A DNA stretch of 64,000 bases from Heliocidaris erythrogramma (Eukaryota; Echinodermata; Echinoidea; Camarodonta; Echinometridae). Location: positions 61,957,606-62,021,605 of the forward strand of contig CM046854.1 of NCBI GenBank assembly GCA_025617745.1, in the 5' to 3' direction. The translations under genes were made by a program, and so were the position numbers. The notes under the pieces are model-generated. The model ran no database searches, was not told the DNA's origin, and was given only the letters and a program-made list of their open reading frames with translations. Positions 1 through 64,000 of the stretch are shown here, in pieces; positions within the stretch are counted from its first letter, which is position 1; every line of letters starts with the position of its first letter.

Positions 1-719
1 CAGAGGAACAATAATCAAAGTGAGGCAACACGAGTGCATTATACAGCATCTTTAAAGATGTTAATGGATCAATTCAATTCTTCATCAATTAATATGCCAA
101 GACATTTGGCGACATTAACTCTTTTCAATACCTTTCCATTTATAGAAACATTGAAGGATGTTATTTTGTTTAAATTAGCACGCGAAGCTATGACCATCAC
201 GCATGTCTTCTCCGTGTTTAGTACAAGGCGGTTTTGATTAATCCATACCATTAATTCTTCCAATGCGAAAGAAAGTTTTTCTTCAACCTCAGCTACGTTA
301 CTTCCACTCACAGTTAAAGTGGTATCGTCCGCATACATATCAACATAACCATCAGATATACAATTTGGTAAAGTATTTACATAGATGGAAAATAATAACG
401 GACCCAAAATAGACCCCTGTGGTACGCAAATCAATACAGTTAATGGATTAGATTTTGCACCATTAAAATGAATAGACTGTTCACGACCTGTTAAATAAGA
501 TCCGAACCAGTTTACACATTTATGTGAACATCCAATAGCAGAAAACTTTTCTAATAAAAGATTGTGATCAACTGTGTCAAATGCTTTACGAAGGTCTATG
601 AAAACGACTCCAGAGATCTGTCTCTTTTCAATGTTCAATGACAAATTATTAACAAATTTCATGAGTGCTGTTGCGCTAGAATGCTTTGTTCGAAAACCAG
701 GCTGACTGGAGTTCAATAG
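1..719 (-). pseudogene. CR1/L2-like LINE reverse transcriptase, C-terminal part
   Basis: Minus-strand reverse transcriptase of a non-LTR retrotransposon. Read from 719 downward, the protein shows GFRTKHSSATAL, then FIDLRKAFDTVDH (RT block A), then VPQGSILGPLLF, then the catalytic MYADDTTL at about 321-338, then the NTEKT and CLGILIDE blocks. The frame stops at 69 after DEELN. A further stretch reading ALVLPHFDYCSSV lies in another frame at 1-60. About 30 residues usually found between these blocks are missing, so the copy has an internal deletion and is dead. The same terminal block occurs in a second copy at 44911-45327. The rest of the 3' end lies outside the window. The N-terminal half continues beyond an insertion at 1745-2400. 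Confidence 0.9.
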
Positions 720-1295
720 GCCTATGTTATTAGTTATGTTTACACGTAGTACATAGCATCGAGGCTATGTTAGCATCGAGGCTTTGTAAGTTTCAAAAAT
801 ATTTCCAGTATGTTCAGACAGGCCATGATCGACTTGCTTCTATCACCCACTCGTGACTATTCATCGCTCACTCGCTGCCAAAACAATAATTACTGCGCCA
901 CACAGAGTGACCCGAGTATAATTGGTATGCATGGTCAAACGCGCGGAAGTTTGTGCACAGGGGTCATATCATGCGAAGCTTTTGTTTTGAATAATATTTT
1001 ATTTGTCTTCATAAATCAACATAATAACACAATAACAATTCATTTGTAATATCGATAATACAATCCACTAGCAAATACATGTGTTATAATACTTAATTTT
1101 AAATAAACCTTGTACATGTCAAAATTGACTGAACTCCAATCTTACGCCAAAATAAAACACATGCATGCACCCTATATTCTCTGGCAAGCACATGTAAATC
1201 AATATCTAAAGACCACAGACCACAGTGCGACTTTTTGGTGGTTTTATGGTGCCTGGTCACATATATAAAAAAGAAAAAAGATAAAAAGAAGGACC

Positions 1296-1302
1296 CCCCC
1301 AA

Positions 1303-1334
<32 letters not shown>

Positions 1335-1343
1335 AAAAAAAAA
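1296..1343. repeat. Homopolymer cluster (C runs then poly-A)
   Basis: Consecutive C7, C8 and about A26 tracts lie inside the nested element. The A tract could be a retroposition tail on the plus strand or simple slippage. Length here is likely polymorphic and error-prone in assembly. Confidence 0.85.
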
Positions 1344-1363
1344 TTACCCCTATATACATCACA

Positions 1364-1482
1364 TTACATTACAGTACCAGATGAAACAGACAGAATGATA
1401 ATACAAAAAAGTAGGGGAGAGAGTACATCACATAAATACATACATTGCATTATATTATAGCACCACATGAAACAGACAGAAT
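1364..1482. repeat. Imperfect direct repeat, period about 80 bp
   Basis: Two copies of a block with the core ATGAAACAGACAGAAT (about 1380 and 1468), each preceded by a run of CATTACATTA/TTGCATTATA type. This is a local duplication inside the nested element with no other recognised function. Confidence 0.6.
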
Positions 1483-1744
1483 TACAATAGCAGCGAGTGA
1501 AGATAGCAGCGATTGCGCTCACATTGCTAATAGTCACAAGCGCGGTGGGTGGTCTACCGCAAAGCATCGATGCTTTGTCGCTGGATCCTGAGATTTACTC
1601 CTGCTAAACTAGCTGCACGAATAGTTTGGAAACTCGCTTCTATCTCGTGATTTTCTGCGTTCAGACAGCGTTTGGTCTTAAAACTATCTGGTCTTCACCA
1701 AAATAGTATCGAAACCTAGATAGCATCGATGCTATCGCTCTATG

Positions 1745-2400
1745 TGTGAACGTACCTATTATCGTCAATGAATTCAGAAAGTTGGCGATGTACAGCCCTC
1801 TCTATGATTCTGCTAACAACAGACACAATATAAATTGGGCGGTAATTGTTTGGATCAGACATATCACCAGCTTTAAAAATTGGAATTACTCGAGCTTCTT
1901 TCCAACCCTTGGGTACACATCCCGTGGTCAAAGATGCATTTATGATATCGGTTAACGATCTCGCTATCACCTGTTTCGTCAATTTTAGAAGACGACAAGA
2001 AATGTGGTCATCGCCAGTAGCTTTATCTTTACACATGCGATCAATTTCCTTAATGACGAAATCCCCAGACACACAGTCCAAATCAGATTGTGAGATATGA
2101 TTAATCGGAGTATCGTCACCGATATAAGATTCAATTCTAGAACTTTTCAGGTTTTTGGTTATATTGGCAGCACAGGTAGTAAAAAGGCTATTGAAAGCAT
2201 TAGCTATTTTAGGTAGATATACGAGAACCATCAATTTCCAAACTATGCAGCGATATCTTGCTGGATTTTGGAATTACACGTTTCAGACACTCCCATATAT
2301 TTCGAGAATTTCTATGATTTTCTTCAATAAAGTTACAATGTATTCTTTCTGCCTTTTTCTAATAAGATGTGTAACTTTATTCTTAAAGGAGAATAAAGTT
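1745..2400 (-). pseudogene. CR1/L2-like LINE reverse transcriptase, N-terminal part
   Basis: Minus-strand continuation of the LINE at 1-719. From about 2230 downward the translation shows the linker AFNSLFTTCAANITKNL, then the RT entry blocks DKATGDDHIS, GCVPKGWKEARVIPIFKAGD and NNYRPI, then RIIERAVHRQLSEFIDDNRY where the nested insertion interrupts. Upstream (2235-2400) a frame with stops reads VTHLIRKRQKEYI, the basic linker that precedes RT in CR1/L2-type ORF2 proteins. No endonuclease domain was recognised before about 2400, so the copy is probably 5' truncated, as is usual for LINEs. Confidence 0.88.
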
Positions 2401-2655
2401 TCGCAGATATACCAATATATCTCAATAGAGAACATCATTACCTACAATTTGGTGGCAAGTCTGTAGGTCCCAAAATAACAAAAATATTCCAATTTTAAAA
2501 TGCGATCATCGTCTGCTACGAGACGCGTATTCGGTCTTCAGGGGCTGCCATTTTGTGTGGGAATACAGATACCCCCTGTGAAGAAATGGCGAAATTGCGC
2601 TCTACTGTACAATGCAATGCAATGCTGCCATACGTGCGCTCCTAGCTCTAAACGT

Positions 2656-2751
2656 ACATGCAGTACCGTCTGTCAAGCCTTCGGATGTATCAACAAAAGT
2701 GGAAAGACGAGTGGGAAAACGTTCCATCTCTTCCCAAACCCAGCGATCTAA
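2656..2751 (+). pseudogene. THAP-type zinc-finger fragment at the satellite edge
   Basis: In frame, the translation runs CSTVCQAFGC, INKSGKTSGK, TFHLFPNP. This matches the start of the THAP C2CH DNA-binding domain: Cys-x4-Cys, a GKT/Gly-rich turn, then F-H-x-F-P. The later Cys-x2-His pair and the AVPTIF-type end are absent because the satellite begins at 2745 and a stop follows at once. The frame is open upstream to about 2500, but that part looks unlike a gene. THAP domains occur in host transcription regulators and in P-element-type transposases; this piece is too short to tell. It may be one exon cut by the array. Confidence 0.55.
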
Positions 2752-5046
2752 TGACATGATGACCTTGACCTTGACCCTCAAGGTCACGGCCAAAAATGGC
2801 GCCAAAAATGAATACTAGCTTTTTGACTAACTTAAAGTGGCCGAAAATCCAAAATTTTTTCACCCTGCCTGGCGCCCACGGTCCCCGATCTAATGACATG
2901 ATGACCTTGACCTTGACCCCTCAAGGTCACGGTAAAAAATGGCGCCAAAAATGAATACTAGCTTTTTGACGAACTGAAAGTGGCCCAAAATCCAAAATTT
3001 TTTCACCCCTGCCTGGCGCCCACGGTCCCCGATCTAATGACATGATGACCTTGACCTTGACCCCTCAAGGTCACGGTCAAAAATGGCGCCAAAAATGAAT
3101 ACTAACTTTTTGACGAACTGAAAGTGGCCCAAAATCCAAAATTTGTTCACCCCTGCCTGGCGCCCACGGTCCCCGATCTAATGACATGATGACCTTGACC
3201 TTGACCCCTCAAGGTCAAGGTCAAAAATGGCGCCAAAAATGAATACTAGCTTTTTTGACGAACTGAAAGTGGCCCAAAATCCAAAATTTGTTCACCCCTG
3301 CCTGGCGCCCACGGTCCCCGATCTAATGCCATGATGACCTTGACCTTGACCCCTCAAGGTCACGGTCAAAAATGGCGCCAAAAATGAATACTAGCTTTTT
3401 GACGAACCGAAAGTGGCCCAAAATCCAAAATTTTTTCACCCCTGCCTGGCGCCCACGGTCCCCGATATAATGACATGATGACCTAGCCCTTGACCCCTCA
3501 AGGTCACGGTAAAAAATGGCGCCAAAAATGCTAGCTTTTTGACGAACTGAAAGTGGCCAAAAATCCAAAATTTTTTCACCCCTGCCTGGCGCCCACGGTC
3601 CCCGATCTAATGACATGATGACCTTGACCTTGACCCCTCAAGGTCACGGTCAAAAATGAATACTAGCTTTTTGACGAACTGAAAGGGGCCCAAAATCCAA
3701 AATTTGTTCACCCCTGCCTGGCGCCCACGGTCCCCGATCTAATGCCATGATGACCTTGACCTTGACCCCTCAAGGTCACGGTCAAAAATGGCGCCAAAAA
3801 TGAATACTAGCTTTTTGACGAACCGAAAGTGGCCCAAAATCCAAAATTTGTTCACCCCTGCCTGGCGCCCACGGTCCCCGATATAATGACATGATGACCT
3901 AGCCCTTGACCCCTCAAGGTCACGGTAAAAAATGGCGCCAAAAATGCTAGCTTTTTGACGAACTGAAAGTGGCCCAAAATCCAAAATTTTTTCACCCCTG
4001 CCTGGCGCCCACGGTCCCCGATCTAATGCCATGATGACCTTGACCTTGACCCCTCAAGGTCACGGTCAAAAATGGCGCCAAAAATGAATACTAGCTTTTT
4101 GACGAACCGAAAGTGGCCCAAAATCCAAAATTTTTTCACCCCTGCCTGGCGCCCACGGTCCCCGATCTAATGACATGATGACCTTGACCTTGACCCCTCA
4201 AGGTCACGGTCAAAAATGGCGCCAAAAATGAATACTAGCTTTTTGACGAACAGAAAGTGGCCCAAAATCCAAATTTTTTTCACCCCTGCCTGGCGCCCAC
4301 GGTCCCCGATCTAATGACATGATGACCTTGACCTTGACCCCTCAAGGTCACGGTCAAAAATGGCGCCAAAAATGAATACTAGCTTTTTGACGAACTGAAA
4401 GTGGCCCAAAATCCAAAATTTTTTCACCCCTGCCTGGCGCCCACGGTCCCCGATCTAATGCCATGATGACCTTGACCCCTCAAGGTCACGGTCAAAAATG
4501 GCGCCAAAAATGAATACTAGCTTTTTGACGAACTGAAAGTGGTCCAAAATCCAAAATTTTTTCACCCCTGCCTGGCGCCCACGGTCCCCGATCTAATGAC
4601 ATGATGACCTTGACCTTGACCCCTCAAGGTCACGGTCAAAAATGGCGCCAAAAATGAATACTAGCTTTTTGACGAACAGAAAGTGGCCCAAAATCCAAAT
4701 TTTTTTCACCCCTGCCTGGCGCCCACGGTCCCCGATCTAATGACATGATGACCTTGACCTTGACCCCTCAAGGTCACGGTCAAAAATGGCGCCAAAAATG
4801 AATACTAGCTTTTTGACGAACTGAAAGTGGCCCAAAATCCAAATTTTTTTCACCCCTGCCTGTCGCCCACGGTCCCCGATCTAATGACATGATGACCTTG
4901 ACCTTGAACCCTCAAGGTCACGGTCAAAAATGGCGCCAAAAATGAATACTAGCTTTTTGACGAACTGAAAGTGGCCCAAAATCCAAATTTTTTTCACCCC
5001 TGCCTGGCGCCCACGGTCCCCGATCTAATGACATGATGACCTTGAG
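2745..5046 (+). repeat. Satellite block 1, plus orientation
   Basis: About 16 monomers. It begins abruptly at GATCTAATGACATG right after the THAP fragment. The first monomer differs in several bases (GGCC for GGTC, a CTAACTT variant), as expected of an edge copy. A duplicated pair of variant monomers with GACCTAGCCCTTGACC lies at about 3481 and 3898. Monomers near 3655 and 4465 have small internal deletions. Confidence 0.95.
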
Positions 5047-6540
5047 GGGTCAAGGTCAAGGTCATCATGGCATTAGATCGGGGACCGTGGGCGCCAGGCA
5101 GGGGTGAAAAAAATTTGGATTTTGGGCCACTTTCAGTTCGTCAAAAAGCTAGTATTCATTTTTGGCGCCATTTTTTACCGTGACCTTGAGGGGTCAATGT
5201 CAAGGTCATCATGTCATTAGATCGGGGACCGTGGGCGCCAGGCAGGGGTGAAAAAATTTTGGATTTTGGGCCACTTTCAGTTCGTCAAAAAGCTAGTATT
5301 CATTTTTGGCGCCATTTTTGACCGTGACCTTGAGGGGCCAAGGTCAAGGTCATCATGGCATTAGATCGGGGACCATGGGCGCCAGGCAGGGGTGAAAAAA
5401 TTTTGGATTTTGGGCCACTTTCGGTTCGTCAAAAAGCTAGTATTCATTTTTGGCGCCATTTTTGACCGTGACCTTGAGGGGTCAAGGTCAAGGTCATCAT
5501 GTCATTAGATCGGGGACTGGGGCGCCAGGCAGGGGTGAACAAATTTTGGATTTTGGGCCACTTTCAGTTCGTCAAAAAGCTAGTATTCATTTTTAGCGCC
5601 ATTTATGACCGTGACCTTGAGGGGTCAAGGTCAAGGTCATCCTGTCATTAGATAGGGGACCGTGGGCGCCAGGCAGGGACGAAAAAAATTTGGATTTTGG
5701 GCCACTTTCAGTTCGTCAAAAAGCTAGTATTCATTTTTGGCGCCATTTTTGACCGTGACCTTGAGGGGTCAAGGTCAAGGTCATCATGGCATTAGATCGG
5801 GGACCGTGGGGGCCAGGCAGGGGTGAAAAAAATTTGGATTTTGGGCCACTTTCAGTTCGTCAAAAAGCTAGTATTCATTTTTGGCGCCATTTTTGACCGT
5901 GACCTTGAGGGGTCAATGTCAAGGTCATCATGTCATTAGATAGGGGACCGTCGACGCCAGGCAGGGGTGAACAAATTTTGGATTTTGGGCCACTTTCAGT
6001 TCGTCAAAAAGCTAGTATTCATTTTTGGCGCCATTTTTGACCGTGACCTTGAGGGGTCAAGGTCAAAGTCATCATGTCATTAGATCGGGGACCGTGGGCG
6101 CCAGGCAGGGGTGAAAAAAATTTGGATTTTGGGCCACTTTCAGTTCGTCAAAAAGCTAGTATTCATTTTTGGCGCCATTTTTGACCGTGACCTTGAGGGG
6201 TCAAGGTCAAGGTCATCATGGCAATAGATAGGGGACCGTGGGCGCCAGGCAGGGGTGCAAAAAATTTTGGATTTTGGGCCACTTTCAGTTCGTCAAAAAG
6301 CTAGTATTCATTTTTGGCGCCATTTTTGACCGTGACCTTGAGGGGTCAAGGTCAAGGTCATCATGGCATTAGATCGGGGACCGTGGGCGCCAGGCAGGGG
6401 TGAAATTTTTTTGGATTTTTGGCCACTTTCAGTTCGTCAAAAAGCTAGTATTCATTTTTGGCGCCATTTTTGACCGTGACCTTGAGGGGTCAAGGTAAAG
6501 GTCATTATGTCATTAGATCGGGGACCGTGGGCGCCAGGCA
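5047..6540 (-). repeat. Satellite block 2, inverted
   Basis: About ten monomers in the opposite orientation. The left switch falls exactly inside the palindromic box (CCTTGAGGGGTCAAGG at about 5040), so the two orientations share this box. The right switch at about 6540 joins GGGCGCCAGGCA to AATCCAAATTTTTTT with no palindrome. An inversion or fold-back repair event explains both; an assembly join cannot be excluded. Confidence 0.93.
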
Positions 6541-9053
6541 AATCCAAATTTTTTTCACCCCTGCCTGGCGCCCACGGTCCCGATCTAATGCCATGATGAC
6601 CTTGACCTTGACCCCTCAAGGTCACGGTCAAAAATGGCGCCAAAAATGAATACTAGCTTTTTGACGAACTGAAAGTGGCCCAAAATCCAAATTTTTTTCA
6701 CCCCTGCCTGGCGTCCACGGTCCCCTATCTAATGACATGATGACCTTGACCTTGACCCCTCAAGGTCACGGTCAAAAATGGCGCCAAAAATGAATACTAG
6801 CTTTTTGACGAACTGAAAGTGGCCCAAAATCCAAAATTTTTTCACCCCTGCCTGGCGCCCACGGTCCCTGATCTAATGCTATGATGACCTTGACCTTGGC
6901 CCTCAAGGTCACGGTCAAAAATGGCGCCAAAAATGAATACTAGCTTTTTGACGAACTGAAAGTGGCCCAAAATCCAAATTTTTTTCACCCCTGCCTGGCC
7001 CCCACGGTCCCCGATCTAATGCCATGATGACCTTGACCTTGACCCCTCAAGGTCACAGTAAAAAATGGCGCCAAAAATGAATACTAGCTTTTTGACGAAC
7101 TGAAAGTGGCCCAAAATCCAAAATTTGTTCACCCCTGCCTGGCGCCCACAGTCCCCGATCTAATGACATGATGACCTTGACCTTGACCCCTCAAGGTCAC
7201 GGTCAAAAATGGCGCCAAAAATGAATACTAGCTTTTTGACGAACTGAAAGTGGCCCAAAATCCAAATTTTTTCACCCCTGCCTGGCGCCCACGGTCCCCG
7301 ATCTAATGACATGATGACTTTGACCTTGACCCCTCAAGGTCACGGTCAAAAATGGCGCCAAAAATGTATACTAGCTTTTTGACGAACTGAAAGTGGCCCA
7401 AAATCCAAAATTTTTTCACCCCTGCCTGGCGCCCACGGTCCCCGATCTAATGCCATGATGACCTTGACCCCTCAAGGTCACGGTCAAAAATGGCGCCAAA
7501 AATGAATACTAGCTTTTTGACGAACTGAAAGTGGCCCAAAATCCAAAATTTTTTCACCCCTGCCTGGCGCCCACGGTCCCCGATCTAATGACATAATGAC
7601 CTTGACCTTGACCCCTCAAGGTCACGGTCAAAAATGGCGCCAAAAATGAATACTAGCTTTTTGACGAACTGAAAGTGGCCCAAAATCCAAAATTTGTTCA
7701 CCCCTGCCTGGCGCCCACAGTCCCCGATCTAATGACATGATGACCTTGACCTTGACCCCTCAAGGTCACGGTCAAAAATGGCGCCAAAAATGAATACTAG
7801 CTTTTTGACGAACTGAAAGTGGCCCAAAATCCAAATTTTTTCACCCCTGCCTGGCGCCCACGGTCCCCGATCTAATGCCATGATGACCTTGACCTTGACC
7901 CCTCAAGGTCACGGTCAAAAATGGCGCCAAAAATGAATACTAGCTTTTTGACGAACTGAAAGTGGCCCAAAATCCAAATTTTTTTCACCCCTGCTTTGCG
8001 CCCACGGTCCCCTATCTAATGACATGATGACCTTGACCTTGACCCCTCAAGGTCACGGTCAAAAATGGCGCAAAAAATGAATACTAGCTTTTTGACGAAC
8101 TGGAAGTGGCCCAAAATCCAATTTTTTTTTAATTCTGCCTGGCGCCCACGGTCCCCGATCTAATATCATGATGACCTTGACCTTGACCCCTCAAGGTCAC
8201 GGTCAAAAATGGCGCCAAAAATGAATACTAGCTTTTTGACGAACTGAAAGTGGCCCAAAATCCAAATTTTTTTCACCCCTGCCTGGCGTCCACGGTCCCC
8301 TATCTAATGACATGATGACCTTGACCTTGACCCCTCAAGGTCACGGTCAAAAATGGCGCCAAAAATGAATACTAGCTTTTATGACCTTGACCTTGGCCCC
8401 TCAAGGTCACGGTCAAAAATGGCGCCAAAAATGAATACTAGCTTTTTGACGAACTGAAAGTGGCCCAAAATCCAAATTTTTTTCACCCCTGCCTGGCCCC
8501 CACGGTCCCCGATCTAATGCCATGATGACCTTGACCTTGACCCCTCAAGGTCACAGTAAAAAATGGCGCCAAAAATGAATACTAGCTTTTTGACGAACTG
8601 AAAGTGGCCCAAAATCCAAAATTTTTTCACCCCTGCCTGGCGCCCACAGTCCCCGATCTAATGACATGATGACCTTGACCTTGACCCCTCAAGGTCACGG
8701 TCAAAAATGGCGCCAAAAATGAATACTAGCTTTTTGACGAACTGAAAGTGGCCCAAAATCCAAATTTTTTCACCCCTGCCTGGCGCCCACGGTCCCCGAT
8801 CTAATGCCATGATGACTTTGACCTTGACCCCTCAAGGTCACGGTTAAAAATGGCGCCAAAAATGAATACTAGCTTTTTGACGAACTGAAAGTGGCCCAAA
8901 ATCCAAATTTTTTTCACCCCTGCCTGGCGCCCACGGTCCCCGATCTAATGCCATGATGACCTTGACCTTGACCCCTAAAGGTCACGGTCAAAAATGGCGC
9001 AAAAAATGAATATTAGCTTTTTGACGAACCGAAAGTGGCCCAAAATCCAATTT

Positions 9054-10770
9054 TTTTCGCCCCTGTCTGGCGTCCACGGTCCCCTATCTAATGACATGAT
9101 GACCTTGACCTTGACCCCTCAAGGTCACGGTCAAAAATGGCGCCAAAAATGAATACTAGCTTTTTGACGAACTGAAAGTGGCCCAAAATCCAAATTTCTT
9201 TCACCCCTGCCTGGCGTCCACGGTCCCCTATCTAATGACATGATGACCTTGACCTTGACCCCTCAAGGTCACGGTCAAAAATGGCGCCAAAAATGAATAC
9301 TATCTTTTTGACGAACTGAAAGTGGCCCAAAATCCAAAATTTTTTCACCCCTGCCTGGCGCCCACGGTCCCCGATCTAATGCTATGATGACCTTGACCTT
9401 GACCCCTCAAGGTCACGGTCAAAAATGGCGCCAAAAATGAATACTAGCTTTTTGACGAACTGAAAGTGGCCCAAAATCCAAATTTTTTTCACCCCTGCCT
9501 GGCGCCCACGGTCCCCGATCTAATGCCATGATGACCTTGACCTTGAGGCCTCAAGGTCACAGTAAAAAAATGGCGCCAAAAAGGAATACTAGCTTTTTGA
9601 CGAACTGAAAGTGGCCCAAAATCCAAAATTTGTTCACCCTGCCTGGCGCCCACAGTCCCCGATCTAATGACATGATGACCTTGACCTTGACCCTCAAGGT
9701 CACGGTCAAAAATGGCGCCAAAAATGAATACTAGCTTTTTGACGAACTGAAAGTGGCCCAAATCCAAATTTTTTCACCCCTGCCTGGCGCCCACGGTCCC
9801 CGATCTAATGCCATGATGACCTTGACTTGACCCTAAAGGACACGGTCAAAAATGGCGCAAAAAATGAATATTAGCTTTTTGACGAACCGAAAGTGGCCCA
9901 AAATCCAATTTTTTTCGCCCCTGTCTGGCGTCCACGGTCCCCTATCTAATGACATGATGACCTTGACCTTGACCCTCAAGGTCACGGTCAAAAATGGCGC
10001 CAAAAATGAATACTAGCTTTTTGACGAACTGAAAGTGGCCCAAAATCCAAATTTCTTTCACCCCTGCCTGGCGTCCACGGTCCCCTATCTAATGACATGA
10101 TGACCTTGACCTTGACCCCTCAAGGTCACGGTCAAAAATGGCGCCAAAAATGAATACTATCTTTTTGACGAACTGAAAGTGGCCCAAAATCCAAAATTTT
10201 TTCACCCCTGCCTGGCGCCCACGGTCCCTGATCTAATGCTATGATGACCTTGACCTTGGCCCCTCAAGGTCACGGTCAAAAATGGCGCCAAAAATGAATA
10301 CTAGCTTTTTGACGAACTGAAAGTGGCCCAAAATCCAAATTTTTTTCACCCCTGCCTGGCCCCACGGTCCCCGATCTAATGCCATGATGACCTTGACCTT
10401 GACCCCTCAAGGTCACAGTAAAAAAATGGCGCCAAAAAGGAATACTAGCTTTTTGACGAACTGAAAGTGGCCCAAAATCCAAAATTTGTTCACCCCTGCC
10501 TGGCGCCCACAGTCCCCGATCTAATGACATGATGACCTTGACCTTGACCCCTCAAGGTCACGGTCAAAAATGGCGCCAAAAATGAATACTAGCTTTTTGA
10601 CGAACTGAAAGTGGCCCAAAATCCAAATTTTTTCCCCCTGCCTGGCGCCCACGGTCCCCGATCTAATGCCATGATGACCTTGACCTTGACCCCTAAAGGA
10701 CACGGTCAAAAATGGCGCAAAAAATGAATATTAGCTTTTTGACGAACCGAAGGTGGCCCAAAATCCAATT
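9054..10770 (+). repeat. Higher-order duplication, about 857 bp (6 monomers)
   Basis: Private variants recur at one spacing: CCCTGTCTGGCGTCC at 9061 and 9919, AAATTTCTTTCACC near 9190 and 10048, and CAGTAAAAAAATGG with AAAAAGGAATAC at 9561 and 10417. The last variant appears again near 13789, so related blocks exist further right. Confidence 0.85.
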
Positions 10771-13700
10771 TTTTTCGCCCCTGCCTGGCGTCCACGGTCC
10801 CCTATCTAATGACATGATGACCTTGACCTTGACCCCTCAAGGTCACGGTCAAAAATGGCGCCAAAAATGAATACTAGCTTTTTGACGAACTGAAAGTGGC
10901 CCAAAATCCAAAATTGTTTCACCCCTGCCTGGCGCCCACGGTCCCCGATCTAATGCCATGATGACCTTGACCTTGACCCCTAAAGGTCACGGTCAAAAAT
11001 GGCGCAAAAAATGAATACTAGCTTTTTGACGAACTGGAAGTGGCCCAAAATCCAATTTTTTTTTAATTCTGCCTGGCGCCCACGGTCCCCGATCTAATGC
11101 CATGATGACCTTGACCTTGACCCCTCAAGGTCACGGTCAAAAATGGCGCCAAAATGAATACTAGCTTTTTGACGAACTGAAAGTGGCCCAAAATCCAAAT
11201 TTTTTTCACCCCTGCCTGGCGCCCACGGTCCCCGATCTAATGACATGATGACCTTGACCTTGACCCCTCAAGGTCACGGTCAAAAATGGCGCCAAAAATG
11301 AATACTAGCTTTTTGACGAACTGAAAGTGGCCCAAAATCCAAAATTTGTTCACCCCTGCCTGGCGCCCACAGTCCCCGATCTAATGACATGATGACCTTG
11401 ACCTTGACCCCTCAAGGTCACGGTCAAAAATGGCGCCGAAAATGAATACTAGCTTTTTGACGAACTGAAAGTGGCCCAAAATCCAAAATTTTTTCACCCT
11501 GCCTGGCGCCCACGGTCCCCGATCTAATGCCATGATGACCTTGACCTTGACCCCTAAAGGTCACGGTCAAAAATGGCGCAAAAAATGAATACTAGCTTTT
11601 TGACGAACTGGAAGTGGCCCAAAATCCAATTTTTTTTCACTCCTGCCTGGCGCCCACGGTCCCCGATCTAATGCCATGATGACCTTGACCTTGACCCTCA
11701 AGGTCACGGTCAAAAATGGCGCCAAAAATGAATACTAGCTTTTTGACGAACTGAAAGTGGCCCAAAATCCAAATTTTTTTCACCCCTGCTTTGCGCCACG
11801 GTCCCCTATCTAATGACATGATGACCTTGACCTTGACCCCTCAAGGTCACGGTCAAAAATGGCGCAAAAAATGAATACTAGCTTTTTGACGAACTGAAAG
11901 TGGCCCAAAATCCAAATTTTTTCACCCCTGCCTGGCGCCCACGGTCCCCGATCTAATGCCATGATGACCTTGACCTTGACCCCTCAAGGTCACGGTCAAA
12001 AATGGCGCCAAAAATGAATACTAGCTTTTTGACGAACTGAAAGTGGCCCAAAATCCAAAATTTTTTCACCCCTGCCTGGCGCCCACGGTCCCCGATCTAA
12101 TGCCATGATGACCTTGACCTTGACCCCTAAAGGTCACGGTCAAAAATGGCGCAAAAAATGAATACTAGCTTTTTGACGAACTGGAAGTGGCCCAAAATCC
12201 AATTTTTTTTCACTCCTGCCTGGCGCCCACGGTCCCCGATCTAATGCCATGATGACCTTGACCTTGACCCCTCAAGGTCACGGTCAAAAATGGCGCAAAA
12301 AATGAATACTAGCTTTTTGACATGATGACCTTGACCTTGACCCCTCAAGGTCACGGTCAAAAATGGCGCCAAAAATGAATACTAGCTTTTTGACGAACTG
12401 AAAGTGGCCCAAAATCCAAAATTTGTTCACCCCTGCCTGGCGCCCACAGTCCCCGATCTAATGACATGATGACCTTGACCTTGACCCCTCAAGGTCACGG
12501 TCAAAAATGGCGCCAAAAATGAATACTAGCTTTTTGACGAACTGAAAGTGGCCCAAAATCCAAATTTTTTTCACCCCTGCTTTGCGCCCACGGTCCCCTA
12601 TCTAATGACATGATGACCTTGACCTTGACCCCTCAAGGTCACGGTCAAAAATGGCGCCAAAAATGAATACTAGCTTTTTGACGAACTGAAAGTGGCCCAA
12701 AATCCAAAATTTTTTCACCCCTGCCTGGCGCCCACGGTCCCTGATCTAATGCTATGATGACCTTGACCTTGACCCCTCAAGGTCACGGTCAAAAATGGCG
12801 CCAAAAATGAATACTAGCTTTTTGACGAACTGAAAGTGGCCCAAAATCCAAATTTTTTTCACCCCTGCCTGGCCCCACGGTCCCCGATCTAATGCCATGA
12901 TGACCTTGACCTTGACCCCTCAAGGTCACGGTAAAAAATGGCGCCAAAAATGAATACTAGCTTTTTGACGAACTGAAAGTGGCCCAAAATCCAAAATTTG
13001 TTCACCCCTGCCTGGCGCCCACAGTCCCCGATCTAATGACATGATGACCTTGACCTTGACCCTCAAGGTCACGGTCAAAAATGGCGCCAAAAATGAATAC
13101 TAGCTTTTTGACGAACTGAAAGTGGCCCAAAATCCAAATTTTTTCACCCCTGCCTGGCGCCCACGGTCCCCGATCTAATGCCATGATGACTTTGACCTTG
13201 ACCCTCAAGGTCACGGTTAAAAATGGCGCCAAAAATGAATACTAGCTTTTTGACGAACTGAAAGTGGCCCAAAATCCAAATTTTTTTCACCCCTGCCTGG
13301 CGCCCACGGTCCCCGATCTAATGCCATGATGACCTTGACCTTGACCCCTCAAGGTCACGGTCAAAAATGGCGCAAAAAATGAATATTAGCTTTTTGACGA
13401 ACCGAAAGTGGCCCAAAATCCAAATTTTTTTCACCCCTGCCTGGCGTCCACGGTCCCCTATCTAATGACATGATGACCTTGACCTTGACCCCTCAAGGTC
13501 ACGGTCAAAAATGGCGCCAAAAATGAATACTATCTTTTTGACGAACTGAAAGTGGCCCAAAATCCAAAATTTTTTCACCCCTGCCTGGCGCCCACGGTCC
13601 CTGATCTAATGCTATGATGACCTTGACCTTGGCCCTCAAGGTCACGGTCAAAAATGGCGCCAAAAATGAATACTAGCTTTTTGACGAACTGAAAGTGGCC

Positions 13701-15146
13701 CAAAATCCAAATTTTTTTCACCCCTGCCTGGCGCCCACGGTCCCCGATCTAATGCCATGATGACCTTGACCTTGACCCTCAAGGTCACAGTAAAAAAATG
13801 GCGCCAAAAAGGAATACTAGCTTTTTGACGAACTGAAAGTGGCCCAAAATCCAAAATTTGTTCACCCCTGCCTGGCGCCCACAGTCCCGATCTAATGACA
13901 TGATGACCTTGACCTTGACCCCTCAAGGTCACGGTCAAAAATGGCGCCAAAAATGAATACTAGCTTTTTGACGAACTGAAAGTGGCCCAAAATCCAAATT
14001 TTTTCACCCCTGCCTGGCGCCCACGGTCCCCGATCTAATGCCATGATGACCTTGACCTTGACCCCTAAAGGACACGGTCAAAAATGGCGCAAAAAATGAA
14101 TATTAGCTTTTTGACGAACGAAGGTGGCCCAAAATCCAATTTTTTTCGCCCCTGCCTGGCGTCCACGGTCCCCTATCTAATGACATGATGACCTTGACCT
14201 TGACCCCTCAAGGTCACGGTCAAAAATGGCGCCAAAAATGAATACTAGCTTTTTGACGAACTGAAAGTGGCCCAAAATCCAAAATTGTTTCACCCCTGCC
14301 TGGCGCCCACAGTCCCCGATCTAATGACATGATGACCTTGACCTTGACCCCTCAAGGTCACGGTCAAAAATGGCGCCAAAAATGAATACTAGCTTTTTGA
14401 CGAACTGAAAGTGGCCCAAAATCCAAATTTTTTCACCCCTGCCTGGCGCCCACGGTCCCCGATCTAATGCCATGATGACCTTGACCTTGACCCTAAAGGT
14501 CACGGTCAAAAATGGCGCAAAAAATGAATATTAGCTTTTTGACGAACCGAAGGTGGCCCAAAATCCAATTTTTTTCGCCCTGCCTGGCGTCCACGGTCCC
14601 CTATCTAATGACATGATGACCTTGACCTTGACCCCTCAAGGTCACGGTCAAAAATGGCGCCAAAAATGAATACTAGCTTTTTGACGAACTGAAAGTGGCC
14701 CAAAATCCAAATTTTTTCACCCCTGCCTGGCGCCCACGGTCCCCGATCTAATGACATGATGACTTTGACCTTGACCCCTCAAGGTCACGGTTAAAAATGG
14801 CGCCAAAAATGTATACTAGCTTTTTGACGAACTGAAAGTGGCCCAAAATCCAAATTTTTTTCACCCCTGCCTGGCGCCCACGGTCCCCGATCTAATGCCA
14901 TGATGACCTTGACCTTGACCCTAAAGGTCACGGTCAAAAATGGCGCAAAAAATGAATATTAGCTTTTTGACGAACCGAAAGTGGCCCAAAATCCAATTTT
15001 TTTCGCCCCTGCCTGGCGTCCACGGTCCCCTATCTAATGACATGATGACCTTGACCTTGACCCCTCAAGGTCACGGTCAAAAATGGCGCCAAAAATGAAT
15101 ACTAGCTTTTTGACGAACTGAAAGTGGCCCAAAATCCAAAATTTTT

Positions 15147-18100
15147 TCACCCTGCCTGGCGCCCACGGTCCCTGATGTAATGCCATGATGACCTTGACCT
15201 TGGCCCCTCAAGGTCACGGTCAAAAATGGCGCCAAAAATGAATACTAGCTTTTTGACGAACTGAAAGTGGCCCAAAATCCAAATTTTTTTCACCCCTGCC
15301 TGGCCCCACGGTTCCCGATCTAATGCCACGATGACCTTGACCTTGACCCCTCAAGGTCACGGTCAAAAATGGCGACAAAAATGAATACTAGCTTTTTGAC
15401 GAACTGAAAGTGGCCCAAAATCCAAAATTTGTTCACCCCTGCCTGGCGCCCACGGTCCCCGATCTAATGCCATAATGACCTTGACCTTGACCCCTCAAGG
15501 TCACGGTCAAAAATGGCGCAAAAATGAATACTAGCTTTTTGACGAACTGGAAGTGGCCCAAAATCCAATTTTTTTTAAATTCTGCCTGGCGCCCACGGTC
15601 CCCGATCTAATGCCATGATGACCTTGACCTTGACCCCTCAAGGTCACGGTCAAAAATGGCGCCAAAAATGAATACTAGCTTTTTGACGAACTGAAAGTGG
15701 CCCAAAATCCAAATTTTTTTCACCCCTCCCTGGCGCCCACGGTCCCCGATCTAATGACATGATGACCTTGACCTTGACCCCTCAAGGTCACGGTCAAAAA
15801 TGGCGCGAAAATGAATACTAGCTTTTTGACGAACTTAGAGTGGCCCAAAATCCAAAATTTGTTCACCCCTGCCTGGCGCCCACAGTCCCCGATCTAATGA
15901 CATGATGACCTTGACCTTGACCCTCAAGGTCACGGTCAAAAATGGCGCCAAAAATGAATACTAGCTTTTTGACGAACTGAAAGTGGCCCAAAATCCAAAA
16001 TTTTTTCACCCCTGCCTGGCGCCCACGGTCCCCGATCTAATGACATGATGACTTTGACCTTGACCCTCAAGGTCACGGTTAAAAATGGCGCCAAAAATGT
16101 ATACTAGCTTTTTGACGAACTGAAAGTGGCCCCAAATCCAAATTTTTTTTACCCCTGCCTGGCCCCACGGTCCCCGATCTAATGCCATGATGAACTTGAC
16201 CTTGACCCCTCAAGGTCACGGTCAAAAATGGCGACAAAAATGAATAATAGCTTTTTGACGAGCTGAAAGTGGCCCAAAATCCAAAATTTGTTAACCCCTG
16301 CCTGGCGCCCACGGTCCCCGATCTAATGCCATGATGACCTTGACCTTGACCCCTCAAGGTCACGGTCAAAAATGGCGCCAAAAATGAATACTAGCTTTCT
16401 GACGAACTGAAAGTGGCCCAAAATCCAAATTTTTTTCACCCCTGCCTGGCGCCCACGGTCCCCGATCTAATGACATGATGACCTTGACCTTGACCCCTCA
16501 AGGTCACGGTCAAAAATGGCGCCAAAAATGAATACTAGCTTTTTGACGAACTGAAAGTGGCCCAAAATCCAAAATTTTTTCACCCCTGCCTGGCGCCCAC
16601 GGTCCCCGATCTAATGCCATGATGACCTTGACCTTGGCCCCTCAAGGTCACGGTCAAAAATGGCGCCAAAAATGAATACTAGCTTTTTGACGAACTGAAA
16701 GTGGCCCAAAATCCAAATTTTTTTCACCCCTGCCTGGCGCCCACGGTCCCCGATCTAATGCCATGATGACCTTGACCTTGACCCCTAAAGGTCACGGTCA
16801 AAAATGGCGCCAAAAATGAATATTAGCTTTTTGACGAACCGAAAGTGGCCCAAAATCCAATTTTTTCGCCCCTGCCTGGCGTCCACGGTCCCCTATCTAA
16901 TGACATGATGACCTTGACCTTGACCCCTCAAGGTCACGGTCAAAAATGGCGCCAAAAATGAATACTAGCTTTTTGACGAACTGAAAGTGGCCCAAAATCC
17001 AAATTTTTTCACCCCTGCCTGGCGCCCACGGTCCCCGATCTAATGCCATGATGACCTTGACCTTGGCCCCTCAAGGTCACGGTCAAAAATGGCGCCAAAA
17101 ATGAATACTAGCTTTTTGACGAACTGAAAGTGGCCCAAAATCCAAATTTTTTCACCCCTGCCTGGCCCCACGGTTCCCGATCTAATGCCACGATGACCTT
17201 GACCTTGACCCCTCAAGGTCACGGTCAAAAATGGCGACAAAAATGAATACTAGCTTTTTGACGAACTGAAAGTGGCCCAAAATCCAAAATTTGTTCACCC
17301 CTGCCTGGCGCCCACGGTCCCCGATCTAATGCCATAATGACCTTGACCTTGACCCCTCAAGGTCACGGTCAAAAATGGCGCCAAAAATGAATACTAGCTT
17401 TTTGACGAACTGGAAGTGGCCCAAAATCCAATTTTTTTTAAATTCTGCCTGGCGCCCACGGTCCCCGATCTAATGCCATGATGACCTTGACCTTGACCCC
17501 TCAAGGTCACGGTCAAAAATGGCGCCAAAAATGAATACTAGCTTTTTGACGAACTGAAAGTGGCCCAAAATCCAAATTTTTTTCACCCCTCCCTGGCGCC
17601 CACGGTCCCCGATCTAATGACATGATGACCTTGACCTTGACCCCTCAAGGTCACGGTCAAAAATGGCGCCGAAAATGAATACTAGCTTTTTGACGAACTT
17701 AGAGTGGCCCAAAATCCAAAATTTGTTCACCCCTGCCTGGCGCCCACAGTCCCCGATCTAATGACATGATGACCTTGACCTTGACCCCTCAAGGTCACGG
17801 TCAAAAATGGCGCCAAAAATGAATACTAGCTTTTTGACGAACTGAAAGTGGCCCAAAATCCAAAATTTTTTCACCCCTGCCTGGCGCCCACGGTCCCCGA
17901 TCTAATGACATGATGACTTTGACCTTGACCCCTCAAGGTCACGGTCAAAAATGGCGCCAAAAATGTATACTAGCTTTTTGACGAACTGAAAGTGGCCCCA
18001 AATCCAAATTTTTTTTACCCCTGCCTGGCGCCCACGGTCCCCGATCTAATGCCATGATGAACTTGACCTTGACCCCTCAAGGTCACGGTCAAAAATGGCG

Positions 18101-18600
18101 ACAAAAATGAATAATAGCTTTTTGACGAGCTGAAAGTGGCCCAAAATCCAAAATTTGTTAACCCCTGCCTGGCGCCCACGGTCCCGATCTAATGCCATAA
18201 TGACCTTGACCTTGACCCCTCAAGGTCACGGTCAAAAATGGCGCCAAAAATGAATACTAGCTTTCTGACGAACTGAAAGTGGCCCAAAATCCAAATTTTT
18301 TTCACCCCTGCCTGGCGCCCACGGTCCCCGATCTAATGACATGATGACCTTGACCTTGACCCCTCAAGGTCACGGTCAAAAATGGCGCCAAAAATGAATA
18401 CTAGCTTTTTGACGAACTGAAAGTGGCCCAAAATCCAAAATTTTTTCACCCCTGCCTGGCGCCCACGGTCCCCGATCTAATGCCATGATGACCTTGACCT
18501 TGGCCCCTCAAGGTCACGGTCAAAAATGGCGCCAAAAATGAATACTAGCTTTTTGACGAACTGAAAGTGGCCCAAAATCCAAATTTTTTTCACCCCTGCC
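15147..18600 (+). repeat. Higher-order duplication, about 1862 bp (13 monomers)
   Basis: The rare sequence GGTTCCCGATCTAATGCCACG lies at about 15310 and 17172. GAACTTAGAGTGG, ATGAACTTGACC, GACGAGCTGAAAG, TTTGTTAACCCC and AGCTTTCTGACG follow in the same order in both blocks, at offsets of 1862-1866 bp. Two adjacent 13-monomer blocks are therefore recent copies. Confidence 0.88.
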
Positions 18601-19999
18601 TGGCCCCCACGGTCCCCGATCTAATGCCATGATGACCTTGACCTTGACCCCTCAAGGTCACGGTCAAAAATGGCGACAAAAATGAATACTAGCTTTTTGA
18701 CGAACTGAAAGTGGCCCAAAATCCAAAATTTTTTCACCCCTGCCTGGCGCCCACGGTCCCCGATCTAATGCCATAATGACCTTGACCTTGACCCCTCAAG
18801 GTCACGGTCAAAAATGGCGCCAAAAATGAATACTAGCTTTTTGACGAACTGAAAGTGGCCCAAAATCCAAATTTTTTCACCCCTGCCTGGCGCCCACGGT
18901 CCCCGATCTAATGCCATGATGACTTTGACCTTGACCCCTCAAGGTCACGGTTAAAAATGGCGCCAAAAATGTATACTAGCTTTTTGACGAACTGAAAGTG
19001 GCCCAAAATCCAAATTTTTTTTACCCCTGCCTGGCCCCCACGGTCCCCGATCTAATGCCATGATGAACTTGACCTTGACCCCTCAAGGTCACGGTCAAAA
19101 ATGGCGCCAAAAATGAATACTAGCTTTTTGACGAACTGAAAGTGGCCCAAAATCAAAAATTTTTTCACCCCTGCCTGGCGCCCACGGTCCCCGATCTAAT
19201 GACATGATGACCTTGACCTTGACCCTCAAGGTCACGGTCAAAAATGGCGCCAAAAATGAATACTAGCTTTTTGACGAACTGAAAGTGGCCAAAAATCCAA
19301 AATTTTTTCACCCCTGCCTGGCGCCCACGGTCCCCGATCTAATGCCATGATGACCTTGACCTTGACCCCTCAAGGTCACGGTCAAAAATGGCGCCAAAAA
19401 TGAATACTAGCTTTTTGACGAACTGAAAGTGGCCCAAAATCCAATTTTTTTCACCCCTGCCTGGCGCCCACGGTCCCCGATCTAATGACATGATGACCTT
19501 GACCTTGACCCCTCAAGGTCACGGTCAAAAATGGCGCCGAAAATGAATACTAGCTTTTTGACGAACTGAAAGTGGCCCAAAATCCAAAATTTGTTCACCC
19601 CTGCCTGGCGCCCACAGTCCCCGATCTAATGACATGATGACCTTGACCTTGACCCCTCAAGGTCACGGTCAAAAATGGCGCCGAAAATGAATACTAGCTT
19701 TTTGACGAACTGAAAGTGGCCCAAAATCCAAAATTTTTTCACCCCTGCCTGGCGCCCACGGTCCCCGATCTAATGCCATGATGACCTTGACCTTGACCCC
19801 TCAAGGTCACGGTCAAAAATGGCGCAAAAAATGAATACTAGCTTTTTGACGAACTGGAAGTGGCCCAAAATCCAATTTTTTTTAAATTCTGCCTGGCGCC
19901 CACGGTCCCCGATCTAATGCCATGATGACCTTGACCTTGACCCCTCAAGGTCACGGTCAAAAATGGCGCCAAAAATGAATACTAGCTTTTTGACGAACT

Positions 20000-22900
20000 G
20001 AAAGTGGCCCAAAATCCAAATTTTTTTCACCCCTCCCTGGCGCCCACGGTCCCCGATCTAATGACATGATGACCTTGACCTTGACCCCTCAAGGTCACGG
20101 TCAAAAATGGCGCCGAAAATGAATACTAGCTTTTTGACGAACTGAAAGTGGCCCAAAATCCAAAATTTGTTCACCCCTGCCTGGCGCCCACAGTCCCCGA
20201 TCTAATGACATGATGACCTTGACCTTGACCCCTCAAGGTCACGGTCAAAAATGGCGCCAAAAATGAATACTAGCTTTTTGACGAACTGAAAGTGGCCCAA
20301 AATCCAAAATTTTTTCACCCCTGCCTGGCGCCCACGGTCCCCGATCTAATGCCATGATGACCTTGACCTTGACCCCTAAAGGTCACGGTCAGAAATGGCG
20401 CAAAAAATGAATACTAGCTTTTTGACGAACTGGAAGTGGCCCAAAATCCAATTTTTTTTCACTCCTGCCTGGCGCCCACGGTCCCCGATCTAATGACATG
20501 ATGACCTTGACCTTGACCCCTCAAGGTCACGGTAAAAAATGGCGCCAAAAATGAATAATAGCTTTTTGACGAACTGAAAGTGGCCCAAAATCCAAATTTT
20601 TTCATTCTCCCCTGCTTTGCGCCCACGGTCCCCTATCTAATGACATGATGACCTTGACCTTGACCCCTCAAGGTCACGGTCAAAAATGGCGCAAAAAATG
20701 AATACTAGCTTTTTGACGAACTGGAAGTGGCCCAAAATCCAATTTTTTTTAAATTCTGCCTGGCGCCCACGGTCCCCGATCTAATGCCATGATGACCTTG
20801 ACCTTGACCCCTCAAGGTCACGGTCAAAAATGGCGCCAAAAATGAATACTAGCTTTTTGACGAACTGAAAGTGGCCCAAAATCCAAATTTTTTTCACCCC
20901 TGCCTGGCGCCCACAGTCCCCGATCTAATGACATGATGACCTTGACCTTGACCCCTCAAGGTCACGGTCAAAAATGGCGCCAAAAATGAATACTAGCTTT
21001 TTGACTAACTGAAAGTGGCCAAAAATCCAAAATTTTTTCACCCCTGCCTGGCGCCCACGGTCCCCGATCTAATGCCATGATGACCTTGACCTTGACCCCT
21101 CAAGGTCACATTCAAAAATGGCGCCAAAAATGAATACTAGCTTTTTGACGAACTGAAAGTGGCCCAAAATCCAATTTTTTTCACCCCTGCCTGGCGCCCA
21201 CGGTCCCCGATCTAATGCCATGATGACCTTGACCTTGACCCCTCAAGGTCACGGTCAAAAATGGCGCCAAAAATGAATACTAGCTTTTTGACGAACTGAA
21301 AGTGGCCCAAAATCCAAAATTTTTTCACCCCTGCCTGGCGCCCACAGTCCCCGATCTAATGACATGATGACCTTGACCTTGACCCCTCAATGTAACGGTC
21401 AAAAATGGCGCCAAAAATGAATACTAGCTTTTTGACGAACTGAAAGTGGCCCAAAATCCAAAATTTTTTCACCCCTGCCTGGCGCCCACGGTCCCCGATC
21501 TAATGCCATGATGACTTTGACCTTGACCCCTCAAGGTCACGGTCAAAAATGGCGCCAAAAATGTATACTAGCTTTTTGACGAACTGAAAGTGGCCCAAAA
21601 TCCAAATTTTTTTTACCCCTGCCTGGCCCCCACGGTCCCCGATCTAATGCCATGATGAACTTGACCTTGACCCCTCAAGGTCACGGTCAAAAATGGCGCC
21701 AAAAATGAATACTAGCTTTTTGACGAACTGAAAGTGGCCCAAAATCAAAAATTTGTTCACCCCTGCCTGGCGCCCACAGTCCCCGATCTAATGACATGAT
21801 GACCTTGACCTTGACCCCTCAAGGTCACGGTCAAAAATGGCGCCAAAAATGAATACTAGCTTTTTGACGAACTGAAAGTGGCCAAAAATCCAAAATTTTT
21901 TCACCCCTGCCTGGCGCCCACGGTCCCCGATCTAATGCCATGATGACCTTGACCTTGACCCCTCAAGGTCACAGTCAAAAATGGCGCCAAAAATGAATAC
22001 TAGCTTTTTGACGAACTGAAAGTGGCCCAAAATCCAATTTTTTTCACCCCTGCCTGGCGCCCACGGTCCCCGATCTAATGACATGATGACCTTGACCTTG
22101 ACCCCTCAAGGTCACGGTCAAAAATGGCGCCAAAAATGAATACTAGCTTTTTGACGAACTGAAAGTGGCCCAAAATCCAAAATTTGTTCACCCCTGCCTG
22201 GCGCCCACAGTCCCCGATCTAATGACATGATGACCTTGACCTTGACCCCTCAAGGTCACGGTCAAAAATGGCGCCAAAAATGAATACTAGCTTTTTGACG
22301 AACTGAAAGTGGCCCAAAATCCAAAATTTTTTCACCCCTGCCTGGCGCCCACGGTCCCCGATCTAATGCCATGATGACCTTGACCTTGACCCCTAAAGGT
22401 CACGGTCAAAAATGGCGCAAAAAATGAATACTAGCTTTTTGACGAACTGGAAGTGGCCCAAAATCCAATTTTTTTTAAATTCTGCCTGGCGCCCACGGTC
22501 CCCGATCTAATGCCATGATGACCTTGACCTTGACCCCTCAAGGTCACGGTCAAAAATGGCGCCAAAAATGAATACTAGCTTTTTGACGAACTGAAAGTGG
22601 CCCAAAATCCAAATTTTTTTCACCCCTCCCTGGCGCCCACGGTCCCCGATCTAATGACATGATGACCTTGACCTTGACCCCTCAAGGTCACGGTCAAAAA
22701 TGGCGCCGAAAATGAATACTAGCTTTTTGACGAACTGAAAGTGGCCCAAAATCCAAAATTTGTTCACCCTGCCTGGCGCCCACAGTCCCCGATCTAATGA
22801 CATGATGACCTTGACCTTGACCCCTCAAGGTCACGGTCAAAAATGGCGCCAAAAATGAATACTAGCTTTTTGACGAACTGAAAGTGGCCCAAAATCCAAA

Positions 22901-24015
22901 ATTTTTTCACCCCTGCCTGGCGCCCACGGTCCCCGATCTAATGCCATGATGACCTTGACCTTGACCCCTAAAGGTCACGGTCAGAAATGGCGCAAAAAAT
23001 GAATACTAGCTTTTTGACGAACTGGAAGTGGCCCAAAATCCAATTTTTTTTCACTCCTGCCTGGCGCCCACGGTCCCCGATCTAATGCCATGATGACCTT
23101 GACCTTGACCCCTCAAGGTCACGGTCAAAAATGGCGCCAAAAATGAATAATAGCTTTTTGACGAACTGAAAGTGGCCCAAAATCCAAATTTTTTTCACCC
23201 CTGCTTTGCGCCCACGGTCCCCTATCTAATGACATGATGACCTTGACCTTGACCCCTCAAGGTCACGGTCAAAAATGGCGCAAAAAATGAATACTAGCTT
23301 TTTGACGAACTGGAAGTGGCCCAAAATCCAATTTTTTTTAAATTCTGCCTGGCGCCCACGGTCCCCGATCTAATGCCATGATGACCTTGACCTTGACCCC
23401 TCAAGGTCACGGTCAAAAATGGCGCCAAAAATGAATACTAGCTTTTTGACGAACTGAAAGTGGCCCAAAATCCAAATTTTTTTCACCCCTCCCTGGCGCC
23501 CACAGTCCCCGATCTAATGACATGATGACCTTGACCTTGACCCCTCAAGGTCACGGTCAAAAAATGGCGCCAAAAATGAATACTAGCTTTTTGACTAACT
23601 GAAAGTGGCCAAAAATCCAAAATTTTTTCACCCCTGCCTGGCGCCCACGGTCCCCGATCTAATGCCATGATGACCTTGACCTTGACCCCTCAAGGTCACA
23701 TTCAAAAATGGCGCCAAAAATGAATACTAGCTTTTTGACGAACTGAAAGTGGCCCAAAATCCAATTTTTTTCACCCCTGCCTGGCGCCCACGGTCCCTGA
23801 TCTAATGACATGATGACCTTGACCTTGACCCCTCAAGGTCACGGTCAAAAATGGCGCCGAAAATGAATACTAGCTTTTTGACGAACTGAAAGTGGCCCAA
23901 AATCCAAAATTTGTTCACCCCTGCCTGGCGCCCACAGTCCCCGATCTAATGACATGATGACCTTGACCTTGACCCCTCAATGTAACGGTCAAAAATGGCG
24001 CCGAAAATGAATACT
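20000..24015 (+). repeat. Higher-order duplication, about 2590 bp (18 monomers)
   Basis: Private variants recur at a constant offset: GGTCAGAAATGGCGC at 20388 and 22980, GACTAACTGAAAG near 21003 and 23593, CAAGGTCACATTC at 21101 and 23691, and CCCTCAATGTAACGG at 21384 and 23974. The offsets are 2590-2592 bp. Differences between the blocks are few, mainly small indels. Confidence 0.88.
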
Positions 24016-26913
24016 AGCTTTTTGACGAACTGAAAGTGGCCCAAAATCCAAAATTTTTTCACCCCTGCCTGGCGCCCACGGTCCCCGATCTAATGCCATG
24101 ATGACCTTGACCTTGACCCCTAAAGGTCACGGTCAAAAATGGCGCCAAAAATGAATACTAGCTTTTTGACGAACTGGAAGTGGCCCAAAATCCAATTTTT
24201 TTAAAATTCTGCCTGGCGCCCACGGTCCCCGATCTAATGCCATGATGACCTTGACCTTGACCCCTCAAGGTCACGGTCAAAAATGGCGCCAAAAATGAAT
24301 ACTAGCTTTTTGACGAACTGAAAGTGGCCCAAAATCCAAATTTTTTTCACCCCTCCCTGGCGCCCACGGTCCCCGATCTAATGACATGATGACCTTGACC
24401 TTGACCCCTCAAGGTCACGGTCAAAAATGGCGCCAAAAATGAATACTAGCTTTTTGACGAACTGAAAGTGGCCCAAAATCCAAAATTTTTTCACCCCTGC
24501 CTGGCGCCCACGGTCCCCGATCTAATGCCATGATGACCTTGACCTTGACCCCTCAAGGTCACGGTCAAAAATGGCGCAAAAAAATGAATACTAGCTTTTT
24601 GACGAACTGGAAGTGGCCCAAAATCCAATTTTTTTTCACTCCTGCCTGGCGCCCACGGTCCCCAATCTAATGCCATGATGACCTTGACCTTGACCCCTCA
24701 AGGTCACGGTCAAAAATGGCGCAAAAAATGAATACTAGCTTTTTGACGAACTGGAAGTGGCCCAAAATCCAATTTTTTTTAAATTCTGCCTGGCGCCCAC
24801 GGTCCCCGATCTAATGCCATGATGACCTTGACCTTGACCCCTCAAGGTCACGGTCAAAAATGGCGCCAAAAATGAATACTAGCTTTTTGACGAACTGAAA
24901 GTGGCCCAAAATCCAAATTTTTTTCACCCCTCCCTGGCGCCCACGGTCCCCGATCTAATGACATGATGACCTTGACCTTGACCCCTCAAGGTCACGGTCA
25001 AAAATGGCGCCAAAAATGAATACTAGCTTTTTGACGAACTGAAAGTGGCCCAAAATCCAAAATTTGTTCACCCCTGCCTGGCGCCCACAGTCCCCGATCT
25101 AATGACATGATGACCTTGACCTTGACCCCTCAAGGTCACGGTCAAAAATGGCGCCAAAAATGAATACTAGCTTTTTGACGAACTGAAAGTGGCCCAAAAT
25201 CCAAAATTTTTTCACCCCTGCCTGGCGCCCACGGTCCCCGATCTAATGCCATGATGACCTTGACCTTGACCCCTCAAGGTCACGGTCAAAAATGGCGCCA
25301 AAAATGAATACTAGCTTTTTGACGAACTGAAAGTGGCCCAAAATCCAATTTTTTTTCACTCCTGCCTGGCGCCCACGGTCCCCGATCTAATGCCATGATG
25401 ACCTTGACCTTGACCCCTCAAGGTCACGGTCAAAAATGGCGCCAAAAATGAATACTAGCTTTTTGACGAACTGAAAGTGGCCCAAAATCCAAATTTTTTT
25501 CACCCCTGCTTTGCGCCCACGGTCCCCTATCTAATGACATGATGACCTTGACCTTGACCCCTCAAGGTCACGGTCAAAAATGGCGCCAAAAATGAATACT
25601 AGCTTTTTGACGAACTGAAAGTGGCCCAAAATCCAAATTTTTTTCACCCCTCCCTGGCGCCCACGGTCCCCGATCTAATGCCATGATGACCTTGACCTTG
25701 ACCCCTCAAGGTCACGGTCAAAAATGGCGCCAAAAATGAATACTAGCTTTTTGACGAACTGAAAGTGGCCCAAAATCCAAATTTTTTTCACCCCTCCCTG
25801 GCGCCCACGGTCCCCGATCTAATGACATGATGACCTTGACCTTGGCCCAAAATCCAAAAATTTTTCACCCCTGCCTGGCGCCCACGGTCCCCGATCTAAT
25901 GCCATGATGACCTTGACCTTGACCCCTCAAGGTCACGGTCAAAAATGGCGCCAAAAATGAATACTAGCTTTTTGACGAACTGGAAGTGGCCCAAAATCCA
26001 ATTTTTTTTCACTCCTGCCTGGCGCCCACGGTCCCCGATCTAATGCCATGATGACCTTGACCTTGACCCCTCAAGGTCACGGTCAAAAATGGCGCCAAAA
26101 ATGAATACTAGCTTTTTGACGAACTGAAAGTGGCCCAAAATCCAAATTTTTTTCACCCCTGCCTGGCGCCCACGGTCCCCGATCTAATGACATGATGACC
26201 TTGACCTTGACCCCTCAAGGTCACGGTCAAAAATGGCGCCAAAAATGAATACTAGCTTTTTGACGAACTGAAAGTGGCCCAAAATCCAAAATTTGTTCAC
26301 CCCTGCCTGGCGCCCACAGTCCCCGATCTAATGACATGATGACCTTGACCTTGACCCCTCAAGGTCACGGTCAAAAATGGCGCCAAAAATGAATACTAGC
26401 TTTTTGACGAACTGAAAGTGGCCCAAAATCAAAATTTTTTTCACCCCTGCCTGGCGCCCACGGTCCCCGATCTAATGACATGATGACCTTGACCTTGACC
26501 CCTCAAGGTCACGGTCAAAAATGGCGCCAAAAATGAATACTAGCTTTTTGACGAACTGAAAGTGGCCAAAAATCCAAAAATTTTTCACCCCTGCCTGGCG
26601 CCCACGGTCCCCGATCTAATGCCATGATGACCTTGACCTTGACCCCTCAAGGTCACGTTCAAAAATGGCGCCAAAAATGAATACTAGCTTTTTGACGAAC
26701 TGAAAGTGGCCCAAAATCCAATTTTTTTTCACCCCTGCCTGGCGCCCACGGTCCCCGATCTAATGCCATGATGACCTTGACCTTGACCCCTCAAGGTCAC
26801 GGTCAAAAATGGCGCCAAAAATGAAAACTAGCTTTTTGACGAACTGAAAGTGGCCCAAAATCCAAATTTTTTTCACCCCTCCCTGGCGCCCACGGTCCCC
26901 GATCTAATGACAT

Positions 26914-28664
26914 CAAGGTCAAGGTCATCATGGCATTAGATCGGGGGGTCAAGGTCAAGGTCATCATGTCATTAGATCGGGGACCGTGGGCGCCAGGCAG
27001 GGGTGAAACAATTTTGGATTTTGGGCCACTTTCAGTTCGTCAAAAAGGTCATCATGGCATTAGATCGGGGACCGTGGGCGCCAGGCAGGGGTGAAAAAAA
27101 TGGATTTTGGGCCACTTTCAGTTCGTCAAAAAGCTAGTATTCATTTTTGGCGCCATTTTTTAATGTGACCTTGAGGGGTCAAGGTCAAGGTCATCATGGC
27201 ATTAGATCGGGGACCGTGGGCGCCAGGCAGGGGTGAACAAATTTTGGATTTTGGGCCACTTTCAGTTCGTCAAAAAGCTAGTATTCATTTTTGGCGCCAT
27301 TTTTGACCGTGACCTTGAGGGGTCAAGGTCAAGGTCATCATGTCATTAGATCGGGGACCGTGGGCGCCAGGCAGGGGTGAAAAAATTTTGGATTTTGGGC
27401 CACTTTCAGTTCGTCAAAAAGCTAGTATTCATTTTTGGCGCCATTTTTTACTGTGACCTTGAGGGGTCAAGGTCAAGGTCATCATGGCATTAGATCGGGG
27501 ACCGTGGGCGCCAGGCAGGGGTGAAAAAATTTTGGATTTTGGGCCACTTTCGGTTGGTCAAAATGCTAGTGTTCATTTTTGGCGCCATTTTTGACCGTGA
27601 CCTTGAGGGGCCAAGGTCAAGGTCATCATGGCATTAGATCGGGGACCGTGGGGGCCAGGCAGGGGTGAAAAAAAATTGGATTTTGGGCCACTTTCAGTTC
27701 GTCAAAAAGCTAGTATTCATTTTTGGCGCCATTTTTGACCGTGACCTTGAGGGGCCAAGGTCAAGGTCATCATGGCATTAGATCGGGGACCGTGGGCGCC
27801 AGGCAGGGGTGAAAAAATTTTGGATTTTGGGCCACTTTCAGTTCGTCAAAAAGCTAGTATTCATTTTTGGCGCCATTTTTGACCGTGACCTTGAGGGGTC
27901 AAGGTCAAGGTCATCATGTCATTAGATAGGGGACCGTGGACGCCAAGCAGGGGTGAAAAACATTTGGATTTTGGGCCACTTTCAGTTCGTCAAAAAGCTA
28001 GTATTCATTTTTGGCGCCATTTTTGACCGTGACCTTGAGGGGTCAAGGTCAAGGTCATCATGGCATTAGATCGGGGACCGTAGGCGCCAGGCAGGGGTGA
28101 AAAAATTTTGGATTTTGGGCCACTTTCAGTTCGTCAAAAAGCTAGTATTCATTTTTGGCGCCATTTTTGACCGTGACCTTGAGGGGTCAAGGTCAAGGTC
28201 ATCATGTCATTAGATCGGGGACCGTGGGCGCCAGGCAGGGGTGAAAAACATTTGGATTTTGGGCCACTTTCAGTTCGTCAAAAAGCTAGTATTCATTTTT
28301 GGCGCCATTTTTGACCGTGACCTTGAGGGGTCAAGGTCAAGGTCATCATGGCATTAGATCGGGGACCGTAGGCGCCAGGCAGGGGTGAAAACAATTTGGA
28401 TTTTGGGCCACTTTCGGTTCGTCAAAAAGCTAGTGTTCATTTTTGGCGCCATTTTTGACCGTGACCTTGAGGGGTCAAGGTCAAGGTCATCATGGCATTA
28501 GATCGGGGACCGTGGGCGCCAGGCAGGGGTGAAAAAAATTTGGATTTTGGGCCACTTTCAGTTCGTCAAAAAGCTAGTATTCATTTTTGGCGCCATTTTT
28601 GACCGTGACCTTGAGGGGTCAAGGTCAAGGTCATCATGGCATTAGATCGGGGACCGTGGGCGCC
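26914..28664 (-). repeat. Satellite block 4, inverted
   Basis: About twelve minus-orientation monomers. The left edge is disordered: a 33-bp fragment (CAAGGTCAAGGTCATC to ATCGGG) precedes the first full monomer, and another truncated unit lies at about 27043. The right edge breaks at GGGCGCCAGG, where non-satellite DNA begins. Confidence 0.93.
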
Positions 28665-28819
28665 AGGTATACGTCAAAAAAAATCCGACTTTAGGCAATT
28701 TTGAATATCAAATGAATATCAAATGAATATCAAATGAATATCAAATGAATATCATATGAATATCAAATGAATATCGAATATCGAATAACGAATATCAAAA
28801 CAACTTCACAGACCTAAAT
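28665..28819. repeat. Non-satellite spacer, copy 1 (captured flank)
   Basis: A 155-bp AT-rich segment starting AGGTATACGTC and ending CACAGACCTAAAT. It contains about seven tandem units of a 12-bp repeat (AATATCAAATGA) plus shorter AATATCG units. The same segment forms the true right flank of the array at 30231-30385. Here the satellite resumes mid-monomer at GGGCCACTTTC. Confidence 0.93.
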
Positions 28820-30230
28820 GGGCCACTTTCGGTTCGTCAAAAAGCTAGTGTTCATTTTTGGCGCCATTTTTGACCGTGACCTTGAGGGGTCAAGGTCAAG
28901 GTCATCATGGCATTAGATCGGGGACCGTGGGCGCCAGGCAGGGGTGAAAAAATTTTGGATTTTGGGCCACTTTCAGTTCGTCAAAAAGCTAGTATTCATT
29001 TTTGGCGCCATTTTTTACTGTGACCTTGAGGGGTCAAGGTCAAGGTCATCATGGCATTAGATCGGGGACCGTGGGCGCCAGGCAGGGGTGAACAAATTTT
29101 GGATTTTGGGCCACTTTCGGTTCGTCAAAATGCTAGTGTTCATTTTTGGCGCCATTTTTGACCGTGACCTTGAGGGGTCAAGGTCAAGGTCATCATGGCA
29201 TTAGATCGGGGACCGTGGGGGCCAGGCAGGGGTGAAAAAAAATGGATTTTGGGCCACTTTCAGTTCGTCAAAAAGCTAGTATTCATTTTTGGCGCCATTT
29301 TTGACCGTGACCTTGAGGGGCCAAGGTCAAGGTCATCATGGCATTACATCATGGACCGTGGGCGCCAGGCAGGGGTGAAAAAATTTTGGATTTTGGGCCA
29401 CTTTCAGTTCGTAAAAAAGCTAGTATTCATTTTTGGCGCCATTTTTGACCGTGACCTTGAGGGGTCAAGGTCAAGGTCATCATGTCATTAGATAGGGGAC
29501 CGTGGACGCCAGGCAGGGGTGAAAAACATTTGGATTTTGGGCCACTTTCAGTTCGTCAAAAAGCTAGTATTCATTTTTGGCGCCATTTTTGACCGTGACC
29601 TTGAGGGGTCAAGGTCAAGGTCATCATGGCATTAGATCGGGGACCGTAGGCGCCAGGCAGGGGTGAAAAAATTTTGGATTTTGGGCCACTTTCAGTTCGT
29701 CAAAAAGCTAGTATTCATTTTTGGCGCCATTTTTGACCGTGACCTTGAGGGGTCAAGGTCAAGGTCATCATGTCATTAGATCGGGGACCGTGGGCGCCAG
29801 GCAGGGGTGAAAAACATTTGGATTTTGGGCCACTTTCAGTTCGTCAAAAAGCTAGTATTCATTTTTGGCGCCATTTTTGACCGTGACCTTGAGGGGTCAA
29901 GGTCAAGGTCATCATGGCATTAGATCGGGGACCGTGGGCGCCAGGCAGGGGTGAAAACAATTTGGATTTTGGGCCACTTTCGGTTCGTCAAAATGCTAGT
30001 GTTCATTTTTGGCGCCATTTTTGACCGTGACCTTGAGGGGTCAAGGTCAAGGTCATCATGGCATTAGATCGGGGACCGTGGGCGCCAGGCAGGGGTGAAA
30101 AAAATTTGGATTTTGGGCCACTTTCAGTTCGTCAAAAAGCTAGTATTCATTTTTGGCGCCATTTTTGACCGTGACCTTGAGGGGTCAAGGTCAAGGTCAT
30201 CATGGCATTAGATCGGGGACCGTGGGCGCC
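28820..30230 (-). repeat. Satellite block 5, inverted, duplicate of block 4
   Basis: About ten monomers that match 27254-28664 monomer by monomer at an offset of about 1566 bp. Shared variants include GGGGGCCAGGCAGG, GGACGCCA(A/G)GCAGG with GATAGGGG, GAAAAACATTTGG and CCGTAGGCGCC, in the same order. Block plus spacer therefore form a tandem duplication. Confidence 0.92.
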
Positions 30231-30385
30231 AGGTATACGTCAAAAAAAATCCGACTTTAGGCAATTTTGAATATCAAATGAATATCAAATGAATATCAAA
30301 TGAATATCAAATGAATATCATATGAATATCAAATGAATATCGAATATCGAATAACGAATATCAAAACAACTTCACAGACCTAAAT
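30231..30385. repeat. Right flank of the array with 12-bp repeats, copy 2
   Basis: Nearly identical to 28665-28819, including the AATATCAAATGA units and the ending CACAGACCTAAAT. After it the sequence continues into unique DNA (TAGATTTTCAC), so this is probably the original boundary. Confidence 0.92.
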
Positions 30386-30989
30386 TAGATTTTCACTTTT
30401 TGAAAAATCAAGAGCAGCACTATTGTGCATCACACCTGCCAACTTATTGCTATCCAATATCATTAATGATTCATGACTCAGTCTCTGGATGCTCTGGAAT
30501 TTCAGCTGCCTTGAAAACCTCAGTTATAACTTTGGCGTCAAATGTTTTTTTTCAAACCTAGAACATACTTTTCCAGACACTGGCGAATAAACCAAACACG
30601 CTTATACTAAAAGAAAAAAGAGAGGAAAGGGGGGGGGGGGGGGGGAGAAGAAGAAGAAGACATTTCGGAACGATTCTTATCCCACCCCAGCATGGCAAAA
30701 GTTGATAACAAGAATGAGAAGCTTGTGTTTAAGAAAATAATAAGGAAAGTTACTTCTTTTAAAATATGTTGTGTCTTTACTCTAAAAAAAAAACATATAT
30801 TACATGCCTAACATTTGGAAATGTTCACAAAGAAATATTCTTACTGAAGCTTTCCTGAAGAAACCACTAGAAGCTGGAGATACCCGCAATGAGACTGTTG
30901 AAAATGGTTGGTTTGACGACTCGGAAGGTTCTGACGGTCCTCGCGCTTGTTCATGGTAATTGGTTTTCAATTTGAATGCTTTTATATTA
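30386..30989. other. Unique flank; one short open frame and a GGG/GAA tract
   Basis: No recognised gene. A 51-codon open frame at 30804-30959 (plus) starts MPNIWKCSQRN and ends GWFDDSEGSDGPRACSW. It is acidic and matches nothing I recognise, and a GT follows near its end, so it could be an old exon piece. A G16 run followed by GAAGAAGAAGA lies at about 30630-30660. Confidence 0.4.
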
Positions 30990-31741
30990 TACTGGGCGTT
31001 AAAAGAAGGAAACCCAAGTTTGAAAATCTCCTACAAGTGGACTATATACCTACCAGCGTTTAATTTCATATCATATGAAGAGTAATTAATTAAGAAGTGA
31101 GATCTTCAGGGAGCACAGAGCACATGTTGGATTGTCTTGAGTGCTGCAGGCATCTTCCGCCGATTTTCCAACTAAAAGCTGACATTAAAAAAAATCAGAC
31201 TAGTAAATTCTTGAGTCACACATATGAGTTTTTGATTGTCCTTCTTTATGCTCGTTGTCTTTGATTTGCACTCCTTTGTGATATTGCAATCCTTTTGGTT
31301 CGCACTGGATTTTTAAATTTGGTTTGGCATGCAACCTTGTTAAAATTCACTGAGACCGTCTTCTTTGCAACATGATTCCTATCTGAAAAGGGTTTTATAA
31401 AAAAGCAAAGATTCTGAACCATGCGTGAATAACATCTCATTAACACAAATTTGAAAAAGAAACTTATCCACAATGAGAATTAGAGCACCCAGACCATTTC
31501 ACAAAAGGCATCTTCTTAGCATAATGCCTAATGTGTTTTACGAGAAAGTGAACCAATTAAATTTTTGCACAAAATTTTGAAGACAATGGTGTTCAGTGAT
31601 GCATGCAAGCCTAAACAAGTTACCATTGAAAAGAATAAGAACTACTCTTTCATATGGTATGGATTTCATTGTCAGTTGACATATAGTTAATTTACAGGAA
31701 CTTTTCAAATTTTCGGATTCCTTTTTTTTAAACGCCCAGTA
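30990..31741. mobile_element. Inverted-repeat DNA element, 752 bp, non-autonomous
   Basis: The ends are imperfect inverted repeats of about 58 bp. The left starts TACTGGGCGTTAAAAGAAGG. The right, read in reverse complement, starts TACTGGGCGTTTAAAAAAAA. Both continue through GTTTGAAAA or ATTTGAAAA and end near ACTATAT. The element begins and ends with TA, which fits TA-targeting (Tc1/mariner-type) insertion. The interior has no transposase. Confidence 0.75.
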
Positions 31742-32697
31742 CAAATGAGAGGTTGATGTAAGGATGGGTATCATGAACCAACCTCTGTTGCTAAGGAACT
31801 TAAAGGGTAATCAAATCTTTGTAAATTGCTTATTTGTGTGAAAGGAGAAAAACAAGAGAAGCTGGTTGGTGAAAGTTTGAAAGAAATCGATTGTGACGTA
31901 TCGCGGTCAACTCTCCCATTTGTCATACAATAATATATCATTAAATTCAGTTTCTCCCGAGCGCCTTAGAGCGTCGGGTTAGTACTCAAAATGTATTGTT
32001 GATGGCATATGGTTATAGGTCCTCATAAAAGGAAAAAGATCCTACTGAGTTATACATTTCGAAAAAAATGACATTTTAGTCATTTTCTTTGGTGGAGTGA
32101 ATGGGAAAGTTGACCGCTGCACAAGGACCCCAAGAAAAGCAAAGCCTGTGAGGATGTGGTCCTGTACAAAAATATAAACAAATAAGCAAGTTATATAAAT
32201 GTAATAAAATACAGTAAAGTTAATCACAACAGACATACACCCATTCATGCACCACACATACATCAAACCCTATTCATTCACAAACGCACGCACCAACACA
32301 ACGTAAGCAGAACATTGTCACAAACTGAGAAAGGAGAAAGTGAGAAAGAGAAAAGAGAGGGAGAGATGGGAGAGAGAGAGAGAGAGGAGAAAGGAGCGTA
32401 AAGGATAGAGAAAAGAGAAAGAGACTATTGAAATATGACAAGACTTCAACTTAGTGCACGCCATACGTTTAGACAATATCTGTTTACACGTATATTTGAA
32501 TCTCGTTAAAGGTGTTATTCAGAGATGTACAAACAAATCAAAATGCAATAAATTTGGTATCAACGGAAAGGGGAAGATGCCCTAAAACATTCCATGAACA
32601 TTCGAAATCCATAGGTTTTCATAAATTAATATTATTCTGTTTCAAATATTCGCATATTTTCGCCCCGCGAGCAGTTTCTTTTTCAACCTTGGAAATG
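31742..32697. other. Intergenic; purine tract only
   Basis: No gene recognised. A GA-rich tract of GAGAGAGAG type spans about 32330-32425. The open frames here are short and have no family features. Confidence 0.5.
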
Positions 32698-33001
32698 TGA
32701 CGTAATACTCGGGACAGACTTGCTTGCTTCTAGCTAGCTCACGATCACATCAATACAGCGCGCGCACGTAACGTTCACGGTTCGAGGTAAGCTACTGATT
32801 TCTTCCGATCTTTGAAAATCTTGTCGACAAAATGTCTGATTTTGACCCTGATTCAGATGTTAGAACCTGGAATCACATCGTCATTCCATCAATCACTGGG
32901 TGAATCACTGCAGCAGCCACACACACATTCATATACGATTCATACAGCTACAGTACAGTCTAGTCGTATACCGTAAGCTAGCTGTCCCGAGAATGACGTC
33001 A
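32698..33001. mobile_element. MITE, 304 bp, 20-bp terminal inverted repeats
   Basis: The left end TGACGTAATACTCGGGACAG pairs with the right end, whose reverse complement is TGACGTCATTCTCGGGACAG (two mismatches). A second inner similarity pairs CTAGCTAGCTCAC with GTAAGCTAGC. It carries CpG-rich sequence (GCGCGCGCACG) and a consensus-like donor GAG/GTAAGC at about 32786. It lies about 700 bp upstream of the receptor's first coding exon, so it could add promoter or 5' exon sequence. Confidence 0.7.
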
Positions 33002-33720
33002 TTTTTCTAGTGCAAGAATTCTCGCTTTCGTGGCTCATCTGAGACCCTGTCAGGGGTCTTGAAAAAATGTCCTGATAATCTTTTTGAACAAGCTTACATC
33101 TCAAATCTAAAATTTAATTTCATCGTATTCTTTTGGGGATTAGCTTTCCAAAAATGTATAATTTGTCATATTTCTTATTTTATGGGACATTTCTCCGGTT
33201 ATCTGCTTTAAAGTTGAACTGCTTTTAACATTGTTTGCTGAAGAATGCCAATCATGGACACCTTGGAAACGTAAAGTATGTTCACTTAACGAAATGCGTA
33301 CAAGAGGATAATGATAAGTGGATTTATTTCTGGTTTTATAGGAATGGAAAGCAGAATCTGTTTTAAATATGCCATTAAATATTGATGAGAGCTCTTGTTT
33401 ATGGAAATTGAACGCGAATACTATATTATTTAATCCATGAAGTCAAAGACCGGAAAACATTTCAGATCATAGAATAAGGGAGTACCTGTAGTCATGTAAT
33501 TAGAATGAGCATTTATATTTTATGTAAATTAGTTTTGTAAGTATTTCCCCATATAATATTACAGTAATTGATATGTGGTAAAACAATACTGTTATAAATA
33601 GTTAATAGCATATGTTTTGGTACTTTTTTTTAAATGACAAAGCGAGCTTTAGGCTTATGTTTAACATTAATTATTATCTTCATTGCTGACGAAAGGGTTT
33701 TATATCCTTTTTCAAGTATC
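33002..33720. promoter_or_regulatory. Upstream region of the receptor gene
   Basis: AT-rich sequence before the first coding exon. I see no certain TATA box or initiator. An in-frame alternative start at 33634 would add MTKRALGLCLTLIIIFIA, itself signal-peptide-like. A splice-acceptor-like TTTGCTTTTTCAG ends at 33760, so the 5' structure is not settled. Confidence 0.35.
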
Positions 33721-34081
33721 ATGAAGATTAATGTTTTGTCTGCGTTATTTGCTTTTTCAGTGATCAGTGGTCAAACAGTAAGTTTGTCGGGTTCTGACAG
33801 AGCAGCGACAGGAAGTAATACTTCATTCACATGCACTGTGAATGGAGGTACAGCAAACGTGATTCAATGGCTTGAAATTGTTGTTGGTGGTGGTACAACA
33901 ATGTATACCGGATCAGACCGTTTCAGTGTTGATCCTAAATACCTGAATTTTAAAGTGACATCATTATCATCAACTGAATCTATAATGACCATAGAGAAGG
34001 CCGAAGTTGAAGATGATGGAATGTATAGATGTACTATTTCATCAGACAACACAGCTACTCCTATAAACCTGGTGGTAGAAG
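33721..34081 (+). CDS. Exon 1: signal peptide and Ig domain 1
   Basis: It starts MKINVLSALFAFSVISG, a plausible signal peptide, followed by QTVSLSG. The Ig fold is supported by Cys38, Trp50 (IQWLE) and Cys104 in DDGMYRC, spacing typical of a V/I-set domain. NTS at residues 33-35 is a glycosylation sequon. The donor is GAAG/GTTAGT and the exon ends in phase 1. Alternatives: start at 33634, or an upstream exon spliced at 33761 after TTTTTCAG, which would replace the first 13 codons. Confidence 0.8.
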
Positions 34082-37000
34082 GTTAGTGCAATGCATACAC
34101 ACAGATAAATATTTACTCAATATTTCATTATGTAAACTTCCTTTTGTAAAATTTTTACTTAATATATGTAAAATTTTTGGAAATGAATGTTTTTATGTAG
34201 TATTTTATTAAATATTTGTAATGAATTACATTTCGCATATTATGTGTCATGCAAAATGTGAAATTTTATGTAACATTTACTTAGCACTATTTAAGTAAAA
34301 TTCATTTTGCAAAAGAAATTCCTATTATGTAAAATGTGTTAAGTACAAGTATTTTTAAAGGGAATATTATCATGCAGATGTTATAAGTCATCATTAAGTG
34401 AAATTTTTTGTAAACTATTGGGTATAAAATACATTTTACGAATGTCAGTTGACATTAACATGATTTTGATACACAGTTATGTAAAACTGACTGAACAAAT
34501 CTTGCAAAATAACGCTGTAAGATATTTCTTCATAAAGATTTTGCAATATTGCCCATTTCGTTAAGTTTATTTAACATGCACAATGTAATTTGTCGTCATT
34601 AAGTAAAACGTTTTGCAAAATATGCATTTTCGTACTTTTTCCCCAATATTGGGGAAAACACTTATATGAATATTCATGAATTTTTAGCAGCGTATGGTTT
34701 GGGGTGGCCCGATTTCACTAACTGTCACCAAATGCATAAAAAAAATATAGGATAGGATAGCTTAAATTAGGATATGTTAGGAATGTTAGGAATGATAAGT
34801 TAAGACCCAAAAAGACATAACAAGCAGGTTTAATTTTTTTAACCTAGGTTGGAGGAAAAAGGAAACAATTGGGCAACTGAATTTGCCCAACCACATAATT
34901 AATACATGTGTGGAATTGTTTGTTAGGTAAAATTTACACATGAATTTTAAGTATCTATATTTAACATGACATTTTACATAATTATCGTCGAATATTTTGT
35001 TAGCTAAAATTTACACAAGTTCCTATTTAACAAAACAATTTACATAATTTTGGTAAAACATTTTGTTAAGTAAATTTTACAAAAAAGTTATGGAGTTCCT
35101 ATTTAACATAATTTTTTACATAATTTTTGTAAAACATTTTGTTATGTAAATTTTACAAAAAAGTTATGGAGTTCCTATTTAACATAACTTTTTACATAAT
35201 TTTTGTAAAAATTTCTCTGTGTGTAGGATGAATAATTATAGAAAAGGCAAGGGATTTTGACTGTGATTAGAGGAAAGAAATAGACTTGTTAAGATAAAGG
35301 GGAAGCCCGGGTTACATTTTCTGATAAAATGGTTTTAACTGTAGGTGTATTTATAAATTTTAGACATAAATGTAGGCCCTGTTATGTAATTTATGTTCAG
35401 GAAAGCAGGGAGCTGATACAGATTAAGCCAAAAATTATTTATTATGTGTTGAAATAAAAATAATGCATCTGTTAATTTCATTTATTTTTTAAAACGTGTT
35501 TGTGAAGGCAGTAGGAGTAAAAAAAAATATGAAATTACGCACAACTGACATCAATTTTTTGGCGTTCACTATGTGTGCTTTTTAATTAATATCTGTTAAA
35601 TTCAAAAGAATTTCGAATTTGGAGAAAAAACATGTAGGCCTATTCTACTGTTGGAAAAAAAAACAGATAAAAAACTTGCATACATGTATAATACATTGAG
35701 CTATGTATAGTTATCTTTTTTCAGGTTGTACCAAGCCTCTAACCTTTTTTATGTGTGGACTATTCCTTTGAATATGTAATGAGAATTCTCCTGATCATTG
35801 ACAGCCCCTCTCCCTCACTGAATGGCAAAATAAGATGAGAAGAAAAAATATGGATGAGAAAGAAGGCGATATGACTCCCTCTCTTTTCATCCCCCGATCA
35901 GGAGCCTAGTGAATTTGTATTTCATTCACAAATTCACTTCCCATATAGCCAGTGCCCCAAAATATCTGGTCCTGTGCTATGCCTCTTATAGATATGGATG
36001 CATTATGGTTTGCGGAATCGAGACACTTTAACATAATTTTTGAGATTGTCAGGAGTTTTTTGTTTTGCGGAATAATAATGATATGTTACCTTCTTATGGA
36101 TACAAAAGTTAATCTGAATCTGATACTGCCATATCTGTGACATTGTTCCATCCTAGCTGCTTCAATGCTGACAGTGAGTCTGGATGATACTGTCGATAAC
36201 AACATTGACATTTACATTGCAACATGTGATGCTGTTGGAGGTAAACCACAAGAAACCATTACATGGATCCTCAATGGAGAAATACAGACTGGTGGCAATG
36301 GGAACACCATAGAGGAAACATACCCAACGGCTACACCACCTTTATCTAACACGAAAAGCGTGTTCACATTTCAAGCAACCCCAGAGAATCATCTACAGAC
36401 CCTGGTGTGTCAAGTCTCTGGACATGACATTGCAGAGCTGAATGGAGAGAAACCTAAAGATTTAAATATCCATAGTAAGTCTGATTTGAACAAGAGGATG
36501 TACATGTAATTTTTTTTTTACTTGTTTGAGACAGTTTTCATGTACTGCAAAAGTGGAATTTTTCACCCGATCATTTTTCGCGCAGAGTAAGGTGAATTTC
36601 ACATGTTGTTAATTTTGCTGAAGAGCTAGGCTCATGAATCAAAGAAAATAAACAAAAAATGTTCGCGTGTTTTTATTTTCGCGCAAATTTCATACCGCGT
36701 GAAATGCTCGGAAATTTCCACACCGCGAAATATTCCACGTTTACAGTATTCGTTTTACTTCATGTACAGAACATGAATTCATATTGGAAAAAGCGTATAT
36801 CCTGGTTGAAATATTATTCTGAATTACTTCATTTTTTCAGTTGAACGAGGATAGCCACCATTGCGTTTCTTCACCAAAGAAGTCACAATGTCAAAGTTAC
36901 ATAAATATAGTAGATGTAAGGAGGGGTAGCAGGCTTTCTGTGAAAGGACATATTCTTTTTTATCCAACCTGTATATTTTGGACATGATAGTTATTTGAAA

Positions 37001-40000
37001 CCACTGTACTCTGCCATAGGAAGAAGTGTACAGTGACATTGGAAGATTGTATTAGGAATAGAAAATGCAAGTCAAATTTTTTTCTCCAAAATTTTAATAA
37101 AAAAAACTTGTATTGTTTCGCTTTTTCTTCATGGATTCCATGAATACACTATTGAAAATATGTTTGTCTTCTGTGAACCCGACAGTTCAAGAAACATTTG
37201 TATTTTGAATTATTTTGAATTATTGTATTATGCATTTACCTTCTAAATGTGATTTACCTTGAATATGTTTGTTAATTTGTTATGAATGAATATCAATAAA
37301 ATCCCTGTGGAGGGAAAAAAAAAAAAAAAAAAAAAAAAACTTGCATTGAGGCATAGGATGTCAGACATTCATTCATTACTGTAATTGCTTTTGATGAATT
37401 TGATTTACTTTTCTCTCATGTTTCTTGTAACACCCCAGCTTCCCCGGCCACTGCCAATACAATCGTCCCAGTAGATTATGTAACCGAGGGAACAAGCATC
37501 ATAGTGTCATGTGGTGCACAAAATGAACCTCGTCCAGAAATGAGAAACTACTACATATACTCCAATGACTCACTGATACATCAATCTACAGAAGGAGGCA
37601 ACCAAGTCACTGTTTCTGATCCTGAGGCGGGTACACAGTACACATGTGTGGCTGGCAATTATCTTGGAAATACATCAGTATCCACCCAGTAAGTAATTTT
37701 GTTCTATTAATTCGAATGTCTGTAATGTTTAAGATGAGTATTGTTTCCACATTTTTTTTTTGGTGTTTCTTTTTTTTGTTGTTTTTTTGTTTTTGTTGTA
37801 TTTTTCATTCTCATGTACGTGTACACACCAGGTTGTAGGTGCATGTGAAAGGGGAAAGGGGGTGGGGAGGGGGGGGGGGGGGGGGTGGGATGTTCAAGGA
37901 CTGTTTTGATCAAGAGTTTTTTCATTTCATTTTTATTTTATGTAATTACAGCGAACACATTTCAGCCAAAGGCTGCTCTTCAATATGTCCTTGGATGAGA
38001 ATGACAAGTGAAATGTTCTGTTCAATTATTGAATTGAATTCAATAGTCACTTCCTAGTGAAGGAATGTAATATAGAAAATGTGCAGGCATTTATTGATGA
38101 AGTTGTTTTTTCTGATTAAATGATTATTTGTGTGTAGAGGAGGCGTGACGCTGATGTGCTGAATTAGATGTGAATCGTGATGCCACTTTCATGATATGGG
38201 TTGAATGATGAAGTATTTAGTTTGTTGATGGATCCAAGTTCAAAACCACTTAGTAAATGAAGAAGCTTAATAGGAGGAATTAAATATGTAAACAAATTTT
38301 TAGGCATTACTCCCAGTGTTAAAGTAGAACACTCAAGAAAATCACAAATATGGCAATTAATGTATCACTAGAAATTGGGAAGCTTACAGATGGCAATCGT
38401 ATAAGTTTTATGTCAACTGCGTATATGATGATTATAAAAACAACATAAATAAAAGCTCTTCTCAGCATGTGGAATATCCGAGAATTCGCCAGAAATATAG
38501 CGATGTTTTGATGTCGTCATACGAGGGATCGATCCTGCTTAAGCAGACGACGTCCTATAATGAATGAACGTAATTGCAATGCAATTATTTATCAAATTAT
38601 AAAGAGTTTGGTACATTTAAACATGACCTTATTTCACACCATTCGAAAAGGGAAAGTGAACTGATTCTGATAACTAAAACCGTTTTATTGTAAATACACA
38701 GGAGAAGGGTCAATGATCAATGAAATAAACCCCATTTTCAAATTGAAAAGCCCTGCGAATAATAGCTGGATGGTATTCGTTCCCTCTTGAAACGCCGAAC
38801 ATGCCCTGGTGCAAGCAGCTGAAAATACAATGGCGTCTTATTTTGTTTACAAGTGACTGATTCCTTTATTTTTTTAACGCTGCATTTTTCATCAAAATAA
38901 TACCATACACGAAGTTAAGAGTGAGGCAACAGACTAACATTAAGACTGACGCTAGTCAAGTAAGAGAAATAAGTGAAGAGGAGATGACAAAACAGGCACT
39001 GAAAAATGTGTATAATGTTATGGGACATCGTCTGCTTAGACAGGACTCGCCCCTCTTGTGTCGTCACACATCTCAGCAGCGTTCAAGGAGCTTTTCAGCT
39101 GCTATATCGGGGGCTGTATTTTACCGTTTTATAATTGATAATAATCATTAATTCAAATGTTTCCAAGCTTTAAATTTGGATAACCTTGTTTAATTTATGC
39201 CATCTATGCAATAATAAGTATTAAGCCAATATTTAAAATCATCAGTGTTCTACTTTAAAGATCGTATGCTTGATCTGTAATAAGTCCGTAAAAAAAAAAT
39301 AACCAGCGAGATTCGAACTGCCATCTACTGCTTGCCGGGCATCGACTTAACCACCAGGCTGTTCCAGGTCTGGGTCTGAGATGAGACGTTGTTTGATGAT
39401 GTCACAGGCTTCTTTGACAGGGACGCTGGTGAAAAGGGAGACGACATCAAAGCTGACTAGTATATCGGAGTCTTTTTTTATGTGGGTTTTGGAGATGATG
39501 TAATTGTTCTGGACCCCACGGAAGACCAGCTTTCCTATGTCGGTTAAGCCGAATGTGGGCAATCCACCGTATATTATTGCTATTATGCTTTTTATACGGA
39601 TATAAATACTACTACTACTACTACTACTACATCTACGAAGTGCTGGGAGTTGGTGATGTGGTGTTCGGACAGAGCGACGAGGGGGTTGGAGTGTGGTAGC
39701 TAGATGTCTGGCTGTGTTTGTAGCACTGGGATCAACGAGTTGAGATGATGGGACGGAGAGGAATGAGAGGCTTGTGGATCTTGGGCTGGCCGCGAAGAAG
39801 ATAGGACAGGTGGCGGAGGATGACCGAAGTTAGTTTAGGTTTACCGCCATTTTGCCTCACGCCGCCGAAACGTCGAGTCTTCTCCACTCTCAGCCTTCTC
39901 ATCTGGTTAACAGTCCTTTTCAGACTTCACACTTTCAAAAAAGATTACTTCTACATTCTCTGAATTTCTATTTCACCATTCCACTTCTTCTCCTCTAAAA

Positions 40001-43000
40001 TTTTCTCCACCTTCTTCTTCTAACTTAACAGTCCTTTTCAAGACAACCACATGGTGAACCGTGAGCCTTCTCAACGTTATCAGTACCCCATGCAAACCTC
40101 TTCCTTCAAAGATCATCCAATCTAAATTTAATTTTAATGCCATAACATCTGATATACTTGAAAACAATGAATAGAACTCCTCAAATTTACAAAGAAAATC
40201 CACAAAATAGTTATGTGCTTGAAATATCTAACTTCCTTACATTGAATACATGACACATACAAAATTGATTACTATGCATAATTTATTATTATCTCACACT
40301 CAAAGTAGTGTTACAAAACTACAAATACATCATTTTTTGTCCCTGTTTTCACGAAGTGACGGTAATGAGGAAAATCGCATATTTTTTCAATTTTGATTTT
40401 TTTTTGCATTTTGGACATCATTCACTAACAACCTCACAAAGTTTCAGACCATAATAATATCTAATTATGTAACTATGGCGAAAACGTCAACAAGAAAATT
40501 CCTAGAAAAAGGGTTTTCTGTTTTCACGAAGTGACGGATTACAGTCGTCCTGTATGTATTACGTGCGCGGCTGAGATCCGTCACTTCGTGAAAACAAAAG
40601 AGCGCGTCCTTGAATTAAGTTTGTGTTTTCACGAAATGACGGTTAAATGCGCGGTGATCAAGTCCCATAGGTTTTACACTACCGCTGCTGAGATCCGCCA
40701 CTTCGTGAAAACAAATCAAAGCGCGTCCTTGAATTTTGTGTTTTCACGAAATGACGGTTATTTCTGCAGTTCATTTCCCCCAAAATATAAAAGATTATGC
40801 AGATAATTAAACATAGAACAAAACATTGAAAGATGTTCTATCCCAGGATATAAAATTTATTCACCCTTTATACATTAAAAAGGTTTCGATTATGCTTTAA
40901 AAAATTGAAAGCGATTTATTCAAAACTAACTTTCTTTTAATTGCGCACTCATCCGTCTCTTTGTGAAAACAGCAAGTTCTGCCAGTTTAATGCCACTTTA
41001 AGGGTAAAATAGTGCCTGTGCCTGCAGACTACACCCCCTCTCTCTCTTATGCGAGGGGTTCAAACATATAATAATTATGGTCGAATTCCTTCCCTCACAA
41101 CCCTTTCGAAGATGAAATTCTGAAGCCTTTCTGAACCGAACCCTATAAATGTGCGTAAATTCCAAAGATATTGAAATAAGTTAACAAGTATTTTAAGATT
41201 ATAAAAACGGATGTACTTTTCTAATAAAATAGATAATGCTCAAGGTAATATTTAAACCACATGGAAAATAATAAACGAAATCCTTTGTATAAAGAGTAAA
41301 TCACAAATTAATTTCAAAGTATTTAATAAAGATGGTAATTCTATCAAAAATCCCCCTGAAATAGCAGACATGTTTAACGAATATTTTGTCAATATAGGTC
41401 CTAACCAAGCTGCTAAAGTTGATGGGAGTAATTGTAACTTTGTAGAATTGTTATCACAATCAGTAAATACATCCATATTCTTCATTCCCACTGACTTTAT
41501 CGAAATATTAAGAATCGTCCGCACCCTTAAATGTAGTCACTCCTCTAGTCATGATGAAATTACTATTCACTTATTGAAACAGATTATAGATAATATTTTG
41601 TCACCTCTAGTCCATATTTTTAATCTCTTACTCTCCTCAGGTGTCTTCCCGACCCTTTTTAAAATTGCAAAGGTTATACCAATTCATAAGAAAGACGATT
41701 CTTCTTGTATATGTAATTATCGACCTGCTTCTATTTTGTCAAGTTTCTCAAAGATTTTTGAGAGGATTGTCTATAATAGGTTATATCGATTTTTGTCTGA
41801 AAATAATTTTTTTAAATCCTAATCAGTTTGGTTTCCATAAGAATCATTCAACTGATTTAGCTTTAAAGCAGTTATTTGACAGAGTATCAAATGCCATGGC
41901 AGATCATAAAGATGTAATTGGTATATTTGTGGATCGTAGCAAGGCATTTGATACTTTTGATGACAAAAAATTGCTATATAAGTAACAACATTACAGGGTT
42001 CAGGGTGCTGCACTTCATTGGTTTGAGAATTATTTATCACACAGAGAACAATTTGTTTCTTTTGAATCCGTTCATTCGAATATGTTACCAACAACATGCA
42101 GAGTCCCACAAGGCTCAATTTTAGACCCCTTATTATTTCTAATTTATGTTAATGATATTTCAAATGCTTCACTTATGTTACAGTATATTTTATTTGCTGA
42201 TGATACAAATGTTTTCTGTTCACACTCTGACTTACACCGTTTAATTACTTTTTAAATAATGAATTACCGAAGTCATCTACATGGTTTAAAAGTAATATCT
42301 TGTCACTCAATTTAAAGAAAACCAACTTTATTTATTTCAGAGGTAAAAGAAAAGTTGACTTGCAAAATCATGATTTATATATTGATGGTAATCTTCTTGA
42401 AAACAAAATAATGACTAAATTTCTTGGTGTGTATATTAATGAAGATTTAAAATGGAATGATCATATAAAACACATAATTTTTATCTATCTCTCGCAATGT
42501 TGTTCTGTTAACTAAGCTAAAATATTTTTTAACTACTTCTGTATTATTTACGCTGTATAATACGCTGATCTTGCCATACATATCATATTGTAATATTGCG
42601 AGAATAAATACAGTTTTTGCCATTTTCTCAACTTTATACCACTGCGGACAATTCACAGGTATTAAAAGCAATTTCCATCATATTTTCATTAGCACAAGAT
42701 CTGTAATAGTGCAATAAGTATTCAATTGACATCAAATGAGAAAGGGGGGAATCCGGGTCACATGACTTGCCGGGAGGAAGACATCCAGCCGGGATCCCAG
42801 GACAGGAGTTTCCTGGGGCGCGGATTCCCCTCAAACAGTTATCATCTATTCAATACAAACTTCTCAAATGTGTCAGAATATACACATGTACATGTAGGAG
42901 GGAGAGAGGCTTCAAGACCTGAACATGAATTCTAGGAGGGGAACCTGGTCACGTGACCTGCCGGGAGGAAGACATCCAGCCGGCGTCCCGGGACAGGCGT

Positions 43001-46000
43001 TTCCAGGGACACTGATTCCCATCTCCCGTTTTTCTTTACCTATATATAGAACCCCTCCCCATACGATTGACCTGAACTGATGGGAAAACAATTAAAACCC
43101 ATCCAAACCTTGTACCGTCAAGAGCCCTAAACTTTCTTAATTTTCAGCCTAACCAGCCAACTCTCCTGACTGACTTAAGAAAATAGACACATGTACGTTG
43201 CACAGCCATCTTTCTTTTTTCTTTTGTTAGTTTTTGTTTTCAAGCCCAACCAACCAACCAATGAATAACTGAAACATGCAATATCCTCCCCAACATCAAT
43301 GCATTCATGGTCCGACCGTATCCGAGACAACCAACCAACCAATGAATGAATGAAAAATATACCGGTAATCATGAATGCACACATTGCCCAGACCAATTTT
43401 TAGGTTTTCAAGCCCAATCAAACAACAAGTGAATGTATCGGAATTTTTATTTCTTTTAAAGTTTTCCAAACCCGACCAACCAATGATAAATAGAATATCC
43501 TCATCAACACATGTACGTACATTGTTTAACCTTTCTGGGTTTCCAGCCCAGGCAACCAACCAATTAATTAGTGAAAAATACAATATCCACACCAACATAT
43601 ATGCATACATTGTATAACCACCTTTTTAGGTTTCCAAGCCCAACCAACCAACCACTGTTTAACCTGTCTAGGTTTCCAAGCCCAACCAACCAACCAGTGA
43701 CAATATCCTCACCAACATATATGCATACATTGTATAACCACCTTTTTAGGTTTCCAAGCCCAACCAACCAACCACTGTTTAACCTGTCTAGGATTCCAAG
43801 CCCAACCAACCAACCAGGGACAATATCCTCACCAACATATATGCATACATTGTATAAACACCTTTTTAGGTTTCCAAAGCCCAAGCAACCAACCACTGTT
43901 TAACCTGTCTAGGTTTCCAAACCAAACCAACAAACCAGTGACAATATCCTCACCAACATAAATGCATACATTGTATAACCACCCTTTTAGGTTCCCAAGC
44001 CCAAGCAACCAAACCACTGTTTAACCTTGCTAGGTCTTTAAGCCCAATCACGTTTCTAATTCTTTTATTTTCCTCTCTTCCTATTTCATAAACAGGACCA
44101 ACTACCCCTCCTCCAACGACGGGTATGTCCATTTTTTTTTCTTCAGTTTTATAATATCATTCAATTATTTTCATTATAAAACTAACACCTGGGAGCTGTA
44201 CTGACAATGTATGCTTGTTTTCAGTTTCTGCCAGATTATACTAAATTGATAAGTTAGCTTCGAATAGAAAAAAATGTTATTATTAAACAATTTAATGATT
44301 TATTTTTTTCCCGTATTTATCACTTAGCTATGATTTAAGTTGATTTACATTGTCATGGAAATAGTTTATTTATTTATTTCTGATATTTATACAGGGTGGC
44401 TCATATCACCAATTTGGTGGTCTTCCATGAGGCCCTGTTTGGTAACAATAAAACAAATAACATCAACAATAATCAATATATATAAATACACAAGCATAAA
44501 CATGTATAATACACATTAATCGGTTTCCTCATTAGTTAAGTAATCATTCAGTAATATTCATTGACTATTTACAAGAATTTTCGAATCGAATTTTAAATTA
44601 AGGATTATTAGCATTGTAAACTGTGAAATAATCAAATTAAAATATGGATGATAACCACACATCAAATTGAGGGGAAAATAATTAATTGACAACACATATA
44701 CCAAAGAAGTTGCTATGCATAATATCCCCATATAGTTCACAGCTCACATCTCCTCTGCAGATAACAGAGCTTTTAGAGTGTATTTGAAACTGTTTAAAGT
44801 AGGCAAAATTTTGATAGAAGTTTCAAGTTGGTTCCATACTGCAATTCCAGATATTAGGCGACTATGTTTGTATGTGTCCGTCCTAAATTTAGGTACACGC
44901 AATGTATCTCTTACAGCATGTCTTGTGCTGTGATCATGTAGAGAGCTGACATGTTGTAAAGTATTTTTTTTACTTTTTTTAAGTATTCTGGTGCCACGCC
45001 ATGCATTGCTTTATACATCATCACTGCACGTCCAAACTGGAAACGTGTCTGAATAGGCATCCAACCTAACCGACTAAACATATCTTTTGAGGATACATCG
45101 AATCCTTCTCCCAACACTATACGGGCAGCCCGTTTCTGAACCTTTTGTAGTTTAATAGTTTGTCTTTGAAATCTTTCGGACCAAACAGAGGAACAATAAT
45201 CAAAATGAGGAAGGACGATGGAATACATACACAGTTCATACATATTTTTAGACAACAGAACAGAATTGTCATGAAGTTGGCAACATTTTTCACTTACTCC
45301 TGCCGAGTAACATCTCTTCAATTTCACTTATGTTGATTTATGTTGCCATTTTTATGACAATTCTGTTCTGTTGTCTCTAGTTTTGCTAAGTTGCTTATTA
45401 TTATTAATATTTGTTTCATTCTGTTTGATTTAGCAAATAAACTTGAAGAAGGCCAGGAGCCGAAAGCTCGTAAATTAACCGAGTGACCTGCTTCATTCCG
45501 TTCCATCATTCTCTGTTCACATATCTAAATTTAACATGGTTCAACCGAACGGTACACACATCCACGCCCCTCTCGCTACATATATATATATATAAACCCC
45601 TCAAAAAAAGTTCTGCAATTCAACTTTGAGCCTTGATATCTTTTTGGCGGCTTTTTAATCATTCTTGATTTTTAGATCATTGGAAAGTTCATTTATCCCC
45701 CTTCACATCCATGCCCCATTTGTAATGGTTATGTCATCCTTGAATGCACAGCACCCCTGAATAGAGGGCAAAGTCAAAAGTGAAAAGTTGCAAATTGAAT
45801 GGCTATCTTGGCTATTGTCTATTGCTTTTGTTGCAATGTCGGGTGTGTGTGAATGATGTTGAATGGGTCATGAATGATTCAACAAGTTTATTTCCTGTTT
45901 GGTAGATGAAATGTGCCTTGCACAAGCTTTATGCTTGGCAGTGCTTACTTTTAAAGAGTAGCAAGGACGATTTGCTCGAAGATTTGCCAAGCGACTCTCC

Positions 46001-47751
46001 GACCAGACCATCAGGAACAGACTTCACGCAGCCAATTTAAGAGCTCACAAGGCAGCAAGAAGACCTGCACTTTCGGCCTTGCATCGTCATTCCCGTCAAC
46101 GCTGGTGTTTGCAACATCTTCGATGGAACCGGGAAATGTGGCAGAATGTCCTTTTTACAGATGAATCCAGATTCTGCTTGAGGAAACTGGACGGAAGGGT
46201 GAAAGTGTGGCGTCGCCGTGGGGAACGCTTCGCTGACTGCTGCATCGACCGGGTAACAGCGTTTGGAGGAGGCAGTGTTATGGTGTGGGGTGGCATATCT
46301 GCTGAGGGAAAGACACAGCTTATCATCGTTGATGGAAACCTGACAGCAGAGAGATACCGAGACAACATTCTTCGGCCAGAGGTCATCACATACATGCGCA
46401 ATCTTGGACCAAACGCCATCTTCCAAGATGACAACGCCCGCCCTCACAGAGCAAGGATCATCACCGAATACATGCAGGAGGAGGCAGTGACGAGGATGGA
46501 TTGGCCTGCGAACAGCCCTGACTTGAACCCAATCGAGCATCATGGGACCAGCTTGGCCGTGCTGTACGGGCCAGAGTCACAGATCACACTACACTGGCTG
46601 AGTTGCGACAGATCCTTATCGAAGAGTGGAACCTCATCCCACAGCAACGCATCACCAGGCTGGTGACAAGCATGAGGAGGAGATGCCAGGCTGTCGTAGC
46701 TGTATTCGGATCTTCTACTCGCTACTGAACTTCTGATCCTTTGCTATTCCACATTTGATGTGCATGTTACTCAATAAAAAGTGCCAAACATTTTGTCATT
46801 TGCAAATTTGTGTATTTGTGTTTGTTTTTGTTTCGTTAGAGAGGGGAGAGAGAGTTAAAGAACATGAGTTCACATCAAAAAAGGGGAATGTGTTTGTTGA
46901 AGTGAAAAGCAATCCAAGAGAAGAGGAGAGTTTGTGTTGCTTATGTTTCTGTGATAGGGTTACATGGCTGAAAATTAGATAATTTGCTGAGGGGAGACTT
47001 TTTTCCCCATCGCAGTTGTGTACTGCTAAGGTGGAAACTTGCAATATTCTGCATGAAACCAAAACACAATATTAATGTTATCACAATCAGTTGCTGATTA
47101 AAACACATTCCATCTTAAAACAAATGAATAATTCCACTTCAAAATCACTGAAAACAATATTTGTCCACCAAACAAGGGATTACAGCAGAAAGATGTACAC
47201 CTAATACAAAATTAAACAAACCAAAAGGAACAAAAACAAAGAAACAAAACCTTTCATTCCAGTTAAGAACTCAGTGTGAACAATAACAATGCATTCTGCA
47301 ACTTTTCACTTTTGACTTTGCCCTATATTTAGGTGCACTGCACATTCCGTGATTACATAATCAATACAAATGTGGTATCATTGTGAAGGTGAATAAACAA
47401 GCTTTACAATGATATCAGACTTGATGATGATCATACAGTTACTAGAGAGATATAAATGCTTAAACTTGAATTGCAGAACTTTTTTTGAGGGGTTTATATA
47501 TATATACATGTATATATATTATGTGGAAAAAATTATTAGACCAAGTTTCTGTAATAAGGGTACTATAATATGTATACGGCTTTATAAAAATGATTTGTCT
47601 TTGTATTTCATTTAATGAATACCAAATTACAGCAATTATACCTTGATTTTATGATATTTTATTTCCTTCTTCCCACAGAAAATAATCAGTAACCATTCTT
47701 GGTCTAATAATTTTGTTTTCCATGGCTGTATATATATGTATCATGTATATA

Positions 47752-47796
<45 letters not shown>

Positions 47797-50700
47797 TTAA
47801 CAACAAAATTATTCATTCCCCTTGGAAAATTCTAGTTTTTTGCATTTTTCCTAAAAATGAATGGTTAACTGAATTTAATTGCACATCACATGAATACATT
47901 TAGTTATCATCTGCAAATGAATGCTGTTTCTGGTTTCACCTCATTTGCATAACAATAGAAAAGGGTGAATTATCCAAACTGGGTGATGTTCAAAATTATT
48001 CATACCCTTGGTGATCTATTGACTTTGTCAATCAGTATGAATCCAGGCCTTGTGATTAATGCTCGTAACACTTTCTTCACACTGTCACAATGCTTCTGGA
48101 GGTCTCTACTGAGATATCAGGCCAATACCTGGTCTCCAATGGCCTAAATCTCCTTGAGGATGTTGTCCACACATGCCATCACCTGGTCTTCAGGGGATTC
48201 GATGGATTTAAAGCAGATTTTGTGTTTGCAGGTGGTGTAGTTTTAGACGTCATGAGGATAGGACTATGATATTGATATTTTCGTTAATATTCCTTACAGT
48301 TTAATGACAATTCTGTATAAGTTGAAACAAAGCACTCTTCCTGGAGAGACTTCCCTAGAGGCATTCACTGTTGAACTGTCAAGGGAAGGTATTTCCTGAT
48401 ACTTTTGTTCCATTATGTTTAGGGAGGCCATGGTAGTTGTCTAAAGGTTGGATGGTGCCAATTTTATCAGTTTATTCAGTTACAGTGATTGACACATTTT
48501 TGATATGGACACCTGCAAGTGGGTACTCTAGTGAAGCTTAAAATACTGATCTTTATGTTCCAGTGCACTGTCAAACTGGTAGCATTTTGTGCACTGCAGC
48601 TGGTAACATGGAGGGCATATGGTATAAATTTGGTTTACATTCATTTTGATATCAAGGATTGTAGCTTTCATACCAAAGATACAAAGAATATACCATATGA
48701 AGATTGATACAGTAACAGTCAATGTGGGATGTGTATGGTACTCAAAGGTTACATACTGTTATTCATGGTGACCTGACGTTAGAGTCATGAAATGACTTTA
48801 ATATCACCAACATGGCCTTCCTGAGCACTCTGATTAAGAATGGGGCAAATGAATAAAGGTGAACCCTCCCACAGGCAGTGCAAAAGGGAAGGGCTCTTCA
48901 GGAATGGTGCTTTGCTTCATAAGTAGATACAGAATTTTCATTAAAATGCATGGAATAAATGACCGAAAATTTCAATATCATAGTCCTGCCATCATGAAGT
49001 CGATAACTGCATCACCTGTAGGCCACGAAATCTAATGAACTCACTGAAGGTCAGGTGAAGGCATGTGTGGACACATCCTCAAGGAGATTGAGCCATTGGA
49101 GAACAGGTACTGGCCTGATATCCCAGCAGAGACCCCTCCGGAAGCCTTGTGACGGTGTATTATAATAAAGTGAATTACAAGCATTAATCACAAGGATCGG
49201 ATTCATACTGATTGACAAAGTCAATAAATCACCAAGGGTATGAATAATTTTGAACATCGCCCAGTTTGGATAACTCACCTTTTCTATTGTTATGCAAATG
49301 AGGTGAAACAGGAAACGGCATTCATTTGCAGATGATAACTAAATGTATTCAAGTGATGTGCAAGTATGCAGTTACGGATTTTGCAAACTTTGAATACGAG
49401 ATTTAAAAAAAATGTAATCGAGAAGAAATATCAATTGTTTTATATATCATAAATATATGACATCGCTAATGTTAACGTATATCTTCAAACAGCGCGAGAA
49501 CCAATTACAACAGAAGGAACTAATCCAGACCCACCAGGTGAGGGTTATTTCTTTTAAGAGCAATTTATCAATATTTTTTTAATGAATTGATATTTGACAT
49601 CATCTGTGTTTGACTTCAATAATTTTGCTTACTTTCTCACTGATCATTTTTTGAATTTGCTAAATTACTCTTCTACCAAGTGACTTTGAATTCAAAACTG
49701 TATAAATACGTCTTTGAAAAGTGCGAGAATTTTGTTAGATAAAAGCGCCATCACTTTTTATCTTAAATGTAAGCCATAAGTTCAGTATGAAGTCTCAAAA
49801 TGTATTTCTAAAACATAGGATAAATTACCAAATTAACATAAAAAAGAAAGGAAAACACTTGTTCTAAATTAATTCCATATTCGGAATTCTATCAATAAAC
49901 TTGTAATGAGGGTCCTAAGCATAGCAAGCTAGATCCACAATGCACTGCTAACAAAAGCTTAGATCATCAATTAGCCCTAGATATGTTGTCACTCTTTTTG
50001 AGGTTTCATATTAACATCCTAACTTTTAGTCTAAGTTTGATTGCACTAATTAATACTTATGTATTTGAACTGCTAGTAGGCGTTAACATCTAGAGCTTAC
50101 TTACTTTGATACTATGATACTCTCTTTACAGATATCTTAACGCCATAATTTCAACATTCATGTTTATTATTTTAGAAAAACAATATATACATCACACTCA
50201 AATTAACTAAGGCAGCTGCGACGATTTTTCAATATGTTCAAAGAAGAGAAAAAATCAACTTTTTTAAATTTTCATTTATTTGTGGGTGGGACAACGACAT
50301 AATACATGATGTGCACAGTGATCTATCATGACTAGATCAGCAATATGCACCAAAGCGAACGAAGTCAGTCATCAGCTTCTGACTTCTACAGTGTACCATC
50401 AATCATTGTGATATATTGCTCCAATGATGTAGAGAAGTACATGCAGTCAAGCGCTTCCTTATTTGGCCTTCATTCACTTACAATAATACCACAGGTAAAC
50501 AGCCTTGATTAACATAACAAAAGGAGCTTAACCTCTTTAGTACAAAGTTCATTGCCACGACCAGCTATCATTGTTATTGATCTGTATTTACAATGCACAT
50601 ATTTAGTATGGAGTATGTATATTAGCTGATTTAGTGGACTGACTTGTTATTTTTCTCCCCTCATTTCCTTGACATTTTGAAGGAAAAAAATATGATTTCA

Positions 50701-53700
50701 TACACATAATAAATCAAACAGTGTTGTTTAAGACAGATAATGGAAAATCCAGTTTATATAGAAAAAAAATACATGGCCAGTCTTCTTCAAATTATTTTAT
50801 TTTTGAGAACAAGTAGATCCATAGGCATATTGCCTTTGAATTATCTTACTACTGATATAGTTTGCATGGTTAATTTCAGACATTTAGGAAGTGCCATGAA
50901 TATGATACGTGAGTGTTTTCTACTTTTTTAATGATAATACCAGTAAGAGAAAAAAAATGATTAATTTAGTGTACTCATTCTGTGCCTGGAAATTTGCTTT
51001 CTACATCATTACAAACAACAACTACAAAAACAACAACAAATAAACAATCAGCAATGAGCTGTGTTTAAGTAGGGATAACTCTCTCTTTGAAGTCTTACAA
51101 ATAGTTTACAATTTAACTATTGCTGAGTTTAACAAGAAATGTTGCAAAGCTACTAATTAATGCCCGAGAAATCAGTACACACCTAGACAGTAACATACAT
51201 TATAACTACGTGAATGGAGTTTTGGAAAATGTTATTAGTTAGAGAGTTTGATGCCTTTTTCAGGCTCAGTATAAAAATGAAAGTTCAACTTCTGGTATAG
51301 TGTAGAATTAATTCCAAATGCATTTTATGATGCAATTCATAACGAAGAGTTTAGCGCAATTTAGAAGTAACTGGTACATGTAGTTAAGACAAGCTTCCAA
51401 GACACAAATGACACGGATATATTGAAGAAAATAGTCCGATGTATTTTTACACTCATTGTAAAGGAGAAGTCTTTACAAAATACAGAAAGTAATATCTGTA
51501 GCATAATTTGGCTAACAACACTGGTCAGTGATTATACAAAATGTGGAGTCCATCTAGACAGGTGTTTAGTAACTGTATGCACAAAACCAATGAATACCTT
51601 TCACTACAATTCATCATCATCAGTGATTCTAAAGATAGTCCAACACCGGTAACACATCTCGTTTATCTGCACTTCCTTATTTCATTGCGTTTTCATAAAT
51701 ATCCATTGCCTTAGGGACATCCTCAAAGAGACTAACTGAGTTTTGAAAATTAGGGGGAAATGGGGAACCCTTATGATACAGCTGCCGAGTTTTTCAAGTT
51801 AGATACTGTATAATTAAATTTACGTGCTTTTTTCAAAGCAAAAAACTTCTATTCTTATTGTTTTCTTTGGACGTGCACGCAATAAATGTATTTGTCACAC
51901 ACTATTGAAATGAACTGATTTGTATACATATTCATACTTGTCACAATGTCAACAACCGTCTAATGTAACCCTGCTTTGAAGTGAAACTAAATGCAGTTTG
52001 CGTTACTTATTTACTTTAATTGTAGGATAATTATCTATGATATTTATTTGGAAGGATTCCCAAATAAAATTTGACATGTTTATACTTGTTTTTCACAGTA
52101 AAGCAATGTTCCTCGTAAAGTATGAACACAAGTGTTAGTAAATGCATAATTCTAAGCAGCCAATATGCCCCATATACTCCTGAAAGCAGTACACACTAAA
52201 GAGTCCAAAGGTATATTACATCACGGTTGAATAGTTAAAACATAAAGCTGAGAATGCACGGTATATATATTCTACTACTTTGTGCATTTTGGCAGTTTGC
52301 CACGTCAATATTTGAACTAGTGCACAGTATTCACATTCGGAGAGACAAACACAAAAGGGAATTTCCCATTCTATTTCACAAAATAGTTTATTCAACTTAT
52401 ACTGGGTGCATTATGATTTAAAATACCAAACGAATATCCTTGATGGTTTAATATAAAATGATATTTCCTTATTCACAGGACATTATATTCAATTCAAAGG
52501 ACAGTTCTTGAAATTTCACACAAAACTATACTGTAATCGAAAAAAGTTGGCCTATTGAACGTATAGTTTAGATTTGTCATTCAAGACGCTTTCGTGGTTT
52601 TTCTCAGAGCCTATAAAATAAATATATACATATATGGGTTTGTAGGTTTTTCCTCCACCACTTATGCCAGTTCAGTCAAATTAGAACTCTTTTAACAAGC
52701 TAGTTACCAATATCAAGAATGTTTCGTGAAGTTCACTGCAATATAATATATCTACTAATCCTTGCTATTCAGAACCCGTACAATGTACATGTCTGAGTTC
52801 TGGAGCCTCTGCAGGTATCGCAGTCTTAGCAGTCCTCTTAGTGGTGTCTATCATCATCAATGTCATTCAATTCATCGTGTGGAGGAGACATGAAACCAAA
52901 CCAGGTGACTGTGTTCATTAAATCTAATCAAGTAATTAAAGATGGAATCAAGACATTTATAATAGAGGAGGATCCAGACACTGAATAGTACATGTAGCTC
53001 ATTTTCAGGCCATTTTACAACCCCGATTTGAAATTAAACCCTAAAAGCTATTAACTGAATGGCAAGGAAGTTAGTAATAAGTGAAATTGGACACGTCGAT
53101 TGGTAATTGCCATAATATAGGCAAAAACCCCACACAAAACCATGTAGGAAAAAGAAGATCGAAGCATTTACATCTAACACACCCTTCACAATACAATGGA
53201 GAAAAAGTAACCTGATTCTGTAATGTTTTCATTTTTCTGTTTAGTTCCTCCCTTCCAATAGCTTTCCTTTCCTTCCTTTCTTTAATTCATCCTTTCTCCC
53301 TTCTACTATTAATTTCTTCTACATGTCTGTAAATTATTTATTAACTGGGGCCTATCCACAACAAGCCTAGCTTTACTTTAGGCCCCTCCTCTGTATATAC
53401 ATGCACGTAAATCTTTGAATTACATGTACTCTCTTTATTTTTAAATTCTTGCATTATTGTGACATATCTGTTCTTCAATTATATAATCGATTTCTATTAT
53501 TCCAGAATGTATTTCAAAATGTATGATTGGTATTTCGATTTCGATATTTGCCAAGTAATAAATGTCAAGCAAAACATGCATAAGAAGTGTATTAACAATG
53601 ACCTCCCCCCCCCCCCCCCCACGAATCCTCGCCTGGTTATCCCATGCAAACTTACAACCCCCCCCCACCCCCCACCCCCTTTTGTACACGATATTCACCC

Positions 53701-56700
53701 TTCACTGATCTATTGTCATTGGAAGTTGATGTGACTTTAAACTTGCCAATAATATCCGTGTGAAATGACTTTCCTGAATGCTAAATACAGTGTTATTGCC
53801 GAGTCATTTCCTCACTGCATTTCCTTAATGGATTTACTCATGCTACGTCAATACCTCTGGATAGAGACGTATATCCTACTTCCTAATAAACGCACTTATA
53901 AACCAATGCATCGTTGAGCTTATAAATGATATCAAACTTTCTGTATTTGCTTTTGCAGGTTTCGAAGAGTCACAGAAAACCGTCTCCCGGTTAGTATATT
54001 TTGGCAATTTGAAAAATGAACAATAAAAAAAAAAAGGTATCACACACGCACACACACACACACACGCGTAAATAAATGAATACATTAAATGAATTTTGCA
54101 GTGGTAAAAATGTGAGAAATTGGCAACGGTGAGAGTCAAGTACACACCGAGACAGTTAATGCATTATGTAAATGTATGTTATTAAACATGTTAAAAAGGT
54201 AACTTAATCTCAAGCAGGAATCTGTGCCGAAATGCCAAGATATAAATGACGTTTTTGTGTAATACCATTGTATTCATTTCCAATTCATGGTATAAGCCAG
54301 TTCGGGGTTAGCGCATGGTACAAATGACCCCAAATATCCACAGATATTTTAGACATGGAGGGTCTCTTTATGTGCACTTCAGAAAAATACCTCTGGGAGT
54401 GATAGAGGTGCCTCATGAATAGCTTTTGTTTCCCCCTTTAAAAAGAATACTTCCGCCTGGATATCATGGAATGAACCATTAGTGCATAATTGAATAATGA
54501 TTACATGACATTCATGAGCACATATCGAATATTAGTGTCAGTGGGTTTTAGAATTTGGTACAGATGACCTTTATCTGCTCATGCTCAGATTGCATCTCCG
54601 AAATGGCTTATTAAGCAGGACATTGACAAGGAGTAAAATCAATTTGAATGTGCAGAGTGAAGACATAATTATGCCACCTCCCAAATGAATAATAATAACC
54701 ATATATTTATTTATTTATTATGGTATATGATGATTGACCAGCAGCACAGGGGCTGAAGGGGTCAATTTACAATCAGATATATATGTGCATGCATGTATAC
54801 AATGAAATCGCATCAAATATATAAAAAGATACATAATTGGAAGCAAAAGGAAAATACAAAGATTTACGCTACACAAATAATAAGAAAAAACAGTGTGAAA
54901 AGTGAGAGAAAGAAAGAAAAAGTAAAGAATAGGAAAGAAAAGGGAAGAGAAAGAAAGAAGGAGATAGTTAGAGAGAAAGGAGAAGATTTGGAAGGAATAC
55001 ATACATATAACCAAGTTATTTAAAACCTGACACATTTTTTAAAAAATTAAATTAAAACTTGCATACATATACATGTCATAACAAAACGTAACAGATACAT
55101 TAATTTCAAAGTGTTACAAAAAAGTTCGTTTTACATAATATTCAGTAATTAAGTTTTGTCATTTTCTTCTCACACTTTTTCCAGAACACATCCTTTTGAA
55201 TGTTTGATCTCCATTTTAATTCTTCTATGAATTCGTCGAAAATCCCTTTAAAATTAAATTTTCTTTTTTCTTTAAATATTGTATGTGTGCCTAAATTAAT
55301 CAATACACTGTAAAAAGCAATATGCTTACGTTCACTTCTCCCTTGTCTACCTATAACTATATCTTCATAATTTATTACAACATTTTAAACAGTTATTTCG
55401 ATGTCAACACAGAATTTAGTAAATTTACTCCAAAAGAGTCTTGAAAAAAACAATCATAAAACAAATGATAATAATTTTCAATAGTATTAAAATTATAGGA
55501 AAGTGGAGATTCAGACAATTTAAAACGAAACAAATATTCATTAGACATCAATAGCTTATATAAAAATTTAAAATTAAATTTCCTTAATCAAAGTAATATT
55601 TTCTTTCCAAATCTTGTTCCAGTTCAGGTTTTTTTTTTTTAGATATAATGACCAATATTGTTCTACATTAGGGGTAATGTATTTTTTATTTACTAAAATA
55701 TTATATAATTGTTTCGACACATAATTACTCATGTCTTCTGACATGAGTATTATGAATTTAGTTCAAATTCTACTTTTGAAAAGTTGATCTGGATATCAAA
55801 GAAAATGCATAATTACGCATTTCATTATCCAACAAAGGCTAACATGTTTTTTGTTTTTTGGAATCTCAATCACATTGTCTGTGTAAATGCATTCTGATCT
55901 AAAATGACTCTGGGTTACCTTTAACCCTTGATCAACAAATAATATCTCCTTGAAAATGATATTTTAATTGAAAGGAGCTCCTGTTTGAATACATATTCAA
56001 TATGTTTTAAGTATGCCCAATTAGTTGCTGTCAAAAGAAGAAACTAAAGTTACCTGAAAATGATTTATAAATGATTTATACATGACCAATGTTTTGGTTT
56101 TGAAAAGTTGATCTGGATATCAAATAAAATGCAAAATGACGCATTTCATTATCTAACAAAGACTAACGAGTTTTTTGTTTTTGGTTGTTTTTTTGTGAAG
56201 AATCTCAATCACATTTGTCTGTGTAAATGCATTCTAATCTAAAATGACTATGGGTTTATTACCTTTAACCCCTCTGATCAACACATAATATCTCCTTGAA
56301 AATGACAGTTTAATTGAAAGGAGCTCCTGTTTGAATTCATATTCATTATGTTTTAAGTATGTCCGCTTAGTTGATTGTCGCTATGAAACGCCAGAGAAAA
56401 TTAAGGAACACTGTCATCTGTCAAAAGAAGAAACTAAAATTACCTTAAAATGATTTATAAATGATTTATACATGAACATTTTTTTTAACAGTGAAGGGAG
56501 AAATGTATTCCATGAGGCGAATGACAACATGGCGTATGAGATGGTTCAGAGTGGAGATAGAGGTAAGAAAATGTCGGTGCAAAATCAGTCAAAAGTAAAA
56601 AGAAAAAATAAAGAGAGAGAGACAGAAAAAAGGGCGGCATAAAATACGAGGAGAAACAAACACCGAGTGAAATATCATTCCCAACATGAAAGGGAGAGAT

Positions 56701-59700
56701 ACTTATGTCCCAATTTTGCCTACTTACGTTGGACAAATGGACGCAGCAAACAAATATAATACACAAATTGCTTATCATTTGTTGCAACACTAAAAACGAT
56801 AATATTTTTTGCTTATATTTTCAATTACCATGATTACATATTGTAAAAACATGTAAGATATATAGATCAGGAAATTTTAAGAGTTACTATGGCTATAATT
56901 TCCTGTATAATATTTAGATTGACGTCATGACGTCAATCTTCTATTCTCGTTCATGTTTTGCATTCTTCTTCTTCTTCTTCTTCTTTACCCTCAGACCCCA
57001 TTCGTTTTGCACAGGGTGTTTGTGAGCTCTGTCTAGGTCATTTCCCCTTGTCCATTTCATTTCAAATTTCGTATGCATGTTCCTTGGCATCCCTTCTAGG
57101 TCACTGAGGTCTTCGTTTTTCGAACTCACACATGCATGACCGTCCAGGCGCCATTTTGTCCGTTTTGGGGCCATTTTCATGCCTTTTGTTCTCCTTGCCT
57201 ATCTCAGCTATCCTACATCCTACAGACTTCTAACAAATTCCTGTAGATAGTCCAAGAGTTGCTCTGTACATTCTAATAAAAAAATTAATACGAAAAATGC
57301 CATCTTCACACTGTAAATTTAAGTCCGAAATCGGCCATATTGAAAAACGCTAAATTTCTTGAAATTTTCACTCTGTCATATCAATTGATTTCTGCCTCGA
57401 ACGTTTACCATGTCTTGGTCTTGGCGTTGCACACATTTCTGCCAGATTTCATGCATTTCTGATTACGCATTATATAAACAGCGCCCTCTAAAGTTTTCAA
57501 AACGGCTCTCTTCGTGTGGCCGTATCTCCGTCATGCCTGGGTAAACCCGTACCCTTTTTTGGATTTAGATACTTCAAGATATACCCTTTTCAGCCAAATA
57601 AAAAAATATATACCCCATCACTGACCGACTTTGAGAAAATTGCACTTGAAAATCACAATATTTGCATAAATGCCGAAATAAAGACAACTTGCTCTAATTT
57701 TGTGAACATTCATCGTACGTCTTTGAAATTTGGTGGGTATGTGTATTTGTGTATTTGACAACTGTTAACCAAATTTGGTTGAAATCGATGACGTCATCGC
57801 GAAGATATTACGCAAAAACCTTAATTTACTATGCATTACATAATATTGCATAATATGCTTATTTTAAATGGCGCGCTAGTCGCAGTAGGCTCACAATGAC
57901 CGCAATAAAATTCCCTCATCAGGGATGCCAAAAAAAGATATATGGTCTCACAGAATATTTTGAGTAAATCGCGATTGAAGTCGGGTCATTATACGGATCC
58001 TGCACATGTATTACATGTATTGTCTATGGGGCAAATCGGTTTCCCGCATTTGGCCCCCTGAACGATTTTTATTTTTCTTGAAATTTTGCAGGTACATGCT
58101 TCGAGGCAAAATGAAGAGACTCTCGAAGCCAGATTTTTAATATCTATCAAGCGCTTTGTTTTAATCGCAATTTTATATCCTGCATAGATGCCACTACATA
58201 CGGAACTATGGCATGCCATCCGGGCCAGATTTCCATTGTGGCCAATTTGTTTTGCATGCAGTGCTTGTGATCACTGTCTAGGTCCTTTCCCCTTGTCCAT
58301 TTCGATTCAAATTTCGTATGCATGTTCTTTGGCATGCCATGTAATGCACTGAACTCTTCATTTTCCGAAATCACTCATGCATGACCGTCCAGGCGCCATT
58401 TTGTCCGTGTTTCGTACCTTTTGTTCGATTTTGACTATCTCCACTATTCTAGATGCTACAGACTTCAAACAAATTGCTATAGTTTAAGAGATGCTTTTTA
58501 TTTTACTGTTCAATGACATGCAAAATACAGACGTCAATCCATGCACATCGTTCTGATACGATTGCAGTTCTAGTTCAACCTATTCTCCTTTAAAAATATT
58601 TTAAAAATCAGAAATATATTTTTTTAATTTTGAGCACAGATTCTTACTGCCAAGAGAACAATTTTAGCTCTTATCTCTTACCTTTTTTGTTTCTTGTTTT
58701 TTTGGGGGGGAAGGGGTGTGATGTTATCATTAATGTTTATCCAACCCTACAGTGTCAGCTCATGATGACTATCAACAAGCCTATCTATTTAAGAAACATG
58801 AAATTTAGCATTAACCATGTTTTGATTTTGAGCTTTCAAGTATCAGTAGCTTAGTGGTAATATTCTTTCTTCATTCCACAGCATACACAGCTCTTAAACT
58901 CGGTCCATCGGGGACATCTCGCTCGCCCATCATTGCTCCTGAAAACTTGACGTTTTTCACCAGACTTGGATCAATCGGCAGGGGTGACTTCGGCGGTGTC
59001 TGGAAGGGAGAACTCCGCTCAAATCAAGGACAAGTGGACGTTGCTATCAGACAAATTCCAGGTGAGCTAATAATAAGAAACATAGTTTCAAATATATTTA
59101 ATTATCAATCTAAACAATATCATATTTTAGACGCCCCCTTTTCTATTATTTTATAACCATATGTGTGTTTCATGTATCAAAAACTTATTTTAGCCCATCA
59201 GTGTAGCTTGGGCCTCAAACGCATGTGATATTTCACGTTAATCATTAAAAACCATATTCGAATTCTAACAAAAAGTGTAACCTACAACCGAAGCGACGCC
59301 CCTCACCGCCCCCGTTGGAGACCCAAACACTTGGTAGAATCAGCATTTCGTCACTCTATCAATTTCTGGACACGCCTCTGATTTGTAAAATTACTTCAAC
59401 CATGTCACCTTTTTTCTCACACCTGTCTGTTCGAAACTGATATCAAATATAGTTATATCAAGGTTATATCTCCTCTTAGAACAAGTGACCGAATCAGCTA
59501 ACGTGCTTCAATCTGTCAAGGTACTTTGTGATCTATCGGATCAACTGAATGTTGCTAAATGCCTTGGATATTGTCAACAACAAGGTAAGAAATAAGAATT
59601 ACGTAGTGTATAGTTCTGACGACAGACTTTCGTCAATTCCATAAATGTTAATAAATTAAAACTAACCCTAATCGTAGAAATTAAATATAAAGTATATGCA

Positions 59701-60859
59701 CATTTATGAGGAGCACAACATTAAAGCAAGTTAATAATACAAAGATGTATGATAGAGTGAAGAACTATAAAAGTCATTTTTTTTTTATATAGCATGCAAA
59801 GTGTGAACAATAGCCAGCCAAAACACCAAGGATCCAGAAGGCTAATCAATGGTTCACTGCAACTCATTTAAAAATATATATAAAAAGCAATTTAAGGAAA
59901 AATATTGGGCAATAGGTAAAACATTGAAGTCATGAAATGCGATTTGCCAAAAGAAATTTATGCACACGCCTTTTAAAAGAATTTAGTCCTGTACAGGAAG
60001 GCGTTCCAACAACATGATTTGGGAGACTGTTCCAAACCCTTGAAGCCGTGTGAATGAAGCTTCTGTCCAATAGATGAGTTTTTGCAGTGGGTAATAGAAC
60101 AGCGTGGACATGAGAAGAAGGTCACTCGTCTCCTTTCTAGAGGCGGAGGGAGCATTTCATTTAAGTCTTTTGGGCACTGTTCTGTGTGTAATTTGTAGAA
60201 TACACAAGCAGCTGCAACTTGGCGCCTGTGAGTTAAACTAGGAATGGATAAATCTTGAAGGGCAGTGAATTCATCAACACAAATTACCAGGACAGTTTGA
60301 ATATCGAGTTTAAATGAAGACGTTTTCCTTTATCATGAAATATGATGTGAGGTATATTCATTATTGTTTGATACATACCATTTTGTCAATACCACTGATG
60401 CAGGTAGCATTCTGTATGAGTTCATTTCTGGGGGTACACTATTAACCCATCTTCAGACTACAGGGGTACAAGCTCAACCTACATATGGCAACCTTAAACC
60501 AAACAAGGTTCGTGTGGATGAAGGCAGTCTACTCAACTTCGCCTGGCAGATAGCGAAAGGAATGCAGTTTCTTGCATCCAAGAAGGTATGAAATTTCCAT
60601 GTTTATATACATGCAGTATTTTATATATACACACAAGTGTAAAGTAAATAACATACACAACATCTTTGGCAACTGTCGCGGAAATAAATGAACATAATAT
60701 ATATAAACACCTATCGGGTACATTAGGAGGACAGTTTTTGTTCTTTTTCTTTGTCCAACTGTCGACTTAATGTACCAACTGTCGACCTAATGTAGGGGTC
60801 TCTATTATGACGAAATAAACTGTATTGTCAACTGTCGACCTAATGTACCCGTTAGTCAA

Positions 60860-60895
<36 letters not shown>

Positions 60896-61154
60896 GTATG
60901 CGTGTGTGCGTTTGTTTAGCATTATGTCCGAGGACATTTTCGGACAGAGAACAAAAAAAAAAAAATCATGACAACAATGGTCCTCGGAAGGCGGACAATA
61001 GTCCTCGAACGTCGAACAATGAATTTATGCCTTATTCCGTCGACTGTCCGAGGACGAGTAACAATAGAGGAACACTAGTTGTCCTCGGAAGTAAAGCCAT
61101 GTAAACGGGTGTGGGTGCGTGTGTGTGTGTATCGGGGGGGGGGGGGGGAGGGGC

Positions 61155-61189
<35 letters not shown>

Positions 61190-61195
61190 CATCTT

Positions 61196-61226
<31 letters not shown>

Positions 61227-63596
61227 TTGTGTGTGAAAAATGTAATGGTAAATGAAACAAAGACGTGGTGTAATTTACAGTTTTTAATTGCAACAAGCTT
61301 TCTGCTTAATAATTAAGGCCCTTTTCCTGTTTTTGAGGAGAAATACAGAACACAAACACGATACTAATATTCATGTATAAGTGAAAAACAGGTTATTTAG
61401 ATTACAACCAGGATTTAAAGCTACATTTATTGCTAATTGGCTTAGTAGGTTGCCCTTGAAAGTGTAAAAATAGATCAAGCTGGTAAAGTCACACTTGTCA
61501 ATTGGCGGAAAATTATATTATAATCATGTCTTGCAAGCAGAATAGGAATGAAAACGAGTAGGAGGTAAAGGAAGGAGAAGGATGGGAGTGAAAAGAAATG
61601 AAAGTAGAAAAGGGAGATAAAGAGAGAGAAAAAGGGAAGAAAGGATTAGCATCAAAAGAACAAGAAAAAGATGAATATAAATGAGAAGGAGGGAAAAGAA
61701 GAAGTGAAAGAGAATGGGGGTAATGTATAAAGAGGGTTAGTAGACATGAAGAGCAAAACTGTCGTATCTCCTTTTTTAATGTTTCTGTCTAATCTAGATA
61801 ATCCATGGAACTCTATGTGCACACAATGTCTTACTAGCCGAGAGAAAGCAATGCAAGCTAGCGGACTATGGACTAGCCTCATCACTTTTCAACAAGAGAG
61901 GCGTAGGTTTGGTCATTTTAACTGTTTCACAATAGCTTGAAAGGCCTAAATAAGTAATAAGGGAATTGTATGAAGGGGATAAGTCGTCATTTTGAACTGT
62001 CCTTGTTCCTCCACGTCTGGACAGATAAATTTACAAAGATAGTAATTTACATGTATCTCCGTGGATACAAATGTCATTACATTTTGCATAACTTTAATAA
62101 GCCCACGTCCGACATGCTCTAGGTTCATGTATGATTTCCAAGATATAATGATGTATTTCTATCTTTCTAGAGGTGAATTTTTACATCAAAACCCTATTAT
62201 CGTTAATCTGTAAATCAATAGTTGTCAAGAGCAGTTTTACCGTAGTTATTCCTTATGTAGCTAATGTAATTTGCTTTCATCTCCAAGACATCATATTACA
62301 GAGAGAAAGAGAACATATTAAAAGGACACGGTCATGTAGTACGTCCAGACAAAATGTGATTATAAATCCTACAAAATGGAAAAAAAATATTTATTAGAAA
62401 CTTTTTGATGAAATAGTCATATCATCACAGAGACATATATTAAAATATTTTTTACACATATGAAATTTGAACAACTCCAGCTTTCAGCACTATAGCACCT
62501 ACACTGTGGAATTCTCTTCCTCCCCAACTTCGTGATGCATCCTCCGTCAATAGTTTCAAGAACTGTCTAAAGACATACCTTTTTTCATAATCTTATAAGT
62601 TATATCAATGCGTCTATAATGTGTATGTTTATGTTATCCGCTATTTCACCTTTTTTCAAGTATTTCACTCGGTTATAATGTAGTGCTAAGTAATGCAATG
62701 TAATGTACTGTACTGTAATCTAATATAATTTAACTGAATGTAGTGTAAAGTAATTTAATTTCATGTATTCATCCACATTACGCATAATAGTTTTCAAAAT
62801 TGTAAAGCGCATGGAGATGACTGAATATGATGCGCTATTATTATTATTAAAGGCCTTACTATGAAATATCAAAACGCGAAAGGTCGAATTTAGCTGCGTG
62901 TTGATGCCAAGTGAAGTACTGGATCCAACAGGAAAGAGGAATGTTATTTTAAGTCTCATAGCACTTGGACATAATTTTTATGTTTTGATTTTAAACGATT
63001 TTTTTCTATTTCAATTTACTAATTACTATGTGTTTTTTATAGAAACCATCAAGATGGAGTTCACCGGAAATGACGGTATCTGGTGTCCACTCAAGGGAAG
63101 GAGATATCTGGTCTTTTGGTATCGTCTTGTGGGAAATTGTGACACTAGGTGTGAAGCTAAGAATGATTTAGCATTTTTTGCATATATATTCATATCATCA
63201 CTTCCTTAATCGTGTAAAAGTTATCCACCATTTTCCATTTAACTTTGATGCGGTTTACTACAAACTTAATTCTTTCTTAATGTTTTTGACTTGTGTCAAA
63301 TTCCGAAATTTGTTTTGCATTCAACTACAGGGAGGTGTAAGTTAACTTAAACTCTTGCAAGACATTGAATTTATAGTTAGATATTCAGTAATATATCAAG
63401 GTTCTTGCAAACCCAATGACACTCTTTCAACCAACACAAAAACAAAAATTATGTTACAGATAATTCATAATCTCATTTCTTTTCCATTTTGATACTAAGG
63501 TGCTAGGCCATACCCTAATATGACCTTTGACATCGTTCAGAAGGAGGTCATTAATGGATACAAGATGCCACGCCCTCGCCATTGTGGACAAGAGTT
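33721..63596 (+). CDS. Ig-domain receptor tyrosine pseudokinase (14 exons seen, 3' incomplete)
   Basis: Type I membrane receptor assembled from exons 33721-34081, 36157-36474, 37439-37688, 44096-44122, 49493-49537, 52773-52904, 53959-53989, 56492-56562, 58882-59061, 59480-59584, 60404-60585, 61798-61902, 63043-63148 and 63500-63596. It encodes a signal peptide, three Ig domains, a Pro/Thr stalk, one transmembrane helix, a juxtamembrane segment with YEMV and YTAL, and a tyrosine-kinase-like domain cut by the window end. Boundaries use AG/GT sites and phases agree, except that Ig3 ends in phase 2 while the stalk needs phase 1, so a small exon is probably missing. Kinase features: GRGDFG loop intact, VAIK as VAIR, HRD as HGT, DFG as DYG, APE as SPE, DIWSFG present. 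By family knowledge, loss of the catalytic Asp and Lys argues against normal phosphotransfer. The closest broad relatives are metazoan Ig-type receptor kinases; I cannot name an orthologue. Confidence 0.85.
34097..35226. mobile_element. Inverted-repeat element in intron 1, about 1.1 kb
   Basis: The left end CACACAGATAAATATTTAC matches the reverse complement of the right end, CACACAGAGAAATTTTTAC. TA flanks both sides, fitting TA-target insertion. The interior is a mosaic of ATGTAAAATTTTTACATAA-like units in both orientations, with no transposase. A 74-bp tandem unit containing TTATGGAGTTCCTATTTAAC lies at about 35088-35215. A short palindrome, CCCCAATATTGGGG, is at about 34640. Confidence 0.75.
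35227..36156. other. Intron 1 remainder
   Basis: AT-rich intron sequence. I see no repeats with clear ends and no coding frame with family features. Confidence 0.5.
36157..36474 (+). CDS. Exon 2: Ig domain 2
   Basis: 106 codons, phase 1 in and out, between TCCATCCTAG and GTAAGT. Ig landmarks in the joined protein are Cys144 (IYIATC), Trp157 (TITWILNG) and Cys205 (TLVCQVSGH). The C-x-V-x-G-H ending and the PPLSNTKSVFTF strand resemble the C1/I-set second domains of nectin/CADM-like adhesion proteins. The Asp-x-Gly-x-Tyr turn before the last Cys is replaced by NHLQTLVC. Confidence 0.88.
36543..36748. mobile_element. MITE in intron 2, 206 bp
   Basis: TACTGCAAAAGTGGAATTTT at the left pairs with the right end, whose reverse complement is TACTGTAAACGTGGAATATT. 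The interior is rich in CGCGAAA and TTCGCG. TACTGTAAA-type ends with TTCGCG interiors are common in marine invertebrate MITEs, as far as I recall. Confidence 0.72.
36850..37339 (+). mobile_element. Polyadenylated retro-insert (3' end)
   Basis: AATAAA at 37295-37300 is followed 14 bp later by A25 (37315-37339), the arrangement left by reverse transcription of a polyadenylated RNA. No coding frame survives, and the 5' boundary is a guess. It could be a processed gene's 3' UTR or a LINE tail. Confidence 0.5.
37439..37688 (+). CDS. Exon 3: Ig domain 3
   Basis: Acceptor CACCCCAG, donor CCCA/GTAAGT. Ig landmarks are Cys251 (IIVSC) and Cys296 (GTQYTCVAGNYLGN); the usual core Trp is Tyr (NYYIYSN). 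The C-x-A-x-N-x-x-G ending is classic I-set. NDS and NTS sequons are present. It enters in phase 1 and leaves in phase 2, but the next recognised exon needs phase 1, so a short linking exon may lie between 37689 and 44095. The reading frame itself is certain from the Ig motifs. Confidence 0.85.
37740..37885. repeat. T-rich tract and G homopolymer
   Basis: T and TTG runs at 37752-37803, and a G-rich run with about 17 consecutive Gs at about 37868-37885. This is simple sequence in intron 3. Confidence 0.8.
38317..39260. mobile_element. Fold-back element in intron 3, about 940 bp
   Basis: The left end reads TTAAAGTAGAACACTCAAGA. The right end reads the same way in reverse complement (TTAAAGTAGAACACTGATGA). 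A second paired block lies further in: CTTAAGCAGACGACGTCCTA at about 38538 against the reverse complement CTAAGCAGACGATGTCCCAT from about 39021. The arms thus pair over much of the element with divergence. No transposase is seen. Confidence 0.7.
39290..39370 (-). repeat. tRNA-derived SINE-like fragment
   Basis: On the minus strand, GGTTAAGTCGATGCCC is followed by AGTTCGAATCTCGC, an A-box-like and B-box-like pair (B box consensus GGTTCRANYCC), then GCTGGTTATTTTTTTTT, a Pol III terminator-like T run. Acceptor-stem pairing is poor, so it is not a functional tRNA gene. It abuts the Penelope-like fragment. Confidence 0.45.
39362..39880 (-). pseudogene. Penelope-like element reverse transcriptase fragment
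   Basis: From about 39840 down on the minus strand, in broken frames, the translation shows QPKIHKPLIPLRPIISTR, then PLVALSEHHITNSQHFV, then a microsatellite break, then DILVSFDVVSLFTSVPVKEA and CDIIKQRLISDPDLEQ. These are the PKIHKP, HxxNSxHFV and FDVxSLFTxVP blocks that mark Penelope-like RTs and distinguish them from LINEs. A (TAC)n run at about 39605-39632 interrupts the RT. No GIY-YIG endonuclease is present. Confidence 0.85.
39881..40339. other. Intron 3, no recognised feature
   Basis: AT- and CT-rich sequence without a recognised gene or element. Confidence 0.5.
40340..40980. mobile_element. Repeat cluster built on GTTTTCACGAAGTGACGG
   Basis: The motif occurs in plus orientation at about 40344, 40519, 40625 (as AAATGACGG) and 40740. 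It is inverted, as CCGTCACTTCGTGAAAAC, at about 40579 and 40693 and near the right end (CCGTCTCTTTGTGAAAAC, about 40952). The outer copies face each other like terminal repeats. The inner 40576-40760 region is a direct duplication with AGCGCGTCCTTGAATT. No transposase is seen. Confidence 0.65.
40981..41264. other. Intron 3, no recognised feature
   Basis: No gene or repeat recognised. Confidence 0.45.
41265..42640 (+). pseudogene. Non-LTR retrotransposon reverse transcriptase, frameshifted
   Basis: Plus-strand RT in at least four frame segments: MFNEYFVNIGPN (linker), TLKCSHSSSHDEI, FKIAKVIPIHKKDD, NYRPASILSSFSKIFERIVY, then FGFHKNHSTDLAL, GIFVDRSKAFDTFD (block A with its Asp), CRVPQGSIL with DPLLF, FADDTN (catalytic, about 42193-42210), LNLKKTNFI, FLGVYINEDLKWNDHI. 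The frame breaks near 41820, 41985 and 42255, and there is no endonuclease upstream, so it is a dead 5'-truncated copy. It belongs to a different lineage from the minus-strand LINEs at 1-2400. Confidence 0.9.
42745..43020. repeat. GC-rich direct repeat pair
   Basis: Two copies of about 85 bp at about 42748-42832 and 42938-43015, each with TGCCGGGAGGAAGACATCC, AGCCGG, GGGACAGG or AGGACAGG, and GATTCCC. The second contains the palindrome GGTCACGTGACC (an E-box, CACGTG); the first has a CACATG variant. Base composition is well above the surrounding intron. Confidence 0.75.
43200..44045. repeat. Minisatellite with CCAACCAACCAA and a 120-bp unit
   Basis: Irregular AACCAACCAACCA units with TTTCCAAGCCC run from about 43230. 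From 43561 to about 44040 they become a regular 120-121-bp repeat: CAATATCC starts at 43581, 43701, 43821 and 43942, and each unit has CATATATGCATACATTGTAT and two TAGGTTTCCAAGCCC blocks. Both strands carry open frames by chance. The array ends about 50 bp before the 27-bp exon. Confidence 0.92.
44096..44122 (+). CDS. Exon 4: 27-bp stalk microexon
   Basis: Between TTTCATAAACAG and GTATGT. In phase 1 it reads PTTPPPTTG, a Pro/Thr stalk suited to O-glycosylation. Length divisible by three with equal phases means it can be skipped without changing frame. The call rests on splice sites, phase and composition. Confidence 0.65.
44123..44359. other. Intron 4 start, no feature
   Basis: AT-rich intron with nothing recognised. 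Confidence 0.4.
44360..45327 (-). mobile_element. CR1/L2-like LINE 3' end, second copy
   Basis: The minus-strand frame at 45327-44911 carries the C-terminal block YSIVLPHFDYCSSVW, LQKVQKRAARIVL, MFSRLGWMPIQTRFQFGRA and MMYKAMHGVAPEYL. Its 3' UTR continues to a GAGCCACCCTGTATAAAT end and an (ATAA)n tail at about 44365-44392, as in CR1-type LINEs. The start resembles the window's first bases (CAGAGGAACAATAATCAAA in both), so this is the same family as 1-2400. It is 5' truncated. Confidence 0.88.
45251..45375. repeat. Perfect 22-bp inverted repeat, 81-bp loop
   Basis: The arms at 45251-45272 and 45354-45375 (GACAACAGAACAGAATTGTC plus AT, and its complement) match exactly across the LINE boundary. 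The unrelated 3' side at 45328-45580 contains GAAGAAGGCCAGGAGCCGAA, similar to Penelope-like terminal sequence. The hairpin could mark a template-switch insertion. Confidence 0.7.
45594..47495 (+). mobile_element. Tc1/mariner-type element with long inverted repeats
   Basis: The left end AAACCCCTCAAAAAAAGTTC and the right end (same in reverse complement, 47495 downward) continue as TGCAATTCAA(C/G)TTT. A further paired block, GGGCAAAGTCAAAAGTGAAA, appears at about 45767 and inverted at about 47305. The terminal repeats therefore span about 200 bp. Both ends sit in TATATA DNA, the TA target of this superfamily. It encloses a broken transposase at 45958-46728. Confidence 0.92.
45958..46728 (+). 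pseudogene. Tc1-family transposase, N-terminus lost and frameshifted
   Basis: The frame starts inside the protein at RRFAKRLSDQTIRNRLH (end of the second helix-turn-helix) and continues through WNREMWQNVLFTDESRF (first catalytic Asp), VKVWRRRGERF, GGGSVMVWGGI, IFQDDNARPH (second Asp) and WPANSPDLNPIEH. A one-base loss at about 46541 then shifts the frame. The tail WDQLGRAVRARV to STRY and a stop at 46726-46728 continue in the next frame. The first roughly 100 residues, with the two DNA-binding helix-turn-helix motifs, are absent. The DDE core otherwise looks intact, so decay is recent. Confidence 0.93.
47513..47730. mobile_element. Short Tc1-type MITE, about 215 bp
   Basis: The left ATGTGGAAAAAATTATTAGA(CCAA) pairs with the right end, whose reverse complement is CATGGAAAACAAAATTATTAG(ACCAA). 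Both ends are in TATATA DNA. The interior is AT-rich with no coding frame. Confidence 0.8.
47736..47792. repeat. (TA)n microsatellite
   Basis: About 50 bp of nearly perfect TA repeat between two DNA elements. It may have served as the insertion target for both neighbours. Confidence 0.9.
47793..49363. mobile_element. Palindromic DNA element, about 1.57 kb
   Basis: Left-arm sequence pairs with the right arm over most of the element. CATGAATACATTTAGTTATC (about 47889) pairs with its complement at about 49333-49352. The block AATTATTCATACCCTTGGTG is at about 47994 and inverted at about 49237, GATATCAGGCC-type sequence at about 48113 and inverted at about 49116, and AGGACTATGATATTGA at about 48260 and inverted at about 48975. 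At the centre the 11-bp arms CATATGGTATA (48616-48626) and TATACCATATG (48689-48699) pair. The left end CAGTTAACAACAAAATTATT resembles Tc1-type termini; its right counterpart (last roughly 75 bp) is missing. No transposase is seen. Confidence 0.85.
49493..49537 (+). CDS. Exon 5: 45-bp stalk exon
   Basis: Between CTTCAAACAG and GTGAGG. Only phase 1 gives an open stalk-like reading, REPITTEGTNPDPP; one other phase has a stop. It is symmetric like exon 4, so it is also a candidate for optional inclusion. It joins cleanly to exon 6. Confidence 0.7.
49538..52772. other. Intron 5, no recognised feature
   Basis: About 3.2 kb of AT-rich sequence. The open frames here, such as those near 50740 and 51422, have no family features and start in low-complexity sequence. 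No inverted-repeat ends or RT blocks were recognised. Confidence 0.5.
52773..52904 (+). CDS. Exon 6: transmembrane helix
   Basis: 44 codons, phase 1 in and out. It starts EPVQCTCLSSGASAG, then a hydrophobic segment of about 22 residues (IAVLAVLLVVSIIINVIQFI), then the stop-transfer VWRRHETKP. This fixes the topology: Ig domains outside, kinase-like domain inside. The two Cys before the helix could form disulfides near the membrane. Confidence 0.9.
53590..53682. repeat. C-rich simple sequence
   Basis: A run of about 17 Cs at 53605-53621 and a CCCCCCCACCCCCCACCCCC tract at about 53659-53679 in intron 6. Confidence 0.85.
53959..53989 (+). CDS. Exon 7: 31-bp juxtamembrane exon
   Basis: Acceptor TTGCTTTTGCAG, donor CCCG/GTTAGT. 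It reads GFEESQKTVSR, phase 1 in and phase 2 out, which matches the next exon exactly. Short and polar, as expected just inside the membrane. Confidence 0.75.
54038..54066. repeat. (AC)n microsatellite
   Basis: About 27 bp of CACACA with a few CG interruptions. Confidence 0.85.
54713..55725 (-). mobile_element. LINE C-terminal end (L1/Tx1-like)
   Basis: On the minus strand, in broken frames from about 55700, the translation shows VEQYWSLYL, then an LNWNKIW-like block, then TIENYYHLFYDC (the HLFxxC block near the end of L1-type ORF2), then INLGTHTIFKEKRKF and EELKWRSN. The 3' UTR runs down to an (ATAA)n tail at about 54703-54720. The 5' part is missing. It is too decayed to assign a clade firmly. 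Confidence 0.7.
55778..56480. repeat. Tandem duplication of about 320 bp before exon 8
   Basis: Both copies start TTTTGAAAAGTTGATCTGGA (about 55776 and 56098) and share CGCATTTCATTATC, CACATTTGTCTGTGTAAATG-type sequence, AATATCTCCTTGAAAATGA, GAAAGGAGCTCCTGTTTGAA and AATGATTTATAAATGATTTA. The second copy carries an extra insertion of about 50 bp (GATTGTCGCTATGAAACGCC). It ends about 10 bp before the exon 8 acceptor. Confidence 0.88.
56492..56562 (+). CDS. Exon 8: juxtamembrane segment with YEMV
   Basis: 71 bp, phase 2 in and phase 1 out, between TTTTTTAACAG and GTAAGA. It reads EGRNVFHEANDNMAYEMVQSGDR. AYEMV is a Tyr-x-x-hydrophobic motif of the kind SH2 domains recognise when phosphorylated. 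Because the receptor's own kinase looks inactive, another kinase would have to phosphorylate it; that is an inference. Confidence 0.8.
56916..58570. mobile_element. Interspersed repeat with two internal related blocks
   Basis: It opens with a perfect 24-bp palindrome (arm AGATTGACGTCA, 56916-56939) holding two CRE sites (TGACGTCA). A block of about 240 bp at about 57000-57240 recurs in diverged form at about 58240-58480. Both copies share TCCCCTTGTCCATTTC, AATTTCGTATGCATGTTC, CATGACCGTCCAGGCGCC and ATTTTGTCCG. AGACGTCAATCC near 58531 may be the opposite end. Between them lies GATGACGTCATCGCGAAGAT (57788). No coding sequence is recognised, and exact ends are uncertain. Confidence 0.6.
58882..59061 (+). 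CDS. Exon 9: kinase-like N-lobe, glycine loop and VAIR
   Basis: 60 codons, phase 1 in and out. It starts AYTALKLGPSGTS (YTAL is a possible SH2 site), then PENLTFFTRLGSIG, then the glycine-rich loop GRGDFGGVWKGEL, then VDVAIRQIP. The loop fits GxGxxG with the Phe that normally caps ATP. In VAIK the lysine that positions ATP phosphates is arginine (AGA at about 59048). The C-terminal splice at CCAG/GTGAGC is clear. Confidence 0.92.
59480..59584 (+). CDS. Exon 10: kinase-like alpha-C region
   Basis: 35 codons between CTCCTCTTAG and GTAAGA, reading EQVTESANVLQSVKVLCDL, SDQLNVAKCLGYCQQQ. LNVAKCLGYC aligns with the HxNIVxLLGxC segment of tyrosine kinases, with Gln for His. Counting back from that Asn, the residue at the usual alpha-C glutamate position is Ser, although a Glu lies several residues earlier. 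If correct, the Lys-Glu pair is lost on both sides. Confidence 0.85.
59765..60285 (-). mobile_element. LINE RT C-terminal remnant
   Basis: On the minus strand from about 60275 the translation shows LQDLSIPSLTHRRQVAAACV, FYKLH, LPPPLERRR, then in another frame SFIHTASRVWNSLPNHVVG. This is the PSLxHRR...RVWNSLP end found in CR1/Jockey-type ORF2. The 3' UTR runs to about 59765. It is frameshifted and 5' truncated. Confidence 0.8.
60404..60585 (+). CDS. Exon 11: kinase-like hinge and alpha-E
   Basis: Phase 1 in, phase 0 out, from CACTGATGCAG to AAG/GTATGA. It reads GSILYEFISGGTLLTHLQ, an insert region (QAQPTYGNLKPNKVRVDEG), then LLNFAWQIAKGMQFLASKK, which matches the FAxQIAxGMxYLASKK helix. The beta-5 strand before the hinge (GSILYEF) is about two residues shorter than the usual GPLYVIVEY. 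The insert contains a Tyr (PTYGNL). Confidence 0.9.
60716..60850. mobile_element. Very short inverted-repeat element, 135 bp
   Basis: GGGTACATTAGGAGGACAGT at the left pairs with AACTGTCGACCTAATGTACC(C) at the right with two mismatches. Inner copies of AACTGTCGAC(C/T)TAATGTA lie at about 60757 and 60777. Confidence 0.65.
60860..61226. repeat. Microsatellite cluster, (TA)n, G run, (GT)n
   Basis: (TA)n at about 60860-60897, a G run at about 61133-61148, (TA)n at 61157-61186 and (GT)n at about 61199-61227. Between them GTCCGAGGAC or its complement GTCCTCGGA recurs five or more times (60926-61090), again in facing orientation. Confidence 0.85.
61540..61735. repeat. Purine-rich (GA) tract
   Basis: About 190 bp dominated by A and G on the plus strand, just before exon 12. 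No coding signal. Confidence 0.75.
61798..61902 (+). CDS. Exon 12: catalytic-loop and DFG region, HGT and DYG
   Basis: Phase 0 in and out, from TCTAATCTAG to GGC/GTAGGT. It reads IIHGTLCAHNVLLAE, RKQCKLADYGLASSLFNKRG. The join ASKK to IIHGTLCAHN aligns perfectly with the LASKKxIHRDLAARN segment, so HRD is HGT: both the Arg and the catalytic Asp are replaced while the Asn is kept. DFG is DYG, keeping the metal-binding Asp. HG-type loops occur in known pseudokinases such as the JAK JH2 domain. The alternative donor at 61907 would break phase with exon 13. Confidence 0.93.
62460..62855 (+). mobile_element. LINE 3' end (CR1/L2-like)
   Basis: The plus-strand reading APTLWNSLPPQLRDASSVNS, FKNCLKTYLFS with a stop at about 62590 is the usual end of CR1/L2 ORF2. 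Its 3' UTR ends TGTAAAGCGCATGGAGATGA ... GCGCTATTATTATTATTA, the typical tail with an ATT repeat. Only the last few hundred bases are present. Confidence 0.88.
63043..63148 (+). CDS. Exon 13: SPE and DIWSFG region
   Basis: Phase 0 in, phase 1 out, from GTTTTTTATAG to CTAG/GTGTGA. It reads KPSRWSSPEMTVSGVHSREG, DIWSFGIVLWEIVTLG. APE is SPE, and the DxWSxG structural motif is intact. Joined to exon 12, the stretch from DYG to SPE is about 22 residues and has no Tyr beyond that of DYG, so it is short and lacks the usual activation-loop tyrosines. Confidence 0.92.
63500..63596 (+). CDS. Exon 14: C-lobe (window ends before the last exons)
   Basis: Acceptor GATACTAAG, phase 1. It reads GARPYPNMTFDIVQKEVINGYKMPRPRHCGQEL. 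This is the RPYPxM...VxxGYxMxRPxxC segment of receptor tyrosine kinases. Reading through would give a TTG TAA stop at once, so I place a donor GTAATT at 63597. The Trp-containing LMxxCW helix and tail must lie beyond 64000. Confidence 0.88.
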
Positions 63597-64000
63597 GTAA
63601 TTATTTTCCTTTAGATTTTTTGGTGGATATTATTTTAAGCGTAATTTACAAATCATACATAAATCATTATTGATAATTTAGAATATTTTCACGCCAATAC
63701 ATTCGTTTGTTTATAAAATTAAAGATACTTAACGGGAAAGAATATGTTCTTTCTTATATGATAGCTCTTTCCTTGAACTTTTATTGAGACAATTTCTCTA
63801 AACCCAAAGTATATAATTCGAACTAGTGGATGTTATTCATATATGTATATTCATTGGACAGAATAGACTAATGGATAAAAAGACCTTGTTCATTATTATT
63901 GCCGAATTATCAAAACAACGCCAGTACTAGGTATTACACAACACTGTTGTCTGTCCATTTATTGTACCTTGACTGGATAATTGTAGGAAAATTCCCTTTT
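63597..64000. other. Start of intron 14
   Basis: AT-rich sequence with no kinase C-terminal exon recognised before the window end. Confidence 0.55.

Follow-up and report, generated by a model that had tools for sequence, protein, structure and literature searches.

This locus raises the question of whether an exon in which the catalytic HRD motif of a receptor kinase reads HGT belongs to a pseudokinase kept under selection or to a gene in decay. We addressed it within a 64-kb window, the whole stretch of DNA analysed, by modelling the exons around this one (Table 1).

The HGT exon and the gene around it

The codons of exon K4, which translates as IIHGTLCAHNVLLAERKQCKLADYGLASSLFNKRG, confirm that HGT stands in place of HRD (CAT GGA ACT, 61804-61812) and that the following Asn (61825-61827) and the DYG Asp (61864-61866) are retained, as the initial annotation had proposed. 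No Asp codon can be reached from the Thr codon ACT in fewer than two base changes, which makes a single sequencing error improbable. With tblastn, no second K4-like exon carrying HRD was found in the window. The exon had been described as joining its neighbours perfectly, which holds for its phase but not for its splice signals: scoring by a simple weight matrix puts its donor last among the 13 in the gene model, at -1.8 (range -1.8 to 7.0), and its acceptor-plus-donor sum, also -1.8, is the lowest among the 12 exons scored, a weakness that counts against the pseudokinase reading. Two alternative in-phase donors were tried and scored below the chosen one (-2.5 and -10.3). That K4 is otherwise well conserved was an overstatement, with residues 2-28 sharing only 14/27 identities with FGFR1, 12/27 with TIE2 and 11/27 with both RET and EGFR.

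K4 and five further kinase exons have continuous frames, AG/GT borders and compatible phases, and are joined to the transmembrane and juxtamembrane exons; the kinase domain matches Pfam PF07714 with E = 1.8e-53. Three Ig-domain exons sit upstream on the same strand, the first with a start Met and signal peptide assigned by eye. Two features of the model speak against the pseudokinase reading: no convincing exon linking Ig3 to the stem exon was found in 37.7-49.5 kb, so that the two could not be joined across this 12 kb gap, and the final kinase exons after K6 and the tail presumably lie past the window end. The gap contains transposon and reverse-transcriptase remnants.

Table 1. Exons of the modelled receptor gene (all on the + strand)
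Feature	Position	Description
Candidate first coding exon: putative signal peptide, Ig domain 1	33721..34081	Open frame, donor gttagt; Pfam Ig_3 match, best stretch 27-107
Ig domain 2	36157..36474	AG/GT, phase 1/1; C2-set_2 match 2.3e-11, residues 140-209
Ig domain 3	37439..37688	AG/GT, phase 1/2; Ig_2 match 4.2e-11, best stretch residues 240-305
Candidate stem exon	49493..49537	AREPITTEGTNPDPP (first residue varies with unseen preceding base); AG/GT, phase 1/1, fits transmembrane exon
Transmembrane exon	52773..52904	GIAVLAVLLVVSIIINVIQFIVWRR; AG/GT; long hydrophobic run then basic residues, judged by eye
Juxtamembrane exon 1	53959..53989	AG/GT, phase 1/2
Juxtamembrane exon 2	56492..56562	AG/GT, phase 2/1; Tyr in NMAYEMV
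Kinase exon K1	58882..59061	Gly-rich loop GRGDFG, beta3 VAIR; Arg codon 59049-59051
Kinase exon K2	59480..59584	alphaC; Ser codon 59512-59514 at conserved Glu position
Kinase exon K3	60404..60585	beta4/5, hinge, insert, alphaE
Kinase exon K4 (HGT exon)	61798..61902	105 nt, phase 0/0; acceptor tctaatctag, donor gtaggt; HGTLCAHN loop, loop Asn, DYG Asp, short activation loop
Kinase exon K5	63043..63148	W-SPE (SPE 63061-63069), GDIWSFG, alphaF
Kinase exon K6	63500..63596	AG/GT; ARPYPNM ... PRPRHCGQE

Catalytic residues lost and kept

Mapped onto TIE2, RET, EGFR and the FGFR1 C-lobe, the domain has lost more than had been noted: besides HRD Asp to Thr, the beta3 Lys is Arg (VAIR) and the alphaC Glu is Ser, two losses absent from the initial annotation. 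The HRD Arg, which had also been taken as a sign of inactivity, is indeed Gly, but this change alone means little, since the decapod PVR consensus sequences given in PMC11024359 also have Gly there (HGDLAARN). The Gly loop, HRD His, loop Asn, DxG Asp, PE Glu and alphaF Asp are all retained, as are 42/67 invariant columns, including structural Gly, Asn, Asp, Trp and Glu residues. The other 25 are changed; loss thus extends beyond the catalytic residues to a domain diverged overall, which weighs against the pseudokinase reading.

As modelled, the activation segment has 22 residues and no Tyr, whereas those of FGFR1, RET, TIE2 and EGFR have 27-30 residues and 1-2 Tyr; the model may have missed a micro-exon here.

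Selection or decay

The exon model is open over 1929 nt, with no stops. In a neutral simulation of the 771 nt kinase frame, the fraction of runs without stops was 19% at 5% divergence and 4.6% at 10%, falling to 0/4000 at 27.1%, 0/4000 at 31.5% and 1/4000 at 34.5%. The absence of stops, the coherent splicing and this simulation argue only indirectly that the gene has been kept under selection rather than decayed; a recent loss is little constrained, because about a fifth of the copies are still stop-free at 5% divergence.

A receptor that may signal without catalysis

The transmembrane and juxtamembrane segments, the tyrosine-kinase domain with three catalytic changes and the upstream Ig exons together make it reasonably likely, though well short of certain, that the gene encodes an Ig-ectodomain receptor tyrosine pseudokinase signalling without catalysis. 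Receptor pseudokinases, "dead" signalling kinases, are already well known in other animals, and this gene would add another case, its domain shape kept and several catalytic residues gone. Having neither a catalytic base nor a Lys-Glu bridge, the protein would be unable to transfer phosphate. The retained Asn, DxG Asp and Gly loop mean that nucleotide binding is still possible. By analogy, the receptor probably acts as a partner or scaffold: ectodomain and kinase lobes would mediate its pairing with an active receptor, which would phosphorylate tyrosines in the juxtamembrane region of the pseudokinase or in its tail beyond the window.

None of the eight human cases in Table 2 of PMC13259870 shows this combination of Arg, Ser and Thr with a retained loop Asn and DYG Asp. 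The likeness to HER3, drawn by analogy only, lies in partner or scaffold signalling, for which HER3 is the precedent (PMC13259870).

The kinase exons and their catalytic residues

The exon carrying HGT in place of HRD (K4) is 105 nt long, has phase 0 at both ends between an ag acceptor and a gt donor, and translates as IIHGTLCAHNVLLAERKQCKLADYGLASSLFNKRG. Joined to the five other kinase exons (K1-K3, K5 and K6), it forms an unbroken kinase domain with no stop codon, which the Pfam profiles place among the tyrosine-kinase-type catalytic domains (PF07714, 1.8e-53, above cutoff; PF00069, 2.4e-25). The best 60 of 2055 PDB matches are all receptor tyrosine kinases and, a two-domain EGFR construct aside, TIE2 and RET rank best among these 60 over the whole domain, followed by FGFR1 and KIT. 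The model stops at PRPRHCGQE, short of the final part of the domain; by eye, the three forward frames of the last 404 bases show no evident continuation of it.

Exons of the receptor gene model, in window coordinates
Feature	Coordinates	Strand	Remarks
Ig exons (three)	33721-34081, 36157-36474, 37439-37688	+	upstream, same strand
Candidate stem exon	49493-49537	+	fits transmembrane exon
Transmembrane exon	52773-52904	+	phase-compatible with kinase exons
Juxtamembrane exons (two)	53959-53989, 56492-56562	+	phase-compatible with kinase exons
Kinase exon K1	58882-59061	+	AG/GT, phases match
Kinase exon K2	59480-59584	+	AG/GT, phases match
Kinase exon K3	60404-60585	+	AG/GT, phases match
Kinase exon K4	61798-61902	+	AG/GT, phase 0/0
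Kinase exon K5	63043-63148	+	AG/GT, phases match
Kinase exon K6	63500-63596	+	AG/GT, phases match

The domain was aligned with TIE2, RET, EGFR and, for the C-lobe only, FGFR1, using the sequences as given in the PDB matches. Together with the exon frame, this alignment confirmed the HGT of K4 reported in the initial annotation, in which HRD Arg is replaced by Gly and HRD Asp by Thr, and extended it by two further changes: the beta3 Lys is Arg (VAIR, in K1) and the alphaC Glu is Ser (in K2). The three loop glycines, the HRD His, the loop Asn, the DxG Asp and Gly, the PE Glu and the alphaF Asp are retained. The comparison set has 67 invariant columns, of which 42 are conserved in the query and 25 are altered; the domain has thus diverged generally and its catalytic positions are not statistically singled out, so that losses at three of five of them (Lys, Glu, HRD Asp, Asn and DxG Asp) are not a remarkable enrichment.

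A pseudokinase is usually recognized by loss among the VAIK Lys, the HRD Asp and the DFG Asp. Here the first two are lost (VAIR and HGT) and the Asp of DYG is present. The earlier reading of the domain as a pseudokinase is therefore well supported by this usual sequence criterion, the Asp to Thr change being combined with those of Lys and Glu. The change of HRD Arg to Gly is not diagnostic, because in the portion of PMC11024359 available the decapod PVR has Gly there and keeps the Asp; the catalytic claim consequently rests on Asp to Thr plus the Lys and Glu changes.

Two other accounts of these residues have to be considered. (i) The HGT could be an assembly or sequencing error, since it is read from a single consensus sequence; but an Asp codon is at least two base changes away, and the losses at 59049 and 59512 lie separately in other exons, which makes such an error extremely improbable. 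(ii) The domain could be a still-active kinase of unusual chemistry, in which other residues stand in for Lys, Glu and Asp. WNK kinases, atypical yet active, are a precedent, and the Gly loop, the loop Asn, the DxG Asp and the PE Glu are all in place. Against this, substitutions affect Lys and Glu as well as the catalytic base, where Thr is found, and the modelled activation segment is both short and free of Tyr; we regard residual activity as very unlikely.

The activation segment and the splice signals of K4

From DxG to PE the modelled segment has 22 residues and no Tyr, whereas those of FGFR1, RET, TIE2 and EGFR have 30, 30, 27 and 30 residues with 2, 2, 1 and 1 Tyr, respectively. It is thus short by 5-8 residues, and the splice signals of K4, with a sum of -1.8, are weaker than those of the 11 other exons scored. 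Both observations would fit a gene-model artefact, in which an HRD-bearing exon, or a micro-exon that would complete the activation loop, had been missed. However, when the window was searched by tblastn with the whole model, K4, the RET N-lobe and the catalytic segments of FGFR1, RET and TIE2, no further K4-like exon with HRD turned up in these 64 kb: the rows outside the modelled exons had E values of 0.28 or worse and were apparently chance or satellite. Several pieces of the modelled exons gave weak E values too.

As for a micro-exon, the K4-K5 intron contains five in-phase candidates with splice sums from 1.1 to -1.6, no worse than K4, and one of the five (62288-62338, TSYYREKENILKGHGHV) bears a Tyr pair. 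Yet in 500 shuffled versions of this intron we obtained a mean of 2.5 candidates, with five or more in 14% and a Tyr-pair candidate in 9%, so the number found is unremarkable, and we neither adopt nor dismiss a micro-exon here. Including 62288-62338 would bring the segment to 39 residues, beyond the 27-30 of the comparison set, and a micro-exon in this intron would leave HGT, VAIR and Ser unaltered. FGFR genes, moreover, have introns at both borders of the exon equivalent to K4, which makes a deletion inside K4 the simpler reading of the short segment. Taken together, an artefact of the gene model seems to us highly unlikely.

The ectodomain and the question of decay

The Ig ectodomain is provisionally assigned to the receptor gene by position, strand and type rather than through a complete model. 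The third Ig exon ends in phase 2 and the candidate stem exon starts in phase 1, and the two could not be joined. Strict-threshold scans for a linking exon between them returned none. A relaxed scan gave two weak candidates, one of them directly downstream of a reverse-transcriptase (RVT_1) match; neither was accepted.

Several repeats lie in and around the gene. A tandem satellite of ~144 bp units (2744-30233) occupies most of the first 30 kb of the window, flips its orientation near 5.0, 6.5 and 27 kb, and stops ~3.5 kb before the first receptor exon. At 41256-42515 there is, by eye, a non-LTR reverse-transcriptase-like remnant split over frames, with RVT_1 (2.5e-09) at 41986-42252 and a frame without a Pfam match at 41256-41819, and at 45962-46663 a Tc1/Tc3-like transposase remnant (DDE_3, 1.6e-12; HTH_Tnp_Tc3_2, 9.4e-10). 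The intron immediately before the second juxtamembrane exon carries direct repeats of 42-99 nt (55774-56485; 92-95% identity, spacing 324-390), a local duplication, and in the intron preceding K1 a 192 nt repeat occurs twice (56997-57188 and 58242-58433; 81%).

The gene could be decaying, the receptor having fallen into disuse and lost its kinase residues, with disruptions lying outside the parts seen. The 25 altered invariant columns, the weak splice signals of K4 and the unjoined stretch from the third Ig exon to the stem, which spans the transposon and reverse-transcriptase remnants, would all fit this. On the other side, the exon model is free of stops and frameshifts over 1929 nt (927 nt Ig, 231 nt transmembrane and juxtamembrane, 771 nt kinase), and GC is 0.46 in the kinase exons against 0.34 in their introns.

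The altered codons themselves provide a rough clock. Their minimum base changes (Lys-Arg 1, Glu-Ser 3, Arg-Gly 1, Asp-Thr 2) amount to at least 7 of 12 bases; for the Lys-Arg and Glu-Ser codons, absent from the initial annotation, they are at least 4 of 6 (one-sided 95% lower bound of the changed fraction, 0.271). Simulated neutral change at 0.271 put about 7 stops in the kinase exons, and at 0.315, the lower bound for 7/12, about 8, with 0/4000 copies stop-free in both cases; the stop-free share was 1/4000 at 34.5% divergence, 4.6% at 10% and 19% at 5%. The simulation covers substitutions only and assumes ancestral Lys, Glu, Arg and Asp codons changing neutrally after loss of activity; the codons used as a clock were selected for having changed, and the argument comes from a single genome. 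Long neutral decay is thus unlikely, whereas a recent loss of function stays compatible with the open frame. Overall we consider decay unlikely. That the kinase domain is under selection, as the initial annotation proposed, is plausible but unproven. A search for relatives gave 3 pattern matches in viral and 13 in prokaryote contigs, none confirmed; these collections are non-animal, so the result carries little weight.

Possible signalling and comparison with known kinases

For a domain that is a pseudokinase by sequence, the most likely role, by analogy with HER3, would be non-catalytic signalling within a receptor pair. According to the part of PMC13259870 available, HER3 allosterically activates EGFR and HER2, and EGFR phosphorylates the HER3 tail. 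The retained Asn, DxG Asp and Gly loop suggest that nucleotide binding is possible. A more specific proposal, to which we give little credence, is that the gene represents a new lineage of Ig-receptor pseudokinases which reached its HGxxCAxN loop independently of JAK JH2; its nucleotide-binding, non-catalytic domain would allosterically regulate a partner receptor, and the loss of the activation-loop Tyr would fix one conformation.

No literature on this receptor was recognized among the matches listed, subscription journals being mostly outside the search. If confirmed, the gene would add to the animal Ig-receptor pseudokinases one whose residue pattern is absent from the eight human receptor pseudokinases tabulated in the portion of PMC13259870 at hand, and it would offer a natural means of testing which residues of the active site non-catalytic signalling requires. 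Pseudokinases are already well studied, so the conceptual gain would be modest.

Among known kinases, the likenesses and differences are as follows. (i) Identity to the query is 79/222 for RET, 74/225 for TIE2, 64/215 for EGFR and 51/117 for the FGFR1 C-lobe; unlike the query, all four carry Lys, Glu and HRD over the aligned stretches (C-lobe only for FGFR1). (ii) In VEGFR and PDGFR, alphaD and alphaE are separated by a long kinase insert; in the alignment the insert of the query is TIE2/RET-sized, which places it outside this split-kinase class. (iii) JAK2 is a cytoplasmic kinase with tandem domains. The loop HGNVCAKN of its JH2 pseudokinase domain (PDB 9nd5 and others) shares 5/8 residues with the query loop HGTLCAHN, Gly and Cys included, compared with 4/8 for HRDLAARN; over eight residues the resemblance is weak and, if meaningful, would likely be convergence. 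(iv) The decapod PVR, of PDGF/VEGF-receptor type, shares the Gly for HRD Arg (consensus HGDLAARN, Table 8 of PMC11024359) and, in PVR1, an alphaE context (YQIAKGMEYLAFKK) resembling that of the query (WQIAKGMQFLASKK), but differs in retaining the catalytic Asp, as far as the accessible part of that paper goes. (v) Table 2 of PMC13259870, a source available in part, covers eight human receptor pseudokinases, and in none of the eight are Lys, Glu and HRD Asp all lost while the loop Asn and DFG Asp are retained. EphB6 resembles the query in having lost Lys (to Q), Glu (to R) and HRD Asp (to S), but EphB6 and EphA10 are also without the loop Asn and DFG Asp that the query keeps; EphB6 has thus lost all five. 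HER3/ErbB3 is the nearest of the eight: like the query, it has lost the alphaC Glu and the HRD Asp and kept the loop Asn, the DFG Asp and the Gly loop, whereas it retains the beta3 Lys (VCIK) and the HRD Arg (HRN). The ectodomain of HER3 is leucine-rich/Cys-rich rather than of Ig type.
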